The notes: generated by a model from the sequence alone, not told the origin. Shown: positions 1-64,000, counted from the stretch's first letter. The stretch: 64,000 bases of DNA from Zetaproteobacteria bacterium CG06_land_8_20_14_3_00_59_53 (GCA_002779605.1 PEWE01000020.1:186001-250000), one strand, 5' to 3'. A program made the numbers and translations.

Positions 1-1
1 G

Positions 2-544
2 GGGTTCAGTCACTTTGTACTCGCCATTCACTACCTAGGGCATATGATCGAGGAATATTTTGGCAATGGTGAGCGCCTGAACGTGCGAATAGATTATCTG
101 CGTGAGCAGTCCCCGTTGGGCACGGCCGGGGCGCTTGCTTTACTCAACCCAGTCCCGGATGCCCCGTTTGTGGTCACCAATGGAGATATTATTACTGATA
201 TCCGCTATGGCGAACTGCTTGATTTTCACATCCGTCACGAATCTTCCGCGACCATGGCCGTCCGTGTGTATGAATGGCAGCATCCTTTTGGGGTAGTACA
301 AACGCAAGGTGTCGACATTGTGGGTTTTGAGGAAAAACCGGTGGCCCGCAGCCACATCAATGCTGGTGTATATGCGCTCAATCCGGATGCTCTGGCTGTT
401 CTGAATAAGGATGAGCATTGTGATATGCCCACCCTGTTTGAACGCCTGCAAGCCAAGGACGAGCGAACGGTGGCCTACCCGATGCACGAGCCATGGCTGG
501 ATGTCGGCAGGCCGGATGATTACCTAGGGCTTGAGGGTGTGTAG
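2..544 (+). CDS. Sugar-1-phosphate nucleotidyltransferase, PtmE/LegF-locus type (5' partial)
   Basis: The reading frame is open from the window edge, so the gene starts upstream; the first in-frame ATG (44) is internal because the residues before it (ending HYLGH) match the family. What remains is the later part of an NTP_transferase fold: an SPLGTAGAL loop, NGDI (the metal/sugar-phosphate Asp), GFEEKP, and NAGVY near the end. These motifs are typical of glucose/mannose/glucosamine-1-phosphate nucleotidyltransferases. In Campylobacter the PtmE enzyme (CBS pair plus this domain) makes GDP-glucosamine for legionaminic acid; the CBS part, if present, would lie upstream. Its neighbours (WbpG-like amidotransferase, CMP-sugar synthetase, SDR) support that role, but the nucleotide used cannot be read from this fragment. 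Confidence 0.85.
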   Translation, partial: GFSHFVLAIHYLGHMIEEYFGNGERLNVRIDYLREQSPLGTAGALALLNPVPDAPFVVTNGDIITDIRYGELLDFHIRHESSATMAVRVYEWQHPFGVVQTQGVDIVGFEEKPVARSHINAGVYALNPDALAVLNKDEHCDMPTLFERLQAKDERTVAYPMHEPWLDVGRPDDYLGLEGV

Positions 545-637
545 GGTTACTGTGACGGTTTGCTGAGGCAGGGGAATCTCCGGAAGCGTATTGTCCGCGT
601 AACATGTTGCGTAATACTTTTGTAAGGGTAATTATTT

Positions 638-1744
638 ATGAGCATTTATTGGTGTACGAATTGTTTGAATGCCTCCACGAGGCCGCGCATTACCTTCGAT
701 GAACGTGGATGGTGCAATGCCTGCCAGTGGATGGAGGAAAAGAAGACGCTCGATTGGGGAAAGCGTCAGGATCAGTTGGCGGAACTGATCTCCAGACATA
801 AGGGGCGTGGACAGTATGACTGTCTGGTTGCGGTAAGCGGAGGGAAGGACGGATCCTACGTGGCGCATACCCTGAAGACCCGATACGGGCTGAAGCCTCT
901 TTGCATCACAGTCAGGCCGCCTCTTTCGCTGGATATCGGCGAGGCAAACCTCAATGCGTTTATCAATTCCGGTTTTGAGCACTTGCTGGTATCCCCGGAC
1001 ACGACGGTCATGCGCGAGTTGGATAAGATCGGTTTTCTTCATTATGGCCAAGGCTACTATGGCTGGCTCATTTCCATTCATACCGCTGTTCTGCGAATTG
1101 CCGAGAAGTTTGGCATATCGCTCGTGTTCTACTCAGAAGATGGTGAGGTGGAATATGGTGGCAGCACTGAAAAGCGCTACGAGGGTGTGTACGGCATAGA
1201 CTACATGCGCAAGGTTTACCTGAACGAGACTTACGACACGGTCATGCGGGTTGCCAATGTCGATGATCGCGACCTCTACTGGTTCCGGTTCCCTGAGGAA
1301 ATGGCGAATTCTCTGGCGGATATCGAGGTCACTCACTTCAGCTTTTATGAGAACTGGGACCCGTATCGGAATTATCTTGTAGCGAAAGAACATTGCGGAT
1401 TGGCTGAAAACGAAGAGGCTGTTGTAGGAACCTTCACTAATTTTGCTCAGAATGACCAATTGCTTGCTTCGCTGCATTACTACCTGATGTATTTGAAGTT
1501 CGGCTTTGGCAGGGCAACACAGGATGCCGGGATTGAGATTAGAAGAGGTTCAATGAGTCGTGCCCAGGCTATCAATCTTGTGAACCTGTACGATTCTCAG
1601 GCGCCTCTCGATAATTATCAGGCATATGCAGATTATTTCGATATCTCCCTTGAAGAGTTTGAAAATACGGTTGATAAATTCGCCAACAAGGAATTGTTCG
1701 AAAAGGTTGATGGGTCCTGGAGACCCAAGTTCGTCGTTTCCTGA
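638..1744 (+). CDS. N-acetyl sugar amidotransferase, WbpG/PseA/PtmG type
   Basis: A 368-residue ATP-pyrophosphatase (N-type PP-loop) protein. It opens with a probable zinc site, two CxxC pairs (CTNC and CNAC, about residues 6-9 and 26-30), then the PP-loop SGGKDGS near residue 68. Family members adenylate the carbonyl of an acetamido group and replace it with ammonia to give an acetamidino group; in Pseudomonas WbpG takes ammonia from dedicated HisH and HisF paralogues. Exactly those two genes follow, with a one-base overlap to hisH. In a nonulosonate locus the likely product is an acetamidino derivative of legionaminic or pseudaminic acid (inference). The start has an upstream purine stretch (AAGGG). 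Confidence 0.9.
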   Translation: MSIYWCTNCLNASTRPRITFDERGWCNACQWMEEKKTLDWGKRQDQLAELISRHKGRGQYDCLVAVSGGKDGSYVAHTLKTRYGLKPLCITVRPPLSLDIGEANLNAFINSGFEHLLVSPDTTVMRELDKIGFLHYGQGYYGWLISIHTAVLRIAEKFGISLVFYSEDGEVEYGGSTEKRYEGVYGIDYMRKVYLNETYDTVMRVANVDDRDLYWFRFPEEMANSLADIEVTHFSFYENWDPYRNYLVAKEHCGLAENEEAVVGTFTNFAQNDQLLASLHYYLMYLKFGFGRATQDAGIEIRRGSMSRAQAINLVNLYDSQAPLDNYQAYADYFDISLEEFENTVDKFANKELFEKVDGSWRPKFVVS

Positions 1745-2367
1745 TGGGGGCCAGCATTGCTGTCATAGACTATGGCATGGGTAATATATGGTCGGTACTT
1801 AGTGCGCTGCGCTATCTTGGATGTAGTCCGACTGTCAGCGGCGATCCGAAAGAGATTGCTGGCGCCGACGTGCTATTGTTGCCTGGGGTTGGTTCTTTCA
1901 GAAAGGCCATGGCTACCTTGCAACAAAAAAGTCTTGATAAGGCCATCCTTGATGCTGTGCAAAACAGGGGGAGCAAAATCCTTGGAATCTGTCTTGGCAT
2001 GCAATTGATGGGCAGTCGCGGTTCTGAGGATGGCAATACAATTGGACTCGGTTTGATACCCAACCCGGTAGATAGGTTCACGGCACAGGAAGCTGGTAGC
2101 AGTAAGATACCCCACATCGGGTTTGATGTGGTTAGAAGCTCTGCAGATTCTTCCCTTTTTCGAGGCATACCTGAGGCGGCGGACTTCTATTTTGTCCATT
2201 CATATCGAATGTTGGCTGACGGTTTAAGTGGAAAAAAGGCCACTTGCAAGTGCGGGGTCGATTTTCTGGCCGCCTATGAACAGGATAATATTTTTGCTAC
2301 TCAATTCCATCCTGAGAAAAGTCAGAGCAACGGCCTGATGCTGTTGAAGAATTTTCTGGCCCAATAA
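1744..2367 (+). CDS. hisH2: HisH-like glutamine amidotransferase of the sugar amidation system
   Basis: A 207-residue class I glutamine amidotransferase. The nucleophile Cys is in GICLGMQ (about residue 82) and the His-Glu pair is in FHPEKS near residue 187. It hydrolyses glutamine and passes ammonia on. In histidine synthesis this feeds imidazole glycerol phosphate synthase, but hisA, hisB and hisG are absent here and the gene sits between a WbpG-type amidotransferase and a HisF paralogue, so it most likely serves acetamidino-sugar synthesis. The start ATG shares its A with the upstream stop (TGATG). Confidence 0.9.
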   Translation: MGASIAVIDYGMGNIWSVLSALRYLGCSPTVSGDPKEIAGADVLLLPGVGSFRKAMATLQQKSLDKAILDAVQNRGSKILGICLGMQLMGSRGSEDGNTIGLGLIPNPVDRFTAQEAGSSKIPHIGFDVVRSSADSSLFRGIPEAADFYFVHSYRMLADGLSGKKATCKCGVDFLAAYEQDNIFATQFHPEKSQSNGLMLLKNFLAQ

Positions 2368-2372
2368 CCGCT

Positions 2373-3200
2373 ATGTTGAAGAAACGTTTGATATTCACAC
2401 TGCTCTACAATCAGGGGCAGTTTATGTTGAGTCGGAACTTTCGCCTGCAGAAAGTCGGCGATCTCAAGTGGCTGCAGACAAATTATAACTTTTCGCACAT
2501 ATCCTATTCGATCGACGAACTGATTGTGCTCGATGTGACGCGAGGAGAGCGAAATACTGAAGACTTTTGCTCTGCGCTGAAGACGTTAACGGAAGGGTGC
2601 TTCGTTCCTATTGCCGCAGGCGGTGGGGTAAATACCGTTGGTCATGCGCGTGCCTTGTTGCATTCAGGTGCAGATAAGGTGGTGGTCAATACGGCCTTGT
2701 ACGAAGATGACGGATTTATCGGTGAATTGGCCAGTGAGTTCGGTCAACAATGCATTGTTGCTTCAATGGATATCAAGCGTGCTCCGGATGGTTCGTACCA
2801 GGCTTGGGCAGAATGCGGTAGTAGATGTATGGAGGGTTCGGCAAAGCATTGGATTGAAGCGAATGCGGGCAATGCGGTCGGTGAAATTTATCTCAATTCG
2901 ATCGACTGCGATGGAACTGGGCAGGGCTATGATCTGGGCTTGCTTGATCAGCTGCCGCCAAACATGTCCAAACCCGTTATCCTTGCGGGAGGTGTTGGTA
3001 ATGCAATTCATCTTGCAGCCGGCTTTGCCGATCCGCGAGTGGATGCCGCAGCGACTGCGCATCTGTTTAATTTCGTGGGCGATGGTCTGAAGCAGGCCCG
3101 TCAATCCCTGATTGCTGATGGCGTTGTCCTGCCGATCTGGGATGTCCAACTGCTAGAGCACCATCTTCGCCTGGATGATTCGCAGGGGCAGGACGATTGA
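2373..3200 (+). CDS. hisF2: HisF-like cyclase subunit of the sugar amidation system
   Basis: A 275-residue TIM-barrel protein of the HisA/HisF family with the barrel signatures IAAGGGV (about residue 72-78), ADKVVVNTAL and ILAGGVGN. Canonical HisF uses ammonia delivered by HisH through its barrel. In WbpG systems the HisF2 paralogue is thought to act as the conduit between HisH2 and WbpG, and the three-gene order here fits that. It begins 5 bases after hisH2 and overlaps the next gene by 4 bases. A role in histidine synthesis is not excluded but no other his gene is nearby. Confidence 0.88.
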   Translation: MLKKRLIFTLLYNQGQFMLSRNFRLQKVGDLKWLQTNYNFSHISYSIDELIVLDVTRGERNTEDFCSALKTLTEGCFVPIAAGGGVNTVGHARALLHSGADKVVVNTALYEDDGFIGELASEFGQQCIVASMDIKRAPDGSYQAWAECGSRCMEGSAKHWIEANAGNAVGEIYLNSIDCDGTGQGYDLGLLDQLPPNMSKPVILAGGVGNAIHLAAGFADPRVDAAATAHLFNFVGDGLKQARQSLIADGVVLPIWDVQLLEHHLRLDDSQGQDD

Positions 3201-4213
3201 TCCAGCGTATCCTTGTTGTGGGCCTCGGCAGTATCGGGCAGCGCCATCTTCGTCTGGCCAGAGAGCTTTTCCCTCTTGCCGATATCCGGGTTTTGCGCCA
3301 TCAGCCATGTTTATCCATGCCTGAATTCGCGGACGGGTGTTTTTCCGACCTGCAAGAGGCGGTCGGTTTCGAACCGCAAGTTGCCGTCATCGCCAATCCT
3401 GCCCCGTATCACCTGATATCGGCACAGGCGCTGGCGGGTATCGGAACACATCTACTGATCGAAAAGCCGTTGTCGATTTCAACAGAAGGCGTTCCACATC
3501 TCATGCAGACCTGCCTTGAGCAGGGCGCGTGCTTGCAGGTTGGCTACAACCTGAGGTTCCTTCCTTCACTGCAGCGCTTCAGGGCTCTCTTGAACGAGTA
3601 CGAGATAGGCAGGCTACTGTCGGTTCGCTGCGAGGTGGGGCAATTCCTGCCTGGATGGCGGCCGGATGCCGACTACCGGCAAGGAGTGTCCGCACGACGC
3701 GAACTTGGCGGAGGAGCCTTGTTGGAGCTTAGCCACGAGTTGGATTATCTGAGCTGGATATTCGGGGATGTGGAAAGTGTAAAAGCGACACTGAGCCGCC
3801 AGAGCGATATGCAGATCGATGTCGAGGATACGGTGCACCTGATCATGTCGTTCGTGCCGGATGCCGAAGGGCACAGGCTGATTGCTGCGGCGAATATTGA
3901 TTTCATCCGTCACGATACAACGCGTGTGTGTACAGCGATTGGTGAGCAGGGAAGTCTTCGCTGGAACGGATTGACAGGCATGGTCGAGAAATTCGAGGCG
4001 GGCGGCGGCCAATGGCAAGAGGTCTTCCATCATCAGCATCAGCGGGATGATAGCTATCTGGCCGAATGGAAACATTTTCTTGAATGTATCAGGGAGCGGA
4101 AATCTCCACTGATTGGAGGAAAGGATGGTCTGGCCGTGTTGCAGATTGTGGATGCTGCTCGTCGGTCTTCGGAATCGGGTAAGTCGGTCAGCGTCGCGAG
4201 GGAGGGAATATGA
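3197..4213 (+). CDS. Gfo/Idh/MocA-family oxidoreductase (PtmF-like position)
   Basis: A 338-residue NAD(P)-dependent dehydrogenase. The N-terminal Rossmann glycine motif is GLGSIGQRH (about residues 9-17) and the EKP of the family active site appears in LLIEKPLS near residue 90. The middle carries GGGALLELSHELDY, the conserved region of the C-terminal domain. It starts with TTG inside a 4-base overlap with hisF2. In Campylobacter a gene between ptmE and ptmB, called ptmF, takes part in making the GDP-GlcN precursor of legionaminic acid; gene order suggests the same role but the substrate is not shown by sequence. Confidence 0.82.
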   Translation: MIQRILVVGLGSIGQRHLRLARELFPLADIRVLRHQPCLSMPEFADGCFSDLQEAVGFEPQVAVIANPAPYHLISAQALAGIGTHLLIEKPLSISTEGVPHLMQTCLEQGACLQVGYNLRFLPSLQRFRALLNEYEIGRLLSVRCEVGQFLPGWRPDADYRQGVSARRELGGGALLELSHELDYLSWIFGDVESVKATLSRQSDMQIDVEDTVHLIMSFVPDAEGHRLIAAANIDFIRHDTTRVCTAIGEQGSLRWNGLTGMVEKFEAGGGQWQEVFHHQHQRDDSYLAEWKHFLECIRERKSPLIGGKDGLAVLQIVDAARRSSESGKSVSVAREGI

Positions 4214-4914
4214 AGGCAACGGCATTTGTTTTTGCACGCGGTGGCTCAAAGGGATTGCCCGGAAAAAACATTCGACCGCTGGCGGGCAAGCCTCTTATCG
4301 CCTGGTCGATTGAGCACGCCCTCGCAGTGGGCCGTATCGAGCGGGTCATAGTGTCGACAGACAGCGAAGAGATTGCAGCAGTGGCAAGGAAATTCGGTGC
4401 ACAGGTACCTTTTATCAGGCCCGCAGATCTAGCCCGTGACGATAGCCCCGAGTGGCTGGCCTGGAAGCATGCACTTGAATATCTGCACAGTACGGAAGGG
4501 GCTATGCCCGAGGTGATGGTTTCCGTGCCGGCCACTGCACCTATGCGGTCGCCGCAGGATATCGAGAACTGTCTGGATGAGTACGAGAAAGGTGGAGCCG
4601 ATGTGGTTATCACCGTGACCGATGCTCACCGCAGTCCTTACTTCAATATGGTGAAAGGCAATGAGGATGGAACGGTCGGCCTGGTTATTCCACCCGAATC
4701 AACGGTGACACGCCGGCAGGATGCCCCGGTGGTTTATGATATGGCGACGGTTGCCTATGTGGCTCGTTCGGAATTTGTCATGAGTCACTACGGAACATTT
4801 GAAGGGCGTGTCAGAAAGGTGCATGTGCCGGTACAGCGGGCGATCGACATTGATACGCTACTGGACTTTCAGATGGCAGAATGTCTTCTGCATACTGCGG
4901 TGAAAGAATCATGA
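4210..4914 (+). CDS. CMP-nonulosonate synthetase (NeuA/PtmB family)
   Basis: A 234-residue cytidylyltransferase that activates a nine-carbon sialic-type sugar with CTP. The nucleotide-binding motif ARGGSKGLPGKN is at about residues 8-19, followed by PLIAWSIEHAL and the sugar-binding region around DSEEIA. The start codon overlaps the upstream stop (ATGA). In this cluster the natural substrate is probably an acetamidino legionaminic acid (PtmB/LegF role). The condensing synthase (NeuB/LegI) and the epimerase/hydrolase (LegG) are not in the window and are presumably upstream. Confidence 0.9.
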   Translation: MKATAFVFARGGSKGLPGKNIRPLAGKPLIAWSIEHALAVGRIERVIVSTDSEEIAAVARKFGAQVPFIRPADLARDDSPEWLAWKHALEYLHSTEGAMPEVMVSVPATAPMRSPQDIENCLDEYEKGGADVVITVTDAHRSPYFNMVKGNEDGTVGLVIPPESTVTRRQDAPVVYDMATVAYVARSEFVMSHYGTFEGRVRKVHVPVQRAIDIDTLLDFQMAECLLHTAVKES

Positions 4915-5714
4915 GTAGCATCAAAGAAATGATGAACCTGAAAGGACGACGGGCCCTGATTACCGGGGCAGGTGGAAACCTGGGGAGGGTCATCGCGGAC
5001 ACACTGGCTGAAATCGGGGCCGATCTGGCACTGGTTGACCGGTCCGGTACGGATTTGCAGGGGCAGAGTGATGCGTTGCAGCAGCGCTGGGGCAACAGGG
5101 TTTACTGTTACCATTGCGATCTCGAACAACAGGAACAGCGTAATGAACTGGTGAGGCAGCTGAAAGACGACGGCGAAGGGCTCAATATCCTGATCAACAA
5201 TGCCGCTTTCGTCGGCACATCCGGACTGCAGGGGTGGTCTGTACCGTTCGAAGAGCAAAGCGTAGAGACATGGCGGCGTGCACTTGAGGTCAATCTCACA
5301 GCCGTGTTTGATCTGTGTCAGGGCCTGGCACCTATGCTGAGGCGTTCCGAGGGTGCAAGTATCATCAATATCGCCTCAATCTATGGCCAGTATGGGCCTG
5401 ATTGGGGTTTGTACGAAGGTACAGGCATGAGCAATCCCGCAGCCTACGGGGCATCCAAGGGTGGGCTGATTCAACTTACCCGTTGGCTGGCCACCACGCT
5501 GGCACCTGATGTGCGGGTGAATGCCATTTCACCCGGAGGTATATTCAGAAACCAGCCCGAACCGTTTGTGCGAAGGTATGCTGCGCGCACGCCGCTTTCG
5601 CGCATGGGAACCGAGGATGATATGCGAGGGTCTGTTGCGTATTTGGCCAGTGACCTGTCGAATTATGTGACGGGTCAAAATCTTGCAGTGGATGGCGGGT
5701 GGGGAATATGGTGA
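4911..5714 (+). CDS. Short-chain dehydrogenase/reductase (PtmA-like)
   Basis: A 267-residue classical SDR. The cofactor motif TGAGGNLGR is at about residues 19-27, NNAA near residue 97, the catalytic Ser in NIASIYG and the YxxxK as YGASK; the C-terminus ends NLAVDGGWGIW, typical of the family. I place the start at the ATG overlapping the upstream stop (ATGA) rather than at an upstream ATG 30 bases earlier that lies inside the previous gene. Position after the CMP-sugar synthetase mirrors ptmB-ptmA in Campylobacter. Confidence 0.88.
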   Translation: MSSIKEMMNLKGRRALITGAGGNLGRVIADTLAEIGADLALVDRSGTDLQGQSDALQQRWGNRVYCYHCDLEQQEQRNELVRQLKDDGEGLNILINNAAFVGTSGLQGWSVPFEEQSVETWRRALEVNLTAVFDLCQGLAPMLRRSEGASIINIASIYGQYGPDWGLYEGTGMSNPAAYGASKGGLIQLTRWLATTLAPDVRVNAISPGGIFRNQPEPFVRRYAARTPLSRMGTEDDMRGSVAYLASDLSNYVTGQNLAVDGGWGIW

Positions 5715-6271
5715 GTTTTTCGGAATTGAGGCAGCGAATCAAATTCTGGCGAACCTATGACCGGATAGGACCGGATATGGCGCTTACCCATTGGCGTCTG
5801 CATTTCAAATCCACGATGAGGAAGCTGTGCCAAGAAAAATTCAGGGCCTTTGGTGAACGTTCGGACTTCAGACCTGGCTCTTACGCAGAGGCATGTTCAA
5901 AGATATCGATCGGCAATGATGTGGTGATACGTCCGGGATCTTTCTTATATGCAGATATGACAGAAGGCGGCGGAGAAATCGTTATTGAAGACAAGGTGCT
6001 AATAGGGCCCGGGGTTCATTTTTACACCAATAACCATAAATTTTCCGACACTTCTATGGCTATTTTTGACCAGGGCTATCCGGCCCCCACATTATCTGAT
6101 TCCATTATTTTAAGGGGAGGATGCTGGATAGGAGCGGGGTCAATTATCCTTGCCGGTGTCGAGGTCGGCGAAAACGCCGTAGTTGGCGCCGGGACCGTCG
6201 TCACGAAGTCGGTTCCCCCAAGAGTAGTGTTTGCCGGCAATCCGGGAAAAGTCATCAAGACTTTAGGGTGA
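5708..6271 (+). CDS. Hexapeptide-repeat acyltransferase (WbbJ/Maa-like)
   Basis: About 187 residues with a left-handed beta-helix pattern: repeats such as IGNDVVIRPG, IEDKVLIGPG, IGAGSIILAG and VGENAVVGAG, with the catalytic-type His in YTNNHKFSD near residue 110. Such enzymes transfer acetyl groups from acetyl-CoA to sugar hydroxyls or amines. The start is the ATG preceded by GGTGGGG; a GTG at 5711, overlapping the upstream stop, is an alternative. It could O- or N-acetylate the nonulosonate or another residue of the polysaccharide; the target is unknown. Confidence 0.82.
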   Translation: MVSFSELRQRIKFWRTYDRIGPDMALTHWRLHFKSTMRKLCQEKFRAFGERSDFRPGSYAEACSKISIGNDVVIRPGSFLYADMTEGGGEIVIEDKVLIGPGVHFYTNNHKFSDTSMAIFDQGYPAPTLSDSIILRGGCWIGAGSIILAGVEVGENAVVGAGTVVTKSVPPRVVFAGNPGKVIKTLG

Positions 6272-6278
6272 GGTTCCA

Positions 6279-7106
6279 TTGAAGTATATCAAGCGTTTGA
6301 TGGCAGTATTCTGGAAGGGGCACAGGGCAATAGTGCGAAAGAATAGCAGATTGAAGAATTGCCATGCCGGTGAAACATGCATGATCCTAGGGAACGGTGG
6401 ATCACTGAAAAACTTTGATCTTTCCAAGCTTCCGAATCTTCCGGCAATCTGTACGGCCTATTCCCTGGTGGACAATAGATTGAAAGATGTAAATGTGCGC
6501 TATTGGGTTATTCCGGATTCCTATGTGCTTTATCCGGTTATCATGAACCATGTCGAGAAGAAGATTGCGAAGAACTACCTTCGTCCGATTTTGAAGAAGA
6601 TCGCTCTGAACAATCGGCAAGTGACGCTGATCCACAGCCTCACGCATTTTTACAGCTTTTTCCCAAAAACGAAGGATGTGGTTTATTATCATCACTTCGG
6701 GGATAAGAAATCCGGCAGTTTTGATCTGGCCGGAGACTTTGCAACCTGTGCTGGCTCATTGCATATCATGATTGGTGTTGCAAGGTTTCTTGGCTTTTCA
6801 AAAGCCATTTTGCTCGGTTGTGATTATCTGGGTTCTCCGAAGCTTGAGGGTCATTTTTATTCTGATTCCGCTCCGGTATATGGAAAGGATGATTCTCAGC
6901 ACGTGGATAAAGTGAAGGGTATTGCCGGAGACCTGGATATGACGGTGATCCTAGCTGAGGGGAGTTCTTGTTCGGCTTTCAAGTCAGCATCTTTTGAGGA
7001 ATATTTTGGTGTTCCCGAGGTAAAAAAAACCAACGTCGAAATCATTGACGAGGAATATCTGGCGATGATGCGTAAAGCCGCAGTGAAAAACCAAATATAT
7101 ATATGA
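6279..7106 (+). CDS. GT42/MptE-like protein, candidate nonulosonate transferase
   Basis: A 275-residue protein I cannot name securely. Near residue 36 it has ILGNGGSLKNFDLSKLPN, resembling the GNGPSLK start of GT42 sialyltransferases such as Campylobacter CstII and of DUF115/MptE-like proteins. Later AGSLHIMIGVARFLGF then ILLGCDYLGS (about residues 160-190) resemble the CstII region with GIDFY, and SQHVDKVKG (about residue 207) sits where CstII has its catalytic His. No membrane segments are apparent. It starts with TTG, 8 bases after the acyltransferase; an ATG at 6300 is an alternative. Being just downstream of a CMP-nonulosonate synthetase, it is a good candidate for the transferase using that donor (inference). 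Confidence 0.55.
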   Translation: MKYIKRLMAVFWKGHRAIVRKNSRLKNCHAGETCMILGNGGSLKNFDLSKLPNLPAICTAYSLVDNRLKDVNVRYWVIPDSYVLYPVIMNHVEKKIAKNYLRPILKKIALNNRQVTLIHSLTHFYSFFPKTKDVVYYHHFGDKKSGSFDLAGDFATCAGSLHIMIGVARFLGFSKAILLGCDYLGSPKLEGHFYSDSAPVYGKDDSQHVDKVKGIAGDLDMTVILAEGSSCSAFKSASFEEYFGVPEVKKTNVEIIDEEYLAMMRKAAVKNQIYI

Positions 7107-7165
7107 TTGCCTATGAAAACGGCGTGCTGGACGCCCTGCTGCAGACAAGGAAATTATCGGAATGA
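7103..7165 (+). CDS. Possible 20-codon coupled mini-ORF or gene remnant
   Basis: The frame starts with ATG overlapping the stop of the upstream gene (ATGA) and encodes MIAYENGVLDALLQTRKLSE. A further 24-codon frame starts at 7162, again through an ATGA overlap, and runs into the start of the sulfotransferase. The stretch is AT-rich and holds an AT dinucleotide run. It may be the degraded start of a lost gene or merely a translational bridge; coding is not demonstrated. Confidence 0.2.
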   Translation: MIAYENGVLDALLQTRKLSE

Positions 7166-7228
7166 ATATGTTGATGAGGGCCAAAATGATTAACAATCAA
7201 AAAAAACATCTACACATGGTTGCCAGCT

Positions 7229-8119
7229 ATGCTTGAAATTTCAGCAGAAGCCAAACAGTTTTGTTCAAATGCGATTTTTATTACTGGCCCCGCCAGAAGC
7301 GGAACATCCATTGTAGGAAAGATCATTCACTCGTTGAATCTTGTGGAATATGCCTATGAGCCGCCTATGATGGTGACTCTGATGTCCTTGATCGATCGTC
7401 TGGATGCGGCTGACTGGAAACTACTTTGTGATACATACATCTATGAAGAGTTCTTTCTTAATGCCATTGCCGGCCGGGCGATTAATTGTAATTCCGCAGA
7501 CTTCAGTTCAATTTACGGGACGAAGACGGTCGAAGATGTCGAGCGTCGCCTATCCACACATTTCACAAAAAAGATGTGTCAGGAGTCCGGAGCCAATTCG
7601 GTCGTGGCGATTAAAATTCCCGATGTCGTCCACTCAATCCCGAAACTGAAAACCTACTATCCGACCATGCGTGTCGTTGTTGTTCTGCGGGATGCAGTCG
7701 ATACGATCAACTCCCTGTTACAAAAGGAATGGTTTAGCCCGAAAGATCCGAACTCTGATCTGGTATGGCCATTCAGAAGACATAAGGGAGTTAATGTTCC
7801 CTTTTGGGTGCGGCCTGGTGATGACGAGTTATGGTTGAATATATCCGAGGTCGATCGTGCAGCGTATTACTACATACGGGTGAACGAGGATGTGGAAAGA
7901 ATTGATGGACGCATAGAGCTGAGATACGGACATCTGTTGGAAAACCCACACAAGGCTACAAAGGCGTTGGCGCGTTCTCTGGGGCTGGATTTTGGGGCGA
8001 AGACCGAAGAGGTTATCAACAATATTCGGCCGACGAATCCTGTGAGGGACAAGCAACTCATCGCAAGCATCAGTTCCGAGTTCAGGGATAAGGTCGAGCA
8101 CTATTCGCAGGGCGTTTAG
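7229..8119 (+). CDS. Sulfotransferase family protein
   Basis: About 296 residues with the PAPS-binding P-loop TGPARSGTS (residues 19-27) and, near residue 150, RVVVVLRDAVDTINS, the usual second PAPS-binding segment with a conserved Arg and Ser. It should transfer sulfate from PAPS to a sugar hydroxyl of the polysaccharide. I use the ATG at 7229; a TTG three codons earlier is possible. It is followed after 2 bases by the next gene, and a second sulfotransferase domain occurs at 9437, suggesting a sulfated surface polymer. No PAPS-synthesis genes are in the window. Confidence 0.8.
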   Translation: MLEISAEAKQFCSNAIFITGPARSGTSIVGKIIHSLNLVEYAYEPPMMVTLMSLIDRLDAADWKLLCDTYIYEEFFLNAIAGRAINCNSADFSSIYGTKTVEDVERRLSTHFTKKMCQESGANSVVAIKIPDVVHSIPKLKTYYPTMRVVVVLRDAVDTINSLLQKEWFSPKDPNSDLVWPFRRHKGVNVPFWVRPGDDELWLNISEVDRAAYYYIRVNEDVERIDGRIELRYGHLLENPHKATKALARSLGLDFGAKTEEVINNIRPTNPVRDKQLIASISSEFRDKVEHYSQGV

Positions 8120-8121
8120 GG

Positions 8122-9345
8122 ATGCGAAAGCTTATCATCATTAATGCGGCGCCGAGCAGTCGCATCTTCGGGAAGCTTCTGGACCCCTACTGGTTCCACA
8201 ACAATGGTTTTCATGTCGAGCTATGGGATCTGTCGGCCATGCACCATGACCAGGATAGCATCGCTGCCTACTTTTCCGGTGCCGAAGGCTATAGGTATGA
8301 AGGGCCGGGGCACCGTTATTTTCATTCCAGGAAAGCGCTCAGGGATGCTCTCGCTGCCTTGAGCATCAGCGATATCATCTGGCCTGTGAACAGGACCTCA
8401 TACACCCTGCGTGACGATTTCTGGCTGCTACGATTGCTGAAGAAATACGGGCTGAAATATATTGTCGCTGAACTCGAAAACAAAATCGTTCCTGTTGCCG
8501 AAGGTGCAAGCACCCCGGATAGGTTCGCTGGTTTACTTCGCAAGGTTGTTGAGAACAGAAGGATTCTGGGGACTGTTCTGGCTCTCAGGATCAAAGGCTG
8601 GATCATGAATCATACCTCATGGTATCCGGACCCGTTGGCCTATATCGGCGTGGGTCAGGAGGCCAGTCGAAGATTCAAGAAAGCCTTCCGGGGGAGAACG
8701 GCATTCATCAGTATTCCAAGCCCTCTGGTCGAGTGGGACAACTGCCGGGAATTGTCCGATTCGGGCGGGTACAATTTGTTTGTTGATGAATCCATTGCCC
8801 ATGCGCCGGATTCCAAACTCTTCAAAAGGAATATCTGTGTCGATACGCAGCAGTATTTCCAAAACATCTCCCGGGCATTCTCTGTGATCGAGGCCGTGAC
8901 CGGGAAGCCGGTCGTAATCGGGGCGTCGGGAAAGGTGGACTATCAGGAGGATGTGTTCGCCGGACGCAAGCTGGTGTATGGCAGGACGAAGAGTCTAATC
9001 CAACAGGCAAACCTGGTGATTGGGCATGCCTCAAGCGGGTTGTTCCAGTCGGTGGTCAACCGCAAACCCGTTCTGATTATGAATGATCCGACTTTTACCG
9101 TCAGCAAGCAGAAGGATGTCTATGCAATGGCGTCCATGTTCAGGCTAACGCCCATGCTTTCCACGGCGTTGCAATCCACTCAGGTTGCTGATGCCATGAC
9201 AAGGGATACATCCTGCTACGCTGATATCGAGGAACAGTACTTCAGGGCCAAAGGGGTGAGCGGTGACTGGCGCGAGATCGTGGCGCGAGGTCTGGAGGAA
9301 GTGTTCGGAAGTGTGACCGGGAAGCCATCGGGGAACAGGCTGTGA
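8122..9345 (+). CDS. Uncharacterised GT-B-like protein, paralogue of the downstream fusion C-terminus
   Basis: A 407-residue protein I do not recognise. It shares strong colinear similarity with the last 400 residues of the next gene product: INAAPSSRIFG, GFHVELWD, GPGHRYFHSR, TLRDDFWLL, ASGKVDYQEDVFAGR and, near residue 300, IGHASSGL followed by RKPVLIMND. The GHASSGL...RKPVL segment resembles the acceptor/donor-site turn in the C-terminal half of several GT-B glycosyltransferases, so transferase activity is a fair guess. No signal peptide or membrane segment is evident. It sits 2 bases after a sulfotransferase gene, and its relative is fused to a sulfotransferase, so function with sulfation is likely. 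Confidence 0.6.
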   Translation: MRKLIIINAAPSSRIFGKLLDPYWFHNNGFHVELWDLSAMHHDQDSIAAYFSGAEGYRYEGPGHRYFHSRKALRDALAALSISDIIWPVNRTSYTLRDDFWLLRLLKKYGLKYIVAELENKIVPVAEGASTPDRFAGLLRKVVENRRILGTVLALRIKGWIMNHTSWYPDPLAYIGVGQEASRRFKKAFRGRTAFISIPSPLVEWDNCRELSDSGGYNLFVDESIAHAPDSKLFKRNICVDTQQYFQNISRAFSVIEAVTGKPVVIGASGKVDYQEDVFAGRKLVYGRTKSLIQQANLVIGHASSGLFQSVVNRKPVLIMNDPTFTVSKQKDVYAMASMFRLTPMLSTALQSTQVADAMTRDTSCYADIEEQYFRAKGVSGDWREIVARGLEEVFGSVTGKPSGNRL

Positions 9346-9436
9346 TCATAAAGGCATGTGACAAGATTTGTCATGGGCTGGTTGCTGCGGCCATCGTCAG
9401 GGATGCTGCAGGCTGTTTGAACCGGGGAAGGTCCTG

Positions 9437-11656
9437 GTGGGGCTGATTTATGATTTAGTGAAGGACAAACCCGTCTTCGCCAAGGCGAGGAGCGTAATTC
9501 ACGGCCTGCCTTATCTGATGCAGAAAGCCCTCAAGGTAATGTTGTTTCCCTCGCATTACTTCATGATCGCCAAAAACGATATCAATGCCTACCTGGGACA
9601 TGAAGCGGGAGGCTCACATGTTATTTTTGTGGCCGGCTTCCCCAAAAGCGGGACGACATGGGTGGAAAACTTCATCAGCAGGATTCCCGGTTACAGCCCG
9701 CGCGTTTTAGCTGGTTCGCAGGAGGTTATCCGTCTGCACCGCCTGCCTGCCTGTGCCTTCGACAGGGTTTCCCGATGTGCCTATTCATCCTACAAGACGC
9801 ACATCACTCCAAGCAGGGAGAATATCGACGTGCTGGTAAAAAAAGGCATCGACAAGGTGCTGGTGATGTATCGGGATCCGCGCGATATCATCGTCTCGAA
9901 CTATTACCACGTTTTGCAATCGAACCCCTGGAGAACTGATGACCCGTGGTATGCCGATTATACGGTGATGAGTAAGGAGGATGCGTTGTCTCATTCCCTG
10001 GATTTGATGGTCGGCCTTTACGACTCATGGGTGACAGGGTGGAGGCGCGTTGCTCAGGAGCATCCTGCGATCGATTGCCTGATGGTCCAATATGAAAGTC
10101 TGCGGGAGAATCCCGAAAAGGTATTCAGTGATATCCTGGCCTTTTTCGGGGTGGAAATGACCCATTCGACCTTCCAGGACCTGTTGCAGTCGGTGGATGG
10201 GCGATTCGCAAAGTTCCAGGATTTCGGCGAGCCGGGTAAGCGGTCCACCAGGCGTAAGGGGGCGAGCGGCGAGTGGAAGCACGAACTGAACGATGAGCAG
10301 AAGCAGCGAATCAATGAAAGACTGGGGCCGCTGCTTGTTGAATTGGGATATGAATCCGGTCCCGGTATGGCCCGGCATGGGGCTGCAAACAGGTTTGATT
10401 CGATCGGAGGTACCGCATATCGATTTCTGTCTCCGGAGGCCGAGGACCTGCCAAGGCTGATATTCATTACAGCGGCTCCCTGCGGCCGGATATTCGGCAG
10501 AACGCTGGCCCCCGAATGGTTTCAGGACAACGGTTTCCAGGTCGAATTCTGGGATATCTCCCCTCTGTACTATGATGAGCAGAGCCTCGCGGCCTATTCC
10601 TCGGGGGCAAGTGGCTACAGGTTTAAAGGCCCCGGTTACCGACTGTTTCAGTCAAGAGAAAATGTGAAAAAGGCATTGGATGGTCTTGGCAGGAATGACG
10701 TGTTCTGGCATTTGACGCGGACCTCATTCACCCTGTGTGATGATTTCTGGCTGCTTCACCTGTTCAAGCAGCATCGGCTCCGCTATGTCGTGATGGAATT
10801 CGAAAACCAGATCTTCACGGGCAGCGGGGAAAAGGGGCGTAGAACGTTCGGGGACCTTTTCATGAGCGCCATCCATCGCCGGGCCATGCTGGCTAAGATC
10901 CTGTCCAACAGGTTCAAAAGCTGGGTGATGAAGCATACGACATGGTACCAATGGCCGGGTTTGTATATCGGCGTCGGAGGTGTGGCTGAAAGAAGGTATA
11001 GAGAAGTTTTCCGCGCCAACACGAAATTCGTCAGTGTCCCAAGTACGCTGATAAACTGGTCTCCACCCGAGCTGGCAGATTCATCCTCCTACCATGTGTT
11101 TGTCGATGAATCGATCGCCTCTGCACCGGATGCCAAGCTGGAGAATCGTATTATTTGTAATGATATTGATCAGTACTATAAAAATATGAATCGGGTATTT
11201 TCAGTGATCGAGGCCCATACCGGAGTACCGGTGATTATTGCTGCCTCCGGGAAATTCGAATATGCGGAAGATGTGTTTGAAGGGCGCAGGGTGGTTTATG
11301 GCAAGACGCTGAAGCTCATTCACCAGTCCAGCATGGTTATCGGACATGCCTCCAGTGGATTGTATCAGGCGATAGTCAGTCGAAAACCTGTCCTGCTTGT
11401 GAACGACTCAACATTCACAGGAACCAAACAGCGTGATGTAAAGAAGATGGCATCCTTTTTCGGGGTGATGCCGGTTCCCTCTGCGGACTTGCAACAGGAT
11501 CATGTTGAAGAAGCTTTGGCTATGGATACGAGCTGCTTCAGTACTATTGAAGAGGATTATTTCAGGTCCAGAGGTGTGGGTGGAGACTGGCACGAGATTG
11601 TTGCAGAGGCGCTGCGTTCGGCGTTTGGCAAGGACTCCGAAGTGCCCACGGACTGA
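9437..11656 (+). CDS. Two-domain protein: sulfotransferase fused to the uncharacterised GT-B-like domain
   Basis: About 739 residues. Residues 60-320 form a sulfotransferase with PAPS loop GFPKSGTTW (67-75), MYRDPRDIIVS as second PAPS segment and the C-terminal RKGASGEWKHE characteristic of sulfotransferases. Residues from about 338 to the end repeat the whole of the preceding protein (ITAAPCGRIFG, GFQVEFWD, GHASSGLYQ, RKPVLLVND). I choose GTG 9437, which has GGGAAGG just upstream, over a TTG at 9368 whose extra residues look non-family. The fusion links sulfate transfer with the unknown domain. Its size and architecture are unusual. Confidence 0.7.
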   Translation: MGLIYDLVKDKPVFAKARSVIHGLPYLMQKALKVMLFPSHYFMIAKNDINAYLGHEAGGSHVIFVAGFPKSGTTWVENFISRIPGYSPRVLAGSQEVIRLHRLPACAFDRVSRCAYSSYKTHITPSRENIDVLVKKGIDKVLVMYRDPRDIIVSNYYHVLQSNPWRTDDPWYADYTVMSKEDALSHSLDLMVGLYDSWVTGWRRVAQEHPAIDCLMVQYESLRENPEKVFSDILAFFGVEMTHSTFQDLLQSVDGRFAKFQDFGEPGKRSTRRKGASGEWKHELNDEQKQRINERLGPLLVELGYESGPGMARHGAANRFDSIGGTAYRFLSPEAEDLPRLIFITAAPCGRIFGRTLAPEWFQDNGFQVEFWDISPLYYDEQSLAAYSSGASGYRFKGPGYRLFQSRENVKKALDGLGRNDVFWHLTRTSFTLCDDFWLLHLFKQHRLRYVVMEFENQIFTGSGEKGRRTFGDLFMSAIHRRAMLAKILSNRFKSWVMKHTTWYQWPGLYIGVGGVAERRYREVFRANTKFVSVPSTLINWSPPELADSSSYHVFVDESIASAPDAKLENRIICNDIDQYYKNMNRVFSVIEAHTGVPVIIAASGKFEYAEDVFEGRRVVYGKTLKLIHQSSMVIGHASSGLYQAIVSRKPVLLVNDSTFTGTKQRDVKKMASFFGVMPVPSADLQQDHVEEALAMDTSCFSTIEEDYFRSRGVGGDWHEIVAEALRSAFGKDSEVPTD

Positions 11657-11669
11657 ACTGGGGCTGGCT

Positions 11670-13712
11670 ATGAAGGCGTTACTTTCTCTGAAAGAGCATA
11701 ACTTTCATCCAGTTTACAGGCCCGATATTGACGGGCTGCGTGCGGTGGCGATTCTTTCGGTTCTCATTTTTCATGCCTTTCCCTCAATGTTGACAGGTGG
11801 TTTTGTCGGCGTTGATGTATTCTTTGTTATCTCCGGATTCCTGATTTCCAGCATCATCTTCAAAAGCCTGATACGCGGGGATTTCAGTTTTACCGAGTTC
11901 TATGTCCATCGCATCCGACGGATTTTTCCCGCGCTTATTCTTGTTCTGGCAGCTTCGTTCACCTTTGGCTGGTATGCCCTCTGGCCGAGCGAATTCGAGC
12001 AGCTTGGCAAGCATATCGCTGCCAGTTCTGGCTTCGTACAGAACTTCGTGCTTTGGAATGAGTCAGGATACTTCGATACCGAGTCTGCGCTAAAGCCATT
12101 GATGCACCTCTGGTCGCTTGCAGTTGAGGAGCAGTACTACCTGATATATCCCTTGCTGCTCTGGATTGCGTGGCGCTTAGGGGTGAACATAATAATGATG
12201 GTTATTGTGCTCGGTGTCATGTCTTTTGGTTACAACGTGGATCAGGTAAATGACGATGCCGTCAAGGCGTTCTTCTTTCCTCAGGCGCGCTTCTGGGAGC
12301 TTATGGCGGGGGGGGGGCTTGCTTATTATTTGCTGATAACCAAGCAGGTTCACATGACTGACCAGCTGAAGCAGTTGGTGTTTCGTTCGCATGCATTCGG
12401 CAGATCGACTGTTCCGGAGCAGAGAAAAGTCATTGCGAAGAACTTACTCTCAGGCATAGGTCTGCTACTAATCGTCGCTGCTGTTCTCGTTATGAACAAG
12501 GAAACGCCATTCCCGGGGTGGTGGGCCCTGACTCCCGTGGCGGGAACCGTTTGTATCATTCTTGCGGGACCGGAAGCCTGGCTTAACCGAAAGGTATTAG
12601 CGAATCGCTGGATGGTTTTTGTCGGGCTGATCAGCTATCCGTTATATCTGTGGCATTGGCCACTGTTGTCCTTTGCGCACATTGTTGAATCTGGACTTCC
12701 TGCTCTTCCAGTCCGAATTGCAGCGGTAATCATGAGCTTTCTGCTGGCTTGTCTGACGTATCGCTTCGTGGAGAAACCCATTCGCTTTGGCAAGCAACGT
12801 CTCATTATTACAAACTCGCTATGGGTGCTGATGGTTACTCTCGCGGGGGTGGGGTATGGCTGCTTTAAGCTTAATGGTTTGGAATTCCGGAAAATTGTGG
12901 AGCATGCAGTGATCCTGGATAAGCAGCTTGCCGGAATAAACATGAAATATCGGGAAAATGAAATCTGCACAGAGCGTTACCCGGTCCCGGAGCGCAAAGA
13001 GTATAAGACCAATATTTTTTGCGTGCAGAACAGAGACGACAACCCCACGCTTCTTCTTCTCGGCAATAGTTTTGCGAATCATTTGTATGTAGGGTTAATA
13101 ACAAACAGCCATTTTAAGCATCATACAATACTTTCATTTGGTAATTGTGATCCGGCATGGACCGACCCCTTTGAGGTTAACATGGTCGATTTTGCCACCT
13201 GCTCACCCTATCATCGATTGCAGCAGCAAAAGCTGATCGATAATATTGTTACGGGTTCCGGTTCCGTCCGGTACGCCATTATTAGCGGTTTGCTTCGAGA
13301 TGCGCGGAATCCGGATTATATTTCCCGTATCAAGAAGAGAGTGGACTTTCTGGAAAAGAATCATGTTAAAGTCATCATTTTCATACCGCACATCAGCCTT
13401 GGGTATGATCCGAGAGGGTGTTTTTCGAGGCCCTTTTCAGAGGCTATCCGCACCTGTGAACTGCCGGTTCAGGATAAGAATGATATTGTAGCCACTTTCA
13501 GGCCGCTCATGATATCGCTGAAGAATACGAACCCGTACGTTTCTTTTTATGACCAGAATCAGATGTATTGTAACGATAAGAAATGTTCATTTGTGCGTAA
13601 CAGTTTACCCCTGTTTAGAGATGCTCATTTATCCGAGTTCGGCAGCATGGAGATGAGCAAGGCCTTTGAGCAGTGGGCTGCTGTCAATGTTCCTGGAATC
13701 ATAAACAAGTGA
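11670..13712 (+). CDS. OafA/YrhL-type membrane O-acyltransferase with SGNH domain
   Basis: About 680 residues. The first 370 form an acyltransferase_3 membrane domain of about ten helices, opening with YRPDIDGLRAVAIL and the conserved His (residue 35, IFHAF); VDVFFVISGFLI and HLWSLAVEEQYY are hallmark segments. The C-terminal part is an SGNH-like periplasmic domain with LLGNSFANH near residue 460 and DAHLSEFG near residue 650 for the Asp/His pair. It likely O-acetylates the polysaccharide at the membrane. The start is the ATG 13 bases after the upstream stop, preceded by GGGG; a longer frame begins inside the previous gene and is rejected. Confidence 0.88.
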   Translation: MKALLSLKEHNFHPVYRPDIDGLRAVAILSVLIFHAFPSMLTGGFVGVDVFFVISGFLISSIIFKSLIRGDFSFTEFYVHRIRRIFPALILVLAASFTFGWYALWPSEFEQLGKHIAASSGFVQNFVLWNESGYFDTESALKPLMHLWSLAVEEQYYLIYPLLLWIAWRLGVNIIMMVIVLGVMSFGYNVDQVNDDAVKAFFFPQARFWELMAGGGLAYYLLITKQVHMTDQLKQLVFRSHAFGRSTVPEQRKVIAKNLLSGIGLLLIVAAVLVMNKETPFPGWWALTPVAGTVCIILAGPEAWLNRKVLANRWMVFVGLISYPLYLWHWPLLSFAHIVESGLPALPVRIAAVIMSFLLACLTYRFVEKPIRFGKQRLIITNSLWVLMVTLAGVGYGCFKLNGLEFRKIVEHAVILDKQLAGINMKYRENEICTERYPVPERKEYKTNIFCVQNRDDNPTLLLLGNSFANHLYVGLITNSHFKHHTILSFGNCDPAWTDPFEVNMVDFATCSPYHRLQQQKLIDNIVTGSGSVRYAIISGLLRDARNPDYISRIKKRVDFLEKNHVKVIIFIPHISLGYDPRGCFSRPFSEAIRTCELPVQDKNDIVATFRPLMISLKNTNPYVSFYDQNQMYCNDKKCSFVRNSLPLFRDAHLSEFGSMEMSKAFEQWAAVNVPGIINK

Positions 13713-13869
13713 CAGCAACCGCGTTCGATACATAGTTGAGGGATCCATGGCTACCGGCAGGTCACAGTGCAGCGCAAAAAGTCCGGTTGGTATTGAAGGA
13801 AAGCTCGACCCCGAACATCATATGGCCTAGTTTGGGTAAATCTCCAGATTCGCAAAAGAAGAGGGTGTT

Positions 13870-15579
13870 TTGAAGGCTTCAGACGCGCTAGCTAAATATC
13901 TTGTTTCCCATGGGGTTCAGACGTGCTTTGAACTTGTGGGCGGGATGATTACTCATATTCTGGATAGCTTTGCTGAAACAGGTCAGTTTAATATTATCTC
14001 GATGCACCATGAGCAAGCGGCTGCTTTTGCTGCTGAAGGGGTGGTGAGGCAAACCAGGGGAAAAGAGATTGCGCTGGCTATGGGAACCAGTGGTCCCGGC
14101 GCAACCAATCTGATCACCGGTATTGGAAGTTGCTGGTTTGACTCCGTTCCGTGTTTATTTATTACCGGTCAGGTCAACACGCATGAACTAAAGGGTGACC
14201 GATCGATTCGGCAGCAGGGCTTTCAGGAATTAGGCATCATTGAAGTTGTGCGTCCGCTAACAAAGTATGCTGTAAGAGTCGATACTCCGGAAGACTTGCT
14301 GCCCGAACTGCATAAAGCATTGTCGATGGCCCTAAGCGGGCGGCAGGGGCCGGTGTTGCTGGATATTCCTAATGATGTTCAACGTGCTGACATTTCAGAC
14401 GCCTTGGTTGAACAATGGATGCGCCTTCCCCTTGATATTGAGTCAGGACCGGATATCACCGGGACACAGTTGGAGCACCTGACGTCACTCTGCATGGAGG
14501 CGCGGCGTCCGTTGATTTGTATCGGCGGTGGTGCCCGCTGGGCGGATTCGATGGATGGGTGGCTGCTGGCAGCTGATGCGCTTGGTATTCCCTACGTGTC
14601 TACGCTCATGGGTCATGAGCGGGTGGTTTCGCGCCCCTGTTATTTCAATATGATCGGCAGTTACGGCAATCGAGAGGCTAACTGGGCTGTGCAGAACTGT
14701 GATCTGTTGATTGTCGTGGGGGCGAGACTTGATGTCCGGCAAACAGGTGCTGATGTAGACGATTTCGCACGTAGTGCCCGCATTGTCCAGATTGATATCG
14801 ACCCATCTCAATTGGGTAACCGGGTTCAGGCCGATCTGAGTATCTGTGCCACGGCCGAGAGTTTTTTCATGGCATTTCCTCCCAGATCCCTGGTATTTCC
14901 CAACCTGGATGAGAACTGGCTGATCGACCTGGCCGTACATCGCGATCGGGCTCAGTTCAATGAGTATGCCGATTGGGAGATCAGTCCCAGCGAGTTTATA
15001 AAGAAGCTAAATCGCAGCATGGGAAATCGCCCGGTGGATTACGTTTGCGATGTCGGCAATCACCAAATGTGGGCGGCACAAAACCTGCGTTTATCTCCCA
15101 ATCAGGCCGTCCACTACAGCGGAGGTATGGGGGCGATGGGTTTTGCTTTGCCGGCAGCATTGGGTATGGCTATTTACTCCGGTAACAAGGTGGTTGTCAT
15201 TACCGGGGACGGAAGTTTACAAATCAACATTCAGGAACTGGATACGCTTATCCGCTTGGGATTGGACTTGACCATTATTGTCATGAACAATTCAGTGTTG
15301 GGCATGGTCAAGAATTTTCAGGATATGTATTTCGATGGACGTGACCAATCAACCCGGAAAGGCTATAGCAGCCCATCATTTACCGATATTGCAAATGCCT
15401 ATGGGATGAAAGCGATGCGCGTGACGGAGGCTGCAGAAATCGTAGAGGCTTTGAGTCTGGTGTCCGGCTATACTGGTCCGCTGCTGATTGAGGTCATGAT
15501 GGACGGAGCGACAGAATGTCGCCCCCGATTGGCTTTCGGCTCCAAGCTGGACGAGCAGTTCCCGCGCTTGGAAGCCTAG
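13870..15579 (+). CDS. Thiamine-diphosphate enzyme, acetolactate-synthase-like (YerE-like candidate)
   Basis: A 569-residue protein with all three TPP-enzyme domains. The catalytic Glu is in HHEQAAAFAAEG (about residue 48), the middle domain has the ALS-type nucleotide region, and the TPP-Mg motif is GDGSLQ (about 447) ending in MNN. It starts at TTG after AAGAAGAGGG. It could be a catabolic or biosynthetic acetolactate synthase, but no regulatory subunit gene follows, and it lies in a cluster with CDP-3,6-dideoxyhexose genes. In Yersinia the homologue YerE adds a two-carbon unit from pyruvate to a CDP-4-keto-3,6-dideoxysugar to make yersiniose; that role is proposed here by context. Confidence 0.8.
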   Translation: MKASDALAKYLVSHGVQTCFELVGGMITHILDSFAETGQFNIISMHHEQAAAFAAEGVVRQTRGKEIALAMGTSGPGATNLITGIGSCWFDSVPCLFITGQVNTHELKGDRSIRQQGFQELGIIEVVRPLTKYAVRVDTPEDLLPELHKALSMALSGRQGPVLLDIPNDVQRADISDALVEQWMRLPLDIESGPDITGTQLEHLTSLCMEARRPLICIGGGARWADSMDGWLLAADALGIPYVSTLMGHERVVSRPCYFNMIGSYGNREANWAVQNCDLLIVVGARLDVRQTGADVDDFARSARIVQIDIDPSQLGNRVQADLSICATAESFFMAFPPRSLVFPNLDENWLIDLAVHRDRAQFNEYADWEISPSEFIKKLNRSMGNRPVDYVCDVGNHQMWAAQNLRLSPNQAVHYSGGMGAMGFALPAALGMAIYSGNKVVVITGDGSLQINIQELDTLIRLGLDLTIIVMNNSVLGMVKNFQDMYFDGRDQSTRKGYSSPSFTDIANAYGMKAMRVTEAAEIVEALSLVSGYTGPLLIEVMMDGATECRPRLAFGSKLDEQFPRLEA

Positions 15580-15704
15580 TCGAGGATCATGTCGCTGGTT
15601 TGGGCCGGGTTACAAAAACCGGGAAAATATCAATCCAGCTTGCTCAAGTATGTGTACTATGCGTGCAGATTGCGCCGACTCCAGGGAAGAATTGAAAGCA
15701 GCCA

Positions 15705-16778
15705 ATGGATAAACAGACGAATGATTATCGGCACCCGGTTGTGCAAGAGGATCTGGTGTTTCTAACAGAGCATTATCCGATTCCATGGCATTCGTTGGGT
15801 GGGAAAACCGTGTTGATTTCCGGAGCATCCGGTTTTCTGGCCTCGCACATGGTAGAAACGTTGCTTTTTCTGAATGAGGCCCATCAACTGAATATAACGG
15901 TTCTTGCTCTTGTAAGAAGCCGCGATGGATTTATCCAAAGATTTCATCATCACCTGAATCGATCCGAGTTGTTCTGTATCGTGGAAGACATCAACAGTCC
16001 ATTGCACATGGAGCAAAAAATTGACTTCATCGTTCATGCCGCCAGCCAAGCCAGCCCGAAATACTATGCAACTGATCCAGTGGGCACTTTGAGCGCAAAT
16101 ACATTGGGTACGGCAAATCTGCTGGAACTGGCTCGCAGGCATCAAGTGGAAGGGTTTCTCTACTTCAGTAGCGCTGAGGTATACGGCGAATCGGCTCAAG
16201 TCCCGACTGCCGAGAGCGATTATGGTTGTATTGACCCGTTGGCTGTCCGCTCCTGTTATGCCGAAAGCAAACGCATGGGCGAGAATATGTGCGTTTCATG
16301 GCATCACCAATATGGGGTGCCGGCCAGAATAGTCAGGCCTTTTCATACCTATGGCCCCGGCATGAAGCTGGATGATGGACGTGTATATGCCGATTTCGTG
16401 GCAGACATCGTGAACGGACGAAACATCAAATTAAAAAGCGATGGTCAAGCCAGACGAGCCTTCTGCTATGTGGCTGATGCGACAGCCGGTTTTTTGATGG
16501 TGCTCTTACGAGGAGAAAATGCGCAGGCATATAACATTGGCAACCCGGACGCTGATACCAGCATCCGTGATTTGGCTCTGATGCTTGCCGGCCTTTATGC
16601 TGAGAAAGGGATATCTGTTGAGTTTGAAGACCGAAAAGAAAGAGAAGATTATCTGCCGAGCAAGATTTCTGTAGCTTGTCCGGATATTTCACTTGCCAGA
16701 GGGCTAGGCTGGGTTCCTGTTACTGCGTTGGAAATTGGATTCAGCAAGACAATTGAGAGTTATAAACATGAAAATTGA
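15705..16778 (+). CDS. NAD-dependent epimerase/dehydratase (extended SDR)
   Basis: A 357-residue extended SDR. The cofactor loop is SGASGFLASH (about residues 39-48), the catalytic region has FSSAEVYGE and the YxxxK as YAESK, and RPFHTYGPGM follows as in UDP-glucuronate decarboxylase and dTDP-glucose dehydratase relatives. FCYVADA is the usual C-terminal landmark. It should act on a nucleotide sugar, but which one (CDP, UDP or dTDP) is not clear. It overlaps the methyltransferase downstream by 11 bases. Confidence 0.82.
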   Translation: MDKQTNDYRHPVVQEDLVFLTEHYPIPWHSLGGKTVLISGASGFLASHMVETLLFLNEAHQLNITVLALVRSRDGFIQRFHHHLNRSELFCIVEDINSPLHMEQKIDFIVHAASQASPKYYATDPVGTLSANTLGTANLLELARRHQVEGFLYFSSAEVYGESAQVPTAESDYGCIDPLAVRSCYAESKRMGENMCVSWHHQYGVPARIVRPFHTYGPGMKLDDGRVYADFVADIVNGRNIKLKSDGQARRAFCYVADATAGFLMVLLRGENAQAYNIGNPDADTSIRDLALMLAGLYAEKGISVEFEDRKEREDYLPSKISVACPDISLARGLGWVPVTALEIGFSKTIESYKHEN

Positions 16779-17703
16779 CGATACCAGAAATGATTTCATG
16801 GGTGGGGAATGCACCAAGCAGGAATTTATTCAAAGGATGTACGAAGAGCATCACTCGAAGCTGTTCGATTATTCGATGTATTTGAGTAAGACGAATATTG
16901 CATCCATCGAAATAGTTGATGGCAAGGTTATCATGACCTCGCGTGACAGGGCAGTGAGAATGCTTTGTCCGCTTGGCGACCATCGTGTTGCCCCGGTTGA
17001 GGCTTTGAATTTCCTTGATTACGAGACGGTCGATTCCAGCATGATCATGCGACTGGTATCCCCTACTGATACCGTGATCGATATCGGCGCGAACATGGGA
17101 TGGTATTCGATCAATATTGCCAAGACTTTCCCTTCAAGCAGGGTACATGCGTTTGAACCGATTCCGAAGACCTTTTCGTTTCTGAAGAGCAATATCGAGT
17201 TGAACAGGCTGCAGAATGTTATTGCCCATCATTTCGGTTTATCCAGTGAGAAGAAGGACCTTATTTTCTATTACTATCCGGAGGGCGGGGTCAATGCGTC
17301 GGCTGCGAATTTAAGCGAGCGCGCTGATGCTGAAAAGATCACTTGTCATGTCGAGCGCCTTGATGATTTTGTGTATGCGAATGGTTTAAAGGTCGATTTT
17401 ATCAAATGCGATGTCGAGGGGGCCGAGTTGTTTGCTTTTCAAGGAGCAGTGGAAACCCTGAAAAGAGACAATCCAATCGTGTTCACGGAAATGCTCCGGA
17501 AATGGTCTGCAAAGTTCAACTATCATCCCAATGAAATCATAGCCTTGTTCGATGCCATCGGTTATCGCTGCTTTACGGCCAGAGATGGTGCTCTGGTTGA
17601 GTTTCTCAGTATGGATGAGGCTACGCTGGAAACGAATTTTTTCTTTTTGCACAAAGAGAGGCACGAACGGCAAATCGGCCTTCTTGAATTGACTGATTGT
17701 TGA
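16768..17703 (+). CDS. FkbM-family methyltransferase
   Basis: About 311 residues. The SAM-binding motif VIDIGANMGWYS is near residue 107, HAFEPIPKTF follows, and the FkbM hallmark IKCDVEGAE lies near residue 212. FkbM enzymes O-methylate hydroxyls, in polysaccharide loci generally sugars. I use the ATG that overlaps the end of the epimerase gene by 11 bases; the longer frame starts inside that gene. This is the first of two FkbM genes in the locus (see 28222). Confidence 0.85.
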   Translation: MKIDDTRNDFMGGECTKQEFIQRMYEEHHSKLFDYSMYLSKTNIASIEIVDGKVIMTSRDRAVRMLCPLGDHRVAPVEALNFLDYETVDSSMIMRLVSPTDTVIDIGANMGWYSINIAKTFPSSRVHAFEPIPKTFSFLKSNIELNRLQNVIAHHFGLSSEKKDLIFYYYPEGGVNASAANLSERADAEKITCHVERLDDFVYANGLKVDFIKCDVEGAELFAFQGAVETLKRDNPIVFTEMLRKWSAKFNYHPNEIIALFDAIGYRCFTARDGALVEFLSMDEATLETNFFFLHKERHERQIGLLELTDC

Positions 17704-17737
17704 ACCGGATGTACACGAATTTCACACGGTGGGTTTG

Positions 17738-18748
17738 ATGCAAGCCAGACTTTCCATTTGCATCCCTACGTTTAATCGCGCAAAGCATCTGGCGAATTGC
17801 CTGCAGTCAATCGCAGACAATAAGCATGCTTCTGGAATGGATGTTCAGGTATGCGTTTCGGATAATTGCTCGACAGATGAGACAAGGGACGTTGTGCTTT
17901 CAGCGCAGCAGCAGATGGAAATCAAATATAGTCGAAATCACGAAAACTTGGGGCCGACAAGAAATTTTTTGAAAGCCGTTGAAATGGCCGAGGGGGAATT
18001 CGTCTGGCTTATCGGAGACGATGATCTTCTGCTTCCCGATGCGATCAGTAGGCTTGTTGATTTAATCAGCAAACATCCGGAGTCGGATTTTTTTTACATC
18101 AATTCATGCCATCTGGATGCAGATTATCTGGATGCATTTCCTCACCCTTTCTGCACAGCCAATCTGCCGATGCATTTAAACCCATTTTCTCCCCGGTCTG
18201 CAAGCGGAGAACTGATGTTCATGGATCTGGTGGATCCCGAAATTTCTTTTGATTTTCTGGGAGGGATATTTCTTTCGGTTTTCAGAAGGGAAATCTGGCT
18301 CTCTGCTGCTGGTATGCTGGATGCTGAAACTATTTCCAATGGCCAGACCTTTTCCCATATCGATAATACATTTCCGCATTTAAAGATCTATGCGAGGGCG
18401 TTTGCGAATTCCAGGGCCTTTTTCTTCTCCAGGCCATTGAGCGTATGTCTGACAGGCGTGCGTGAGTGGGCTCCGATGTATCCGCTGGTACGAAGCATCC
18501 GGTTGGTGGAGGCGCTGAAGGAGTATCGTGCTAACGGATTGCCGGTTATCCAGTACCTGAAGTGCAGGAATTATGCACTGAAATATTTCATTCCTGATCT
18601 GGTATCGATGTTTATCAACAGGGGGTGTTCCGGATACGAATACATTAACCCGCTAAAGCTGATTGCATCGAATTGTTTGTATCCCAACGTATATCTTTCT
18701 GTTGTTTATTATGTTGCGCGCAAACTGAAAAACTTATTTGCCACATAG
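17738..18748 (+). CDS. Family 2 glycosyltransferase, RfbV/abequosyltransferase-like
   Basis: About 336 residues with a GT-A fold: ICIPTFNRAKHL at the start, VSDNCSTDET, LGPTRNFLKAVE and the metal-binding IGDDDLLLPDA near residue 92. The length, the LGPxRNF motif and the later GGIFLSVFRREIW region resemble Salmonella RfbV (WbaV), which transfers abequose, a CDP-3,6-dideoxyhexose. With rfbH, rfbF and rfbG immediately downstream, a 3,6-dideoxyhexose donor is plausible. The start is the ATG after GGTGGG. Confidence 0.78.
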   Translation: MQARLSICIPTFNRAKHLANCLQSIADNKHASGMDVQVCVSDNCSTDETRDVVLSAQQQMEIKYSRNHENLGPTRNFLKAVEMAEGEFVWLIGDDDLLLPDAISRLVDLISKHPESDFFYINSCHLDADYLDAFPHPFCTANLPMHLNPFSPRSASGELMFMDLVDPEISFDFLGGIFLSVFRREIWLSAAGMLDAETISNGQTFSHIDNTFPHLKIYARAFANSRAFFFSRPLSVCLTGVREWAPMYPLVRSIRLVEALKEYRANGLPVIQYLKCRNYALKYFIPDLVSMFINRGCSGYEYINPLKLIASNCLYPNVYLSVVYYVARKLKNLFAT

Positions 18749-18881
18749 GGACGATGATTTTCCTGAGAGTCCGGTATCAAGCGGGTTGTCCTGTTTTATA
18801 GATAGGATAGGTTTTTGGCCTCGGGGCGGCAAAGAAGGTAATTCCTTGTGGCAATAGTTGATTATTTTGGGAGTTTTGGAA

Positions 18882-20186
18882 ATGACTGAACAGGAACTGC
18901 GGAGTAAAATTGTGTCAATGGTAGGCCAATATGCCGAGTCATTTCTTGCACCCGGTGTTTTTGAGCCCGGGAAATCTGTTGTGCCGCCTTCCGGAAAGGT
19001 TATAGGTGCGAGTGAAATCCAGAATATGGTGGAGGCCGTGTTGGACGGATGGCTTACCACAGGTCGATACAACGATTCTTTCGAGAATCGTCTTGCCGGT
19101 TTTCTGGGAAGAAAATATGTACTGACCACCAACTCAGGTTCGTCGGCGAACCTTCTGGCGTTCGCAGCACTCACCTCACATAAACTCGGAAGTCGTGCGA
19201 TAATGCCGGGGGATGAGGTGATTACTGTAGCTGCCGGGTTTCCTACTACAGTGAACCCCATTCTGCAGTACGGTGCAGTGCCGGTGTTCGTCGATGTGGA
19301 TATTCCGACTTACAACATTGATACGACCAGGTTGGAAGAAGCTCTTTCTTCGAAAACCAAAGCCATTGTGCTGGCCCATACGCTGGGGAATCCGTTCAAT
19401 CTTGAAGTCGTGGTCGAACTTGCCAGGAAACATGGCCTGTGGTTAATTGAAGATTGCTGTGATGCGCTGGGCTCGACCTACAATGGGCAGATGGTAGGGA
19501 CCTTTGGCGATATCGGGACCCTGAGTTTTTATCCGGCTCACCATATTACCATGGGGGAGGGAGGGGCGGTATTTACTAACAATGCTGAACTAAAGCGAAT
19601 TGTTGAATCTTTCCGGGATTGGGGGAGGGATTGTTTTTGTGCTCCTGGTAAGGACAATACTTGTGGCAAACGTTTCCGTTGGAAGGCAGGCTCTTTGCCC
19701 TCAGGTTACGACCACAAATACACCTATTCGCACCTTGGGTACAATCTCAAGATCACCGATATTCAGGCTGCCTGCGCGCTAGCGCAGATGGACAAGCTGG
19801 ATGAATTTATTGTCAGGCGTAAACAGAATTTTGCCTACCTTAAGACACATCTTAAGTCCTGTGAGGAATTTCTGATTCTACCGGAAGCTACCCGGGACAG
19901 CGATCCATCCTGGTTCGGGTTCCCTATTACCTTAAGAGACCATGCGTCATTTAATCGCGTTGACCTGCTTACGTACCTTGATGAAAACAAGATTGGCACA
20001 CGCTTGTTGTTTGCTGGCAATATTGTTCGCCAACCGTATTTCAAAGACAGGGATTACCGCTTAAGTGGCGAGTTGAAAAACACGGACACAATTATGAACA
20101 ATACTTTCTGGATAGGGGTGTATCCTGGTCTGGATGCGCCCATGCTGGATTATACTGTGGAAAAAATTAAGGCATTTGCAATTTAA
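18882..20186 (+). CDS. rfbH: CDP-4-dehydro-6-deoxyglucose 3-dehydrase (E1)
   Basis: A 434-residue PMP-dependent, iron-sulfur dehydrase that starts C-3 deoxygenation of CDP-4-keto-6-deoxyglucose. Two signatures are complete. The lysine of ordinary PLP aminotransferases is replaced by His220 (in [11 protein letters not shown]). The four cluster cysteines follow the spacing C-x57-C-x-C-x7-C at 193, 251, 253 and 261, as known for Yersinia E1 (AscC). The ATG at 18882 gives numbering identical to that enzyme, supporting the start. The partner reductase E3 (AscD/RfbI, flavin and 2Fe-2S) is not in the window and must be encoded elsewhere. Confidence 0.95.
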
Positions 20187-20282
20187 CGGTGCGCCACCGG
20201 GTTATGTTTTGCTCGATTTATCCATGTTTATGTACGATCTCGTAATGAGAAATTACTTATTCAAGAAGTTGGAGGCTGTATT

Positions 20283-21062
20283 TTGAAAGTCGTAATTCTA
20301 TGTGGCGGTTTCGGGACCCGAATCAGGGATGTTTCTGATAATGTGCCAAAGCCAATGATTCCCATTGGGCGATATCCGATTGTTTGGCATATCATGAAAT
20401 ATTACGCCAGCTTTGGCTTCAAGGAATTTATTCTGTGTCTTGGCTACAAAAGCCATGTTATAAAGGATTTCTTCCTCAATTATGAGGCTCATACAAAGGA
20501 TTTCACCATTCAATTGGGGCGCAAGGATGATGTGCAATTTCATACCGACCATGATGAATCTGATTGGCGGGTGACATTGGCCGATACCGGTCTTGATGCA
20601 CTGACAGGGGCGCGCATTCGTAAGATCAGGAATTACATCGGAGATGATGAGCATTTTATGCTTACTTATGGAGATGGAGTCGGCGATATTGATATTGAAA
20701 GTCTGCTGGCCTTCCATAAGAAAAGTGGAAAGATACTTACTGTTACCGGTGTGCGTCCTCCCGGTCGTTTTGGCGAACTTATCGCGGACTCGGATGATAT
20801 CGTCACCGAATTCAATGAGAAGCCGCAAGCCACAAAGGGCCGTATATCGGGTGGTTTTTTTGTTTGCCACAGAGATATATTTAACTATTTCGATGAGCGG
20901 GATAATCTGATGTTTGAACAGGAGCCTATGAATCGTCTGGTGGCTGATAGACAGATGTGCCTGTATAAACATGATGGTTTCTGGCAGCCAATGGATACAA
21001 GTCGGGAATACCAATTGCTCAATTCGCTATATGAAAAGGGAAATGCGCCATGGGTACGCTAA
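20283..21062 (+). CDS. rfbF: Glucose-1-phosphate cytidylyltransferase
   Basis: A 259-residue enzyme making CDP-glucose from CTP and glucose-1-phosphate, the first step to CDP-dideoxy sugars. It shows ILCGGFGTRI (residues 5-14), the substrate loop with NVPKPMIPIG, YGDGVGDID (metal-binding Asp) and GFWQPMDTSRE near the end, all typical of RfbF. It starts at TTG with GGAGG eight bases upstream and overlaps rfbG by 13 bases. Confidence 0.95.
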   Translation: MKVVILCGGFGTRIRDVSDNVPKPMIPIGRYPIVWHIMKYYASFGFKEFILCLGYKSHVIKDFFLNYEAHTKDFTIQLGRKDDVQFHTDHDESDWRVTLADTGLDALTGARIRKIRNYIGDDEHFMLTYGDGVGDIDIESLLAFHKKSGKILTVTGVRPPGRFGELIADSDDIVTEFNEKPQATKGRISGGFFVCHRDIFNYFDERDNLMFEQEPMNRLVADRQMCLYKHDGFWQPMDTSREYQLLNSLYEKGNAPWVR

Positions 21063-22132
21063 ATATGCGCGATGTTCTGGAATCCTTTTCGGGTAGGCGC
21101 GTTCTGGTGACTGGCCATACCGGTTTCAAGGGTTCGTGGCTGACCTATATACTCATGGAGTTGGGTGCTGATGTGATGGGATATGCCCTGCCGCCCAATC
21201 CCGGGGATAGCCATTTTCAATTGCTGGGGCTTGAGAAAAAAATCAAGCATGTGGTTGGCAATATATGTGACGCTGATAAATTGAACGAAGCCTTTCAGTC
21301 ATTTCAGCCTGAGTATGTTTTCCATTTGGCTGCTCAGGCCTTGGTAAAAAAATCATACGCCGAGCCGGTTGAGACGATGCAAACAAACATTATGGGGTCG
21401 GTGCACCTGCTCGACGCAGTCAGGCGCTGTTCATCGGTCCGTTCGCTGGTCTATATCACCTCGGATAAATGTTATGAGAACCTTGAATGGGTATGGGGAT
21501 ACAGGGAGAGCGACAGGCTCGGCGGGCATGATCCCTATAGCGCATCCAAAGGTGCGGCTGAACTTATTTTTTCGGCGTTCGCGCGTTCCTATTTCGCCTC
21601 GCGGCCGGAGTTGGGTGCGGCGACTGTGCGCGCGGGTAACGTGATCGGTGGGGGCGACTGGGCGGAAGATCGCATTGTTCCTGACTGCATTCGCGCAGCG
21701 CAGGAAGGTCGCTCCATAGAATTGCGTAATCCCGGGGCCACCCGGCCATGGCAGCATGTCATGGAGCCGCTATCAGGTTATTTGCTCTTGGCTGCGCGAT
21801 TGCGCCAGCAGCCGGAGGAATTTGCAGGATCATGGAATTTCGGTCCTTCTACTGATGAGGTGCGGACAGTCTCCGAAGTGGCTGATACGATTGTCCAGCA
21901 GCTGGGTCGCGGCAATGTGAAAATGGATGGCTCTGAACATCACCACCATGAGGCTAACTTGCTCCAGCTCAATTGTGACAAGGCGCATCAGCTTCTGGGT
22001 TGGCAGCCGCGCTGGCATGTCGATAAAACATTGGAGTATACCGCGGTATGGTATAAATCATGGCTTGATGGTGCAGAGGTGTGCGACGTTACGCGCGCCC
22101 AGATTCTGGATTATTTTCCGGAGTTGCTATGA
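21050..22132 (+). CDS. rfbG: CDP-glucose 4,6-dehydratase
   Basis: A 360-residue extended SDR converting CDP-glucose to CDP-4-keto-6-deoxyglucose. The NAD motif is VTGHTGFKGSW (about residues 19-29), the active site has TSDKCYEN and YSASK, and RAGNVIGGGDWAEDRIVPD is diagnostic of this enzyme. It overlaps rfbF by 13 bases; an ATG at 21065 is a second possible start. The product feeds RfbH. Confidence 0.95.
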   Translation: MGTLNMRDVLESFSGRRVLVTGHTGFKGSWLTYILMELGADVMGYALPPNPGDSHFQLLGLEKKIKHVVGNICDADKLNEAFQSFQPEYVFHLAAQALVKKSYAEPVETMQTNIMGSVHLLDAVRRCSSVRSLVYITSDKCYENLEWVWGYRESDRLGGHDPYSASKGAAELIFSAFARSYFASRPELGAATVRAGNVIGGGDWAEDRIVPDCIRAAQEGRSIELRNPGATRPWQHVMEPLSGYLLLAARLRQQPEEFAGSWNFGPSTDEVRTVSEVADTIVQQLGRGNVKMDGSEHHHHEANLLQLNCDKAHQLLGWQPRWHVDKTLEYTAVWYKSWLDGAEVCDVTRAQILDYFPELL

Positions 22133-22578
22133 TTGACGGTGTTGTTATCACCCCATTAAAGCAGTTTTTCGATGAACGCGGGAAGGTCATGCGTATGTTG
22201 CGTGAGGACGAGCCGACATTCTCCAGATTTGGTGAAATATACTTTTCCTGCACTTATCCCGGCGCAGTAAAGGCCTGGCATTTGCATAAGGAGATGACAC
22301 TGAACTACGCGGTTGTTCACGGGGAGATCAAATGCGTATTGTACGACGATCGCCTAGGAAGTCCCACTAGGGGACAGATTGATGAGCACTTCATGTCTCC
22401 CCAGAATTATTATCTTCTCACCGTGCCTCCCATGATCTGGAATGGATGGAAAGGGATAGGGACGTGTCAGTCCATTGTGGCAAACTGTGCCTCTCTGCCG
22501 CATAACCCTGACGAAATAAATCGCATGCCGCCTTTTGATCCAAGGATCCCATATGACTGGCAAATTCAGCATCGATAG
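22129..22578 (+). CDS. RmlC-like cupin epimerase (AscE-like position)
   Basis: A 149-residue single-domain cupin of the dTDP-4-dehydrorhamnose 3,5-epimerase superfamily: FFDERGKVMRM near residue 13, AWHLHKEMTLNYAVVHG in the core and VLYDDR following. It is shorter than RmlC (about 180 residues). In the CDP-ascarylose pathway AscE epimerises C-5 of the 3,6-dideoxy-4-keto sugar, and this gene occupies the equivalent place after rfbG, coupled by ATGA. A 3- or 5-epimerisation of a CDP-keto sugar is therefore the likely job, with substrate inferred from context only. Confidence 0.75.
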   Translation: MIDGVVITPLKQFFDERGKVMRMLREDEPTFSRFGEIYFSCTYPGAVKAWHLHKEMTLNYAVVHGEIKCVLYDDRLGSPTRGQIDEHFMSPQNYYLLTVPPMIWNGWKGIGTCQSIVANCASLPHNPDEINRMPPFDPRIPYDWQIQHR

Positions 22579-22605
22579 GCATGCCGGGGTTGCCGGTACC
22601 GCCGT

Positions 22606-23553
22606 ATGATGAAGCTGCTTATCACGGGCGGGTTCGGTTATCTTGGCGGGCGCCTAGCGGAGTACTTGGCAAGACTGCCTCATTATGGACTTGTTTTGGG
22701 GACTCGCCATCAAACCGGGCTTCCATTATGGGCGTCTTCATCCTCGGTTGTGCAAACCATATGGGATTCTCCGCATGAACTTCGGCGAATCTGTGATGGA
22801 ATAGATGCTGTCATTCATCTGGCCGGGATGAATGCGCAGGACTGTGCGAAGGATCCTGACGGTGCCGTTGAGGTGAATGCTTTACATACTGCTCGCTTGC
22901 TTCGGGCTGCCATCCAGCAGGGAGTGAGTCGTTTTATTTATTTGTCCACTGCTCATGTGTATGCGAGCCCTTTGACAGGGTTGGTTACCGAACAAGACTG
23001 TCCGCGCAACCTGCATCCGTATGCGACCAGTCATCGAGCTGGAGAGGACGTTGTCAGAGCTGCGAGTCAAAGGGGTGAAATTGAAGGTGTTGTCATTCGT
23101 CTTTCCAACTCCTTTGGTGCTCCGATGAACGGGGAGGTCAATTGCTGGATGCTGCTGGTGAATGATCTTTGCCGCCAGGCCGTACAGACCCAGAGGTTGG
23201 TGCTGCGTACATCCGGTTTGCAAAGCAGGGATTTTATAACTCTGACAGATGCTTGCAGGGCAATCGGTCACTTGTTGCTTCTCCCATCTGAAAAGCTTGG
23301 TGATGGTTTGTTCAATGTGGGTGGAGAAACCATGACGGTAGTTGATATGGCGGAAATGATTCAAAAGAGGTGTGTGGCAACACTGGGATTTTCTCCGGAA
23401 ATCATTCGCCATGAAGCGACATCTGGTGAGGTGAACCTGAATCTAGAATATCGGAAGGACAAGCTGCTTTCTTCAGGGTTTGTTTTCGATGGCGATGCGG
23501 CAGGCGAAATTGACAGCACCCTATGCATGTGCCATGTGGAGAGGAGGGGGTGA
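22606..23553 (+). CDS. NAD-dependent epimerase/reductase-like SDR with atypical active site
   Basis: A 315-residue extended SDR with ITGGFGYLGGR (residues 5-15) for cofactor and LSTAHVYASP for the Ser region. The usual YxxxK is YATSH, so the catalytic Lys is replaced by His. The rest of the fold (IRLSNSFGAP, FNVGGETMTV) is normal. In ascarylose and yersiniose pathways a reductase (AscF/YerF) completes the sugar after the epimerase, and this gene is placed for that role. The Lys substitution may mean altered activity or a divergent subfamily. Two tandem ATGs (22606, 22609) may serve as start. Confidence 0.75.
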   Translation: MMKLLITGGFGYLGGRLAEYLARLPHYGLVLGTRHQTGLPLWASSSSVVQTIWDSPHELRRICDGIDAVIHLAGMNAQDCAKDPDGAVEVNALHTARLLRAAIQQGVSRFIYLSTAHVYASPLTGLVTEQDCPRNLHPYATSHRAGEDVVRAASQRGEIEGVVIRLSNSFGAPMNGEVNCWMLLVNDLCRQAVQTQRLVLRTSGLQSRDFITLTDACRAIGHLLLLPSEKLGDGLFNVGGETMTVVDMAEMIQKRCVATLGFSPEIIRHEATSGEVNLNLEYRKDKLLSSGFVFDGDAAGEIDSTLCMCHVERRG

Positions 23554-24455
23554 TGGGGCAGGATCCGCTGGTCTCCGTTATTATTCCCACCTACAACCAC
23601 GCGCATTTTCTGCGCGAGGCATTGAAATCTGTTTGTGAGCAGACTTTCAAGAACTGGGAAGCGATTGTGGTTAACAATTATTCAGAGGATGACACGATAT
23701 CTGTTGTGGAGTCCTTCTGTGATGAGCGCATCCGATTGGAAAATTTTCATAACAATGGAGTGATTGCTGCAGCTCGCAACCGTGGCATTGCCTTGGCTCG
23801 AGGCCACTATCTGGCATTCCTTGATTCGGACGATATTTGGTTTCCGGAGAAGCTTGCATCATGTATTCCCCGCCTCGAAAATGATGGTTGCGACCTCGTT
23901 TGTCACGGGTTGCATTGGTTCGGGGACAGAAGAGAGAAGGATGTATATTATGGTCCTGCCCGCCGCGCTACCTTCGATGGACTTCTGTATAAGGGCAACT
24001 GTATTGCCACCTCGGCGACAATGGTCCGTAGGGGCATTGTCGAATCTGTAGGCGGATTCTCGGAGGAAAAAAGTTTTCACACTGCTGAAGACTATCATTT
24101 ATGGCTAAAGCTTGCTCAGGCCCAAGCCGTAATGGGTTTCATGGATCGGGTGTTAGGGAGCTACCGGTTTCATAATGCCAATACCGGCGGCGTGATAAAG
24201 CAGGCAAAGGCAGTCAGGTGTGTATTGGATGATTTCTTTTCCAAGGGGCGGTCGTGCAGTTTGCTGGACAGAATCAGAATGCGTTTCAGATATGGCACGA
24301 ACGAATATGCAGTAGGAAGAGGTCTGCAAGCAAGGAGCCAGTTCCAGGATGCCTGGCCCTACCTGTTCAGGGCATTGTTTCTTCATCCGCTATATTTCAG
24401 GACATACGTGGCCATTGGATTGAATTTATTCTGTTTCAATCCTGATAAGTTGTGA
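23553..24455 (+). CDS. Family 2 glycosyltransferase
   Basis: About 300 residues. GT-A motifs: VSVIIPTYNHAHFL at residues 7-20, VNNYSEDDT near 44 (the Asp pair for nucleotide), and LDSDDIW near 96 for metal binding. HTAEDYHLWLKLA near 183 carries the ED-Y/H catalytic-type segment. No membrane span. The ATG shares its A with the upstream TGA and has a strong GAGGAGGGGG ribosome site. Donor and acceptor unknown. Confidence 0.88.
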   Translation: MGQDPLVSVIIPTYNHAHFLREALKSVCEQTFKNWEAIVVNNYSEDDTISVVESFCDERIRLENFHNNGVIAAARNRGIALARGHYLAFLDSDDIWFPEKLASCIPRLENDGCDLVCHGLHWFGDRREKDVYYGPARRATFDGLLYKGNCIATSATMVRRGIVESVGGFSEEKSFHTAEDYHLWLKLAQAQAVMGFMDRVLGSYRFHNANTGGVIKQAKAVRCVLDDFFSKGRSCSLLDRIRMRFRYGTNEYAVGRGLQARSQFQDAWPYLFRALFLHPLYFRTYVAIGLNLFCFNPDKL

Positions 24456-24461
24456 AATCCG

Positions 24462-25736
24462 ATGGGACTGGGCTCTTTGAATAGTATTCCATCCAGAAAT
24501 GACTCCAACGACTCATATAGTCTGGTCGGATTCATCGTATTGACACTGTTTGTCTATGCCTTGATTTACAGGCCATTTATTTCTTGGATGTTCATCGCGC
24601 CCTCCATTCGCCTTGGAATAGAGGGGTTTATTATTTGCCTTCTGGTCGTGATCAATCTGAGGTATCGGTATAGTGAAGGGTTGCTCTGGCTTATATCGCT
24701 TGTTGTGATCTTTGGTTGTGTGCTCTTTTTTCATTTGGATACATTCATCAAGCTGGCATCAACAATAAATAAATGGGTATTTTTGACTCTTCTTATTGGA
24801 CTATTTATAGGAAACCCAAAGATTTTGCATACGAGTATCAAGTTATGGAAAATATTGTTTTCTGTACTATGCACCATGGCAATTATAGCCTTTGTAGGCT
24901 ACAAGACAGGACTCATTCCCTTTTCCCCTTTAGTTCTTAGCGGGAATTATTATTTTCACAACCCCATACTGGGAAACCTGATACCAAGACGGTTGTTTGG
25001 CACTGAATTTGGCAGGGTCACTGGTTTTATGCACGAAGGGCAATACTTTGGGTTTTTCCTGGGTATGAATATTTTGTTGGCAAAAGACTGGATCCTGGAT
25101 GCCAGTAGTAGAACAAGGTTTATCTGGATCAATCTTATCGCGGGTATATTTACTCTTTCCACAACGTTCTTCGTATTCTTTACTCTATATTTTTTGAGCA
25201 CCTGTTCTGTAGGCGGCAAGAAGCCGGATATGGTCCTCAGACTCATGTTCTTTTCTGTTTTGGGAGCCATGGTGATAGGTTTGCTGATCGGTCTGAATTA
25301 TTTTGAGCAAACATCGGCAAGCATACGCATAATAAGGTTTTTCCAAAATTGGAGTTATTTCTTGCATGGAGACTGGCTCAGCATGCTGCTTGGATATGGT
25401 ACTGGAATTATGAGGGTGGAGTTGGGGATTGGTTTTGAATCAGGCTGGTTTGCCATTCTGGTTGATCATGGGCTTATCATGTTCCTCCTGATGGCTTCCT
25501 TATTCGCTATGCTTACCAAGCACAATCGTTGGCTGCTGTTTTATATTTTACTGACGCATTTCGCCAACAACATGTTCTGGAGTCCCTTGTTTCTCATACT
25601 GATTGCCATGTCTTATGCATTCCATAGGGATACATTGCGACGGGTGGTTGTTCCTGAACGTTTGCCAGAAGCATTACCTGCAGATGGTAGCTATAGTGTC
25701 ATGCCTTCCTCCGAGGCTCCAAAACCTGCTCTGTAG
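24462..25736 (+). CDS. Wzy-like O-antigen polymerase (membrane)
   Basis: A 424-residue polytopic protein with about ten to eleven hydrophobic helices, a large loop around residues 160-190 containing FGRVTGFMHEGQYFG, and a short polar tail. The overall layout (O-antigen polymerase/EpsG-like: many helices, big periplasmic loop, little sequence conservation) and location among glycosyltransferases suggest a Wzy polymerase. A ligase is a possibility, but the better ligase candidate is at 31681. Start 6 bases after the upstream stop. Confidence 0.65.
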   Translation: MGLGSLNSIPSRNDSNDSYSLVGFIVLTLFVYALIYRPFISWMFIAPSIRLGIEGFIICLLVVINLRYRYSEGLLWLISLVVIFGCVLFFHLDTFIKLASTINKWVFLTLLIGLFIGNPKILHTSIKLWKILFSVLCTMAIIAFVGYKTGLIPFSPLVLSGNYYFHNPILGNLIPRRLFGTEFGRVTGFMHEGQYFGFFLGMNILLAKDWILDASSRTRFIWINLIAGIFTLSTTFFVFFTLYFLSTCSVGGKKPDMVLRLMFFSVLGAMVIGLLIGLNYFEQTSASIRIIRFFQNWSYFLHGDWLSMLLGYGTGIMRVELGIGFESGWFAILVDHGLIMFLLMASLFAMLTKHNRWLLFYILLTHFANNMFWSPLFLILIAMSYAFHRDTLRRVVVPERLPEALPADGSYSVMPSSEAPKPAL

Positions 25737-25815
25737 TCCATCCGACCAAATTGCAAGTCGATATGCGGTCAGCGCAATGCAATGCTGTGTGTGTTTCCGT
25801 ATTCCGGGAGGAAAG

Positions 25816-25878
25816 ATGAATGATGTGAAACAAATGCTGAAATATCAAAGTAATAGCGTTATAGTTGCTCAGCCGTAG
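25816..25878 (+). CDS. Possible 20-codon leader peptide before galE
   Basis: An ATG with a very strong ribosome site (GGGAGGAAAG) opens a short frame encoding MNDVKQMLKYQSNSVIVAQP in the 247-base gap before galE. Thirteen bases after its stop lies a small hairpin (25891-25908). This arrangement suggests a leader or an orphan ribosome site left by a deletion. No amino-acid run typical of attenuators is present. Expression is unproven. Confidence 0.3.
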   Translation: MNDVKQMLKYQSNSVIVAQP

Positions 25879-25890
25879 GTGAGGTTAACA

Positions 25891-25914
25891 CATGCCTTAA
25901 ATGGCATGGGTTTT
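25891..25914 (+). terminator. Weak terminator-like hairpin upstream of galE
   Basis: CATGCC and GGCATG pair around a 6-base AT-rich loop, followed two bases later by only four T. Six base pairs and a short T tract make it at best a weak terminator or attenuator. Confidence 0.3.
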
Positions 25915-25983
25915 GGTGAGATACTGGATGGCTCCATATTTTCTGGCTGAGGGAAAAAAATTTAAATTTATGAAAGTGGTTTG

Positions 25984-27003
25984 ATGATGGCCAAAAGTAT
26001 ATTGGTGACGGGAGGAGCAGGCTATATAGGTAGTCATACCTGCGTGTCTTTGCGGAATGCAGGATACGAAGTCGTTATTGTTGATAACCTTTGTAACAGC
26101 GATGCTTCGGTTATTGACAGGGTTGAGGCGATTACCGGCAAGCGCCCAGTTTTTCTTCAATTTGATATGTGCGAAAGGGATGAGCTGCGTAAAGTGTTTC
26201 AACGACATTCCTTTGCTGCGGTAATACATTTAGCTGGCTTAAAAGCTGTCAATGAGTCTGTCTCCCAACCTTTGAAATATTATCGCAATAACATTGAGGC
26301 AAGCACGATGTTGCTTGAAACTATGGACGAGTTTGGTGTCCGCAATCTTGTATTCAGCTCATCTGCAAATGTCTATGGAGTGCCAGACTCCCTGCCTGTT
26401 CAGGAGCATTTCCCTCGGTATGCGACCAACCCATACGGGCGAACGAAACTAATCATAGAAGATCTTTTGACCGATCTGCACTCGGCCGATAGTCGCTGGC
26501 GCATTGCTTTGTTGCGCTATTTTAATCCTGTTGGGGCCCATGAAAGCGGTCGTATCGGGGAGAATCCAAGTGGCGAACCAGGTAATCTGATGCCATATAT
26601 TTCTAGGGTAGCATTAGGGAAACTTCCGTATCTGCATGTTTATGGCGGCGATTATCCTACTGAGGATGGCACGGGGGTAAGGGATTTTATCCATGTTATG
26701 GATTTGGCTGAAGGGCATGTGAGCGCCTTACAATGGCTGGAAATGTCTCCCGGAATCGCGGCATTTAATCTTGGCTCTGGTGAGGGGCATAGCGTCCTCG
26801 AAATGATTGCGGCCTACGAAGATGTGTGTGGTAGAAAGATTCCATACAGGATTGTCGCCAGGCGCCCCGGGGATATTCCAGCGTCCTTTGCAGACCCTTC
26901 CCTCGCCCAGCGAGAGCTTGGCTGGAAGGCGAGCCGGAGCTTGCACTGCATGTGCGTTGACGAATGGCGGTGGCAAACCGTCCATAGCGCTCAAAACGCA
27001 TAA
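25984..27003 (+). CDS. galE: UDP-glucose 4-epimerase
   Basis: A 339-residue extended SDR with VTGGAGYIGSHT at residues 7-18, VIHLAGLKAVNES, SSSANVYG (catalytic Ser) and YGRTK (YxxxK), then RYFNPVGAHESG, the classic GalE order. It interconverts UDP-glucose and UDP-galactose (or the N-acetyl forms) for the polysaccharide. Two adjacent ATGs (25984, 25987) are possible starts. The C-terminus, about residues 310-339, is less conserved. It follows a 247-base gap, so it may have its own promoter. Confidence 0.93.
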   Translation: MMAKSILVTGGAGYIGSHTCVSLRNAGYEVVIVDNLCNSDASVIDRVEAITGKRPVFLQFDMCERDELRKVFQRHSFAAVIHLAGLKAVNESVSQPLKYYRNNIEASTMLLETMDEFGVRNLVFSSSANVYGVPDSLPVQEHFPRYATNPYGRTKLIIEDLLTDLHSADSRWRIALLRYFNPVGAHESGRIGENPSGEPGNLMPYISRVALGKLPYLHVYGGDYPTEDGTGVRDFIHVMDLAEGHVSALQWLEMSPGIAAFNLGSGEGHSVLEMIAAYEDVCGRKIPYRIVARRPGDIPASFADPSLAQRELGWKASRSLHCMCVDEWRWQTVHSAQNA

Positions 27004-27013
27004 TTCTCTTTCC

Positions 27014-28102
27014 ATGTCTCGGATTTGTATGATTGGTGTGTTCCCTCCACCTTTGATGGGGATGGCCACCATCAATGATGCCATGAAAAAGTATCTCTCC
27101 GAACATGGGCATGATCCGGTGGTGATAAATATGACGTATAGGTCACTCAGCAAGGCCTGGTATGTTCGAATCCGGCGTCTTATTCAGTTACCTATCCAGT
27201 TGGCTAGATTCAGCGTCGTACTGTGCCGGGGTAGGAGGCCATCCGTTTATATGAGCCTGTCCGCAGGTTATGGCCAATTGTTTGAAATTCCGTTTATCTT
27301 GCTTTCCCGTCTCACAGGGGCGAAGTTATCATTGCATCATCATAGTGTTCTCTATATCAATCACCCAACCCATGTCAGTCGTTTGTTGATGCGCTTAGCT
27401 GGCAAGAGCGCCATGCACATTGTGTTGTGTCAGTGCATGGCCGACACGCTTCGTACCTCCTATGTCAGCGCAGCGTCTGTGTCGGTTTTGTCAAACGCCG
27501 CTTTCCTGTCGCTGGCGGAAGCTTCTCGGCATGCTCGTGGCGAGGTAAGGACGCTTGGTTTCTTGAGCAATATCGAGCTGGACAAGGGAATTATGGAATT
27601 TCTTGCAGTTGTGGAGCGTCTGGAGTCTGATGGACATTCCTTTCGTGCCATGGTTGCTGGCCCGTTCCGCAACCCCGATGAGGAAAGACTGATCCGTAGC
27701 AAACTTGATGAAATGACATCCGTGGAATATGTAGGTCCGAAGTATGATGAGGAAAAGGTGGAGTTTTTTTCCTCGATCGATGTCCTTTTGTACCCGACGA
27801 AAAATGATGCCGAACCTTTGACTGTGCTGGAAGCGATGGCTCACGGCGTCCCGGTTATTGCAAATAACCGTGGTTGCATTGAAGAAATGCTTGCGGCAAA
27901 GGCCGGTGTGGTGGTCTCGCCGGACGATGATTTTGTGGATGTGGCAAGCAGGCAATTGCTCGCTTGGAAAGTCGCACCGGGCAGCTATGCCGAAGTGGCA
28001 CTTTTGGCCAAGGCGAGGTTTGACAGCTTGAGAGATGCTTCTCTGGGTGCGCTGAACCAGTTATACTCGGATGGGTCGGGACGGCATTGGCCAGATGCGT
28101 GA
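27014..28102 (+). CDS. Family 4 glycosyltransferase
   Basis: About 362 residues with a GT-B fold. The N-terminus has IGVFPPPLMGMATIND (glycine-rich acceptor loop) and the C-terminal domain has TLGFLSNIELDKGI, VAGPFRNPDE and LLYPTKNDAEPLTVLEAMAHGVPVIA, the last holding the family E-x7-E type motif. It is a retaining enzyme; donor unknown. The start at ATG 27014 leaves 10 bases after galE; the longer frame would overlap galE by about 200 bases and is rejected. Confidence 0.88.
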   Translation: MSRICMIGVFPPPLMGMATINDAMKKYLSEHGHDPVVINMTYRSLSKAWYVRIRRLIQLPIQLARFSVVLCRGRRPSVYMSLSAGYGQLFEIPFILLSRLTGAKLSLHHHSVLYINHPTHVSRLLMRLAGKSAMHIVLCQCMADTLRTSYVSAASVSVLSNAAFLSLAEASRHARGEVRTLGFLSNIELDKGIMEFLAVVERLESDGHSFRAMVAGPFRNPDEERLIRSKLDEMTSVEYVGPKYDEEKVEFFSSIDVLLYPTKNDAEPLTVLEAMAHGVPVIANNRGCIEEMLAAKAGVVVSPDDDFVDVASRQLLAWKVAPGSYAEVALLAKARFDSLRDASLGALNQLYSDGSGRHWPDA

Positions 28103-28221
28103 GATTGCCGGTAGGCCAATAATCTTCAAACCAGTGGGTGATCGGTGCATAAGATACGTCTATACCAATCAGATGGTTGGCGAGTGATGCTTGTGGAGCG
28201 TGCAGTTTCCGAGAGGGATGT

Positions 28222-28956
28222 GTGACATTGTTTATTCAAAGAATCGTGAAGCTTGCCAATATTTTACGCAGCAGTCTGTATTTCTCCGCCTTGCAGCAAG
28301 AGTGCGTCGCGGCCGGAACCGAGCATGAGAGTCTGCTGCGTACCCTGAGCTGCAGTCATGTGGTGGATATTGGCGCTAACGCTGGTCAGTTTGCGCTGGT
28401 TTCCCGCAGGTGTTTTCCCGATGCCAGAATTGATTCCTTCGAACCCTTGGCGGAGCCGGCAGATCGCTATGAAAGGGTTTTCAAGCATGACGGCCATGCT
28501 TTTATGCATCGTGTGGCGATCGGCGCCATTGAAGGTCGTGCAGATATTCATGTGTCCGGCCGGGATGATTCGTCTTCTCTGCTGCCGATTACCCGGGAGC
28601 AAAGCGATTTGTTTCCCGGTACCGAGGAGAGCCATACTCAAACCATTCGAGTCAGCCATCTGCAGGCTGAGTTGAAGGATGAGGATATTCTCTCTCCCGC
28701 ATTGTTGAAACTCGATGTGCAGGGCTATGAGTTGGAAACTCTGCGTGGCTGCGAAGCACTATTGTCGTGTTTCAGGTATATCTACTGCGAATGTTCCTTT
28801 GTCGAGCTCTATGGTGGTCAGGCGTTGGCACATGAGGTGATCGCCTTCTTGCAGCAGCGAGGCTTCGAGCTCCGCGGGGTTTACAACATGACATACAACA
28901 ACAGTCAGGCGATCCAGGCGGATTTCTTTTTTGCCCATTCATCGCTACTGGAGTGA
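28222..28956 (+). CDS. FkbM-family methyltransferase
   Basis: About 244 residues. VVDIGANAGQFALVSR near residue 47 is the SAM site, SFEPLAEPADRYE follows, and LLKLDVQGYELETLRG near 165 is the FkbM core. ECSFVELYGGQ follows as usual. Start choice is uncertain: GTG 28222 sits 4 bases after GAGAGGG, TTG 28228 has wider spacing; an ATG at 28177 gives an implausible leader. Probably O-methylates a sugar of the repeat unit. Confidence 0.83.
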   Translation: MTLFIQRIVKLANILRSSLYFSALQQECVAAGTEHESLLRTLSCSHVVDIGANAGQFALVSRRCFPDARIDSFEPLAEPADRYERVFKHDGHAFMHRVAIGAIEGRADIHVSGRDDSSSLLPITREQSDLFPGTEESHTQTIRVSHLQAELKDEDILSPALLKLDVQGYELETLRGCEALLSCFRYIYCECSFVELYGGQALAHEVIAFLQQRGFELRGVYNMTYNNSQAIQADFFFAHSSLLE

Positions 28957-28960
28957 TTGC

Positions 28961-30202
28961 TTGAAAGTTCTGATTTCCGGCATCAATTATAGTCCGGAAT
29001 TGACCGGGATAGGTAAGTATACTGGCGAGATGGCTGAATGGTTATCAGAACAAGGGCATGAGGTGCGTGTTGTGGCAGCTCCGCCATACTATCCCGAATG
29101 GAAAGTGCGCGACGGTTATTCTGCGCTACGCTACCGGCACGAGGAAATGAACGGAATCGATGTATGGCGTTGCCCGGTTTTCGTTCCATCCCATCCAACG
29201 GGCTTCAAGCGCATCGTCCATCTCCTGAGTATAGCCGTTAGCAGTTTACCGGTGATGCTATGCCAGGCTTTCTGGAGGCCCGATGTGGTCGTGGCCATTG
29301 AGCCGCCGCTTTTTTGTGCTCCGGGAGCCTGGTTGACTGCACGTTTCTCGGGTGCAAAGTGTTGGTTGCATGTACAGGATTTCGAGGTAGATGCGGCATT
29401 CGCGCTGCGTATCCTTAATATCCCGACTGCACGAAGGCTGGTTCTGTCGATAGAGTCGTGGTTGCTGCGTCGTTTCGACAGGGTATCGAGCATATCCGTC
29501 AGTATGGTCGATCGTTTGCATCAGAAAGGCGTGGCGAGGGAGAGATGTTTTTTGTTTCGCAATTGGGCCGATATCGAGAAGGTGATATATGATGCTGCGG
29601 CAGCAGATGATTTCAGACGACAACAAGTAATTCCCGTTGATACTTTCGTCGCGCTGTATTCGGGCAATATGGGCGAGAAGCAGGGTTTGGAACTGGTTCT
29701 AGAAGCAGCGGAAAGGCTGCAGCATGAAAATATTCTATTTGTTCTTTGTGGTGATGGTGCAGCCAGAGAGCGATTGTTACAACGTGCATGCAACATGGAG
29801 AACGTGCGGTTCCTTGATTTGCAGCCCAATCATTTGCTGGCAGGCATGCTTTCAGCTGTGAATGTGCACTTGGTTATCCAGAAAGCTGGTGCGGCAGATT
29901 TGGTCATGCCATCCAAACTTTCAAATATTCTGGCTGTCGGTGGAGTATCTATCGTGACTGCGGAAGAAAATTCTGAACTTGGTCGTTTATTCTCCGAATA
30001 TCCATATATGGGGCTACTTTGTCCTCCTGGGAATGTGGATGAGCTCGTTGAGTGTGTAAAATATTTCCAACTTTCGCATAGGGTTCCGTGCCATCCCAAA
30101 GTACGTTCTTATGCCGAACAACATATCGGAAAAACAATGATTCTGAGCAGGTGTGAAAGGGAGATGCTTTCGATACAATCACGCGCGACAGGCTATAAAT
30201 AA
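28961..30202 (+). CDS. Family 4 glycosyltransferase, WcaI-like
   Basis: About 413 residues resembling colanic-acid transferase WcaI: GINYSPELTGIGKYTGEMA at the start (about residues 6-24), AAPPYYPEWKV, the hydrophobic IEPPLFCAPGAW stretch, and in the second domain LYSGNMGEKQGLE, VMPSKLSNILAVGG as the nucleotide-sugar site. It starts at TTG, with GGAG upstream, 5 bases after the previous stop. WcaI family members add fucose or similar residues early in repeat-unit assembly; donor here unknown. Confidence 0.88.
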   Translation: MKVLISGINYSPELTGIGKYTGEMAEWLSEQGHEVRVVAAPPYYPEWKVRDGYSALRYRHEEMNGIDVWRCPVFVPSHPTGFKRIVHLLSIAVSSLPVMLCQAFWRPDVVVAIEPPLFCAPGAWLTARFSGAKCWLHVQDFEVDAAFALRILNIPTARRLVLSIESWLLRRFDRVSSISVSMVDRLHQKGVARERCFLFRNWADIEKVIYDAAAADDFRRQQVIPVDTFVALYSGNMGEKQGLELVLEAAERLQHENILFVLCGDGAARERLLQRACNMENVRFLDLQPNHLLAGMLSAVNVHLVIQKAGAADLVMPSKLSNILAVGGVSIVTAEENSELGRLFSEYPYMGLLCPPGNVDELVECVKYFQLSHRVPCHPKVRSYAEQHIGKTMILSRCEREMLSIQSRATGYK

Positions 30203-30271
30203 GTTTGGTTGGATCAAGCAGTGTGGGGCTATGAATGCTGAAGATGAGTATGCTTAGGGTTTATTTTTCTT

Positions 30272-31681
30272 ATGGCGAGTAATTCAGGGGGATTTCTTCG
30301 CAGGCACCATTCTTTGCTTGCCCTTTTTCAGCGCGTCTCTGATTTGGCGTGTGTATACGCAACGTTGTCTGTATTGTGTTTTGCTTACGGGGTCACTTTT
30401 AGCCGTTCATACCAGTTGGCTGGAATGATCATGCTGCTGGCCAGCTGGGGTTCTTTCGGCCTAGTGAACCTGTATCGTAATTGGCGTGGCTCGACCTTAA
30501 TGCGCGAAGTCCGTGTTTTGCTGGCCGGTTGGCTGCTGGCGCTGTTTTTTGCGCTGATTATTGCGTGGGCGGCTAAAAGTATGGATTTATATTCTCGAGT
30601 CATTGTCGGCACTTGGGCAGTGATAACCCCGCTAATTTTAATCTTATTGCATATACTTGAAAGGGCGACGCTACGTTTGTTGCGAAGGGGCGGGAGGAAT
30701 ACCCGTCGGGCAATTATTATTGGGGCAGGAGACCTTGGCATCAGCTTGGCAGACAGGATTCTAGATACGGAGTGGATGGGTGTCCGAATAGAGGGATTCT
30801 TCGATGATAAGGCTACAGAGCCTGAGCAGATACGCATCAACGGGTTGCCCATATTGGGACGATGCAACGAAGCGTGTGCTTATGTGCGCAAGCATCGCAT
30901 TGATCATGTCTATCTTGCCCTTCCGATGCGAGCTGAAGCGGTAATGCGTAATGTTTTTGATCAATTACAGGATACAACGGCGTCAGTGTTTCTGGTTCCA
31001 GACCTGTTTGTGTTCGAACTGATGGGAACATATCAGCAGGATATTAAGGGAATGCCGGTTTTCTCTTTGTGTGAGAGTCCGTTGAACGGGCCTTTTGGTG
31101 TGGTTAAGCATCTGGAGGACAAGATTCTTGCGAGCTTGATTCTGCTGCTGATCTGGCCGTTGATGTTGCTGATTGCATTGGGAGTGAAATTAACTTCTAA
31201 GGGGCCGGTTATTTTTAAGCAGCGGCGTTATGGCCTTAATGGCATGCCTATTAAGGTATACAAATTCAGATCAATGACAGTCTGTGAGGATGGAAACAAT
31301 GTATTGCAAGCCAAACAGGGCGATGCGCGCGTAACCAAATTCGGTGCTTTTCTTCGACGTACCTCTCTGGATGAATTACCCCAGTTCTTCAATGTATTGC
31401 AAGGTCGTATGAGCATCGTCGGCCCGCGCCCTCATGCTGTGGCTCACAACGAGCAGTACAGAAAACTGATTCGAGGGTATATGTGGCGGCACAAGGTAAA
31501 GCCCGGCATTACCGGGTTGGCTCAGGTGAGCGGTTGGCGCGGCGAAACGGACACCCTCGAGAAAATGCAGAGGAGGGTCGAGTTTGATCTCGAATACATT
31601 CGAAGATGGTCTATCTGGCTGGACATAAAGATCATTCTTCAAACGGCCTTGATAGGTTTCACCGGAAAAAACGCGTACTGA
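30272..31681 (+). CDS. Undecaprenyl-phosphate glucose/hexose-1-phosphate transferase, WcaJ-like
   Basis: A 469-residue polyprenyl-phosphate hexose-1-phosphotransferase that starts repeat-unit synthesis on undecaprenyl phosphate. About four N-terminal helices, a CoA-binding-like Rossmann domain ([11 protein letters not shown] near residue 147), one more hydrophobic segment, then the catalytic domain with [30 protein letters not shown] and [17 protein letters not shown]. Two residues of the catalytic pair (Asp and Glu in SLDELPQ) are present. WcaJ usually transfers glucose-1-P; other sugars are possible. It comes directly after the WcaI-like gene. Confidence 0.93.
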
Positions 31682-33198
31682 TGGTGCAGAAGAAGACAGT
31701 TTATGCGTCTCTGTTTGGAATAATCACCCTGGTTCTGATTTGTGTGATCGGTGCACAGGCGAGAGTTGCTCCGCAGTTTGGTGGCTATTGGATTGTAGGG
31801 CTTATGCTGGTGCTATGTCTGATTATCGCTATCGGATGGCAAAGGCGTTGGCGTTGTAGTGTGGAAACTGATTTCCCTGTTTATTCAGCTGTTCTGTTGT
31901 TTTACGCATTGATAATTGTATTGGTAGGAAGCATACACTTTGCCGGACTAGCCATGATTCCAGGTGAAATGGAAATCAACCAATTTAATGTGCATGCCTT
32001 TAATGCGATGAAGCAGGAAAGAGCCTTTGCTCTGTATTACCTACTCTTTCCGGCCATGGTCCTGACTCAAATCGAATTGCAACGTGTGGTATCCTTGCAG
32101 GCCGTCATTCGATGCCTATTCTTTGCAGGGCTGCTTACCGCCATTGTCTCAATCTATCAGGTTTTCTTTGATTCAACTTTTCTGCATGCGATGTCATGGG
32201 GGGAGAGATATGAGGGATTGGCGACTGATCCCAATGCGCTAGCCTTGTCCTGTTTTCTGTTGGTTCCATTACTTGCTATAGGGTGCTGGATTGAAAAACT
32301 CAGTATAATAAGATTGTTTTATCTGTTGTTGATACTGATGCTCGGAATAGCCGTATGGGGAACTGGGAATCGGACGGGTTTTGTTGGTATTTGCCTTTTA
32401 TTACTGAGCTTTCCCTGGGTTCTTTCCGTTGCTATGAATCACTGGAGTCTTCGCCGCCGCCTGATGCTCGGTCTGCTTCCTGTCGCTGTTTGCTTTGCAG
32501 GGCTTATATTTGCTTCTTCGATGATGACTGTGGTGGAGAACACGGGGTTAACAGGTGAGCGGCTGGCAGGTACGTGGAAAAAATTTGAGGCACAAGGAAT
32601 TCACGGCGTGTTTTTTCAGGAAGAGCACCGGGGAAGATATCTGGTCACTGGAATAGATCTGGTTTCAGAAGCGCCTTGGGCCGGTTGGGGGCCGGCCGGA
32701 TTTTACCGTGAAGCCACCAATATGTTCTATCTCAGACACGGGTGGCGAGGGGATTTTCGGGACAGCGCGCTTAATCATTATTTGATGATAGCGAGTGATT
32801 TCGGACTCCCTGCTATGGCGATTAATCTGGCAATTCTTTTTTCTCCTGTTGCTCTGGGGATAGTTGTATTCCGGCGAGTTTGTGATGTCAGGCCGCGACT
32901 AATTCTTGCTGCGTTGATCTCAAGTAACTTATTGTTCCTGTTGCTTGTCTTTACTATCCCCCCATCATATTTTCTGGGCGCAGTATGGCTTTGGTCTGTC
33001 CATCTCGTTGTATTGCTCATGCTTGCCAGGCAACACGGCGTGGCATTGAGGTTTCCGCAATCAAGCACCATCAGAAGAGCCATTATGGCATCAGCTATAC
33101 TGCTAACCTTGATCGTGCTAGCGGGGAGCTATGAAACCAGCTTTGGCGATCACGGTTATGCTGTACGCGCTCAGCATGCATGGTGGAAAAGCGGGTGA
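31681..33198 (+). CDS. O-antigen ligase/polymerase-like membrane protein (WaaL/Wzy_C)
   Basis: About 505 residues, twelve or so hydrophobic helices. The GTGNRTGFVGICLLLLSFP region near residue 225 matches the conserved Arg segment of the O-antigen ligase family, and a large periplasmic loop (about residues 285-370) contains GRYLVTGIDLVSEAPWAGWGPAGFY. Such proteins either join polymer to lipid A core or polymerise repeats. As a Wzy-like gene occurs at 24462, ligase is slightly favoured. It starts at the ATG overlapping the WcaJ stop (TGATG). Confidence 0.8.
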   Translation: MVQKKTVYASLFGIITLVLICVIGAQARVAPQFGGYWIVGLMLVLCLIIAIGWQRRWRCSVETDFPVYSAVLLFYALIIVLVGSIHFAGLAMIPGEMEINQFNVHAFNAMKQERAFALYYLLFPAMVLTQIELQRVVSLQAVIRCLFFAGLLTAIVSIYQVFFDSTFLHAMSWGERYEGLATDPNALALSCFLLVPLLAIGCWIEKLSIIRLFYLLLILMLGIAVWGTGNRTGFVGICLLLLSFPWVLSVAMNHWSLRRRLMLGLLPVAVCFAGLIFASSMMTVVENTGLTGERLAGTWKKFEAQGIHGVFFQEEHRGRYLVTGIDLVSEAPWAGWGPAGFYREATNMFYLRHGWRGDFRDSALNHYLMIASDFGLPAMAINLAILFSPVALGIVVFRRVCDVRPRLILAALISSNLLFLLLVFTIPPSYFLGAVWLWSVHLVVLLMLARQHGVALRFPQSSTIRRAIMASAILLTLIVLAGSYETSFGDHGYAVRAQHAWWKSG

Positions 33199-33284
33199 TA
33201 GACCTTCAACGATTTTTCTTCTCGGGCGAGCACCGAAGAGCCAAACCTATATGTGATTGACACCTCGCCGGATCATAGCGTTTT

Positions 33285-33998
33285 TCACTTTTTCAGAGTA
33301 ACATAAGCAAAGCTTGTTAAGCAGGGGATTGGATGCCTGACAAGCCAGGCGGATAGCCGCTGATGAAACCCGAAATAGATAGGCACTTTGGCATAATACG
33401 CGGCATGCCCAAAGAAACCGATATACTCCGAGATTCTGAATCCAAGGGTTTCAAATCGTCTGATTTGTCTTCTTGAAGGGCCACGACACCAGCTGTAATA
33501 AGCAGGGAATTTGGCATGTTTTCCCTCTTTTTCCCTGCCTGGTTGCAGGTGGTGTAGTACCTTTTCAGCCAGCCTTTCGGGTAATAACCTGTTTACCAGA
33601 AACGGGGGGGCATACAGCGTCGGGAAAAAGTGGAACGCCAGGCCACCATCGGCAAGCAGGGTGAATACATTCTGATGAAAGCGCTCTCCATTCTTGATGT
33701 GTTCTGCGAGCATCCGACTGAAAATCAGATCATATCCACTTGGCAAGTCAAGGTTGTCATCTGTGATGTCTGCCTGTAACTTGATGTAACCATCTGGGGC
33801 TTTGGCTAATTCGGCTGCGGAAATATCAAGAATGGTATATTCAAGATTGTGCTTATTGACGAATTCTTGTGAAAAACTCGGATTGGCACCACCACCAACC
33901 TCAAGGATTCTTCTTGCACCATGCTGAACAATCAGGTTTTCCAAGTATGCCGTAGCATTTTGCCATGCCTGTTCCGAGCCGGCGTAATGAATATTCAT
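33285..33998 (-). CDS. Class I SAM-dependent methyltransferase
   Basis: About 237 residues. ILEVGGGANPSFS near residue 32 is the SAM motif, YTILDISAAEL follows, then LQADITDDN and YDLIFSRMLAEHI as motif II/III. It belongs to the broad methyltransferase_11/25 group; in a polysaccharide locus it may methylate a sugar or terminate chains. The ATG at 33998 has AAGGA upstream on the - strand; a TTG 18 bases further out is less likely. It is convergent with the ligase gene and reads in the same direction as Wzz. Confidence 0.8.
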   Translation of the reverse strand: MNIHYAGSEQAWQNATAYLENLIVQHGARRILEVGGGANPSFSQEFVNKHNLEYTILDISAAELAKAPDGYIKLQADITDDNLDLPSGYDLIFSRMLAEHIKNGERFHQNVFTLLADGGLAFHFFPTLYAPPFLVNRLLPERLAEKVLHHLQPGREKEGKHAKFPAYYSWCRGPSRRQIRRFETLGFRISEYIGFFGHAAYYAKVPIYFGFHQRLSAWLVRHPIPCLTSFAYVTLKK

Positions 33999-34164
33999 GT
34001 TATTCCTTTTCGTCAAAGTTAAGGCGCCCCGTCATATGAGGGGGTGGAAGTAGTTCACCGACTTACACCTGTCATAATTCTGTCAGAGAGGATATATGCC
34101 AATGAAAGACCATTTGCCAAGGCGAAAGAAGGCTGATTCATTTCAGCGCCAATCCAATCGGTCG

Positions 34165-35262
34165 TTATGCCCCGGCATTTCTGGGGCGCAAGATGGTATC
34201 TACAAAGAAGGCGGCGAATATACCAAATATTAGGCCGGCTATCAGGCTGCCCAGCACGATATGGTTGCGTCTCGGTTTAATTGGGCGCAACGGGGTATAA
34301 GCCGGCTCTTCCACGCGCATCAGACGGAAGTCGTCAATCCCGATAGATTGCTTCTGCAACTTCTCCAATTTTCCTTTTAGCTTGGGAATCTCGGTGTTGT
34401 ACATGCCTATGTCTTTGCGGTTTTCCAAGGCTTCCAGTTCTGCATTCAGAGATTTGATTCCACGCATGTATAAAATATCGGATGTGATAATTGAAAAGTC
34501 GCCTTCGGCCATTTCCCTGTTTTTTGAACTGACTGCGGGCAGCTGGAAGTCAGAAATTCCTAGCACCGAGGCAATAGAAATCGCCTCTTTTAGCTGGGCT
34601 ATTCTGTTTTGTTTTTCGTGAGTCTCCTGAGTGAGCAATGCGTCAATCTTCGACTGGGTAATTAATTTCTGGCTTTCAAGAAAAGCCTGGAGGTCTCCAA
34701 CCATGTTTTGTCTACCCATTCGAGCGACTTGGGTAACTATATCATTCAGCGTAGTGGTAATATTAACGGGGTCTGATCCCGTTATACTTAGTACGCCATC
34801 TTTCCAACTCAGTGTTTGGTTAAAGGCATTGAAAGAATCGTGTAGCTCACGCTCTGATCGGGCAGTTGGATAAAACTTTTCCCTTATTCCGTGGTTCATG
34901 AAGTAATCGCGTCGTATAGACTTTAAATTGATCGTCTGGGAGAAATATTTAAATGCAGTTGTTGGGGTATAGGAGGTATCGGTTAAACCAATGGCATTTG
35001 CAAAACGCTCAATCTCGGCGACATCCTTATGGCTTGGTGGTACAAGGGTTGTACTCACGGTGTAAACAGAGGGAGAAAGCAATGCATAAGATAGTCCGAT
35101 GATGGTGATGATTGAACAGAGGGCGGCGATCAGAAATTTATGTTTGGTCATAGTTTGCCATAGGTCAAACAAACTGATTTGATCCTGTTCTATAGGCTGG
35201 GCCACCAACATAACAGGGGTGCCTTGTTTGGCTAGTTGAAGGTTGTTACTTTGTTGATCCAT
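34165..35262 (-). CDS. Chain-length determinant protein (Wzz family)
   Basis: About 365 residues with the polysaccharide co-polymerase layout: a cytoplasmic stretch, TM1 around residues 43-62 (FLIAALCSIITIIGLSYALL), a periplasmic domain rich in predicted coiled coil (ALLTQETHEKQNRIAQLKEA), a Pro-rich PLRPIKPRR segment and TM2 near the C-terminus (about 338-357). It sets the modal length of Wzy-made polymer. The ATG at 35262 has GCGGAG upstream; another ATG lies 15 bases further out. No tyrosine-kinase domain, so a Wzz rather than a Wzc type. Confidence 0.9.
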   Translation of the reverse strand: MDQQSNNLQLAKQGTPVMLVAQPIEQDQISLFDLWQTMTKHKFLIAALCSIITIIGLSYALLSPSVYTVSTTLVPPSHKDVAEIERFANAIGLTDTSYTPTTAFKYFSQTINLKSIRRDYFMNHGIREKFYPTARSERELHDSFNAFNQTLSWKDGVLSITGSDPVNITTTLNDIVTQVARMGRQNMVGDLQAFLESQKLITQSKIDALLTQETHEKQNRIAQLKEAISIASVLGISDFQLPAVSSKNREMAEGDFSIITSDILYMRGIKSLNAELEALENRKDIGMYNTEIPKLKGKLEKLQKQSIGIDDFRLMRVEEPAYTPLRPIKPRRNHIVLGSLIAGLIFGIFAAFFVDTILRPRNAGA

Positions 35263-35399
35263 ACTCCGCGCTCCCATGAGTTATATCCGGTTGGTAAAAC
35301 TACAAATCTTTCTCTGCGTTGCCAATAACCACATCGCGTGACGCGGCGGTAGGGAGAAGAGCCCACTTTGCCTGATGAACGGGAATGGTATTAAGCTGT

Positions 35400-36848
35400 T
35401 TACACGACGCGACCGGATAGCAGGTTAAGCGAATGGGCCTTCGTCCAGATGGAATTCTGTATCACGTTTCTCTGCATACGCCACTGCCAGTTGCCGTGCA
35501 GGGTTCCGGGCGTGTTGAGGCGCGCCTCTGAGCCCAGTGACAGCAGATCCTGCATCGGAATCATGGCCAGCCTTGCATCGGATTCGATACACACGCGGAT
35601 CAGCGGCCATGGCATGGCATCACCGCTTAAGTCGGCATGCTCGGCCATGCGGTCGATTTCATCTTTGCCAAGTCCGGCATACCAGCCCATCGTGGTGTCG
35701 TTGTCATGTGTGCCGGTGTAGATCACGCTGTTGGCGTCGAAGTTGCCGGGCAGATAGGGGTTGTCCTGCGAACCGTCAAAGGCGAACTGCAGCACCTTCA
35801 TGCCCGGAAGATCGAAATCGTCCAGCAGGGCCGTGACCTCCGGGGTGATCAGGCCGAGGTCCTCGGCGGCGATCGGCAGGCGACCGAGCTTATCTTTCAG
35901 TGCCTGCAGCAGTTGCTTGCCCGGAGCCTTGATCCATTCGCCGATCTTGCCGTCTTCCCTGTCGCCGGGGATCGACCAGAAGGCCTCCAGACCACGGAAG
36001 TGATCGATGCGCAGCAGATGCATGCGCTTCATCTGCGCCTCGATACGCATCAGCCACCAGTCGAATTCGCTGGCTTCATGTGCTTCCCAGCGGTACAAGG
36101 GGTTGCCCCAGCGCTGACCGTTCTCGGCGAAGTAGTCCGGCGGAACGCCGGCAACATCGTCGCACAGTCCCTTTTCATTGACGGTGAACAGCGACTGGTT
36201 GGCCCATACATCGACCGAATCGTGCGCCACATAGATGGGCAGGTCGCCGAACAGGATGATACCACGTGATTCAGCGTGCTGTTTCAATGCATGCCATTGT
36301 CGATCGAAGGCGAACTGTTCGAATACCACCTGCTGGATGGCAGCCTCGCATTGCGCGGCGACCGCACTCAGTGCAGCTGCTTCGTGTCTGGCCAGCGGGG
36401 TATCCCACTGCCACCAGGGACCACCGTTATGACGCTGTTTGAGAGCAGTGAACAGGGCGTAATCTTCCAGCCATGATGCATTGGCCAGTCGGAATGCCTG
36501 CACCTCGGCAGCCAGCGCATCGTCGCGCGCTACCGCATGCCAGAAGCCGTGCCCGGCGCGCAGCAACGGCTTGTCGCCTGCGGTATCGGCCAGCCAGCCT
36601 TCGGCGACGCAGGCTCGCAGATCGATGAGGTCCGGATTTCCCGCGAAGGTGGATAATGATTCATAGGGAGAGCCATGTCCGTGCGTGGGGCCGAGCGGCA
36701 GGAACTGCCAGACGGAGAAGCCACCCTTGCAGATGCTGTCCACAAAGGCATGCGCCTCACTGCCCAGCGTGCCGACGGCCTGCGGGCCGGGAAGGGAGGT
36801 GATGTGCAGCAGTACGCCGGCGCGGCGTCGATCCAGCCAGGGTTTCAT
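35400..36848 (-). CDS. malQ: 4-alpha-glucanotransferase (amylomaltase, GH77)
   Basis: A 482-residue GH77 enzyme that moves alpha-1,4-glucan segments between chains. GVLLHITSLPGP and GTLGSEAHAFVD are at the N-terminus; catalytic residues are in LLRIDHFRGLEAFW (nucleophile Asp), AAEDLGLI (acid/base Glu) and YTGTHDNDTTMGWY (Asp). It lies last in a - strand run glgC-GH57-malQ with 44 bases before it, consistent with glycogen or maltodextrin remodelling. Length is that of typical bacterial MalQ. Confidence 0.94.
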   Translation of the reverse strand: MKPWLDRRRAGVLLHITSLPGPQAVGTLGSEAHAFVDSICKGGFSVWQFLPLGPTHGHGSPYESLSTFAGNPDLIDLRACVAEGWLADTAGDKPLLRAGHGFWHAVARDDALAAEVQAFRLANASWLEDYALFTALKQRHNGGPWWQWDTPLARHEAAALSAVAAQCEAAIQQVVFEQFAFDRQWHALKQHAESRGIILFGDLPIYVAHDSVDVWANQSLFTVNEKGLCDDVAGVPPDYFAENGQRWGNPLYRWEAHEASEFDWWLMRIEAQMKRMHLLRIDHFRGLEAFWSIPGDREDGKIGEWIKAPGKQLLQALKDKLGRLPIAAEDLGLITPEVTALLDDFDLPGMKVLQFAFDGSQDNPYLPGNFDANSVIYTGTHDNDTTMGWYAGLGKDEIDRMAEHADLSGDAMPWPLIRVCIESDARLAMIPMQDLLSLGSEARLNTPGTLHGNWQWRMQRNVIQNSIWTKAHSLNLLSGRVV

Positions 36849-36892
36849 ATGTTGGTTGCCTTTTTTTGCTATCGCTCGCTGGAGCCGGGATA

Positions 36893-38593
36893 TCAGTTGC
36901 CGCGGCGCATGGTGCCGCCGCCTTCAGCATTGCCGCCACCTGCCGAGATCGGAGCCTCAAGCGAGGCCGGTACGTTGACTTCAATCAGCTGATAAAGCTT
37001 GCGCAGATGGTTGCGGTACAATCGGTCGAAATCGCGCACCGCAGGCCCCGGATTGTAGTCGCCGAACCACCAGCACCAGTCCGAACCTTCGCAGATGCGC
37101 AGCTGTTCAGCAGCGGCTGCCATCTTTTCATCACTCAGCTTGCCGGCCTTCTGTACCGTATCAAAGGCCTTCTTGGCCTCGATCAGTAATTCCCAGCCGC
37201 GTGTCTTGGCCGCGTCGCCGATCCAGGTCGAAAGATTTCCGTACACCCATGAGCCTGCAGCCATGCGCTTCAGGCGCGGCTGTTCAGCATGTGTATTGAG
37301 GTATTCGGAGAAGGTGGTCAGCTCGAATTCCTTGTGTTCGGAAATAGCCTGATACAGCGAGGTCAGGAAGGGGACGCCATTCTCATGGAAATGCTCCCAG
37401 GCGTTTTCGCCGTCCATGATGATGGCAGCCACGGGGGCCGTTTCCGACAGTGTGCGCTGATGGATGCCGTTCAGTTCATGGATGAAGTTGGCGACCGCAT
37501 CGCGGGTATCCCAGCTCTGGTACTCGAAGCCGATCAGGTCCGACAGACGATCGTCACGGAAGAAGCAGGAGATCTTGCCGTCCTTGCCGGTACGCCATGG
37601 ATGGTACAGGTCACGTCCGCCCTGATGTTCACGGATGTTGTAGCCCAGAGAGTTGTGCAGCACGCCTTCGCCTGTTGCGCACCAGTCAAAACCGCTTTGT
37701 CCGAGCATCTCGACGGTTGCCTGCGAAACCGCACCCTCAGCCGGCCAGCAGCCGCGCGCCGGGGTTCCGAAGCTCGCTGCATGCGCCCGTCTGGCCAGAT
37801 CGATATGTTCCTGAGCACGCTCTTTGCCGCCCGGATACTGCGTGGCCGGAATCAATGCATCAGGCACCGTTTCATGGGCCGAATTGAAATCCAGCTGCAG
37901 GGGGATAATCGGATGGGCGTAGGGGGTGGTGGAAACCTCGATCTTGCCGAGTTCTGCAAGCTTGCGGTAACGCGGCGCAATGTCGGCCAGCAGGCTGGCG
38001 ATCAGCGTCATCAGGTCTCGCCTGTCCTGATAGGAGAAGTTACCGGCCTTTTCGATCAGGCGGCGGGCGATGAAATGCGTGTTGCGCACCGTTTCGCCCA
38101 GCCAAGCCAGATGATACCAGGTGACCAGATCGGTGAAGTAGTTGTCGCCGAGATAATCCAGACCGTTGTGGTGACGACATTGTTCAGCAAGGTTCCACAG
38201 GCGGCTGTAGGCAGGGTAGCGATGCATGTTCCGCCCGTGGTTCAGGCGGAAGCAGGTCTCCAGCAGCCAGTCGCGTTCGCTGTCGCTGAAGCAGCCGTCT
38301 TCGTGTACCAGCGCGCTAAGCAGCGGATCCGGCAGCTGGCCTTCATGATTCAGCCAGTGACGGATGCGCTCGGCATAGTCCTCGATCTGCGCGGTCAGCG
38401 ACGGCACGAAATTGACCACCGCACGTGCGCCGGGCACCTGTTCCAGGATCGCTGCCATGTCGGTGTAATCCTTCATGGCATGCAGATAGACCCAGGGCAG
38501 GGCATAGGTGCCTGATTCCGCGTCCCGGTAGAACGGTTGGTGCATATGCCAGCAGAAAACCACCGACAGCTTATGAGGCGCTGCTTTTTTCAT
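36893..38593 (-). CDS. GH57 glycoside hydrolase (alpha-glucan acting)
   Basis: A 566-residue family 57 protein with all five conserved blocks: HMHQP at residues 16-20, TTPYAHPI near 223, GCWPAEGA near 281-288 (nucleophile Glu286), MDGENAW near 393-399 (acid/base Asp394) and WCWWFGD near 506-512. Both catalytic residues are present. GH57 includes alpha-amylases, 4-alpha-glucanotransferases, amylopullulanases and branching enzymes. A separate GH13 branching enzyme occurs at 41691, so amylase or transferase activity is more likely. It sits 33 bases after glgC. Confidence 0.88.
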   Translation of the reverse strand: MKKAAPHKLSVVFCWHMHQPFYRDAESGTYALPWVYLHAMKDYTDMAAILEQVPGARAVVNFVPSLTAQIEDYAERIRHWLNHEGQLPDPLLSALVHEDGCFSDSERDWLLETCFRLNHGRNMHRYPAYSRLWNLAEQCRHHNGLDYLGDNYFTDLVTWYHLAWLGETVRNTHFIARRLIEKAGNFSYQDRRDLMTLIASLLADIAPRYRKLAELGKIEVSTTPYAHPIIPLQLDFNSAHETVPDALIPATQYPGGKERAQEHIDLARRAHAASFGTPARGCWPAEGAVSQATVEMLGQSGFDWCATGEGVLHNSLGYNIREHQGGRDLYHPWRTGKDGKISCFFRDDRLSDLIGFEYQSWDTRDAVANFIHELNGIHQRTLSETAPVAAIIMDGENAWEHFHENGVPFLTSLYQAISEHKEFELTTFSEYLNTHAEQPRLKRMAAGSWVYGNLSTWIGDAAKTRGWELLIEAKKAFDTVQKAGKLSDEKMAAAAEQLRICEGSDWCWWFGDYNPGPAVRDFDRLYRNHLRKLYQLIEVNVPASLEAPISAGGGNAEGGGTMRRGN

Positions 38594-38626
38594 GAAGCCT
38601 TCCTGTACTTGAAGCTCTTGTTAATA

Positions 38627-39892
38627 TCAGACCGAGTGCAAACTCTGCCCCAGCATGTCTGGCGTGACCAGAACAATCCCGCCCTCGCTGACATAAAATC
38701 GCTTGGCATCTTCCACTGCATTCTCACCGATGATGGTGCCCTCAGGGATCACGGTGCCTTTGTCGATGACGCAACGCCTGATACGGCAGCCGCGGCGGAT
38801 CTCCACATCCGGCAGGATCACGCTATCGGTCACCTCGGAAAAGGAATGGATACGTACATTCGAGAACAGTACCGAATGACGCACGATAGAGCCTGTGATC
38901 AGGCAGCCGCCGGAGATCATGGTGTCCACTGCCATACCGCGACGCTCTTCATCATCGAAGGCGAACTTGGCCGGAGGCAGTTGCTCCTGATGTGTCCATA
39001 CCGGCCAGTTCTGGTCGTAGAGATCGAGATCCGGCTGGATGTTGGCCAGATTGATGTTGGCATCCCAGTAGGCATCGATGGTGCCGACATCACGCCAGTA
39101 GCCGGGCCCGCCGGTATTGCCGTTGATGAACGGGAAGGCGAAGATGTTCGCATTCTTGATGGCATCCGGAATGATGTCTTTACCGAAATCGTGGCTGGAA
39201 CTTTTGTCCTGGGCATCGGCGATCAGACGGTTGCGCAGATATTCGGCGCTGAACACATAGATGCCCATCGAGGCCAGAGCCTGGTTCGGATCATCCGCCA
39301 TTGCTTTCGGGTTGGCCGGCTTCTCGGCGAATTCGACGATGCGGTTGTCTGCATCGACCTCCATCACGCCGAATTCGGTGGCTTCTTTCAGCGGGACAGG
39401 GATGCAGCCGACGGTGATGTCGGCGCCGGTGGCGGCATGCGCCGCAACCATCTTGCCGTAGTCCATCTTGTAGATGTGGTCGCCGGCCAGCACCAGCACG
39501 TAGCCGAAGTTGTAGTGCCGCATGATGTCGAGGTTCTGGTAGATGGCATCGGCGGTCCCTTCATACCAGCCCTCGCCGGTACGCTGCTGCGCGGGCAGCA
39601 CTTCAAGGAATTCACCGAACTGGCCGGACAGGAAGCCCCAGCCGCGTTGCAGATGGCGCTGCAGGGAATGCGATTTGTACTGCGTGAGCACCGAGATGTG
39701 GCGGATGCCGGAGTTGATGCAGTTGGAAAGCGGGAAATCAATGATGCGGAACTTGCCTCCGAATGGTACGGCCGGTTTGGCCCGCCAGTCGGTGAGAGCC
39801 TTCAGGCGCGAACCGCGACCGCCCGCGAGTACGATGGCCAGTGTTTCGCTGGTCAGCTTGCTGATGTGGCGTTGCATAGTGATTTCAGACAT
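38627..39892 (-). CDS. glgC: Glucose-1-phosphate adenylyltransferase
   Basis: A 421-residue enzyme forming ADP-glucose for glycogen. It has LAGGRGSRL (about residues 22-30), KPAVPFGGKFRI, DFPLSN, GTADAIYQN and LAGDHIYKMDYG (catalytic Asp), with a C-terminal beta-helix region (GRGCRIRR-type turns). The start ATG has GAGGGAAGGGAC upstream and a second ATG is five codons in. It leads the - strand glycogen set and is divergent from pgm. Allosteric residues cannot be judged here. Confidence 0.96.
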   Translation of the reverse strand: MSEITMQRHISKLTSETLAIVLAGGRGSRLKALTDWRAKPAVPFGGKFRIIDFPLSNCINSGIRHISVLTQYKSHSLQRHLQRGWGFLSGQFGEFLEVLPAQQRTGEGWYEGTADAIYQNLDIMRHYNFGYVLVLAGDHIYKMDYGKMVAAHAATGADITVGCIPVPLKEATEFGVMEVDADNRIVEFAEKPANPKAMADDPNQALASMGIYVFSAEYLRNRLIADAQDKSSSHDFGKDIIPDAIKNANIFAFPFINGNTGGPGYWRDVGTIDAYWDANINLANIQPDLDLYDQNWPVWTHQEQLPPAKFAFDDEERRGMAVDTMISGGCLITGSIVRHSVLFSNVRIHSFSEVTDSVILPDVEIRRGCRIRRCVIDKGTVIPEGTIIGENAVEDAKRFYVSEGGIVLVTPDMLGQSLHSV

Positions 39893-39927
39893 GTCCCTTC
39901 CCTCGTGTTTGATATAAAGCGAGTCGC

Positions 39928-39936
39928 ATCATAGCA
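39928..39936 (-). promoter_or_regulatory. Possible extended -10 promoter of glgC
   Basis: On the - strand the sequence reads TGC TATGAT, an extended -10 element, about 36 bases upstream of the glgC start. No good -35 hexamer is at the standard spacing, consistent with an extended -10 type. The 155-base divergent region up to pgm must hold promoters in both directions. Confidence 0.35.
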
Positions 39937-39942
39937 ATGTGA

Positions 39943-41679
<1,737 letters not shown>

Positions 41680-41690
41680 GGACTGAGACC

Positions 41691-43874
41691 ATGAGCAATA
41701 AAGAACTGATGTACCAGATTGTCGAGGCCAGGTGTCATGATCCCTTTGCCTATCTCGGGCGCCATGAGGCGGGTGGAAAGAGTACAGGCGTGGTGGTGCG
41801 TAGTTTTGCGCCGCGCGTGGAAAGTGCATGGGTAGTGGATGCAGCAGGTACGGCTACGCCGATGAAGCGTATCCATGCGGACGGTTTGTTCGAGGCCAAA
41901 CTGCCCAAGCTGGGCTTTGACGACACCTACAGGCTGCGTTACGAGAACCATGAAGGACACAGCTGGGAGATCGAAGATCCGTACCGCTTCCCGCCAGTGC
42001 TCGGCGATATGGACTTGCACCTGATCGGCGAGGGACAGCATTTCGAGAAATACAGCCTGCTCGGTGCCCATGTGCGCGAGATCGAGGGCGTATCCGGCGT
42101 GTCGTTCGCCGTCTGGGCACCGAATGCCAGCCGCGTGTCGGTGGTGGGTAACTTCAACCACTGGGACGGGCGCGAGCATCCGATGCGCGCACGCGGCGGT
42201 TCCGGTGTCTGGGAAGTTTTCATCCCGAGCCTGTGCGACGGCGAGCTGTACAAGTTCGAGATCCGTACTCAGTCGGCGGATATCCTGCTCAAGGTCGATC
42301 CCTATGCGCAGCAGATGGAGGTTCGCCCGGCCACGGCCTGCGTGGTACACAACCCGAAGCAGTACAAGTGGAATGACAAGAAGTGGATGGATGCCCGCCG
42401 TGCCTACGGCCCGCCGATGGACAAACCGATGACCATCTACGAGGTGCATCTCGGTTCATGGCGCCGCGAAGACGGCGAGTACATGAGCTACCGTGAACTG
42501 GCCCACCAGATGGTGGAATACTGTTTGTGGATGGGTTATACGCATATCGAGCTGATGCCGATCACCGAGCATCCTTTCGACGGTTCGTGGGGCTACCAGA
42601 CCGTCGGCTATTTCGCACCGACCAGCCGCTTCGGATCTCCCGACGAATTCCGTTATTTCGTGGATCACTGCCATGCCAATGGTATCGGTGTGTTCCTTGA
42701 CTGGGTGCCGGCGCATTTCCCCAAGGATTCTCACGGTCTGGCCCGTTTCGACGGTACGCCGCTGTATGAGCATGCAGATCCGCGTCTCGGCGAGCACAAG
42801 GACTGGGGCACCTATATCTTCAACTTCGGTCGCAACGAGGTGCGCAACTTCCTGATCGCCTCGGCGCTGTTCTGGCTGGACCAGTATCATATCGACGGCC
42901 TGCGCGTGGATGCCGTGGCCTCGATGCTGTATCTGGACTATTCGCGCAATGAAGGCGAATGGATCCCGAACAAGTACGGCGGCCGCGAGAATCTCGAGGC
43001 CATCGAGTTCCTCAAGCAGTTCAACCATCTGGTGCACGAGCGCTTCCCGGGTGCCGTGACCATGGCCGAGGAGTCCACCTCCTTCCCGATGGTGTCGCGT
43101 CCGACCTGGCTCGGCGGTCTGGGCTTCACCATGAAGTGGAACATGGGCTGGATGAACGACACCCTGAGCTATATGGAACAGAACCCGGTGCATCGCAGCT
43201 ATCACCACGGCGAGATGACCTTCTCGCAGATCTATGCCTACACCGAGAACTTCATCCTGCCCTTCTCGCATGACGAAGTGGTGCACGGCAAGGGCTCGAT
43301 GCCACAGAAGATGCCCGGCGACGACTGGCAGAAGTTCGCCAACCTGCGTGCGCTGTATGCCTATATGTACACCCATCCGGGCAAGAAGCTGTTGTTCCAG
43401 GGTCTGGAATGGGGTCAGTGGAGCGAATGGAAGGATGCGGTCAGTCTCGACTGGGGGCAGGCGCAGTATATGCCGCATCGCGGCCTGCAACTGTTGGTAC
43501 GCGATCTGAACAGGCTTGTGTGTGATGTTCCGGCGCTGCACGAGGTGGATTTCGAGCATACCGGCTTCCAGTGGATCGATTGCAACGATGCATCACAATC
43601 CACGCTGAGCTATATCCGTCGCGACAAGAGCGGTGCTGAGGTGGTGGTGATTCTCAATCTGACGCCTGTGCCGCGTTATGATTATCGTCTGGGTGTGCCG
43701 CGGGATGGTTTCTATAAGGAAATCATGAATACCGACGCGCGGATGTACGATGGTTCGAACATGGGCAACGGGGGCGGTGTGTCCTCCGAAGATGTGGCCT
43801 GGATGGGGCAGTATCATTCGATGCGCATCACGCTGCCGCCGCTGTCCTGTCTGGTGTTCCGCCGCGAACCTTAA
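41691..43874 (+). CDS. glgB: 1,4-alpha-glucan branching enzyme (GH13)
   Basis: About 727 residues with the normal GlgB layout: an N-terminal module ([10 protein letters not shown]), CBM48 near residues 125-215 ([18 protein letters not shown]), the GH13 barrel and a C-terminal beta domain. Catalytic residues are in [10 protein letters not shown] (Asp about 406), TMAEEST (Glu about 459) and FSHDEVVHG (Asp about 527). Length fits a full-size enzyme with both N-terminal modules. It introduces alpha-1,6 branches in glycogen. The ATG used is 12 bases after the pgm stop. Confidence 0.96.
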
Positions 43875-43928
43875 TGTCAGGAAATCGCATGCTCTGATAG
43901 CCGACTGAGTTTGAAAGGGTGGGATAAT

Positions 43929-45791
43929 ATGAAGTTATTCCGTAGTTTTTTTTGTGGGCTGGTGTTCTTTGCGAGCCTTCCTATGGCTCACGCCAATTTG
44001 TGTGATTCCGGCCAGGTCTTGCCTAGGCATCATGAAGAGGCTGCAGCGCTAGCTGCTGAGGGCTTTTCCATCGGCTATGCGAATCGTAACGAGAGTTACG
44101 ATGCTCGCGTTATCGGATGCAACCGGCAAAGGGATTCAAACGGGTATGATTTTTCGAATATCCTGCCGAGTAACGAAAATATTGAGAATGCCATTACGGC
44201 GACGCATACCTTTGACGACAATCTGCCCAACAAGATTGTCAGGGGGCACTACAGCTACTTCGGGTTGGGTGTTTTTTCACGCATGCGCTACGGATATCAG
44301 ATAGCCAGAGACCACGGCACTTGGATGGTGACCGTTCCAATCGAGCTTCACTGGCCGACATCCCAAATGACAGATATGATTGATATACCCTTCAAATTGG
44401 CCCATCAATTAGGGCTGGATTCGGCGGGTGGTATATGTAATCCCGGAGCCACAAGTTTTCTGTCGTCCGATCAACGGAAGGTTGAACGTGGATTTATCAC
44501 GTGGGAACTTCGTGGACCCCAACTGGATTATTTCCGGCAGGTTCAAATCGGCGCGCATCAACAGCAGGTGGACAGACATGTAAGTAATATTCCACCGCTC
44601 GTGCTGATCTCGAGTCGAGTGGATATTCCAGGCAATGACTCGGCTGCCAATATTCTTGATGAGGAATACGATGTCACTTTCAGTCAGAATGAAGATGCCT
44701 GTCGGGTGCCCCGCAACCTGCAGGTATCAGCTTCCGGGGTGAATGTATCCATTCGAAAGCACTTGCGTGATTTCTGGAAGACAGAGATCACTGCGATTTG
44801 GAATCGTAACGGATTTGTTATCAATCCCGTGTTTGTCGGTTGTGATACTGCCAGCCATTGCGATTCGGTTACCCAGACTGAGATGACGGTGTGGAATAAG
44901 GATGAAACGATCTGGCAGGTGCATTTGAACCTGAAGCCGTATCATCGTGCTGCCTACAAACGGATGGCGGGAAAGTGGAATAATATGTATTCGGGAACGG
45001 CTGCAAAAGTCATAGGCCATGAGATTGGGCACGAACTCGGATTGGATGATGAATATGGGGAGTTATCGACTTCTCCCAAGCACTGTACGAGTGTATATTC
45101 ACTAGCAGGAAGCTCTTACATCATGTGTAACCAGAATGCCGGAGCTGCGGGGGCGCAAGGAGTCTATGCCTGGATTATCACCCGGCGATATGCAGTAGCA
45201 AATGACTTCCAGTGTGCGCAGACCTCAGATTGCGACGATAATGAGTTCTGCGCCAAGCAAGGCCTGAAGCGCAACGTATGTGAAGTCCGCCGGGGTGCTG
45301 GAGAGGCCTGCGGCGCCGATGATGATAAATGTGCGCGGGGTTTGATTTGTGCGGGTAAGCCGGCCGGTAAATGTGTGGCTGAGCGCTCGACGGCACTGGG
45401 GCAATCATGTGATCGCGATGCGCAGTGTACAACCGGATTTTGCGGCTCGGATAAGCGTTGCCAATGCAAGTTGGATACGGATTGCATCGACGGATATTGT
45501 GATAAGGGGACGCTTACAGTCGGTAAAAATAGATGCATTTCCTATAAACAGTATGGGGACAACTGTTCTGCAGATCGGCAATGCCGTGTGCCCAACCTTT
45601 GCTTAGGCAAGCCGCTTGGGCGTTGTGCAGCTCCCGCGTCGCGCAATATCGGTCAGGCGTGTGTCCGGGATGGCCAATGTCGTCTAGGGAAGTGCGGTTC
45701 CAACAATGTTTGCGTCTGCACGCAGGATTTACATTGCGGTAGCGGGCAGTGCAAAAAGCCGGTCGGTGGAAACAACTATTGTCGCCCATAG
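43929..45791 (+). CDS. Secreted zinc-metalloprotease-like protein with cysteine-rich C-terminal repeats
   Basis: About 620 residues that I cannot assign to a named protein. A signal peptide ends at about residue 22 (LPMAHA/NLCDS). Near residue 364 is HEIGHELGLDDEYG, an HExxHxxGxxD zinc motif of metzincin type. The last 190 residues are Cys-rich with repeated units of the form C-x(n)-C-x-x-GxxC (GQSCDRDAQCTTGFCG, DNCSADRQCRVPNLC, GQACVRDGQCRLGKCG), resembling small disulfide repeats seen in extracellular eukaryote-type and myxobacterial proteins. It is likely exported and disulfide-bonded. The ATG is used over an in-frame TTG 18 bases upstream because the signal peptide starts there. Confidence 0.65.
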   Translation: MKLFRSFFCGLVFFASLPMAHANLCDSGQVLPRHHEEAAALAAEGFSIGYANRNESYDARVIGCNRQRDSNGYDFSNILPSNENIENAITATHTFDDNLPNKIVRGHYSYFGLGVFSRMRYGYQIARDHGTWMVTVPIELHWPTSQMTDMIDIPFKLAHQLGLDSAGGICNPGATSFLSSDQRKVERGFITWELRGPQLDYFRQVQIGAHQQQVDRHVSNIPPLVLISSRVDIPGNDSAANILDEEYDVTFSQNEDACRVPRNLQVSASGVNVSIRKHLRDFWKTEITAIWNRNGFVINPVFVGCDTASHCDSVTQTEMTVWNKDETIWQVHLNLKPYHRAAYKRMAGKWNNMYSGTAAKVIGHEIGHELGLDDEYGELSTSPKHCTSVYSLAGSSYIMCNQNAGAAGAQGVYAWIITRRYAVANDFQCAQTSDCDDNEFCAKQGLKRNVCEVRRGAGEACGADDDKCARGLICAGKPAGKCVAERSTALGQSCDRDAQCTTGFCGSDKRCQCKLDTDCIDGYCDKGTLTVGKNRCISYKQYGDNCSADRQCRVPNLCLGKPLGRCAAPASRNIGQACVRDGQCRLGKCGSNNVCVCTQDLHCGSGQCKKPVGGNNYCRP

Positions 45792-45860
45792 TGATGCTGG
45801 CAGGATTCTAATGGCATTGGATTTACACCATGCCAAGAGGGGCGCATCAAGCGCGCCGCA

Positions 45861-47198
45861 TTACAGGATATAGCGCGATAGATCCTCGTCCTGGACCAAG
45901 CTGGTCAGTCGGTCCCGCACATATCCGGCATCGATGGTCAGATGCTTGTCCTGTCTGTCGGGGGCATCGAAGCTGGCTTCTTCCAGTACGCGCTCGAGCA
46001 TGGTGTGCAGGCGGCGTGCTCCGATGTTCTCGGTTTGCTCGTTAAGGGTGACGGCCAGTCGGGCAATTTCGCCGATGCCGTCCTCTGTGAATTCGACCTG
46101 CATGCCCTCGGTAGCCATCAATGCGACGTATTGCTTGCTCAGCGCATTCTCCGGCTCCGTCAGGATGCGCCTGAATTCCTCCTCTCCCAGCGCATCAAGA
46201 CTCACGCGAATCGGAAAGCGACCCTGCAACTCGGGTATCAGATCGGATGGCTTGGCCAGATGGAAGGCGCCGGAGGCGATGAACAGGATGTGGTCGGTGT
46301 TGACCTGACCATTGCGGGTGTTGACCGTCGTTCCTTCGACCAGCGGCAGCAGGTCGCGCTGCACTCCCTCGCGGGACACGTCGGCATTCTTGCCATCGAG
46401 ATGCGTGACCTTGTCCATCTCGTCGAGAAACACGATGCCGTCGTTTTCGGCCCGATCCACCGCTTCTTCCCGGATGCGATCCATATCCAGCAGGCGATCC
46501 GCTTCCTCCTGTTGCAGATAGGCCAGTGCATCGCGAATGGACATGCGCCGCCGCTTGCTCTGCGAGTTCATCAGGCCGTCGAGCATGTCCCTGATATCCA
46601 TGCTGTCGCTGCCCTGGTTGCCCATCACCTGCACCATCGGCATCGGCGCATTGCCGCGCACCTCGATCTCCACCTGCCGTTCGTCCATCTCACCCGAGCG
46701 TAGTTTGCGCCGCATCTTGGCGCGCGAATCACTGCCGGTCTTGCCCGCATCGGCGGATACCGGGCCGCTGGGTTTGACCGGATGCGGAATCAGGATGTCC
46801 AGCAAGCGGTCTTCGGCGGCTTCCTCGGCGCGCATCCGCACGCGGGCCAGATGCTCTTCACGCACGATCTTGATGGCTGTGTCCACCAGATCGCGCACGA
46901 TGGATTCGACATCGCGACCCACATAGCCGACCTCGGTATATTTGGTGGCCTCGACCTTGACGAAGGGGGCGTGGACAAGTCTGGCCAGACGCCGCGCGAT
47001 TTCGGTCTTGCCCACACCCGTCGGTCCGATCATCAGGATATTCTTCGGGGTGATCTCCTCGCGCATGGGGCCGGCCACCTGTCGCCTGCGCCAGCGGTTG
47101 CGCAGTGCGATGGCAACCGAACGTTTGGCGGCCGATTGGCCGATGATGTAGCGATCGAGTTCCGACTCGATTTCGCGCGGCGTCATGGTATCGCTCAT
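45861..47198 (-). CDS. hslU: ATP-dependent protease ATPase subunit HslU
   Basis: A 445-residue AAA+ unfoldase. Walker A is GPTGVGKTE (about residue 58), Walker B is in [12 protein letters not shown] near 250, the sensor region has [12 protein letters not shown], and the C-terminus DLSRYIL is the usual HslV-docking tail. The central I-domain lies at about 110-240. It overlaps hslV by 4 bases, forming the standard hslVU operon. It unfolds substrates and feeds them to HslV. Confidence 0.97.
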
Positions 47199-47749
47199 GC
47201 TTTTCTCCCGCCGACGCTTTCGATGCGCACTTCGCTGTTGGTATAGACGCAGATCTCTGCGGCGACGACCATCGCTTCGCGTACGATCTCTGTAGCGGAA
47301 AGACCGGAATGACGCAGCAGCGCGGTAGCTGCCGAGCGGGCGTAGGCCCCGCCGGAGCCTATGGCGCAGATGGCTTCGTCGGGTTCCAGTACATCGCCGT
47401 TGCCCGAGATCATCAGGATACGTTCGTCATCTGCCACGATCATCATGGCTTCGAGTTTGCGGAGATGGCGGTCGGTCCGCCAGTCCTTGGCCAGCGCGAC
47501 AGCAGCGCGTGTCAGATTGCCTCCGTGTTCGTCGAGTTTGGCCTCGAAGCGTTCGAAGAGGTTCATGGCATCGGCGGTGGAACCGGCAAAACCGGCCAGA
47601 ATGGCACCGTCGCGGATGGTTCGCACCTTGCGGGCGCCATGCTTGATGACGGTATCACCGAGCGTGACCTGACCGTCACCGGCGATGGCGGTTATGCCGT
47701 CTTTTCTGACGCAGCAAATGGTGGTGCCGCGCATATTGATTGCTGACAT
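47195..47749 (-). CDS. hslV: ATP-dependent protease peptidase subunit HslV
   Basis: About 184 residues. The N-terminal nucleophile Thr is in [12 protein letters not shown] at residues 9-10, so an eight-residue propeptide appears to precede the mature Thr. GFAGSTADA and SGNGDV are typical core motifs, and AIGSGGAYA lies near 140. The ATG at 47749 has GGGAGGAAG directly upstream; the much longer frame upstream of it runs into the divergent region and looks non-coding. Pairs with HslU. Confidence 0.96.
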
Positions 47750-47926
47750 TGCTTCCTCCCGTTCGGGGTGGCCGCAGGGCCGGTTACTGTTTGTATGTGC
47801 TATCGGTGATGCCGCATGAACACTACGCATGCCGCCCTCACAATGCCAAGCAGCGCATGCGGAAATTGCCTGCCGTGGTGCTGCCCGATACCATGCTCGG
47901 CGCTGGGGATCGAGGAGGAGGGTTAC
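47750..47926. promoter_or_regulatory. Divergent intergenic region between hslV and the TonB receptor gene
   Basis: This 177-base stretch separates divergent start codons and must hold promoters for both. It contains an inverted pair CGCATGC (47826-47832) and GCATGCG (47855-47861) about 22 bases apart. I looked for a cobalamin-type riboswitch and did not find its conserved boxes. The function of the repeat is unknown. Confidence 0.4.
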
Positions 47927-49903
47927 ATGCAGCATATCGCATCAGGCTTACAACACCGGGGATACAGGATCTGCATGGGATTTGCGGCAGGCTTGTTTTG
48001 CCTGTCGCAGGCTTATGCCCAGACCTCGATGGATATGCTGTTCGATGAACAGGACACCGTGATCTCCGCGACCGAGTCGCGCCGTGCCCTGGATCAGTCA
48101 CCGGCCATCGTCACGGTAATCACCGAAAAGCAGATCAAGGACATGGGTGTACACACGCTGATCGAGGTGCTGGAGGCGGTGCCCGGTTTCAAGGTCAGCT
48201 ACGCTGCAGGCGTGGTCAACGGTTTTTCCCTGAGTGTGCGTGGCCTGAAAAGCGGCGAGTCCGAGAATACCCTGCTGATGATCAACGGGCATCGCGTGAA
48301 CAACCCCTATTCGGGCTCGTGGACCTTTATGTTCGACGAGTTCCCGCTGGCCGATGTGCGCCGTATTGAGATCATTCGCGGACCCGGTTCCGCCTTGTAC
48401 GGTTCCAATGCGGTTGTCGCGGTCATTTCCATTATCACGCGCGAGGCCGGTGATTTTCATGAGGCTGAGGCTTCGGTCTCGGCGGGAAACAGGTCCACGC
48501 AGCGCGGGCATGTCAGTCTGGGTTCGGGAAGCATCGGCAACAACTATTTGCTCAGTCTCGATGAATCCACCACCGATGGAGGCGGGGATACGGTATTAAG
48601 GGACAGCGCCGGCGTGAGCGGTCAGACGAATTTCTGGCGCAGGCAGAGAAGCGGTTATCTGTCGGTGACCAGTGGCGACTGGAATCTTTTTGCCATGCAT
48701 CTGAATAAGCGGCGCGGCAGCCTGCTGGATGCCACCAACCGTATTGATACGAGTACCGATATCGCCATACGGCAGAGCTTCGCCGGACTCTCATGGAAAC
48801 ATGATGGCGGTGAATGGGATATGGAATGGCGTAACGATGCCGACTGGTTCGATCTCGATCCGAGATGGCAGACCTTTGGCGGCCCCAGCTATCAGCGTTC
48901 TCCGGTGAAAAACCTGACCTTGTCCGGGCAGGGTTTGCTGCGCTGGCGCGGCTGGCGGAACCATGAGTGGACGGCCAGTTTGAGTTATGAACATATCCGC
49001 CAGTTTGATGTGCGAAATGTGGTCAGCGGCGTCGATGTCACCGCGACGGTCAACCATAATCGCAATGCCACGCGCGGCGTTCCGTCTCTGGTGTTGCAGG
49101 ACGAGTGGCGACCGGTGGATGAAGTGGCGCTGACTGCCGGTTTGCGGCTGGAGCGCTATTCCGATGTCGGCAGTAGCGCATCGCCAAGGCTGGCTGCCAT
49201 CTGGCACGCATCCCCGCGTCTGGATTTCAAGGCCATGTTTGCACGCGCCTTCCGCGCGCCGAACTTCATCGAACTGTATTCGGCGAACAATCCATCGATC
49301 ATAGGCAACAGCAATGTGAAACCGGAGATCATGGATACTGCCGAAGCCGGTGTTTCCTTGCATGACGGTATATGGCGTCTGGACGGAAATGTGTTTTACA
49401 GCCGTTTTCATCAGCGCATCACCCGTGTTGCTCCCAGCCCGCTGACCATCAATATCGGACGCACCGACCTGCAGGGCTTTGAAATCGAGTTGCGCGCGGA
49501 TGTGCAGAAGGATCTGTACGGGTCCATGACCTATTCGTTTCAACGCGGCGAATCGCGTAATGCCGGGGTGAGAACGCTCCTGGCCGATGTGCCTGCACAG
49601 TTGCTGCGCGTCAGCGGTGATATGCCCCTTCCTGTGTTCGGACAGGATATTCACCTGCATGGTGATGTGCATTGGATCGGTCCGCAAAGGCGAGCCTCCG
49701 GGGATACAAGGCCGATGCTCGGTTCGGCCACCCTCGCGGATGTCTCCGTGCGTATGGGCAGTCTCGTTGCAGGGCTCAGTGCCAGTCTTGTTGTCGAGAA
49801 TGTTTTCAACCAGAAAACCTACAGCCCTGTGACCAATCCGCTGATGTCGGATCTGCGAATTTTTGAACGTGACTGGATGTTGCAGATGTCCTATGAATTC
49901 TAG
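47927..49903 (+). CDS. TonB-dependent outer-membrane receptor
   Basis: About 658 residues. A signal peptide ends near residue 30 (SQAYA/QTS); the plug domain has [34 protein letters not shown] and the plug signature [17 protein letters not shown] near residue 150. The rest is a 22-strand-type barrel ending in an aromatic residue (MSYEF). Ligand not identifiable; plug sequence resembles the colicin I/heme/vitamin-type group. The ATG is preceded by GAGGAGG. The next gene overlaps its end, so the receptor is probably coupled to the binding-protein and kinase genes. Confidence 0.9.
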
Positions 49904-50849
49904 ACCGGATCTGCTGCGGCTGATGCAGATATACTTTGCGTGCCCGATGGCGTTTGTCGCCATCTTGCTTGGCTTTGCGGCCGGGCTTGATGCGCATGAG
50001 GTGGATATCGTGTTTTCCGACAGGCATCGGCCGCATGTCGAGACGGTGCGGGTATTGCAACAGGCGTTGCGTGCCGAGGATGTACGCCTTTTCGAGGTGT
50101 TGGAGAATGGCGATACAGGTGAGGAAATACGGGCGCTGAACACCGTTGTGCGAAGGAAACCGGACTTGATCGTGCTGGTGGGGGACGATGCCTTGCGCGC
50201 CGCTCTCAGTATGAAGGTGCGCATTCCGATGGTGTCGCTGTTGGCCGTTCGCCTGCATCGCGGGTTTGCCGCCGATATCCCGCTGACCGGGGTGGATCTG
50301 CGGCCTGATCCACATGAAGTCACCGTTGAGCTGTTGCGTCTGGTACCCGGCGGTGCATCGGTTCTTACCTATTTCTCTCCGGATTTATCCGGCAGCTATA
50401 TCAGGGAAGCCGAACAGGCCTTTCGCGAATGCAGTATGACGCTATCGGCACGGGTCTGGCCGGATCACGATGTGGTGACTGCTTTGAACCGTGAAATCGC
50501 CGCCTACGATATCTACTGGATGCAACTGGAAGAGCGCAGCGCCCGGCCGGATATGTTACGGCTGCTTTTTTCCGTGGCCGCCAGACATGACAAGGGACTG
50601 ATCGGGCTATCCGAGAAATATGTGCGTACCGGGGCCATGATCGCCTGGACACCGATGCCGGAAAATGTCGGCTTTCAGGGGGGGGTGCTCGCCAACCGCG
50701 TTCTGGCCGGAGAGTCGCCGCAGGCGATGCCTGTCGAGCATCCGACGCAAATGAAGGTTAGTATTAATCATGATGTGCATCTGCAAGGCAGGCATGATGA
50801 GTCTCTGAATGGCGAAGCGACCCTGTCGGTCATGGTGGACGGTTCGTGA
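49893..50849 (+). CDS. Periplasmic substrate-binding-like protein (ABC sugar-binding/DUF class)
   Basis: About 318 residues, with an N-terminal hydrophobic segment at about 16-28 (signal or anchor) and a two-lobed fold pattern: VDIVFSDRHRPHVETVR, KPDLIVLVGDDALRAALS near 88, VDLRPDPHEVTVELLRLVPG and SEKYVRTGAMIAWTPMPENVG. This resembles PF04392-type ABC substrate-binding proteins (periplasmic, YtfQ/tryptophan-like), but there is no permease or ATPase gene nearby. It overlaps the TonB gene by 11 bases and the kinase gene by 4, implying it works with the kinase as a ligand sensor. The ATG choice is uncertain; an ATG ten codons in is also possible. Confidence 0.65.
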   Translation: MNSRPDLLRLMQIYFACPMAFVAILLGFAAGLDAHEVDIVFSDRHRPHVETVRVLQQALRAEDVRLFEVLENGDTGEEIRALNTVVRRKPDLIVLVGDDALRAALSMKVRIPMVSLLAVRLHRGFAADIPLTGVDLRPDPHEVTVELLRLVPGGASVLTYFSPDLSGSYIREAEQAFRECSMTLSARVWPDHDVVTALNREIAAYDIYWMQLEERSARPDMLRLLFSVAARHDKGLIGLSEKYVRTGAMIAWTPMPENVGFQGGVLANRVLAGESPQAMPVEHPTQMKVSINHDVHLQGRHDESLNGEATLSVMVDGS

Positions 50850-53068
50850 CTGAGCATACCCCTTACCGGCTGCCGTTCGTCGGTCGTTTGTATCTTGCGC
50901 TGGCGGCTGCTGCTGTGCCGGTGTTTGCCATTCTGCTGGTCAGCGTGTGGTGGAATGAAAGCCGTTCGCTTGAGGAGATGCTGCAGCGCTACGGCCAGTC
51001 CCTGACAGCCGGCTTTGCCGAGAGTGCCCGCCTGGGTGTGCAACTCGGAGACAGGGATTTCATCAGGGATTCGACATCCGGTGTGCAGGCGATGCCGGAT
51101 GTGATCCGGCTGGATATCTACGATGCGGAGGGTGAACGCCTGCTGGTTGCCAAATCCAGCATCCCCCCGCTCGATCTGAGTCTGCTTGTGAGGGCGAAGG
51201 ATCAGGGCCAGTCGCACGCCAGGGTCGGCATGAATGAACGATTCATCGATGCCATCCATGCTCCGGACGGCAAGGTGGCGGGTTATATCGTGATTGATGT
51301 GTCGCGCGCCAATGTACGGCGGGCTCTGGACGGGGCGCTGATGATCACCGTTGTCGTCTGCCTGCTTCTGCTGTTGCTGTTCGCCATGCTTACCTGGCTG
51401 GAGGTGCGCCGGGCCAGCCGCCCCTTGTTTGAGATAGATGATGCGGTGGCCAGAGTGACAGGCGGTGATTTGAATGTTGCGGTCAATGAAGACGTCGGTG
51501 AACCGTTTGCGCGTGTGGCGCGTGGTTTCAATGGCATGGTGCGTACCCTCTCTCTGGTGCAGGAGGAGGATCGAAGAAAACGGCGCATCCTGCAGGAATC
51601 GGAGAGGCGTTTCAGGGAATTGTTCATGCATTTGCCGGTGCCGATGTATATCGCCGATATGGACGGGCAGTTGCGCGAGTGTAATCCGGCCATGTTAAAT
51701 CTGTTCGCCTATGTGTCGGCCAAGGCAATGACCAAGGGTGGCGGATTCGAGGAGCGCTTGTTCGATTCTCCGGAAGATTATCGCCGGATGCGGGAGGAGT
51801 TGCTGTCGTCGGGACGGATCGCGGGCAGGGAGGTGCGTTGCATTTCGTCCCGGGGTGAGTTGCTGCACTGCCTGATGCATATGTCGCTGATGCGCGATGC
51901 GGCCAACCGGCCCGTCGGTGTGGAGGGGATGCTGCAGGATGTCACCCAGTTGCGCCTTCTCGAACAGAATCTGGTACAGGCCCAGAAAATGGAGGCCCTT
52001 GGTCAGCTGGCAGGCGGCGTTGCGCATGATTTCAACAATCTGCTGACCGTGATTCAGGCCAATGCCGACTGGCTGGAAGATGAAACTGCGGGGAACGAGA
52101 AATTGCGCCCCCATGCCAAACGCATCAGCGATGCCACTGGCCGCGCCACGGAACTGACCCGCAATATGCTCGGATTCGCCCGCAAGGGTGAGATGCGGCG
52201 CGAGGCTGTGGCGGTGTTTCCGCTGTTGCAGGAAGTGGTCATGATGTTCGGTGAAACAGGCGACCGGCGCATCCGTGTCAGTCTGCGCGGCGATACCGCA
52301 GGCAGGGTGCTGGGCGATCCCGGGCAGCTGCATCAGGTGTTCATGAATCTGTGCATCAATGCCATGCAGGCCATGCCACAGGGCGGGGATCTGCTTTTTG
52401 ATGTGCAATGTGACCCCGCACGGGTCGTGATCCGTGTCAGCGATACCGGTTGCGGTATGAGCGAGACAGTGCGGGAACATATCTTCGAACCGTTTTTCAC
52501 CACCAAAGAGGTGGGTGCGGGGACGGGGCTGGGTCTGGCGATGGTGTACGGCATTGTGCAGAAGCTTGGTGGCAGTATCAGTGTGGAATCCGTTGTGGGT
52601 GAGGGGACCACCTTTGAAGTGCTTCTGCCGCGCTTGCAGGAATATGACGAGCATGCAGTCCGGGTTGAGAAAGCTGCAACCGTACCTGCTCCGGGCTTGT
52701 TGTCCGGAACCGTGTTGCTGGTGGATGACGAACAGCCGCTGCTGGAGATCGGCGAGAAATTTCTGGTACGCGAAGGATTGACAGTGATCACGGCGGCCAG
52801 CGGCGAAGAGGCTCTGCAACTGCTGGGTGGAATGCAGAGCCTGCCGGATGTGATTCTGCTGGATCTGAATATGCCGGGCATGGGCGGGGTCGAGACGTTG
52901 TCGAGAATCCGCCAGACCTATGAGAATCAGAAGGTGATTGTGGTCAGCGGCTATAGCGAGACCACTCTGGATGGGACTGTGAAAGACCTGCTCTACGACG
53001 GCTTCGTCAGCAAGCCCTACAAACGCAAGGATCTGAGACATGCTCTCGCATGTGTGCTGGCAGGTTGA
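50846..53068 (+). CDS. Hybrid histidine kinase with PAS domain and receiver
   Basis: A 740-residue membrane sensor kinase. TM1 is about residues 14-34 and TM2 about 165-184, enclosing a short periplasmic sensor of about 130 residues. HAMP follows (about 185-240), a PAS domain (about 255-370; [15 protein letters not shown]), the H-box AHDFNNLL with His394, the ATPase ([28 protein letters not shown]) and a receiver whose phospho-accepting Asp is at about 673 (LLDLNMPG). It starts at GTG overlapping the upstream stop (GTGA). The HDFNN form of H-box is common in group-4 kinases. No separate response regulator gene follows. Confidence 0.93.
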
Positions 53069-53097
53069 ATATGGGATGTCGCGCCTGCATCGGGGGA

Positions 53098-53126
53098 TTG
53101 ACGAAAAGGCTCTCTGTGCATAAGGT
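53098..53126 (+). promoter_or_regulatory. Possible promoter of the tRNA operon
   Basis: TTGACG (53098-53103) is followed, after exactly 17 bases, by TAAGGT (53121-53126) and a GC-rich stretch, as is common for stable RNA promoters. The -35 matches 5 of 6, the -10 only 3 of 6. Confidence 0.4.
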
Positions 53127-53198
53127 CCGCCGCCTTTCGCGAGCAGAATGATTTTGGCGGTTCTTTGCAGCAGCTGAGTGCAGGACAGGCTTGCAAGT

Positions 53199-53275
<77 letters not shown>

Positions 53276-53302
53276 TTTTGATGCTTGTCTGGTAAGGCTT
53301 AT

Positions 53303-53379
53303 GCGCCTGTAGCTCAATTGGATAGAGCAACGGCCTTCTAAGCCGTAGGTTGCAGGTTCGAGCCCTGCCAGGCGCGCCA
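53303..53379 (+). tRNA. tRNA-Arg (anticodon TCT)
   Basis: 77 bases with encoded CCA. Acceptor GCGCCTG pairs with CAGGCGC, and the anticodon loop CTTCTAA reads TCT. The T-loop TTCGAGC is normal. Confidence 0.97.
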
Positions 53380-53420
53380 GTTCTGTTGCGAAAAGATATT
53401 GCGACGTGAAGTTGCGATTT

Positions 53421-53496
53421 GGTGGATGTAGCTCAATGGTAGAGCCCCGGCTTGTGATGCCGGTGGTTGTGGGTTCGAGCCCCATCATCCACCCCA
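53421..53496 (+). tRNA. tRNA-His (anticodon GTG)
   Basis: Acceptor GTGGATG pairs with CATCCAC, with the extra G at -1 (53421) opposite C73, the identity pair for histidyl-tRNA synthetase, and CCA encoded. The anticodon loop holds GTG. Confidence 0.97.
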
Positions 53497-53572
53497 GTTT
53501 GAAGGATGCTCCTGCAAGGGAGCCTCTTCAAAGTTGCGCGGCGATGTTTAGACGTTATGATTCGCCCCGCAT

Positions 53573-53648
<76 letters not shown>

Positions 53649-53654
53649 TAAGCA

Positions 53655-53687
53655 GGGAGTAAGGTCACAAGCCTTGCTCCCTTTTTT
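53655..53687 (+). terminator. Rho-independent terminator after the tRNA-Pro/Arg/His/Lys group
   Basis: A ten-pair stem (GGGAGTAAGG with CCTTGCTCCC, one T-G wobble) with a 7-base loop is followed by six T. It lies seven bases after tRNA-Lys, so the first four tRNAs form one unit and tRNA-Leu is likely made separately. Confidence 0.9.
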
Positions 53688-53727
53688 CATCGTTTGCGGC
53701 AAGGATGAGCTGCAGGGATGCCGGAAT

Positions 53728-53812
<85 letters not shown>

Positions 53813-53889
53813 GCGGCGGGCTGCCCGGGTGAAGCTGTTGAGCGTGTCGCCCGGGGCCGACAGCAAAGTATTTAATATCGGAGGATTCA

Positions 53890-55233
53890 ATGATTCGGAC
53901 GGAAGTGAAGAAACTCGGAAACGACGAGCACGCCGTGAATGTGCATGTTGCTCAGACGGAATATGACCGCATCTATGCAGCACAGGTGGGCAAGCTGGTC
54001 TCCAAGGTGAAGTTGCCGGGCTTCCGTCCGGGGAAAACCCCCAAGGGTGTGATCGAAAAGCAGTTCGGTGCGCAGGCCCACGAGGATACCATTTCCGAAC
54101 TGGTGCAGACGCATTATGCCGCTGCCATCGAGCAGAGCGGACTGATGCCTGCGCTGCAGCCTGAACTTGAAGTGCCGGCCGTGCAGCCCGAAAGCGGATT
54201 CAGCTTCACCCTGAAGGTGACCACATGGCCTGAGGTGAAGCTCAAACCGCTGGGCAAGATCAGTGTTGAATCCACCGAAGTGAAGGTGACCGATGCGGAC
54301 ATGCAGTCGGTGATCGATCGCCTGATAGACACACAGGTGAGCTACGAGGAAGAAGCCGGTCGCGAGACGCAGAACGGCGACCAGGTGAGTATCGATTTTA
54401 CCGGTTTTGTCGATAATGAGCCGTTTGATGGTGGGCGCGGCGAGGATGTGAAGCTGGTGATCGGCGCCGGACAGTTCATTCCAGGGTTCGAGACCGGACT
54501 GATGGGCGCCAGGGCCGGTGATGAGCGTTCGCTGGATGTGACCTTCCCGGTCGAATATCAGCACAAGCCGCTGGCCGGTAAGGCCGCGCGTTTCGAGGTA
54601 CTGGTCAAGTCCGTGGCTGCTTCCCGCAAGCAGCAGAACGAGGATGAACTGGCTGCACTGCTCAAGTTCGACGATGCAGCCGCCCTGCGTGCCGATATCC
54701 GTAAGCGCCTTGAGCAGGAGGCTGCGGATGCCTCTTATTCGACGAGCCGCGATGCGTTGTTCGATGCGCTGGTTGCAGCACACGAGATCAGGCTGCCGGA
54801 AGCCATGGTGCAGCAGGATATGCAGCAGAGCCGTCAGCGTGTTGCCCGCTCCATGCAGCAGCAGGGTCTGGATATGAAGCCGGAGATGTTCAACGATCCT
54901 GCTTTTGCCGAAGAGTTGCGCAAGCGCTCCGAGCGGGCCTTGTCCATCTCGCTGTTGCTTTCCACATTCCGCGAGGAGAACAAGGTTGAGATCTCCGAGG
55001 AAGATGTCGAGGCTGAATTGAATGTGCAGGCTGCGCAGTATCCGGCCGATCAGCTGGATGCGTTCAAGAACTGGATGAAGGGTCAGCAGGAACAGATGGC
55101 GCAATTGCGCGACAGGTTGCTTGAGAAAAAGTGTGTGGCATGCATTATGGAGCAGGTGAAGGTCAAGCCGGTGAGTCTGGAACTGGATGAATGGCAGGCC
55201 ATGCAGGATGCGGCTGCCGCCCAGGACGACTGA
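53890..55233 (+). CDS. tig: Trigger factor
   Basis: A 447-residue ribosome-associated chaperone and prolyl isomerase. The ribosome-binding loop GFRPGKTPK is at residues 44-52; the FKBP-type domain (about 150-245) has GDQVSIDFTGFVDNEPFDGG and the C-terminal arm region is rich in Gln/Ala helices. It starts with ATG after GGAGGATTCA. Placement just before clpP and clpX is the usual proteobacterial order. Confidence 0.97.
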   Translation: MIRTEVKKLGNDEHAVNVHVAQTEYDRIYAAQVGKLVSKVKLPGFRPGKTPKGVIEKQFGAQAHEDTISELVQTHYAAAIEQSGLMPALQPELEVPAVQPESGFSFTLKVTTWPEVKLKPLGKISVESTEVKVTDADMQSVIDRLIDTQVSYEEEAGRETQNGDQVSIDFTGFVDNEPFDGGRGEDVKLVIGAGQFIPGFETGLMGARAGDERSLDVTFPVEYQHKPLAGKAARFEVLVKSVAASRKQQNEDELAALLKFDDAAALRADIRKRLEQEAADASYSTSRDALFDALVAAHEIRLPEAMVQQDMQQSRQRVARSMQQQGLDMKPEMFNDPAFAEELRKRSERALSISLLLSTFREENKVEISEEDVEAELNVQAAQYPADQLDAFKNWMKGQQEQMAQLRDRLLEKKCVACIMEQVKVKPVSLELDEWQAMQDAAAAQDD

Positions 55234-55305
55234 GCCATTCGCGGTCAGGTCGCGCCGGTTGCGACTGGGCGCCCGACACACGCATAGATGAGACAAGGAG
55301 CAAGC

Positions 55306-55932
55306 ATGAATCTGGTCCCTATCGTTGTAGAGCAAACCCCGCGAGGGGAGAGATCCTACGATATTTTTTCCCGACTGCTCAGGGAGCGCATTATTTTCCT
55401 GGCCGGTCCTGTCGAGGATCATACGGCCGATCTGGTGACCGCGCAGATGCTGTTCCTTGAATCCGAGGCGCCGGACAAGGATATCTCGCTGTACATCAAT
55501 TCCCCCGGTGGATTGGTGACGGCCGGTATGGCGATCTACGACACCATGCAGTACATCCGTTGCGATGTGTCCACGCTCTGTCTCGGACAGGCTGCCAGCA
55601 TGGGGGCGCATCTGCTGGCTGCCGGTGCTCCCGGCAAGCGCTTTGCACTGCCCAACGCACGCATCATGATCCACCAGCCGCTGGGCGGGTTCCAGGGTCA
55701 GGCGACCGATATCCAGATCCATGCCAAGGAGATACTCAAGCTGAAGGACCGTCTGAACGGCATGATGGCGCATCACACCGGGCAGCCGCTGGAGAAGATC
55801 GCCGATGATGTCGAGCGCGATTATTTCTTGACCGCGCAAGAGGCATGCGATTACGGTTTGATCGATAAGGTTCTGACGCATCGTCCCGAGAATGACGAGG
55901 CAAAGTCCGGAGGTGGCAATGTCGGAGAATAA
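55306..55932 (+). CDS. clpP: ATP-dependent Clp protease proteolytic subunit
   Basis: About 208 residues. The Ser-His-Asp triad is Ser98 (GQAASMG), His123 (MIHQPLGG) and Asp172 (VERDYF), the expected spacing. The ATG has AAGGAG upstream; an earlier in-frame start is less likely. It overlaps clpX by 14 bases. ClpP is the peptidase core for ClpX and, when present, ClpA. Confidence 0.97.
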
Positions 55933-57175
55933 AGGCGGCGATTCGACCCTGTACTGCTCGTTTTGCGGTAAGAGTCAGCATGATGTGAAGAAGCTGATTG
56001 CAGGGCCCACTGTCTTTATCTGCGACGAATGCATCGAGCTTTGCAACGAGATCATCCAGGAAGAGGTCTCGTCCGAAAAACCGGTCGGCAAGGATCAGGA
56101 CGGCATTCCGCGCCCGGCCGATATCAAGGGCTTTCTCGATGAGTATGTGATCAGTCAGGACCAGCCGAAGCGCATGCTGGCGGTTGCCGTGTACAACCAC
56201 TACAAGCGCATCGAGCACAATAAGAAATCCGATGTCGAGATCGCCAAGAGCAATGTGTTGCTGCTCGGCCCCACAGGCAGCGGTAAGACCCTGCTGGCGC
56301 AGACCCTTGCACGCCTGTTTGAAGTACCGTTCACCATGGCCGATGCCACCACGCTGACTGAGGCCGGCTATGTCGGCGAGGATGTGGAAAACATCATCCT
56401 CAAGCTGCTGCAGGCCGCCGATTACGATGTCGAAAAGGCGCAGCGCGGTATCGTGTATATCGATGAAGTGGACAAGCTGTCGCGTAAAACCGATTCCCCG
56501 TCCATCACCCGCGATGTGTCCGGTGAGGGCGTGCAGCAGGCGCTGCTCAAACTCATTGAGGGCACCGTGGCCGCTGTTCCGCCGCAGGGCGGACGCAAGC
56601 ATCCGCAGCAGGAGTTCCTGCAGGTGGATACCACCAACATCCTGTTCGTGCTGGGCGGTGCGTTTGCCGGTCTGGAGAAGCTCATCGAGGCTCGTGGCGA
56701 GAAGCGCTCCATCGGTTTCGGCGCCAAGGTCGCCGAACAGGCCGATCAGGACATCGGTGCCGTACTCAGTCAGGTGGAGCCGGAGGATCTGATCAAGTTC
56801 GGTCTGATTCCTGAGCTGGTCGGTCGTCTGCCGGTGATCGCATCCTTGCATCAGCTGGACAAGAAGGCCCTGCTCACCATCCTGACCGAGCCGAAGAATG
56901 CACTGGTCAAACAGTATCAGGCCTTGCTGGAGTACGACGGTGCGCAGCTCTCCTTCACTGACGACGCACTGGAAGCCATCGCCGACAAGGCGATCGCCCG
57001 CAAGACCGGGGCCCGTGGCCTGCGCGCCATCATGGAATCGGTGATGCTGGACGTGATGTACGACATTCCCTCGCAGGGCAATGTCAAACAATGCGTCATC
57101 AATGCCGAAGTGGTGAACGGCAAGGCCAAACCGATGCTGTTGCTGGAAAACGAAACGCAGGCGGAAGCCGGCTGA
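55919..57175 (+). CDS. clpX: ATP-dependent Clp protease ATP-binding subunit ClpX
   Basis: About 418 residues. The N-terminal zinc-binding domain has CxxC pairs at 13/16 and 35/38 (CSFC, CDEC); Walker A is [12 protein letters not shown], Walker [12 protein letters not shown], and the IGF loop SIGFGAKV, which docks ClpP, is intact. The ATG lies inside the end of clpP with GGAGGTG upstream. It unfolds substrates for ClpP. Confidence 0.97.
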
Positions 57176-57287
57176 TCAACCATCGGAACGGGGCGGTTTT
57201 TACGACTCCCGTTCTTCCTTTCCCATCGTTAGATTGAATTGGCGTATGATTGAACCGGCGCATGGTCGCCCGCCTCAGGAGTAAGCT

Positions 57288-59720
57288 ATGGCTGAATTGA
57301 ACAGAGATGCACAATCCGGAGCTGCCGGCGAGGGTTTCCTCCCGGTGCTGCCGCTGCGTGATATCGTGGTGTTCCCTCATATGATCGTGCCGTTGTTCGT
57401 CGGGCGCGAAAAATCCGTACATGCGCTGGAAGAGGTGATGCAGAGCGGCAAGCAGATTCTGCTGGTCGCGCAGAAGGATGCCGCCGAAGACGATCCGGCC
57501 GCCGAGGGCCTGTACGGCATCGGCACGGTGGGCAATATCCTGCAACTGCTGAAACTGCCCGACGGCACCATCAAGGTGCTGGTTGAGGGTGGTGCGCGCT
57601 GTGAAGTCAGGCAGATGGAGATGAGCGAGGATTGCCTGCGCGCTACCTATCGCGTGCTTGAGGATCAGGTGGAGGATGCCGCCGAGCTGGATGCCGTGGC
57701 GCGCAGTGTGCTGCAGCAGTTCGAGCAGTATGTGAAGCTGAACAAGAAGATGCCGCCGGAAGTGCTGGTGTCGCTGGCCGGTCTCGACGATGCCGGCAAG
57801 CTGGCCGATACCATCGCCGCGCATCTCAATCTGAAGCTGGAAGACAAGCAGTCCCTGTTGGAGATATCCTCGATCAGTGCACGCCTTGAGCAGCTGTATG
57901 CCTTCATGGACGACGAGATGGAGATGCTGCAGGTGGAGAAGCGCATCCGCGGTCGGGTCAAACGGCAGATGGAGAAGTCGCAGCGCGAGTATTACCTCAG
58001 CGAGCAGATGAAGGCCATACAGAAGGAGCTTGGTGACGACGACGGCCAGTCCGATGTCGAAGAGCTGGCGGGCAAGATCGAAAGCGCAGGCATGAGCAGC
58101 GAGGCCAGGGAAAAGGCCGAGGCCGAACTGAAGAAGCTGAAGATGATGCCGCCGATGAGTGCCGAGGCGACCGTGGTGCGCAACTACCTCGACTGGCTGC
58201 TCGATGTGCCCTGGAAGAAGCGCTCCAAGGTGCGTCGCGACCTGAATGTGGCCGAAAAGGTGCTGGATGAGGACCATTACGGTTTGGAAAAGGTCAAGGA
58301 GCGCATCCTCGAGCATCTGGCAGTGCTGCAGCTGGTGAAGAAGATGAAGGGTCCGATCCTGTGTTTTGTCGGGCCGCCGGGTGTCGGCAAGACCTCGCTG
58401 GGGCGTTCGATCGCGCGTGCCACCAACCGTCAGTTCGTGCGCATGAGTCTGGGCGGAGTGCGAGACGAGGCCGAGATCCGCGGTCATCGCCGCACCTACA
58501 TCGGCGCATTGCCCGGCAAGATCATCCAGTCGATGAAGAAAGCCGGCACCAGAAACCCGATGATCCTGCTGGACGAGATCGACAAGCTGGGTGCCGATTT
58601 CCGTGGTGATCCGTCCTCCGCCCTGCTTGAGGTACTGGACCCGGAACAGAATCACACCTTCAACGATCATTACATGGAGGTGGATTACGATCTCTCCGAT
58701 GTGATGTTCATTACCACGGCCAACAGCCTGAATATCCCTTCGGCGCTGCTGGACCGTATGGAGATCATCCGTATCCCCGGTTACACCGAGGATGAGAAGA
58801 TCAGCATCTCGGAGAACTATCTGCTGCCCAAGAAGCGGAAGGATCATGGTCTGAAGGCCGGGCAGCTCGAAGTCAGTAACGAAGCCATGCGCGATATCGT
58901 GCGCTATTACACGCGTGAAGCCGGTGTGCGTAATGTCGAGCGCATGCTCGCCACGTTGTGCCGCAAGGCGGCTCGCGAGATCGTGCAGTCCACAGAGGGC
59001 CGTGAACACAAGATCAAGGTGGGTCCGGAAGATCTGGAGCATTATCTGGGCGTGAGGCAGTTTCATTTCGGTATCGCCGAAGAAGAGGATCAGGTCGGTG
59101 TGGTCACCGGTCTGGCATGGACCGAGGTCGGTGGGGAACTGCTGCAGATCGAGGTTGCGCTGATGCCGGGCAAGGGCAAGTTGACCGTGACAGGCCAGTT
59201 GGGCGATGTGATGCAGGAATCGATCCAGGCAGCTCTGACCTATGTGCGTTCACGCGCTTCGCAACTGGGCCTGAAGCCCGATTTCCACCAGCAGGTGGAT
59301 TTCCATGTGCATGTGCCGGAGGGCGCGATCCCCAAGGACGGGCCGTCTGCAGGTCTGGCCATGGCCACCGCGCTGGTGTCCGCATTGACCGGTATCGCGG
59401 TCAAACGCAATGTCTGCATGACCGGTGAGATCACCTTGCGCGGCAAGGCATTGCCCATCGGCGGACTGAAAGAAAAACTGCTGGCGGCACACCGCGGCGG
59501 GCTGACCGAGGTGGTGATTCCCGTGGAGAATGAAAAGGATCTGCGTGACGTCCCTGAGAATGTGCGCAGCGGCCTGAATATTCACTGCGTGACACATATG
59601 GATGCGGTGCTAGGTTACGCCCTGACGAGGCTGCCGGATGGCATGGGAGAGGCGGGTAGATTTGTACCCCAGCTCATTGATGGTATATACAGCGAGAAGG
59701 ATGCGCCGCGCACACATTAA
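57288..59720 (+). CDS. lon: ATP-dependent protease Lon
   Basis: An 810-residue Lon of the bacterial LonA type: N-terminal substrate domain ([13 protein letters not shown] at about 23), coiled central part, Walker [12 protein letters not shown] near 360, and the protease domain with catalytic Ser687 (PKDGPSAG) and Lys730 ([10 protein letters not shown]), 43 residues apart as in E. coli. It follows clpX after 112 bases and has its own ribosome site (GGAGTAAG). Confidence 0.97.
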
Positions 59721-59732
59721 AACAAATAATGG

Positions 59733-59763
59733 TTGACAGGATATAGGGGAAAGCCCGTATAGT
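59733..59763 (+). promoter_or_regulatory. Promoter of the HU gene
   Basis: A perfect TTGACA (59733-59738) is followed by TATAGT (59758-59763), a 19-base spacer, 13 bases after the lon stop and 29 before the HU start. The spacer is slightly long; shifting the -10 to GTATAG gives 18. Confidence 0.6.
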
Positions 59764-59792
59764 TCTGCCATCCACGACACTCGGGAGGAATA

Positions 59793-60065
59793 ATGAACAA
59801 GGCAGATTTGATTAACCACGTAGCAGGCACAGCAGGCCTGACCAAGGCTGCGGCCGGTGAAGCTGTTGAGGCAGTTCTGGGTGGCATCACCGCGACTCTG
59901 GCCGGCGGCAATTCCGTGAGCCTGGTCGGTTTCGGAACATTCTCCGTTGCAGAGCGTTCGGCTCGTACCGCACGCAACCCGCGTACCGGCGACACCATCA
60001 ACGTGCCTGCTTCCAAGGCACCGAAGTTCAAGGCCGGCAAGGCCCTGAAGGACGCCGTCAAGTAA
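59793..60065 (+). CDS. hupB: DNA-binding protein HU
   Basis: A 90-residue HU/IHF-family histone-like protein: MNKADLINHVA at the start, then GFGTFSVAERSARTARNPRTG, the beta arm with the RNPRTG DNA-intercalating tip, and ALKDAVK at the end. It bends DNA without sequence specificity and shapes the nucleoid. The gene follows lon, as in many proteobacteria where hupB is next to lon. Preceded by GGGAGGA and its own promoter. Confidence 0.97.
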   Translation: MNKADLINHVAGTAGLTKAAAGEAVEAVLGGITATLAGGNSVSLVGFGTFSVAERSARTARNPRTGDTINVPASKAPKFKAGKALKDAVK

Positions 60066-60108
60066 TAACCCAGGGGGCGGATCTTGTGTCCGCTCTTCTA
60101 TGCGATAC

Positions 60109-60133
60109 GGGGCCGGTCATCCGGCCCCTCTTC
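60109..60133 (+). terminator. Hairpin terminator after the HU gene
   Basis: GGGGCCGG and CCGGCCCC pair around TCAT, followed by only a partial T tract (TCTTC). The stem is strong but the tail is weak. It lies 43 bases after the HU stop and before tRNA-Val. Confidence 0.6.
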
Positions 60134-60142
60134 ATGGGTTCC

Positions 60143-60218
60143 GGGCGCTTAGCTCAGCTGGTAGAGCACCGCCCTTACAAGGCGGTGGCCGTAGGTTCGA
60201 GTCCTACAGCGCCCACCA
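60143..60218 (+). tRNA. tRNA-Val (anticodon TAC)
   Basis: 76 bases with encoded CCA. Acceptor GGGCGCT pairs with AGCGCCC; the stem CCGCC/GGCGG holds loop CTTACAA, anticodon TAC. Confidence 0.97.
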
Positions 60219-60374
60219 TTTGCCGGATGTCATCCATGTAGTCCGTCTGTTGATCAGACCTTCCGGAGCTGCTTGAGGCTCAGGATGACCGGTTGATTTA
60301 GTAGTTGCATTTTCAGGGTTGAATCATTAAGTTGCGCAACCTGTCAAACGTCGCAGTCTGCGGGGTTTGCATCT

Positions 60375-60451
60375 GGAGCGGTAGTTCAGTTGGTTAGAAT
60401 GCCGGCCTGTCACGCCGGAGGTCGCGGGTTCGAGTCCCGTCCGCTCCGCCA
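60375..60451 (+). tRNA. tRNA-Asp (anticodon GTC)
   Basis: 77 bases with encoded CCA. Acceptor GGAGCGG pairs with CCGCTCC; the stem CCGGC/GCCGG holds loop CTGTCAC, anticodon GTC. Confidence 0.97.
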
Positions 60452-60458
60452 CTGATTG

Positions 60459-60486
60459 AAAAAGGGTTGCTTCGGCAACCCTTTTT
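60459..60486 (+). terminator. Rho-independent terminator after tRNA-Asp
   Basis: A perfect inverted repeat AAAAAGGGTTGC/GCAACCCTTTTT closed by a TTCG tetraloop, with a T tract on the right side. It begins 8 bases after the tRNA-Asp CCA. Because the A and T tracts are symmetric it could also act on the opposite strand. Confidence 0.92.
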
Positions 60487-60594
60487 CATTTCCTTCAACC
60501 ATCGCACATCTTAAATTGTCTTTTGAATCCTGCCGGATATTTGCTACCCTGTGTGCGCTTCAAATCCAAGCACTTCTTCTGTGGAGGGGAAATC

Positions 60595-61542
60595 ATGGCA
60601 GTTACATTGAATCGCATCGCCCAAGAGGGCGCGCACGGCCCGGCGATGATGCCGGTCATTCAGGGGGTTGGCCGCGCGGCCATTGAAATCGCCTACCTGT
60701 TGCGCAGCGCTGTGTTCCGCGGCGCCCTTGGTGCCGCCGGCGGTGAAAATGTTCAGGGCGAGCAGCAGCAGAAGCTTGATGTGCTGTCCGATGAGATATT
60801 CCTCGACGAGATGCGTTCCACCGGTCATGTCTGTGCCGTGGGCTCCGAAGAGCAGGAGGAGTTGCTGGTCATCGACGAGTATGCCGACGCCCCTTATCTG
60901 GTACTGGTCGATCCGCTGGACGGCTCATCCAATCTGGATGTGGACGGACCTGTCGGCACGATCTTCTCGGTGGTGAAGCGTAAGACCCCGAGCAACCAGC
61001 GCCCGGATGTCAGTGACACGCTGCAGTCCGGCCGCGAGGTGCTGGCGGCAGGTTATGTGCTGTACGGTCCGGCAACCATGCTGGTGGTCTCTGTCGGTGC
61101 GGGTGTGAGCGGCTTCACCTACAATGCCAATAATGCCCGTTTCGAGGTCAGCCATCCGGACATGAAGATCCCCGCTTCCGGTGGTTACTACTCGGTCAAC
61201 GAGGCCAACTCCGCACAGTGGCTGCATGGCATGGCCGATAAGCTGGTTGCCGTCCGCCATACCCAGAAGCTGGGCATGCGTTATATCGGCGCGATGGTGG
61301 CCGATATGCATCGCACCATCATCAAGGGCGGCGTGTTCCTGTATCCGGCCGATGCCAAGAACACCACCGGCAAACTGCGCCTGCTGTACGAAGCCATTCC
61401 GATGGGTTTTATCATGGAGCAGGCCGGCGGCAAGGCGCATACCGGCGAGATGTCTGTGCTGGATGTGCAGCCTGAAGCCCTGCATCAGCGTGTTCCTGTC
61501 TATCTCGGCTCGCATGCCGCGGTGGATGGCCTGATCGGCTGA
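60595..61542 (+). CDS. fbp: Fructose-1,6-bisphosphatase class I
   Basis: About 315 residues. The class I metal site is VDPLDGSSNLDVD near residue 104, GTIFSV follows, and the FBPase phosphate-binding region (GMRYIGAMVADMHRTI with KGGVFLYPAD) is at about 225-260. It hydrolyses fructose-1,6-bisphosphate, feeding gluconeogenesis, glycogen or a Calvin cycle. The ATG has GGAGGGGAAATC upstream; the longer frame starts in the preceding gap without a good ribosome site. Confidence 0.96.
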   Translation: MAVTLNRIAQEGAHGPAMMPVIQGVGRAAIEIAYLLRSAVFRGALGAAGGENVQGEQQQKLDVLSDEIFLDEMRSTGHVCAVGSEEQEELLVIDEYADAPYLVLVDPLDGSSNLDVDGPVGTIFSVVKRKTPSNQRPDVSDTLQSGREVLAAGYVLYGPATMLVVSVGAGVSGFTYNANNARFEVSHPDMKIPASGGYYSVNEANSAQWLHGMADKLVAVRHTQKLGMRYIGAMVADMHRTIIKGGVFLYPADAKNTTGKLRLLYEAIPMGFIMEQAGGKAHTGEMSVLDVQPEALHQRVPVYLGSHAAVDGLIG

Positions 61543-61555
61543 TTTTCCCGTCCCT

Positions 61556-62356
61556 GTGAACCATGGCGGGGATTTCCATGCCTATTATCTGCGCCGTATC
61601 GGCGTGGCGGCTCCCATAGCAGAAGCCCTGTCCCGTAAGGGGCAGGGTTCTGCTTTTGTGGCGCTAGAGGGTGTCGCTGCTTCCGCCGTCGTTGTCGGAT
61701 CCTCTCTGACACCGCAGACAGCCTCGGCCCCCGCGGTCGAACCTGTTGTCGCACCTACTGTCAGCTCAGCCCCGGTACAGATGCCGCAACCTCCCGCAGT
61801 TGGCGATCTGGGCTCACTGCGTGTTGCGGCAAGCCGGTGTACTGCCTGTGCGCTTTCACAAAGCAGAATGCAGGTGGTGTTCGGCGTGGGGAGCGAGCAT
61901 CCGGATGTGCTGTTCATCGGCGAGGCGCCGGGTGAACAGGAGGATGCTCAGGGCGAGCCTTTTGTCGGCCGTGCCGGTCAGCTGCTCGATCGCATGCTCG
62001 GGGCGCTTTCATGGTCGCGCGACAATGTTTATATCATGAATGTGATCAAGTGCCGTCCGCCGGGCAATCGCGATCCGCATCCGGAAGAAGTGCATGCATG
62101 CAGTCACTGGTTCGATGCCCAATGGGATCTCCTGAAGCCCAGGGTGGTCTGTCTGCTGGGCCGGGTGGCGGCGCAACGTGTGCTGCAAACCGATGCCACT
62201 CTGGCATCCCTGCGCGGGCGCTGGCATGAATATCGCGGGGTACCTGTGTGGGTGACCTATCATCCGGCCTATTTGCTGCGCACCCCGACGGGCAAGGCCG
62301 CAGTCTGGCAGGATCTGCGCAGGCTGGCGCAGCGTTGTGAGGCTTTGAAGGCTTGA
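61556..62356 (+). CDS. Uracil-DNA glycosylase, family 4 (Fe-S)
   Basis: About 266 residues. A poorly conserved, Ala/Pro/Val-rich N-terminal region (about residues 40-85) precedes the domain. The fold begins near residue 97 with CTACALS (first cluster cysteines), then FIGEAPGEQED (catalytic-type motif GEAPG), VIKCRPPGNRDP (third Cys) and C149-like HACSHW region, and ends VWVTYHPAYLLR (His motif). It removes uracil from DNA. It starts at GTG 13 bases after the fbp stop. Family 4 UDGs of this type are common in bacteria lacking Ung. Confidence 0.88.
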   Translation: MNHGGDFHAYYLRRIGVAAPIAEALSRKGQGSAFVALEGVAASAVVVGSSLTPQTASAPAVEPVVAPTVSSAPVQMPQPPAVGDLGSLRVAASRCTACALSQSRMQVVFGVGSEHPDVLFIGEAPGEQEDAQGEPFVGRAGQLLDRMLGALSWSRDNVYIMNVIKCRPPGNRDPHPEEVHACSHWFDAQWDLLKPRVVCLLGRVAAQRVLQTDATLASLRGRWHEYRGVPVWVTYHPAYLLRTPTGKAAVWQDLRRLAQRCEALKA

Positions 62357-62374
62357 TAAGCCGCCTGAAAGGGT

Positions 62375-63652
62375 CTAGCTCAGGTCTGTGGCCGATTCGC
62401 TTTCGCTGATGCGCACACGGCGGATCCAGTTTCCTTCCATCTCCGAGATTTCCAGTCGAACCCCGCCGACCAGCAGGCACATCGTCGCCTCGGGCTGCGC
62501 GCCGATCAGCTCGACGATCAGGCCGCCCAGTGTGGTGGCACCTTCTTCCGGCAATTCCAGATCCATTTCCTGATTGATGTCGTGCAGGCTGACGGTGCCC
62601 GCAGCCACCACGCTACCATCCGGCTGCGGCCACATCTCCGGCGCCGCAGGGGTGTCGGATTCATCCTCGATCTCGCCGACGATCTCTTCGAGGATGTCCT
62701 CCATGCTGATCAGACCGTCGATATCGCCGTATTCATCGACCACGATGGCCATGTGCTGGCGATGGTTCTGGAAATCGAACAACTGTTGCAGGGCATTCTT
62801 GTTGGCCGGGGCATAGGGCACATCACGCCAGATCATCACGTCCAGCATCGGGCCTTTGCGGCGACGGTATTTCACCAGATCGCGCAGATGCACGATGCCG
62901 ATGATCTGGTCCTGTTTTTCGTGGTAAACCGGATAGCGCGAATGCGGCCGGTTCATGGCTTCCTGCAGGCACTCAGCCGTGCTCTTCGAGGCATCCAGAC
63001 TGTGGATGTCCTTGCGCGGGGTCATCAGCGCCTTGATGGGCACATTGTGCAGATGCAGGCTGTTCATCAGCATCTGTTCGCGGGCCGCATCCAGCACGCC
63101 GGCTTCCGCCCCCACATCGATGATGGTGGCCAGTTCCTGATGGGTGATCTTGATGTCCGATTTGGCGGGAACCTTCAGCATGCGCTGCATCAGGTGAATG
63201 ATTCCCATCAGCACGGTGATCAGCGGTGAGAAGATATGCACAACCAGTTGCAGGGTGCCCGACACCCTGCAGGCGATACTTTCGGCATGCGCCACGGCGA
63301 TGGTCTTGGGCAGGATCTCGGCCAGCAGCACGACGATGATGGTCATGGCCACGGTGGCATACAGGATACCGTTTTCGCCGAACATGGAGACGAACACCAC
63401 GGTGGTCAGGCTGGATGCTGCGATGTTGACGAAATTGTTGCCCAGCAGGATGCCGGAGAGCATGCGCTCCGGATGTTCCAGCAGTTTTTCCGCGCGCCGG
63501 GCACCCTGATTACCCTCTTCGCGCAGGATGCGCAGACGGAAGCGCCGGGCACGGGTCAGTGCGGTTTCGGCACCGGAGAAAAAGGCCGAGGCGAGCAGCA
63601 GGAAAAAAAGGATGCCGACAGCAGCCGGCCATGAAATCCCGATATCGATCAT
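62375..63652 (-). CDS. CNNM/CorC-type hemolysin-like CBS-domain membrane protein
   Basis: A 425-residue protein with the DUF21/CNNM layout: about three to four N-terminal helices (ISWPAAVGILFFLLLASAFFSG, ASSLTTVVFVSMFG, LYATVAMTIIVVLLAEILPK), a CBS pair (MTPRKDIHSLD and IGIVHLRDLVKY, near residues 210-330), and a C-terminal CorC_HlyC domain near 340-420. It is annotated in relatives as a magnesium and cobalt efflux protein (CorB/CorC, YfjD). Convergent with the UDG gene, 18 bases between stops. Confidence 0.92.
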   Translation of the reverse strand: MIDIGISWPAAVGILFFLLLASAFFSGAETALTRARRFRLRILREEGNQGARRAEKLLEHPERMLSGILLGNNFVNIAASSLTTVVFVSMFGENGILYATVAMTIIVVLLAEILPKTIAVAHAESIACRVSGTLQLVVHIFSPLITVLMGIIHLMQRMLKVPAKSDIKITHQELATIIDVGAEAGVLDAAREQMLMNSLHLHNVPIKALMTPRKDIHSLDASKSTAECLQEAMNRPHSRYPVYHEKQDQIIGIVHLRDLVKYRRRKGPMLDVMIWRDVPYAPANKNALQQLFDFQNHRQHMAIVVDEYGDIDGLISMEDILEEIVGEIEDESDTPAAPEMWPQPDGSVVAAGTVSLHDINQEMDLELPEEGATTLGGLIVELIGAQPEATMCLLVGGVRLEISEMEGNWIRRVRISESESATDLS

Positions 63653-63669
63653 GCTTTGCTAAGGGTCGG

Positions 63670-64000
63670 TCAGTTGAGCAGGGACTGGATCATGTGTGCC
63701 CCGAAATATCCCAGCAGCAGAAGCAGATAAGCGGCGATCACCATCCAGCCGGCACGCTTGTTCTGCCAGCCGGAGGTGCGACGCAGGCTGAGCAGGGCGA
63801 CCAGCACGATCCACGAGAAGGTGGAAAGGATCACCTTATGGGAGAGAAGGCTGAAATGTCCCAGTTCCTCCCATTGCCAGATCAAGCCGCTTAAAATGCC
63901 GAGGCCGAGCATCAGCATGGCCGAGCCGACCTGAGCATACATATGGGTCTCGACTTCCAGCAGCGAAGGCATGGCCTGGATGATCGGGCCGAGCCTCTTT
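63670..64000 (-). CDS. CcsA/YpjD-like cytochrome c assembly or inner-membrane protein (partial)
   Basis: The frame runs off the window end, so its start is upstream of the shown part; residues before the first in-frame Met (ending LGPIIQA) fit the family. The visible 100 or so residues have three hydrophobic helices (LMLGLGILSGLIW, VILSTFSWIVLVALL and WMVIAAYLLLLLGYFG), with HKVIL after the first and a Trp-rich loop, as in the C-terminal part of CcsA/HemX/YpjD proteins. It may help heme handling or cytochrome c maturation. It stops 18 bases before the CorC gene start, so the two are probably cotranscribed. Confidence 0.75.
   Translation of the reverse strand, partial: KRLGPIIQAMPSLLEVETHMYAQVGSAMLMLGLGILSGLIWQWEELGHFSLLSHKVILSTFSWIVLVALLSLRRTSGWQNKRAGWMVIAAYLLLLLGYFGAHMIQSLLN

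Follow-up and report, generated by a model that had tools for sequence, protein, structure and literature searches.

A putative GT-B glycosyltransferase family adjoining and fused to sulfotransferases in a zetaproteobacterial surface-polysaccharide locus

Organization of the Locus

The window analyzed here is a stretch of 64,000 nucleotides from Zetaproteobacteria bacterium CG06_land_8_20_14_3_00_59_53 (PEWE01000020.1:186001-250000), a member of the Zetaproteobacteria related to iron bacteria, in which the open reading frames of the initial annotation were confirmed in place. Three of its genes, encoding a stand-alone sulfotransferase (ST1), a 407-residue protein (P0002), and a fusion of a second sulfotransferase domain (ST2) to a second copy of the P0002 domain (P0003), are part of a surface-polysaccharide locus (Table 1). 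The ST1 stop codon and the P0002 start (8122) are separated by 2 bases. The fused gene has three possible starts, TTG 9368, GTG 9437, or ATG 9518; the range 338-739 given for its domain in the initial annotation fits the GTG start, while 361-761, used here, fits the TTG start.

Table 1. Features of the locus, numbered from the first nucleotide of the window
Feature	Position	Strand	Basis
CMP-legionaminate-type cluster, window half: WbuX/PseA-like amidotransferase, HisH, HisF, PtmF-like oxidoreductase, LegF-like cytidylyltransferase	638..4914	+	ORFs, profiles
SDR (PtmA-like), hexapeptide O-acetyltransferase, and 275-aa protein without family match, between legionaminate cluster and ST1	4881..7106	+	Pfam/NCBIfam
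ST1, stand-alone sulfotransferase (PF13469)	7220..8119	+	Read from TTG 7220
P0002, stand-alone copy of the predicted GT-B domain, 407 aa, SGK clade	8122..9345	+	ORF, alignment, AF2/Foldseek, tree
SGK (S269-K271) of P0002, at the position of the HP[R/K] motif in the wider-family alignment	8926..8934	+	Family alignment
GHASS loop, P0002 residues 301-305, aligned with the family H-x-S-T motif	9022..9036	+	Alignment
Fused gene, sulfotransferase and predicted GT-B domain, 762 aa from TTG 9368	9368..11656	+	ORF, Pfam, alignment
ST2, sulfotransferase domain (PF00685), residues 86-319 of the fused protein	9623..10324	+	Pfam; FPKSGTT and RKGASGEW motifs read from sequence
P0003, predicted GT-B domain of the fused protein, residues 361-761	10448..11650	+	Alignment, tree

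The three genes follow a cluster that extends across the window edge. Just upstream of the window (stretch L007) lie legB, legC, a formyltransferase gene, neuB, and neuC; the four Leg and Neu products score above the NCBIfam cut-offs (LegB, 531 bits vs 475; LegC, 540 vs 420; NeuB, 514 vs 400; NeuC, 481 vs 236). A PtmE-like gene comes after the NeuB- and NeuC-type genes and before the PseA/WbuX-, HisH-, HisF-, PtmF-, and LegF-like genes. The cytidylyltransferase matches PseF below the cut-off. LegB, LegC, NeuC-type, NeuB-type, and cytidylyltransferase genes, as expected of a CMP-legionaminate pathway, thus occur together, and the gene content suggests that the product is probably legionaminate rather than another nonulosonate. 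Downstream of the three genes, the locus continues with an acyltransferase, genes of the CDP-glucose pathway, polymerases, and an initiating transferase of the WcaJ type.

The Duplicated Domain and Its Sulfotransferase Partners

Over its full length, P0002 aligns with residues 361-761 of the fused protein, with 209 of 403 positions identical (52%, E 2e-153), and the motifs RIFG, DDFWLL, SGK..EDVF, GHASSGL, RKPVL, and GDW all fall inside this alignment. The initial annotation, which described a duplicated domain present once alone and once fused to a sulfotransferase, is thereby borne out; the source genome holds exactly two copies.

ST1 belongs to PF13469 (E 1e-11, 45.6 bits vs a Pfam cut-off of 27) and ST2 to PF00685 (E 1e-24, 87.8 bits vs 22). 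Both harbor the 5′-phosphosulfate loop (RSGT/KSGTT), read from the sequence as GPARSGTS in ST1 and GFPKSGTT in ST2. A BLAST comparison of the two gives no significant match (20.8 bits), and ST2 more closely resembles a third such enzyme encoded upstream of the window (25% identity, E 5e-16). The earlier statement that the same pair occurs both split and fused is therefore loosely true: the domain recurs beside and fused to a sulfotransferase, but the sulfotransferases are of different families. Such enzymes are common in the source genome, with eight PF13469 match rows. Just upstream of the window (L007), two TIGR04372 paralogues also come after a sulfotransferase.

Family Membership and Distribution

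Pfam, NCBIfam, PHROG, and PDB offer no sequence family match for the domain of P0002 and P0003, and a PDB sequence search with it returned chance matches only; within these libraries, its description as undescribed stands. The first profile searches reached one remote relative, a protein of the HP type (see below) in the same-genus genome G070. A profile search of 399 Pseudomonadota genomes returned just two same-genus genomes, one distant GT-B protein, and chance matches. Scans of viral contigs with single proteins and with alignments A1-A3, as well as tblastn of phages and plasmids, found nothing, and the single match of a first DNA pattern, in a phage-like contig, was judged to be chance. 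A DNA pattern derived from the common C-terminal motif, chosen after a viral scan in which this motif caught a true relative, matched 52 stretches in 85,000 species genomes. Of these, 47 are taken as family members, and L048, L050, L052, L079, and L081 are excluded from the family counts as broken or of doubtful kinship. A profile search of 297 Pelagibacterales genomes yielded 29 carriers, one of them known before.

Altogether, the domain has about 75 relatives, of about 400 residues, in many phyla including Pseudomonadota, Bacteroidota, Omnitrophota, Planctomycetota, Acidobacteriota, Cyanobacteriota, Spirochaetota, and archaea. None of the family members rises above a Pfam or NCBIfam cut-off. 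Weak matches to TIGR04372, TIGR04331 (LIC12162), TIGR04326, and TIGR04396 are seen in one to five of the 47 members (best E 3e-4); for TIGR04372, the window proteins give no match and the best among the 47 relatives has E 0.0028. A weak match to Epimerase_2 (E 0.1) lies far below the cut-off. The domain is thus an uncatalogued family: the type of enzyme is known, while the family and its sulfotransferase pairing are absent from the libraries searched.

Nonulosonate Gene Context

Biosynthesis of nonulosonates (sialic or legionaminic acids) is the strongest context of the family, one overlooked by the initial annotation. NeuA, NeuB, or NeuC (E ≤ 1e-20) is encoded in 20 of the 47 relatives' loci, each of at most 8 kb, within about 4 kb of the family gene and nearly always on the same strand. 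Several are direct neighbors, with NeuA at −25 bp (an overlap, L080) or 75 bp (L088) and NeuB at 2 bp (L063/L075) or 32 bp (L086). The window copies themselves come after the legionaminate cluster. In SAR11, 24 of 29 copies lie within 15 kb of NeuB, vs about 5% expected by uniform placement, which is too lenient a null since polysaccharide loci bring such genes together. Of the 29 SAR11 carriers, 28 have NeuB, as do 18 of 31 sampled non-carriers; carriers are called by a subfamily profile, and non-carriers may hold undetected members. Part of the association may reflect shared surface-glycan loci.

Predicted Fold and Active-Site Motifs

AlphaFold2 models built with the family alignment reach a pLDDT of 89 and a pTM of 0.88 for P0002 and 92 and 0.90 for the G070 relative. 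Both display two Rossmann-like domains facing a cleft, as in the GT-B superfamily. Foldseek matches P0002 to GT1 enzymes, MurG, and 2-epimerases (E 1e-8) and the G070 relative most closely to UDP-GlcNAc 2-epimerases (E 2e-7); for both models, the TM score is about 0.5 to UDP/TDP-sugar glycosyltransferases and UDP-GlcNAc 2-epimerases. The models support a nucleotide-sugar GT-B enzyme, and sialyltransferases are not singled out by the predicted fold. The initial annotation had called the domain glycosyltransferase-like and proposed structure prediction as a check for a GT-B fold; the P0002 model has that fold, and the match of both members to GT-B enzymes upholds the assignment. The substrate-presenting domain offered there as an alternative is the less likely of the two.

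Among 79 aligned family sequences, a histidine occupies the column of the HP motif in 66 and the next residue is proline in 69. P0002, P0003, one gammaproteobacterial protein, and two SAR11 proteins form a clade of five members (support 100/100), all of which carry S-G-K in place of HP[R/K]; this is the sole clade in which HP is replaced. An H..DYD-like motif common in the wider family is absent from all five. The clade has its own set of 40 invariant columns, among them ASGK, GHxSS, D222, D230, T289, K315-P316, and D322, and its active site is therefore read as altered, not decayed. The GHASS loop of P0002 is predicted to lie in the donor-binding half.

In a meningococcal polysialyltransferase, mutations of HP weaken CMP-Neu5Ac binding, and the motif is needed for full binding (PMC2169525). 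With SGK in its place, the donor of the clade is uncertain. A D/E-D/E-G motif is not seen on reading P0002, nor do the family alignments contain such an invariant column, such that the clade lacks both HP and D/E-D/E-G, two motifs that define the GT38, GT52, and GT80 sialyltransferases. UDP-GlcNAc 2-epimerases also have the GT-B fold and HP/SS-like motifs. A filing of the family as sialyltransferase-like from its HP and S-T motifs was dropped, given this similarity to 2-epimerases in motifs and fold and the failure of the two defining motifs in the clade.

Recurrence of the Sulfotransferase Pairing

The pairing of ST1 with the domain recurs in Gammaproteobacteria bacterium 45_16_T64 (L140), where the gene order is LegC, NeuC, formyltransferase, deacetylase, NeuB, NeuD, PtmE, PtmF, LegF, PtmA, PseA, HisH, HisF, ST1 orthologue, P0002 orthologue, and flippase. 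The ST1 orthologue (47% identity over 293 aa) overlaps the P0002 orthologue (33% identity to P0002) by 4 bases. Among the other 77 Zetaproteobacteria searched, there is no ST1 orthologue and no clade member, and the domain is represented by a single distant relative of the HP type. A search of 135 order-mates of 45_16_T64 yielded no additional clade member. In the SAR11 genome G532, HisF precedes the clade member, and four genes upstream lies a remote relative of ST1 (hmm E 1e-6, Pfam 0.026) with an altered P-loop, GMIGGGKA. At the clade locus of the SAR11 genome G400, there is no sulfotransferase within the 24 kb read.

In the broader family, an ST1-like gene is found near one of 47 loci (L085), a set in which the 8-kb locus of 45_16_T64 ends before its sulfotransferase. 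An ST1-like gene thus occurs at three of the four clade loci, including G532, vs one of about 45 broader loci (Fisher p about 0.0009), but this comparison involves very few loci and stretches of unequal length and includes the window, in which the pattern was originally observed. The enrichment is suggestive only.

The proposal that the domain works with sulfation, for which a survey of genomes had been suggested, is accordingly sustained in part: the association recurs as an adjacent orthologous pair in the gammaproteobacterium and remotely in G532, but is missing at G400 and from nearly all broader loci. To call it a new system, as was done at the outset, is an overstatement; an uncatalogued clade of predicted glycosyltransferases is present, but within ordinary surface-glycan assembly.

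Proposed Function and Alternatives

On the basis of homology, fold prediction, the clade, gene context, and the recurrent ST1-domain pair, the genes are best explained as glycosyltransferases that build a sulfated, legionaminate-containing surface glycan with recruited sulfotransferases of two kinds, a reading that we hold with about even confidence. As part of it, the repeated domain is most likely a GT-B glycosyltransferase of an uncatalogued family acting in the assembly of a nonulosonate-containing surface glycan. From the same evidence we infer catalysis, donor, acceptor, sulfation target, and order of steps as follows. The preceding genes would supply CMP-legionaminate, and each GT-B copy would transfer a single residue, most probably legionaminate or its immediate neighbor, to a cytoplasmic, lipid-linked repeat unit. 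Its sulfotransferase partner, adjacent (ST1) or fused (ST2), would use PAPS to sulfate this residue or its acceptor ahead of export. With the domain duplicated in tandem, two residues or positions may be treated alike, and it is hypothesized that the clade with the rebuilt loop (SGK for HP[R/K]) took sulfotransferases as partners. Counting against this reading, Foldseek ranks UDP-sugar glycosyltransferases and UDP-GlcNAc 2-epimerases highest rather than sialyltransferases, D/E-D/E-G is not visible, HP is lost in the clade, and one of the four clade loci has no sulfotransferase nearby.

A sulfated nonulosonate-type product, undocumented for these organisms, is plausible because marine Cobetia form acidic polymers with Kdo or sulfate (PMC11766843) and the granular sludge matrix contains nonulosonates along with sulfate groups (PMC10483923). 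More specifically, the clade might comprise nonulosonate transferases with a rebuilt donor-phosphate loop that couple legionaminate transfer to PAPS-dependent sulfation, by way of a conserved gene pair and a fused two-enzyme protein, to yield sulfated legionaminate-bearing surface glycans; this is put forward tentatively, as a possibility.

Somewhat unlikely, the alternative that survives best has the clade as an active glycosyltransferase for another sugar of the same glycan, such as a CDP-3,6-dideoxyhexose, with its nonulosonate link reduced to co-location. RfbF and RfbG of the CDP-glucose pathway lie downstream both in the window and in the gammaproteobacterium (46-47% identity), HP is replaced in this clade alone, and the fold matches are NDP-sugar enzymes. 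However, the SAR11 stretches read around clade members have no clear RfbF/RfbG counterpart, and members of the broader family directly adjoin NeuA or NeuB.

Ordinary turnover of surface-glycan loci, in which a duplicated glycosyltransferase came to adjoin or fuse with sulfotransferases by chance and without functional coupling, is improbable. Just four clade loci are known, one without a sulfotransferase and another (G532) with a remote relative of altered P-loop, and sulfotransferases are frequent in the source genome. Chance would nevertheless have to account for the orthologous ST1-domain adjacency in two distant classes, with both genes otherwise absent from the relatives sampled for the window genome, and for two unrelated sulfotransferase types joined to one domain.

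Slightly less probable still is a catalytically dead clade that serves its sulfotransferases as a carbohydrate-binding or acceptor-presenting module, as the loss of HP and the DYD-like motif in all five members and the adjoining or fused sulfotransferases at two of four loci might suggest; the 40 invariant columns are unlike a decaying active site, both GT halves are retained, and one clade member has no sulfotransferase nearby. Finally, a nucleotide-sugar enzyme akin to the UDP-GlcNAc 2-epimerases in place of a transferase, as suggested by the common fold and motifs, the top Foldseek matches of the HP-type member, and the weak Epimerase_2 match, is very unlikely, as that match is far below the cut-off, the TM score is about 0.5, several loci already encode NeuC, and the pairing of a 2-epimerase with a sulfotransferase makes little pathway sense.

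Comparison with Known Systems

The favored reading, a GT-B glycosyltransferase acting in nonulosonate-containing glycan assembly, invites comparison with the bacterial GT-B sialyl- and polysialyltransferases (CAZy GT38, GT52, and GT80; PMC2169525). Shared features are the two-Rossmann-domain fold (GT80), an HP motif carried by most members of the wider family, and the nonulosonate gene context. In contrast to these enzymes, the family has no sequence match to any solved structure and none of them among its top 50 fold matches, D/E-D/E-G is not seen, and the window clade has SGK for HP. With TIGR04372, TIGR04331, TIGR04326, and TIGR04396, the family shares a C-terminal GT-B-type half and ties to O-antigen or surface-glycan genes; length and N-terminal half differ, and the matches are far below curated cut-offs and do not extend to the window proteins.

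According to one study, there was as of 2020 no report of a bacterial enzyme that transfers legionaminate to cell surfaces (PMC7439481). Bacillus subtilis SpsB and candidate Pse/Leg transferases from Tannerella forsythia are described as TagB-domain proteins, and SpsB, when tested, was not required for legionaminate transfer (PMC7439481). Like the present family, these are glycosyltransferase candidates encoded beside CMP-legionaminate genes, SpsB with HP motifs. An uncatalogued family recurring beside CMP-nonulosonate genes offers a testable candidate set across Zetaproteobacteria, SAR11, Bacteroidota, Omnitrophota, Planctomycetota, and archaea, one potentially abundant in the ocean through its SAR11 members. 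The sulfotransferase pairing adds a specific prediction, namely that the glycan of these organisms carries a sulfated residue.

ST1 and ST2 clearly belong to the known PF13469 and PF00685 sulfotransferases and have PAPS-binding motifs. No description of a sulfotransferase fused to this predicted GT-B domain was found in the open-access literature searched, a limited library, and among the loci compared, the fusion is seen in the window only. ST1 and ST2 differ from the known sulfotransferases of both families in adjoining or being fused to a predicted GT-B domain, and the fused protein would represent a natural two-enzyme fusion that is convenient for assays.

Genes flanking the sulfotransferase/GT-B pair

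The 275-aa protein has no Pfam matches above the cut-off. It opens with GNGGSLKNF and has a GCD...HFY stretch further on, both of which look similar to GT42/DUF115-type nonulosonate transferases; it is therefore a competing candidate for the role of legionaminate transferase.

A third sulfotransferase gene (PF00685) lies a short way upstream of the window, and behind it come two TIGR04372 glycosyltransferase paralogues in tandem, which are 64% identical to each other. The locus thus has a second instance in which duplicated GT-B-type transferases come after a sulfotransferase.

Coordinates of the features discussed
Feature	Location	Pfam assignment
275-aa protein	window 6279-7106	none above cut-off
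OafA-like acyltransferase (AT3 + SGNH)	window 11502-13712	
Acetolactate-synthase-like TPP enzyme, RfbH, RfbF, RfbG	window 13870-22132	
Sulfotransferase and two TIGR04372 glycosyltransferases	L007 8560-12177 (G000 C10)	PF00685 (sulfotransferase)
ST1-like sulfotransferase and HP-type family member	L085 4042-4992 and 7364-7999	

Relatives of the GT-B family in other genomes

The glycosyltransferase family is present in at least 29 of 297 SAR11 (Pelagibacterales) genomes, with the copies mostly near NeuB. Nine sequences (the L122-L128, L131-L133 group) form a distinct sub-branch with a different S-S loop pattern. In L085, a Nitrospirae locus where NeuB is present, an ST1-like sulfotransferase lies ~2.4 kb from an HP-type member, in whose HP motif H is replaced by D.

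Downstream genes

The listed ORF of the OafA-like acyltransferase begins within the fused sulfotransferase/GT-B gene; therefore, its true start is probably later. RfbH, RfbF and RfbG, taken together with the acetolactate-synthase-like TPP enzyme, point to a branched CDP-3,6-dideoxyhexose pathway of the yersiniose type. The gene order RfbF/RfbG/RfbC-like/epimerase/GT2 is common to the window and the gammaproteobacterial locus L141.
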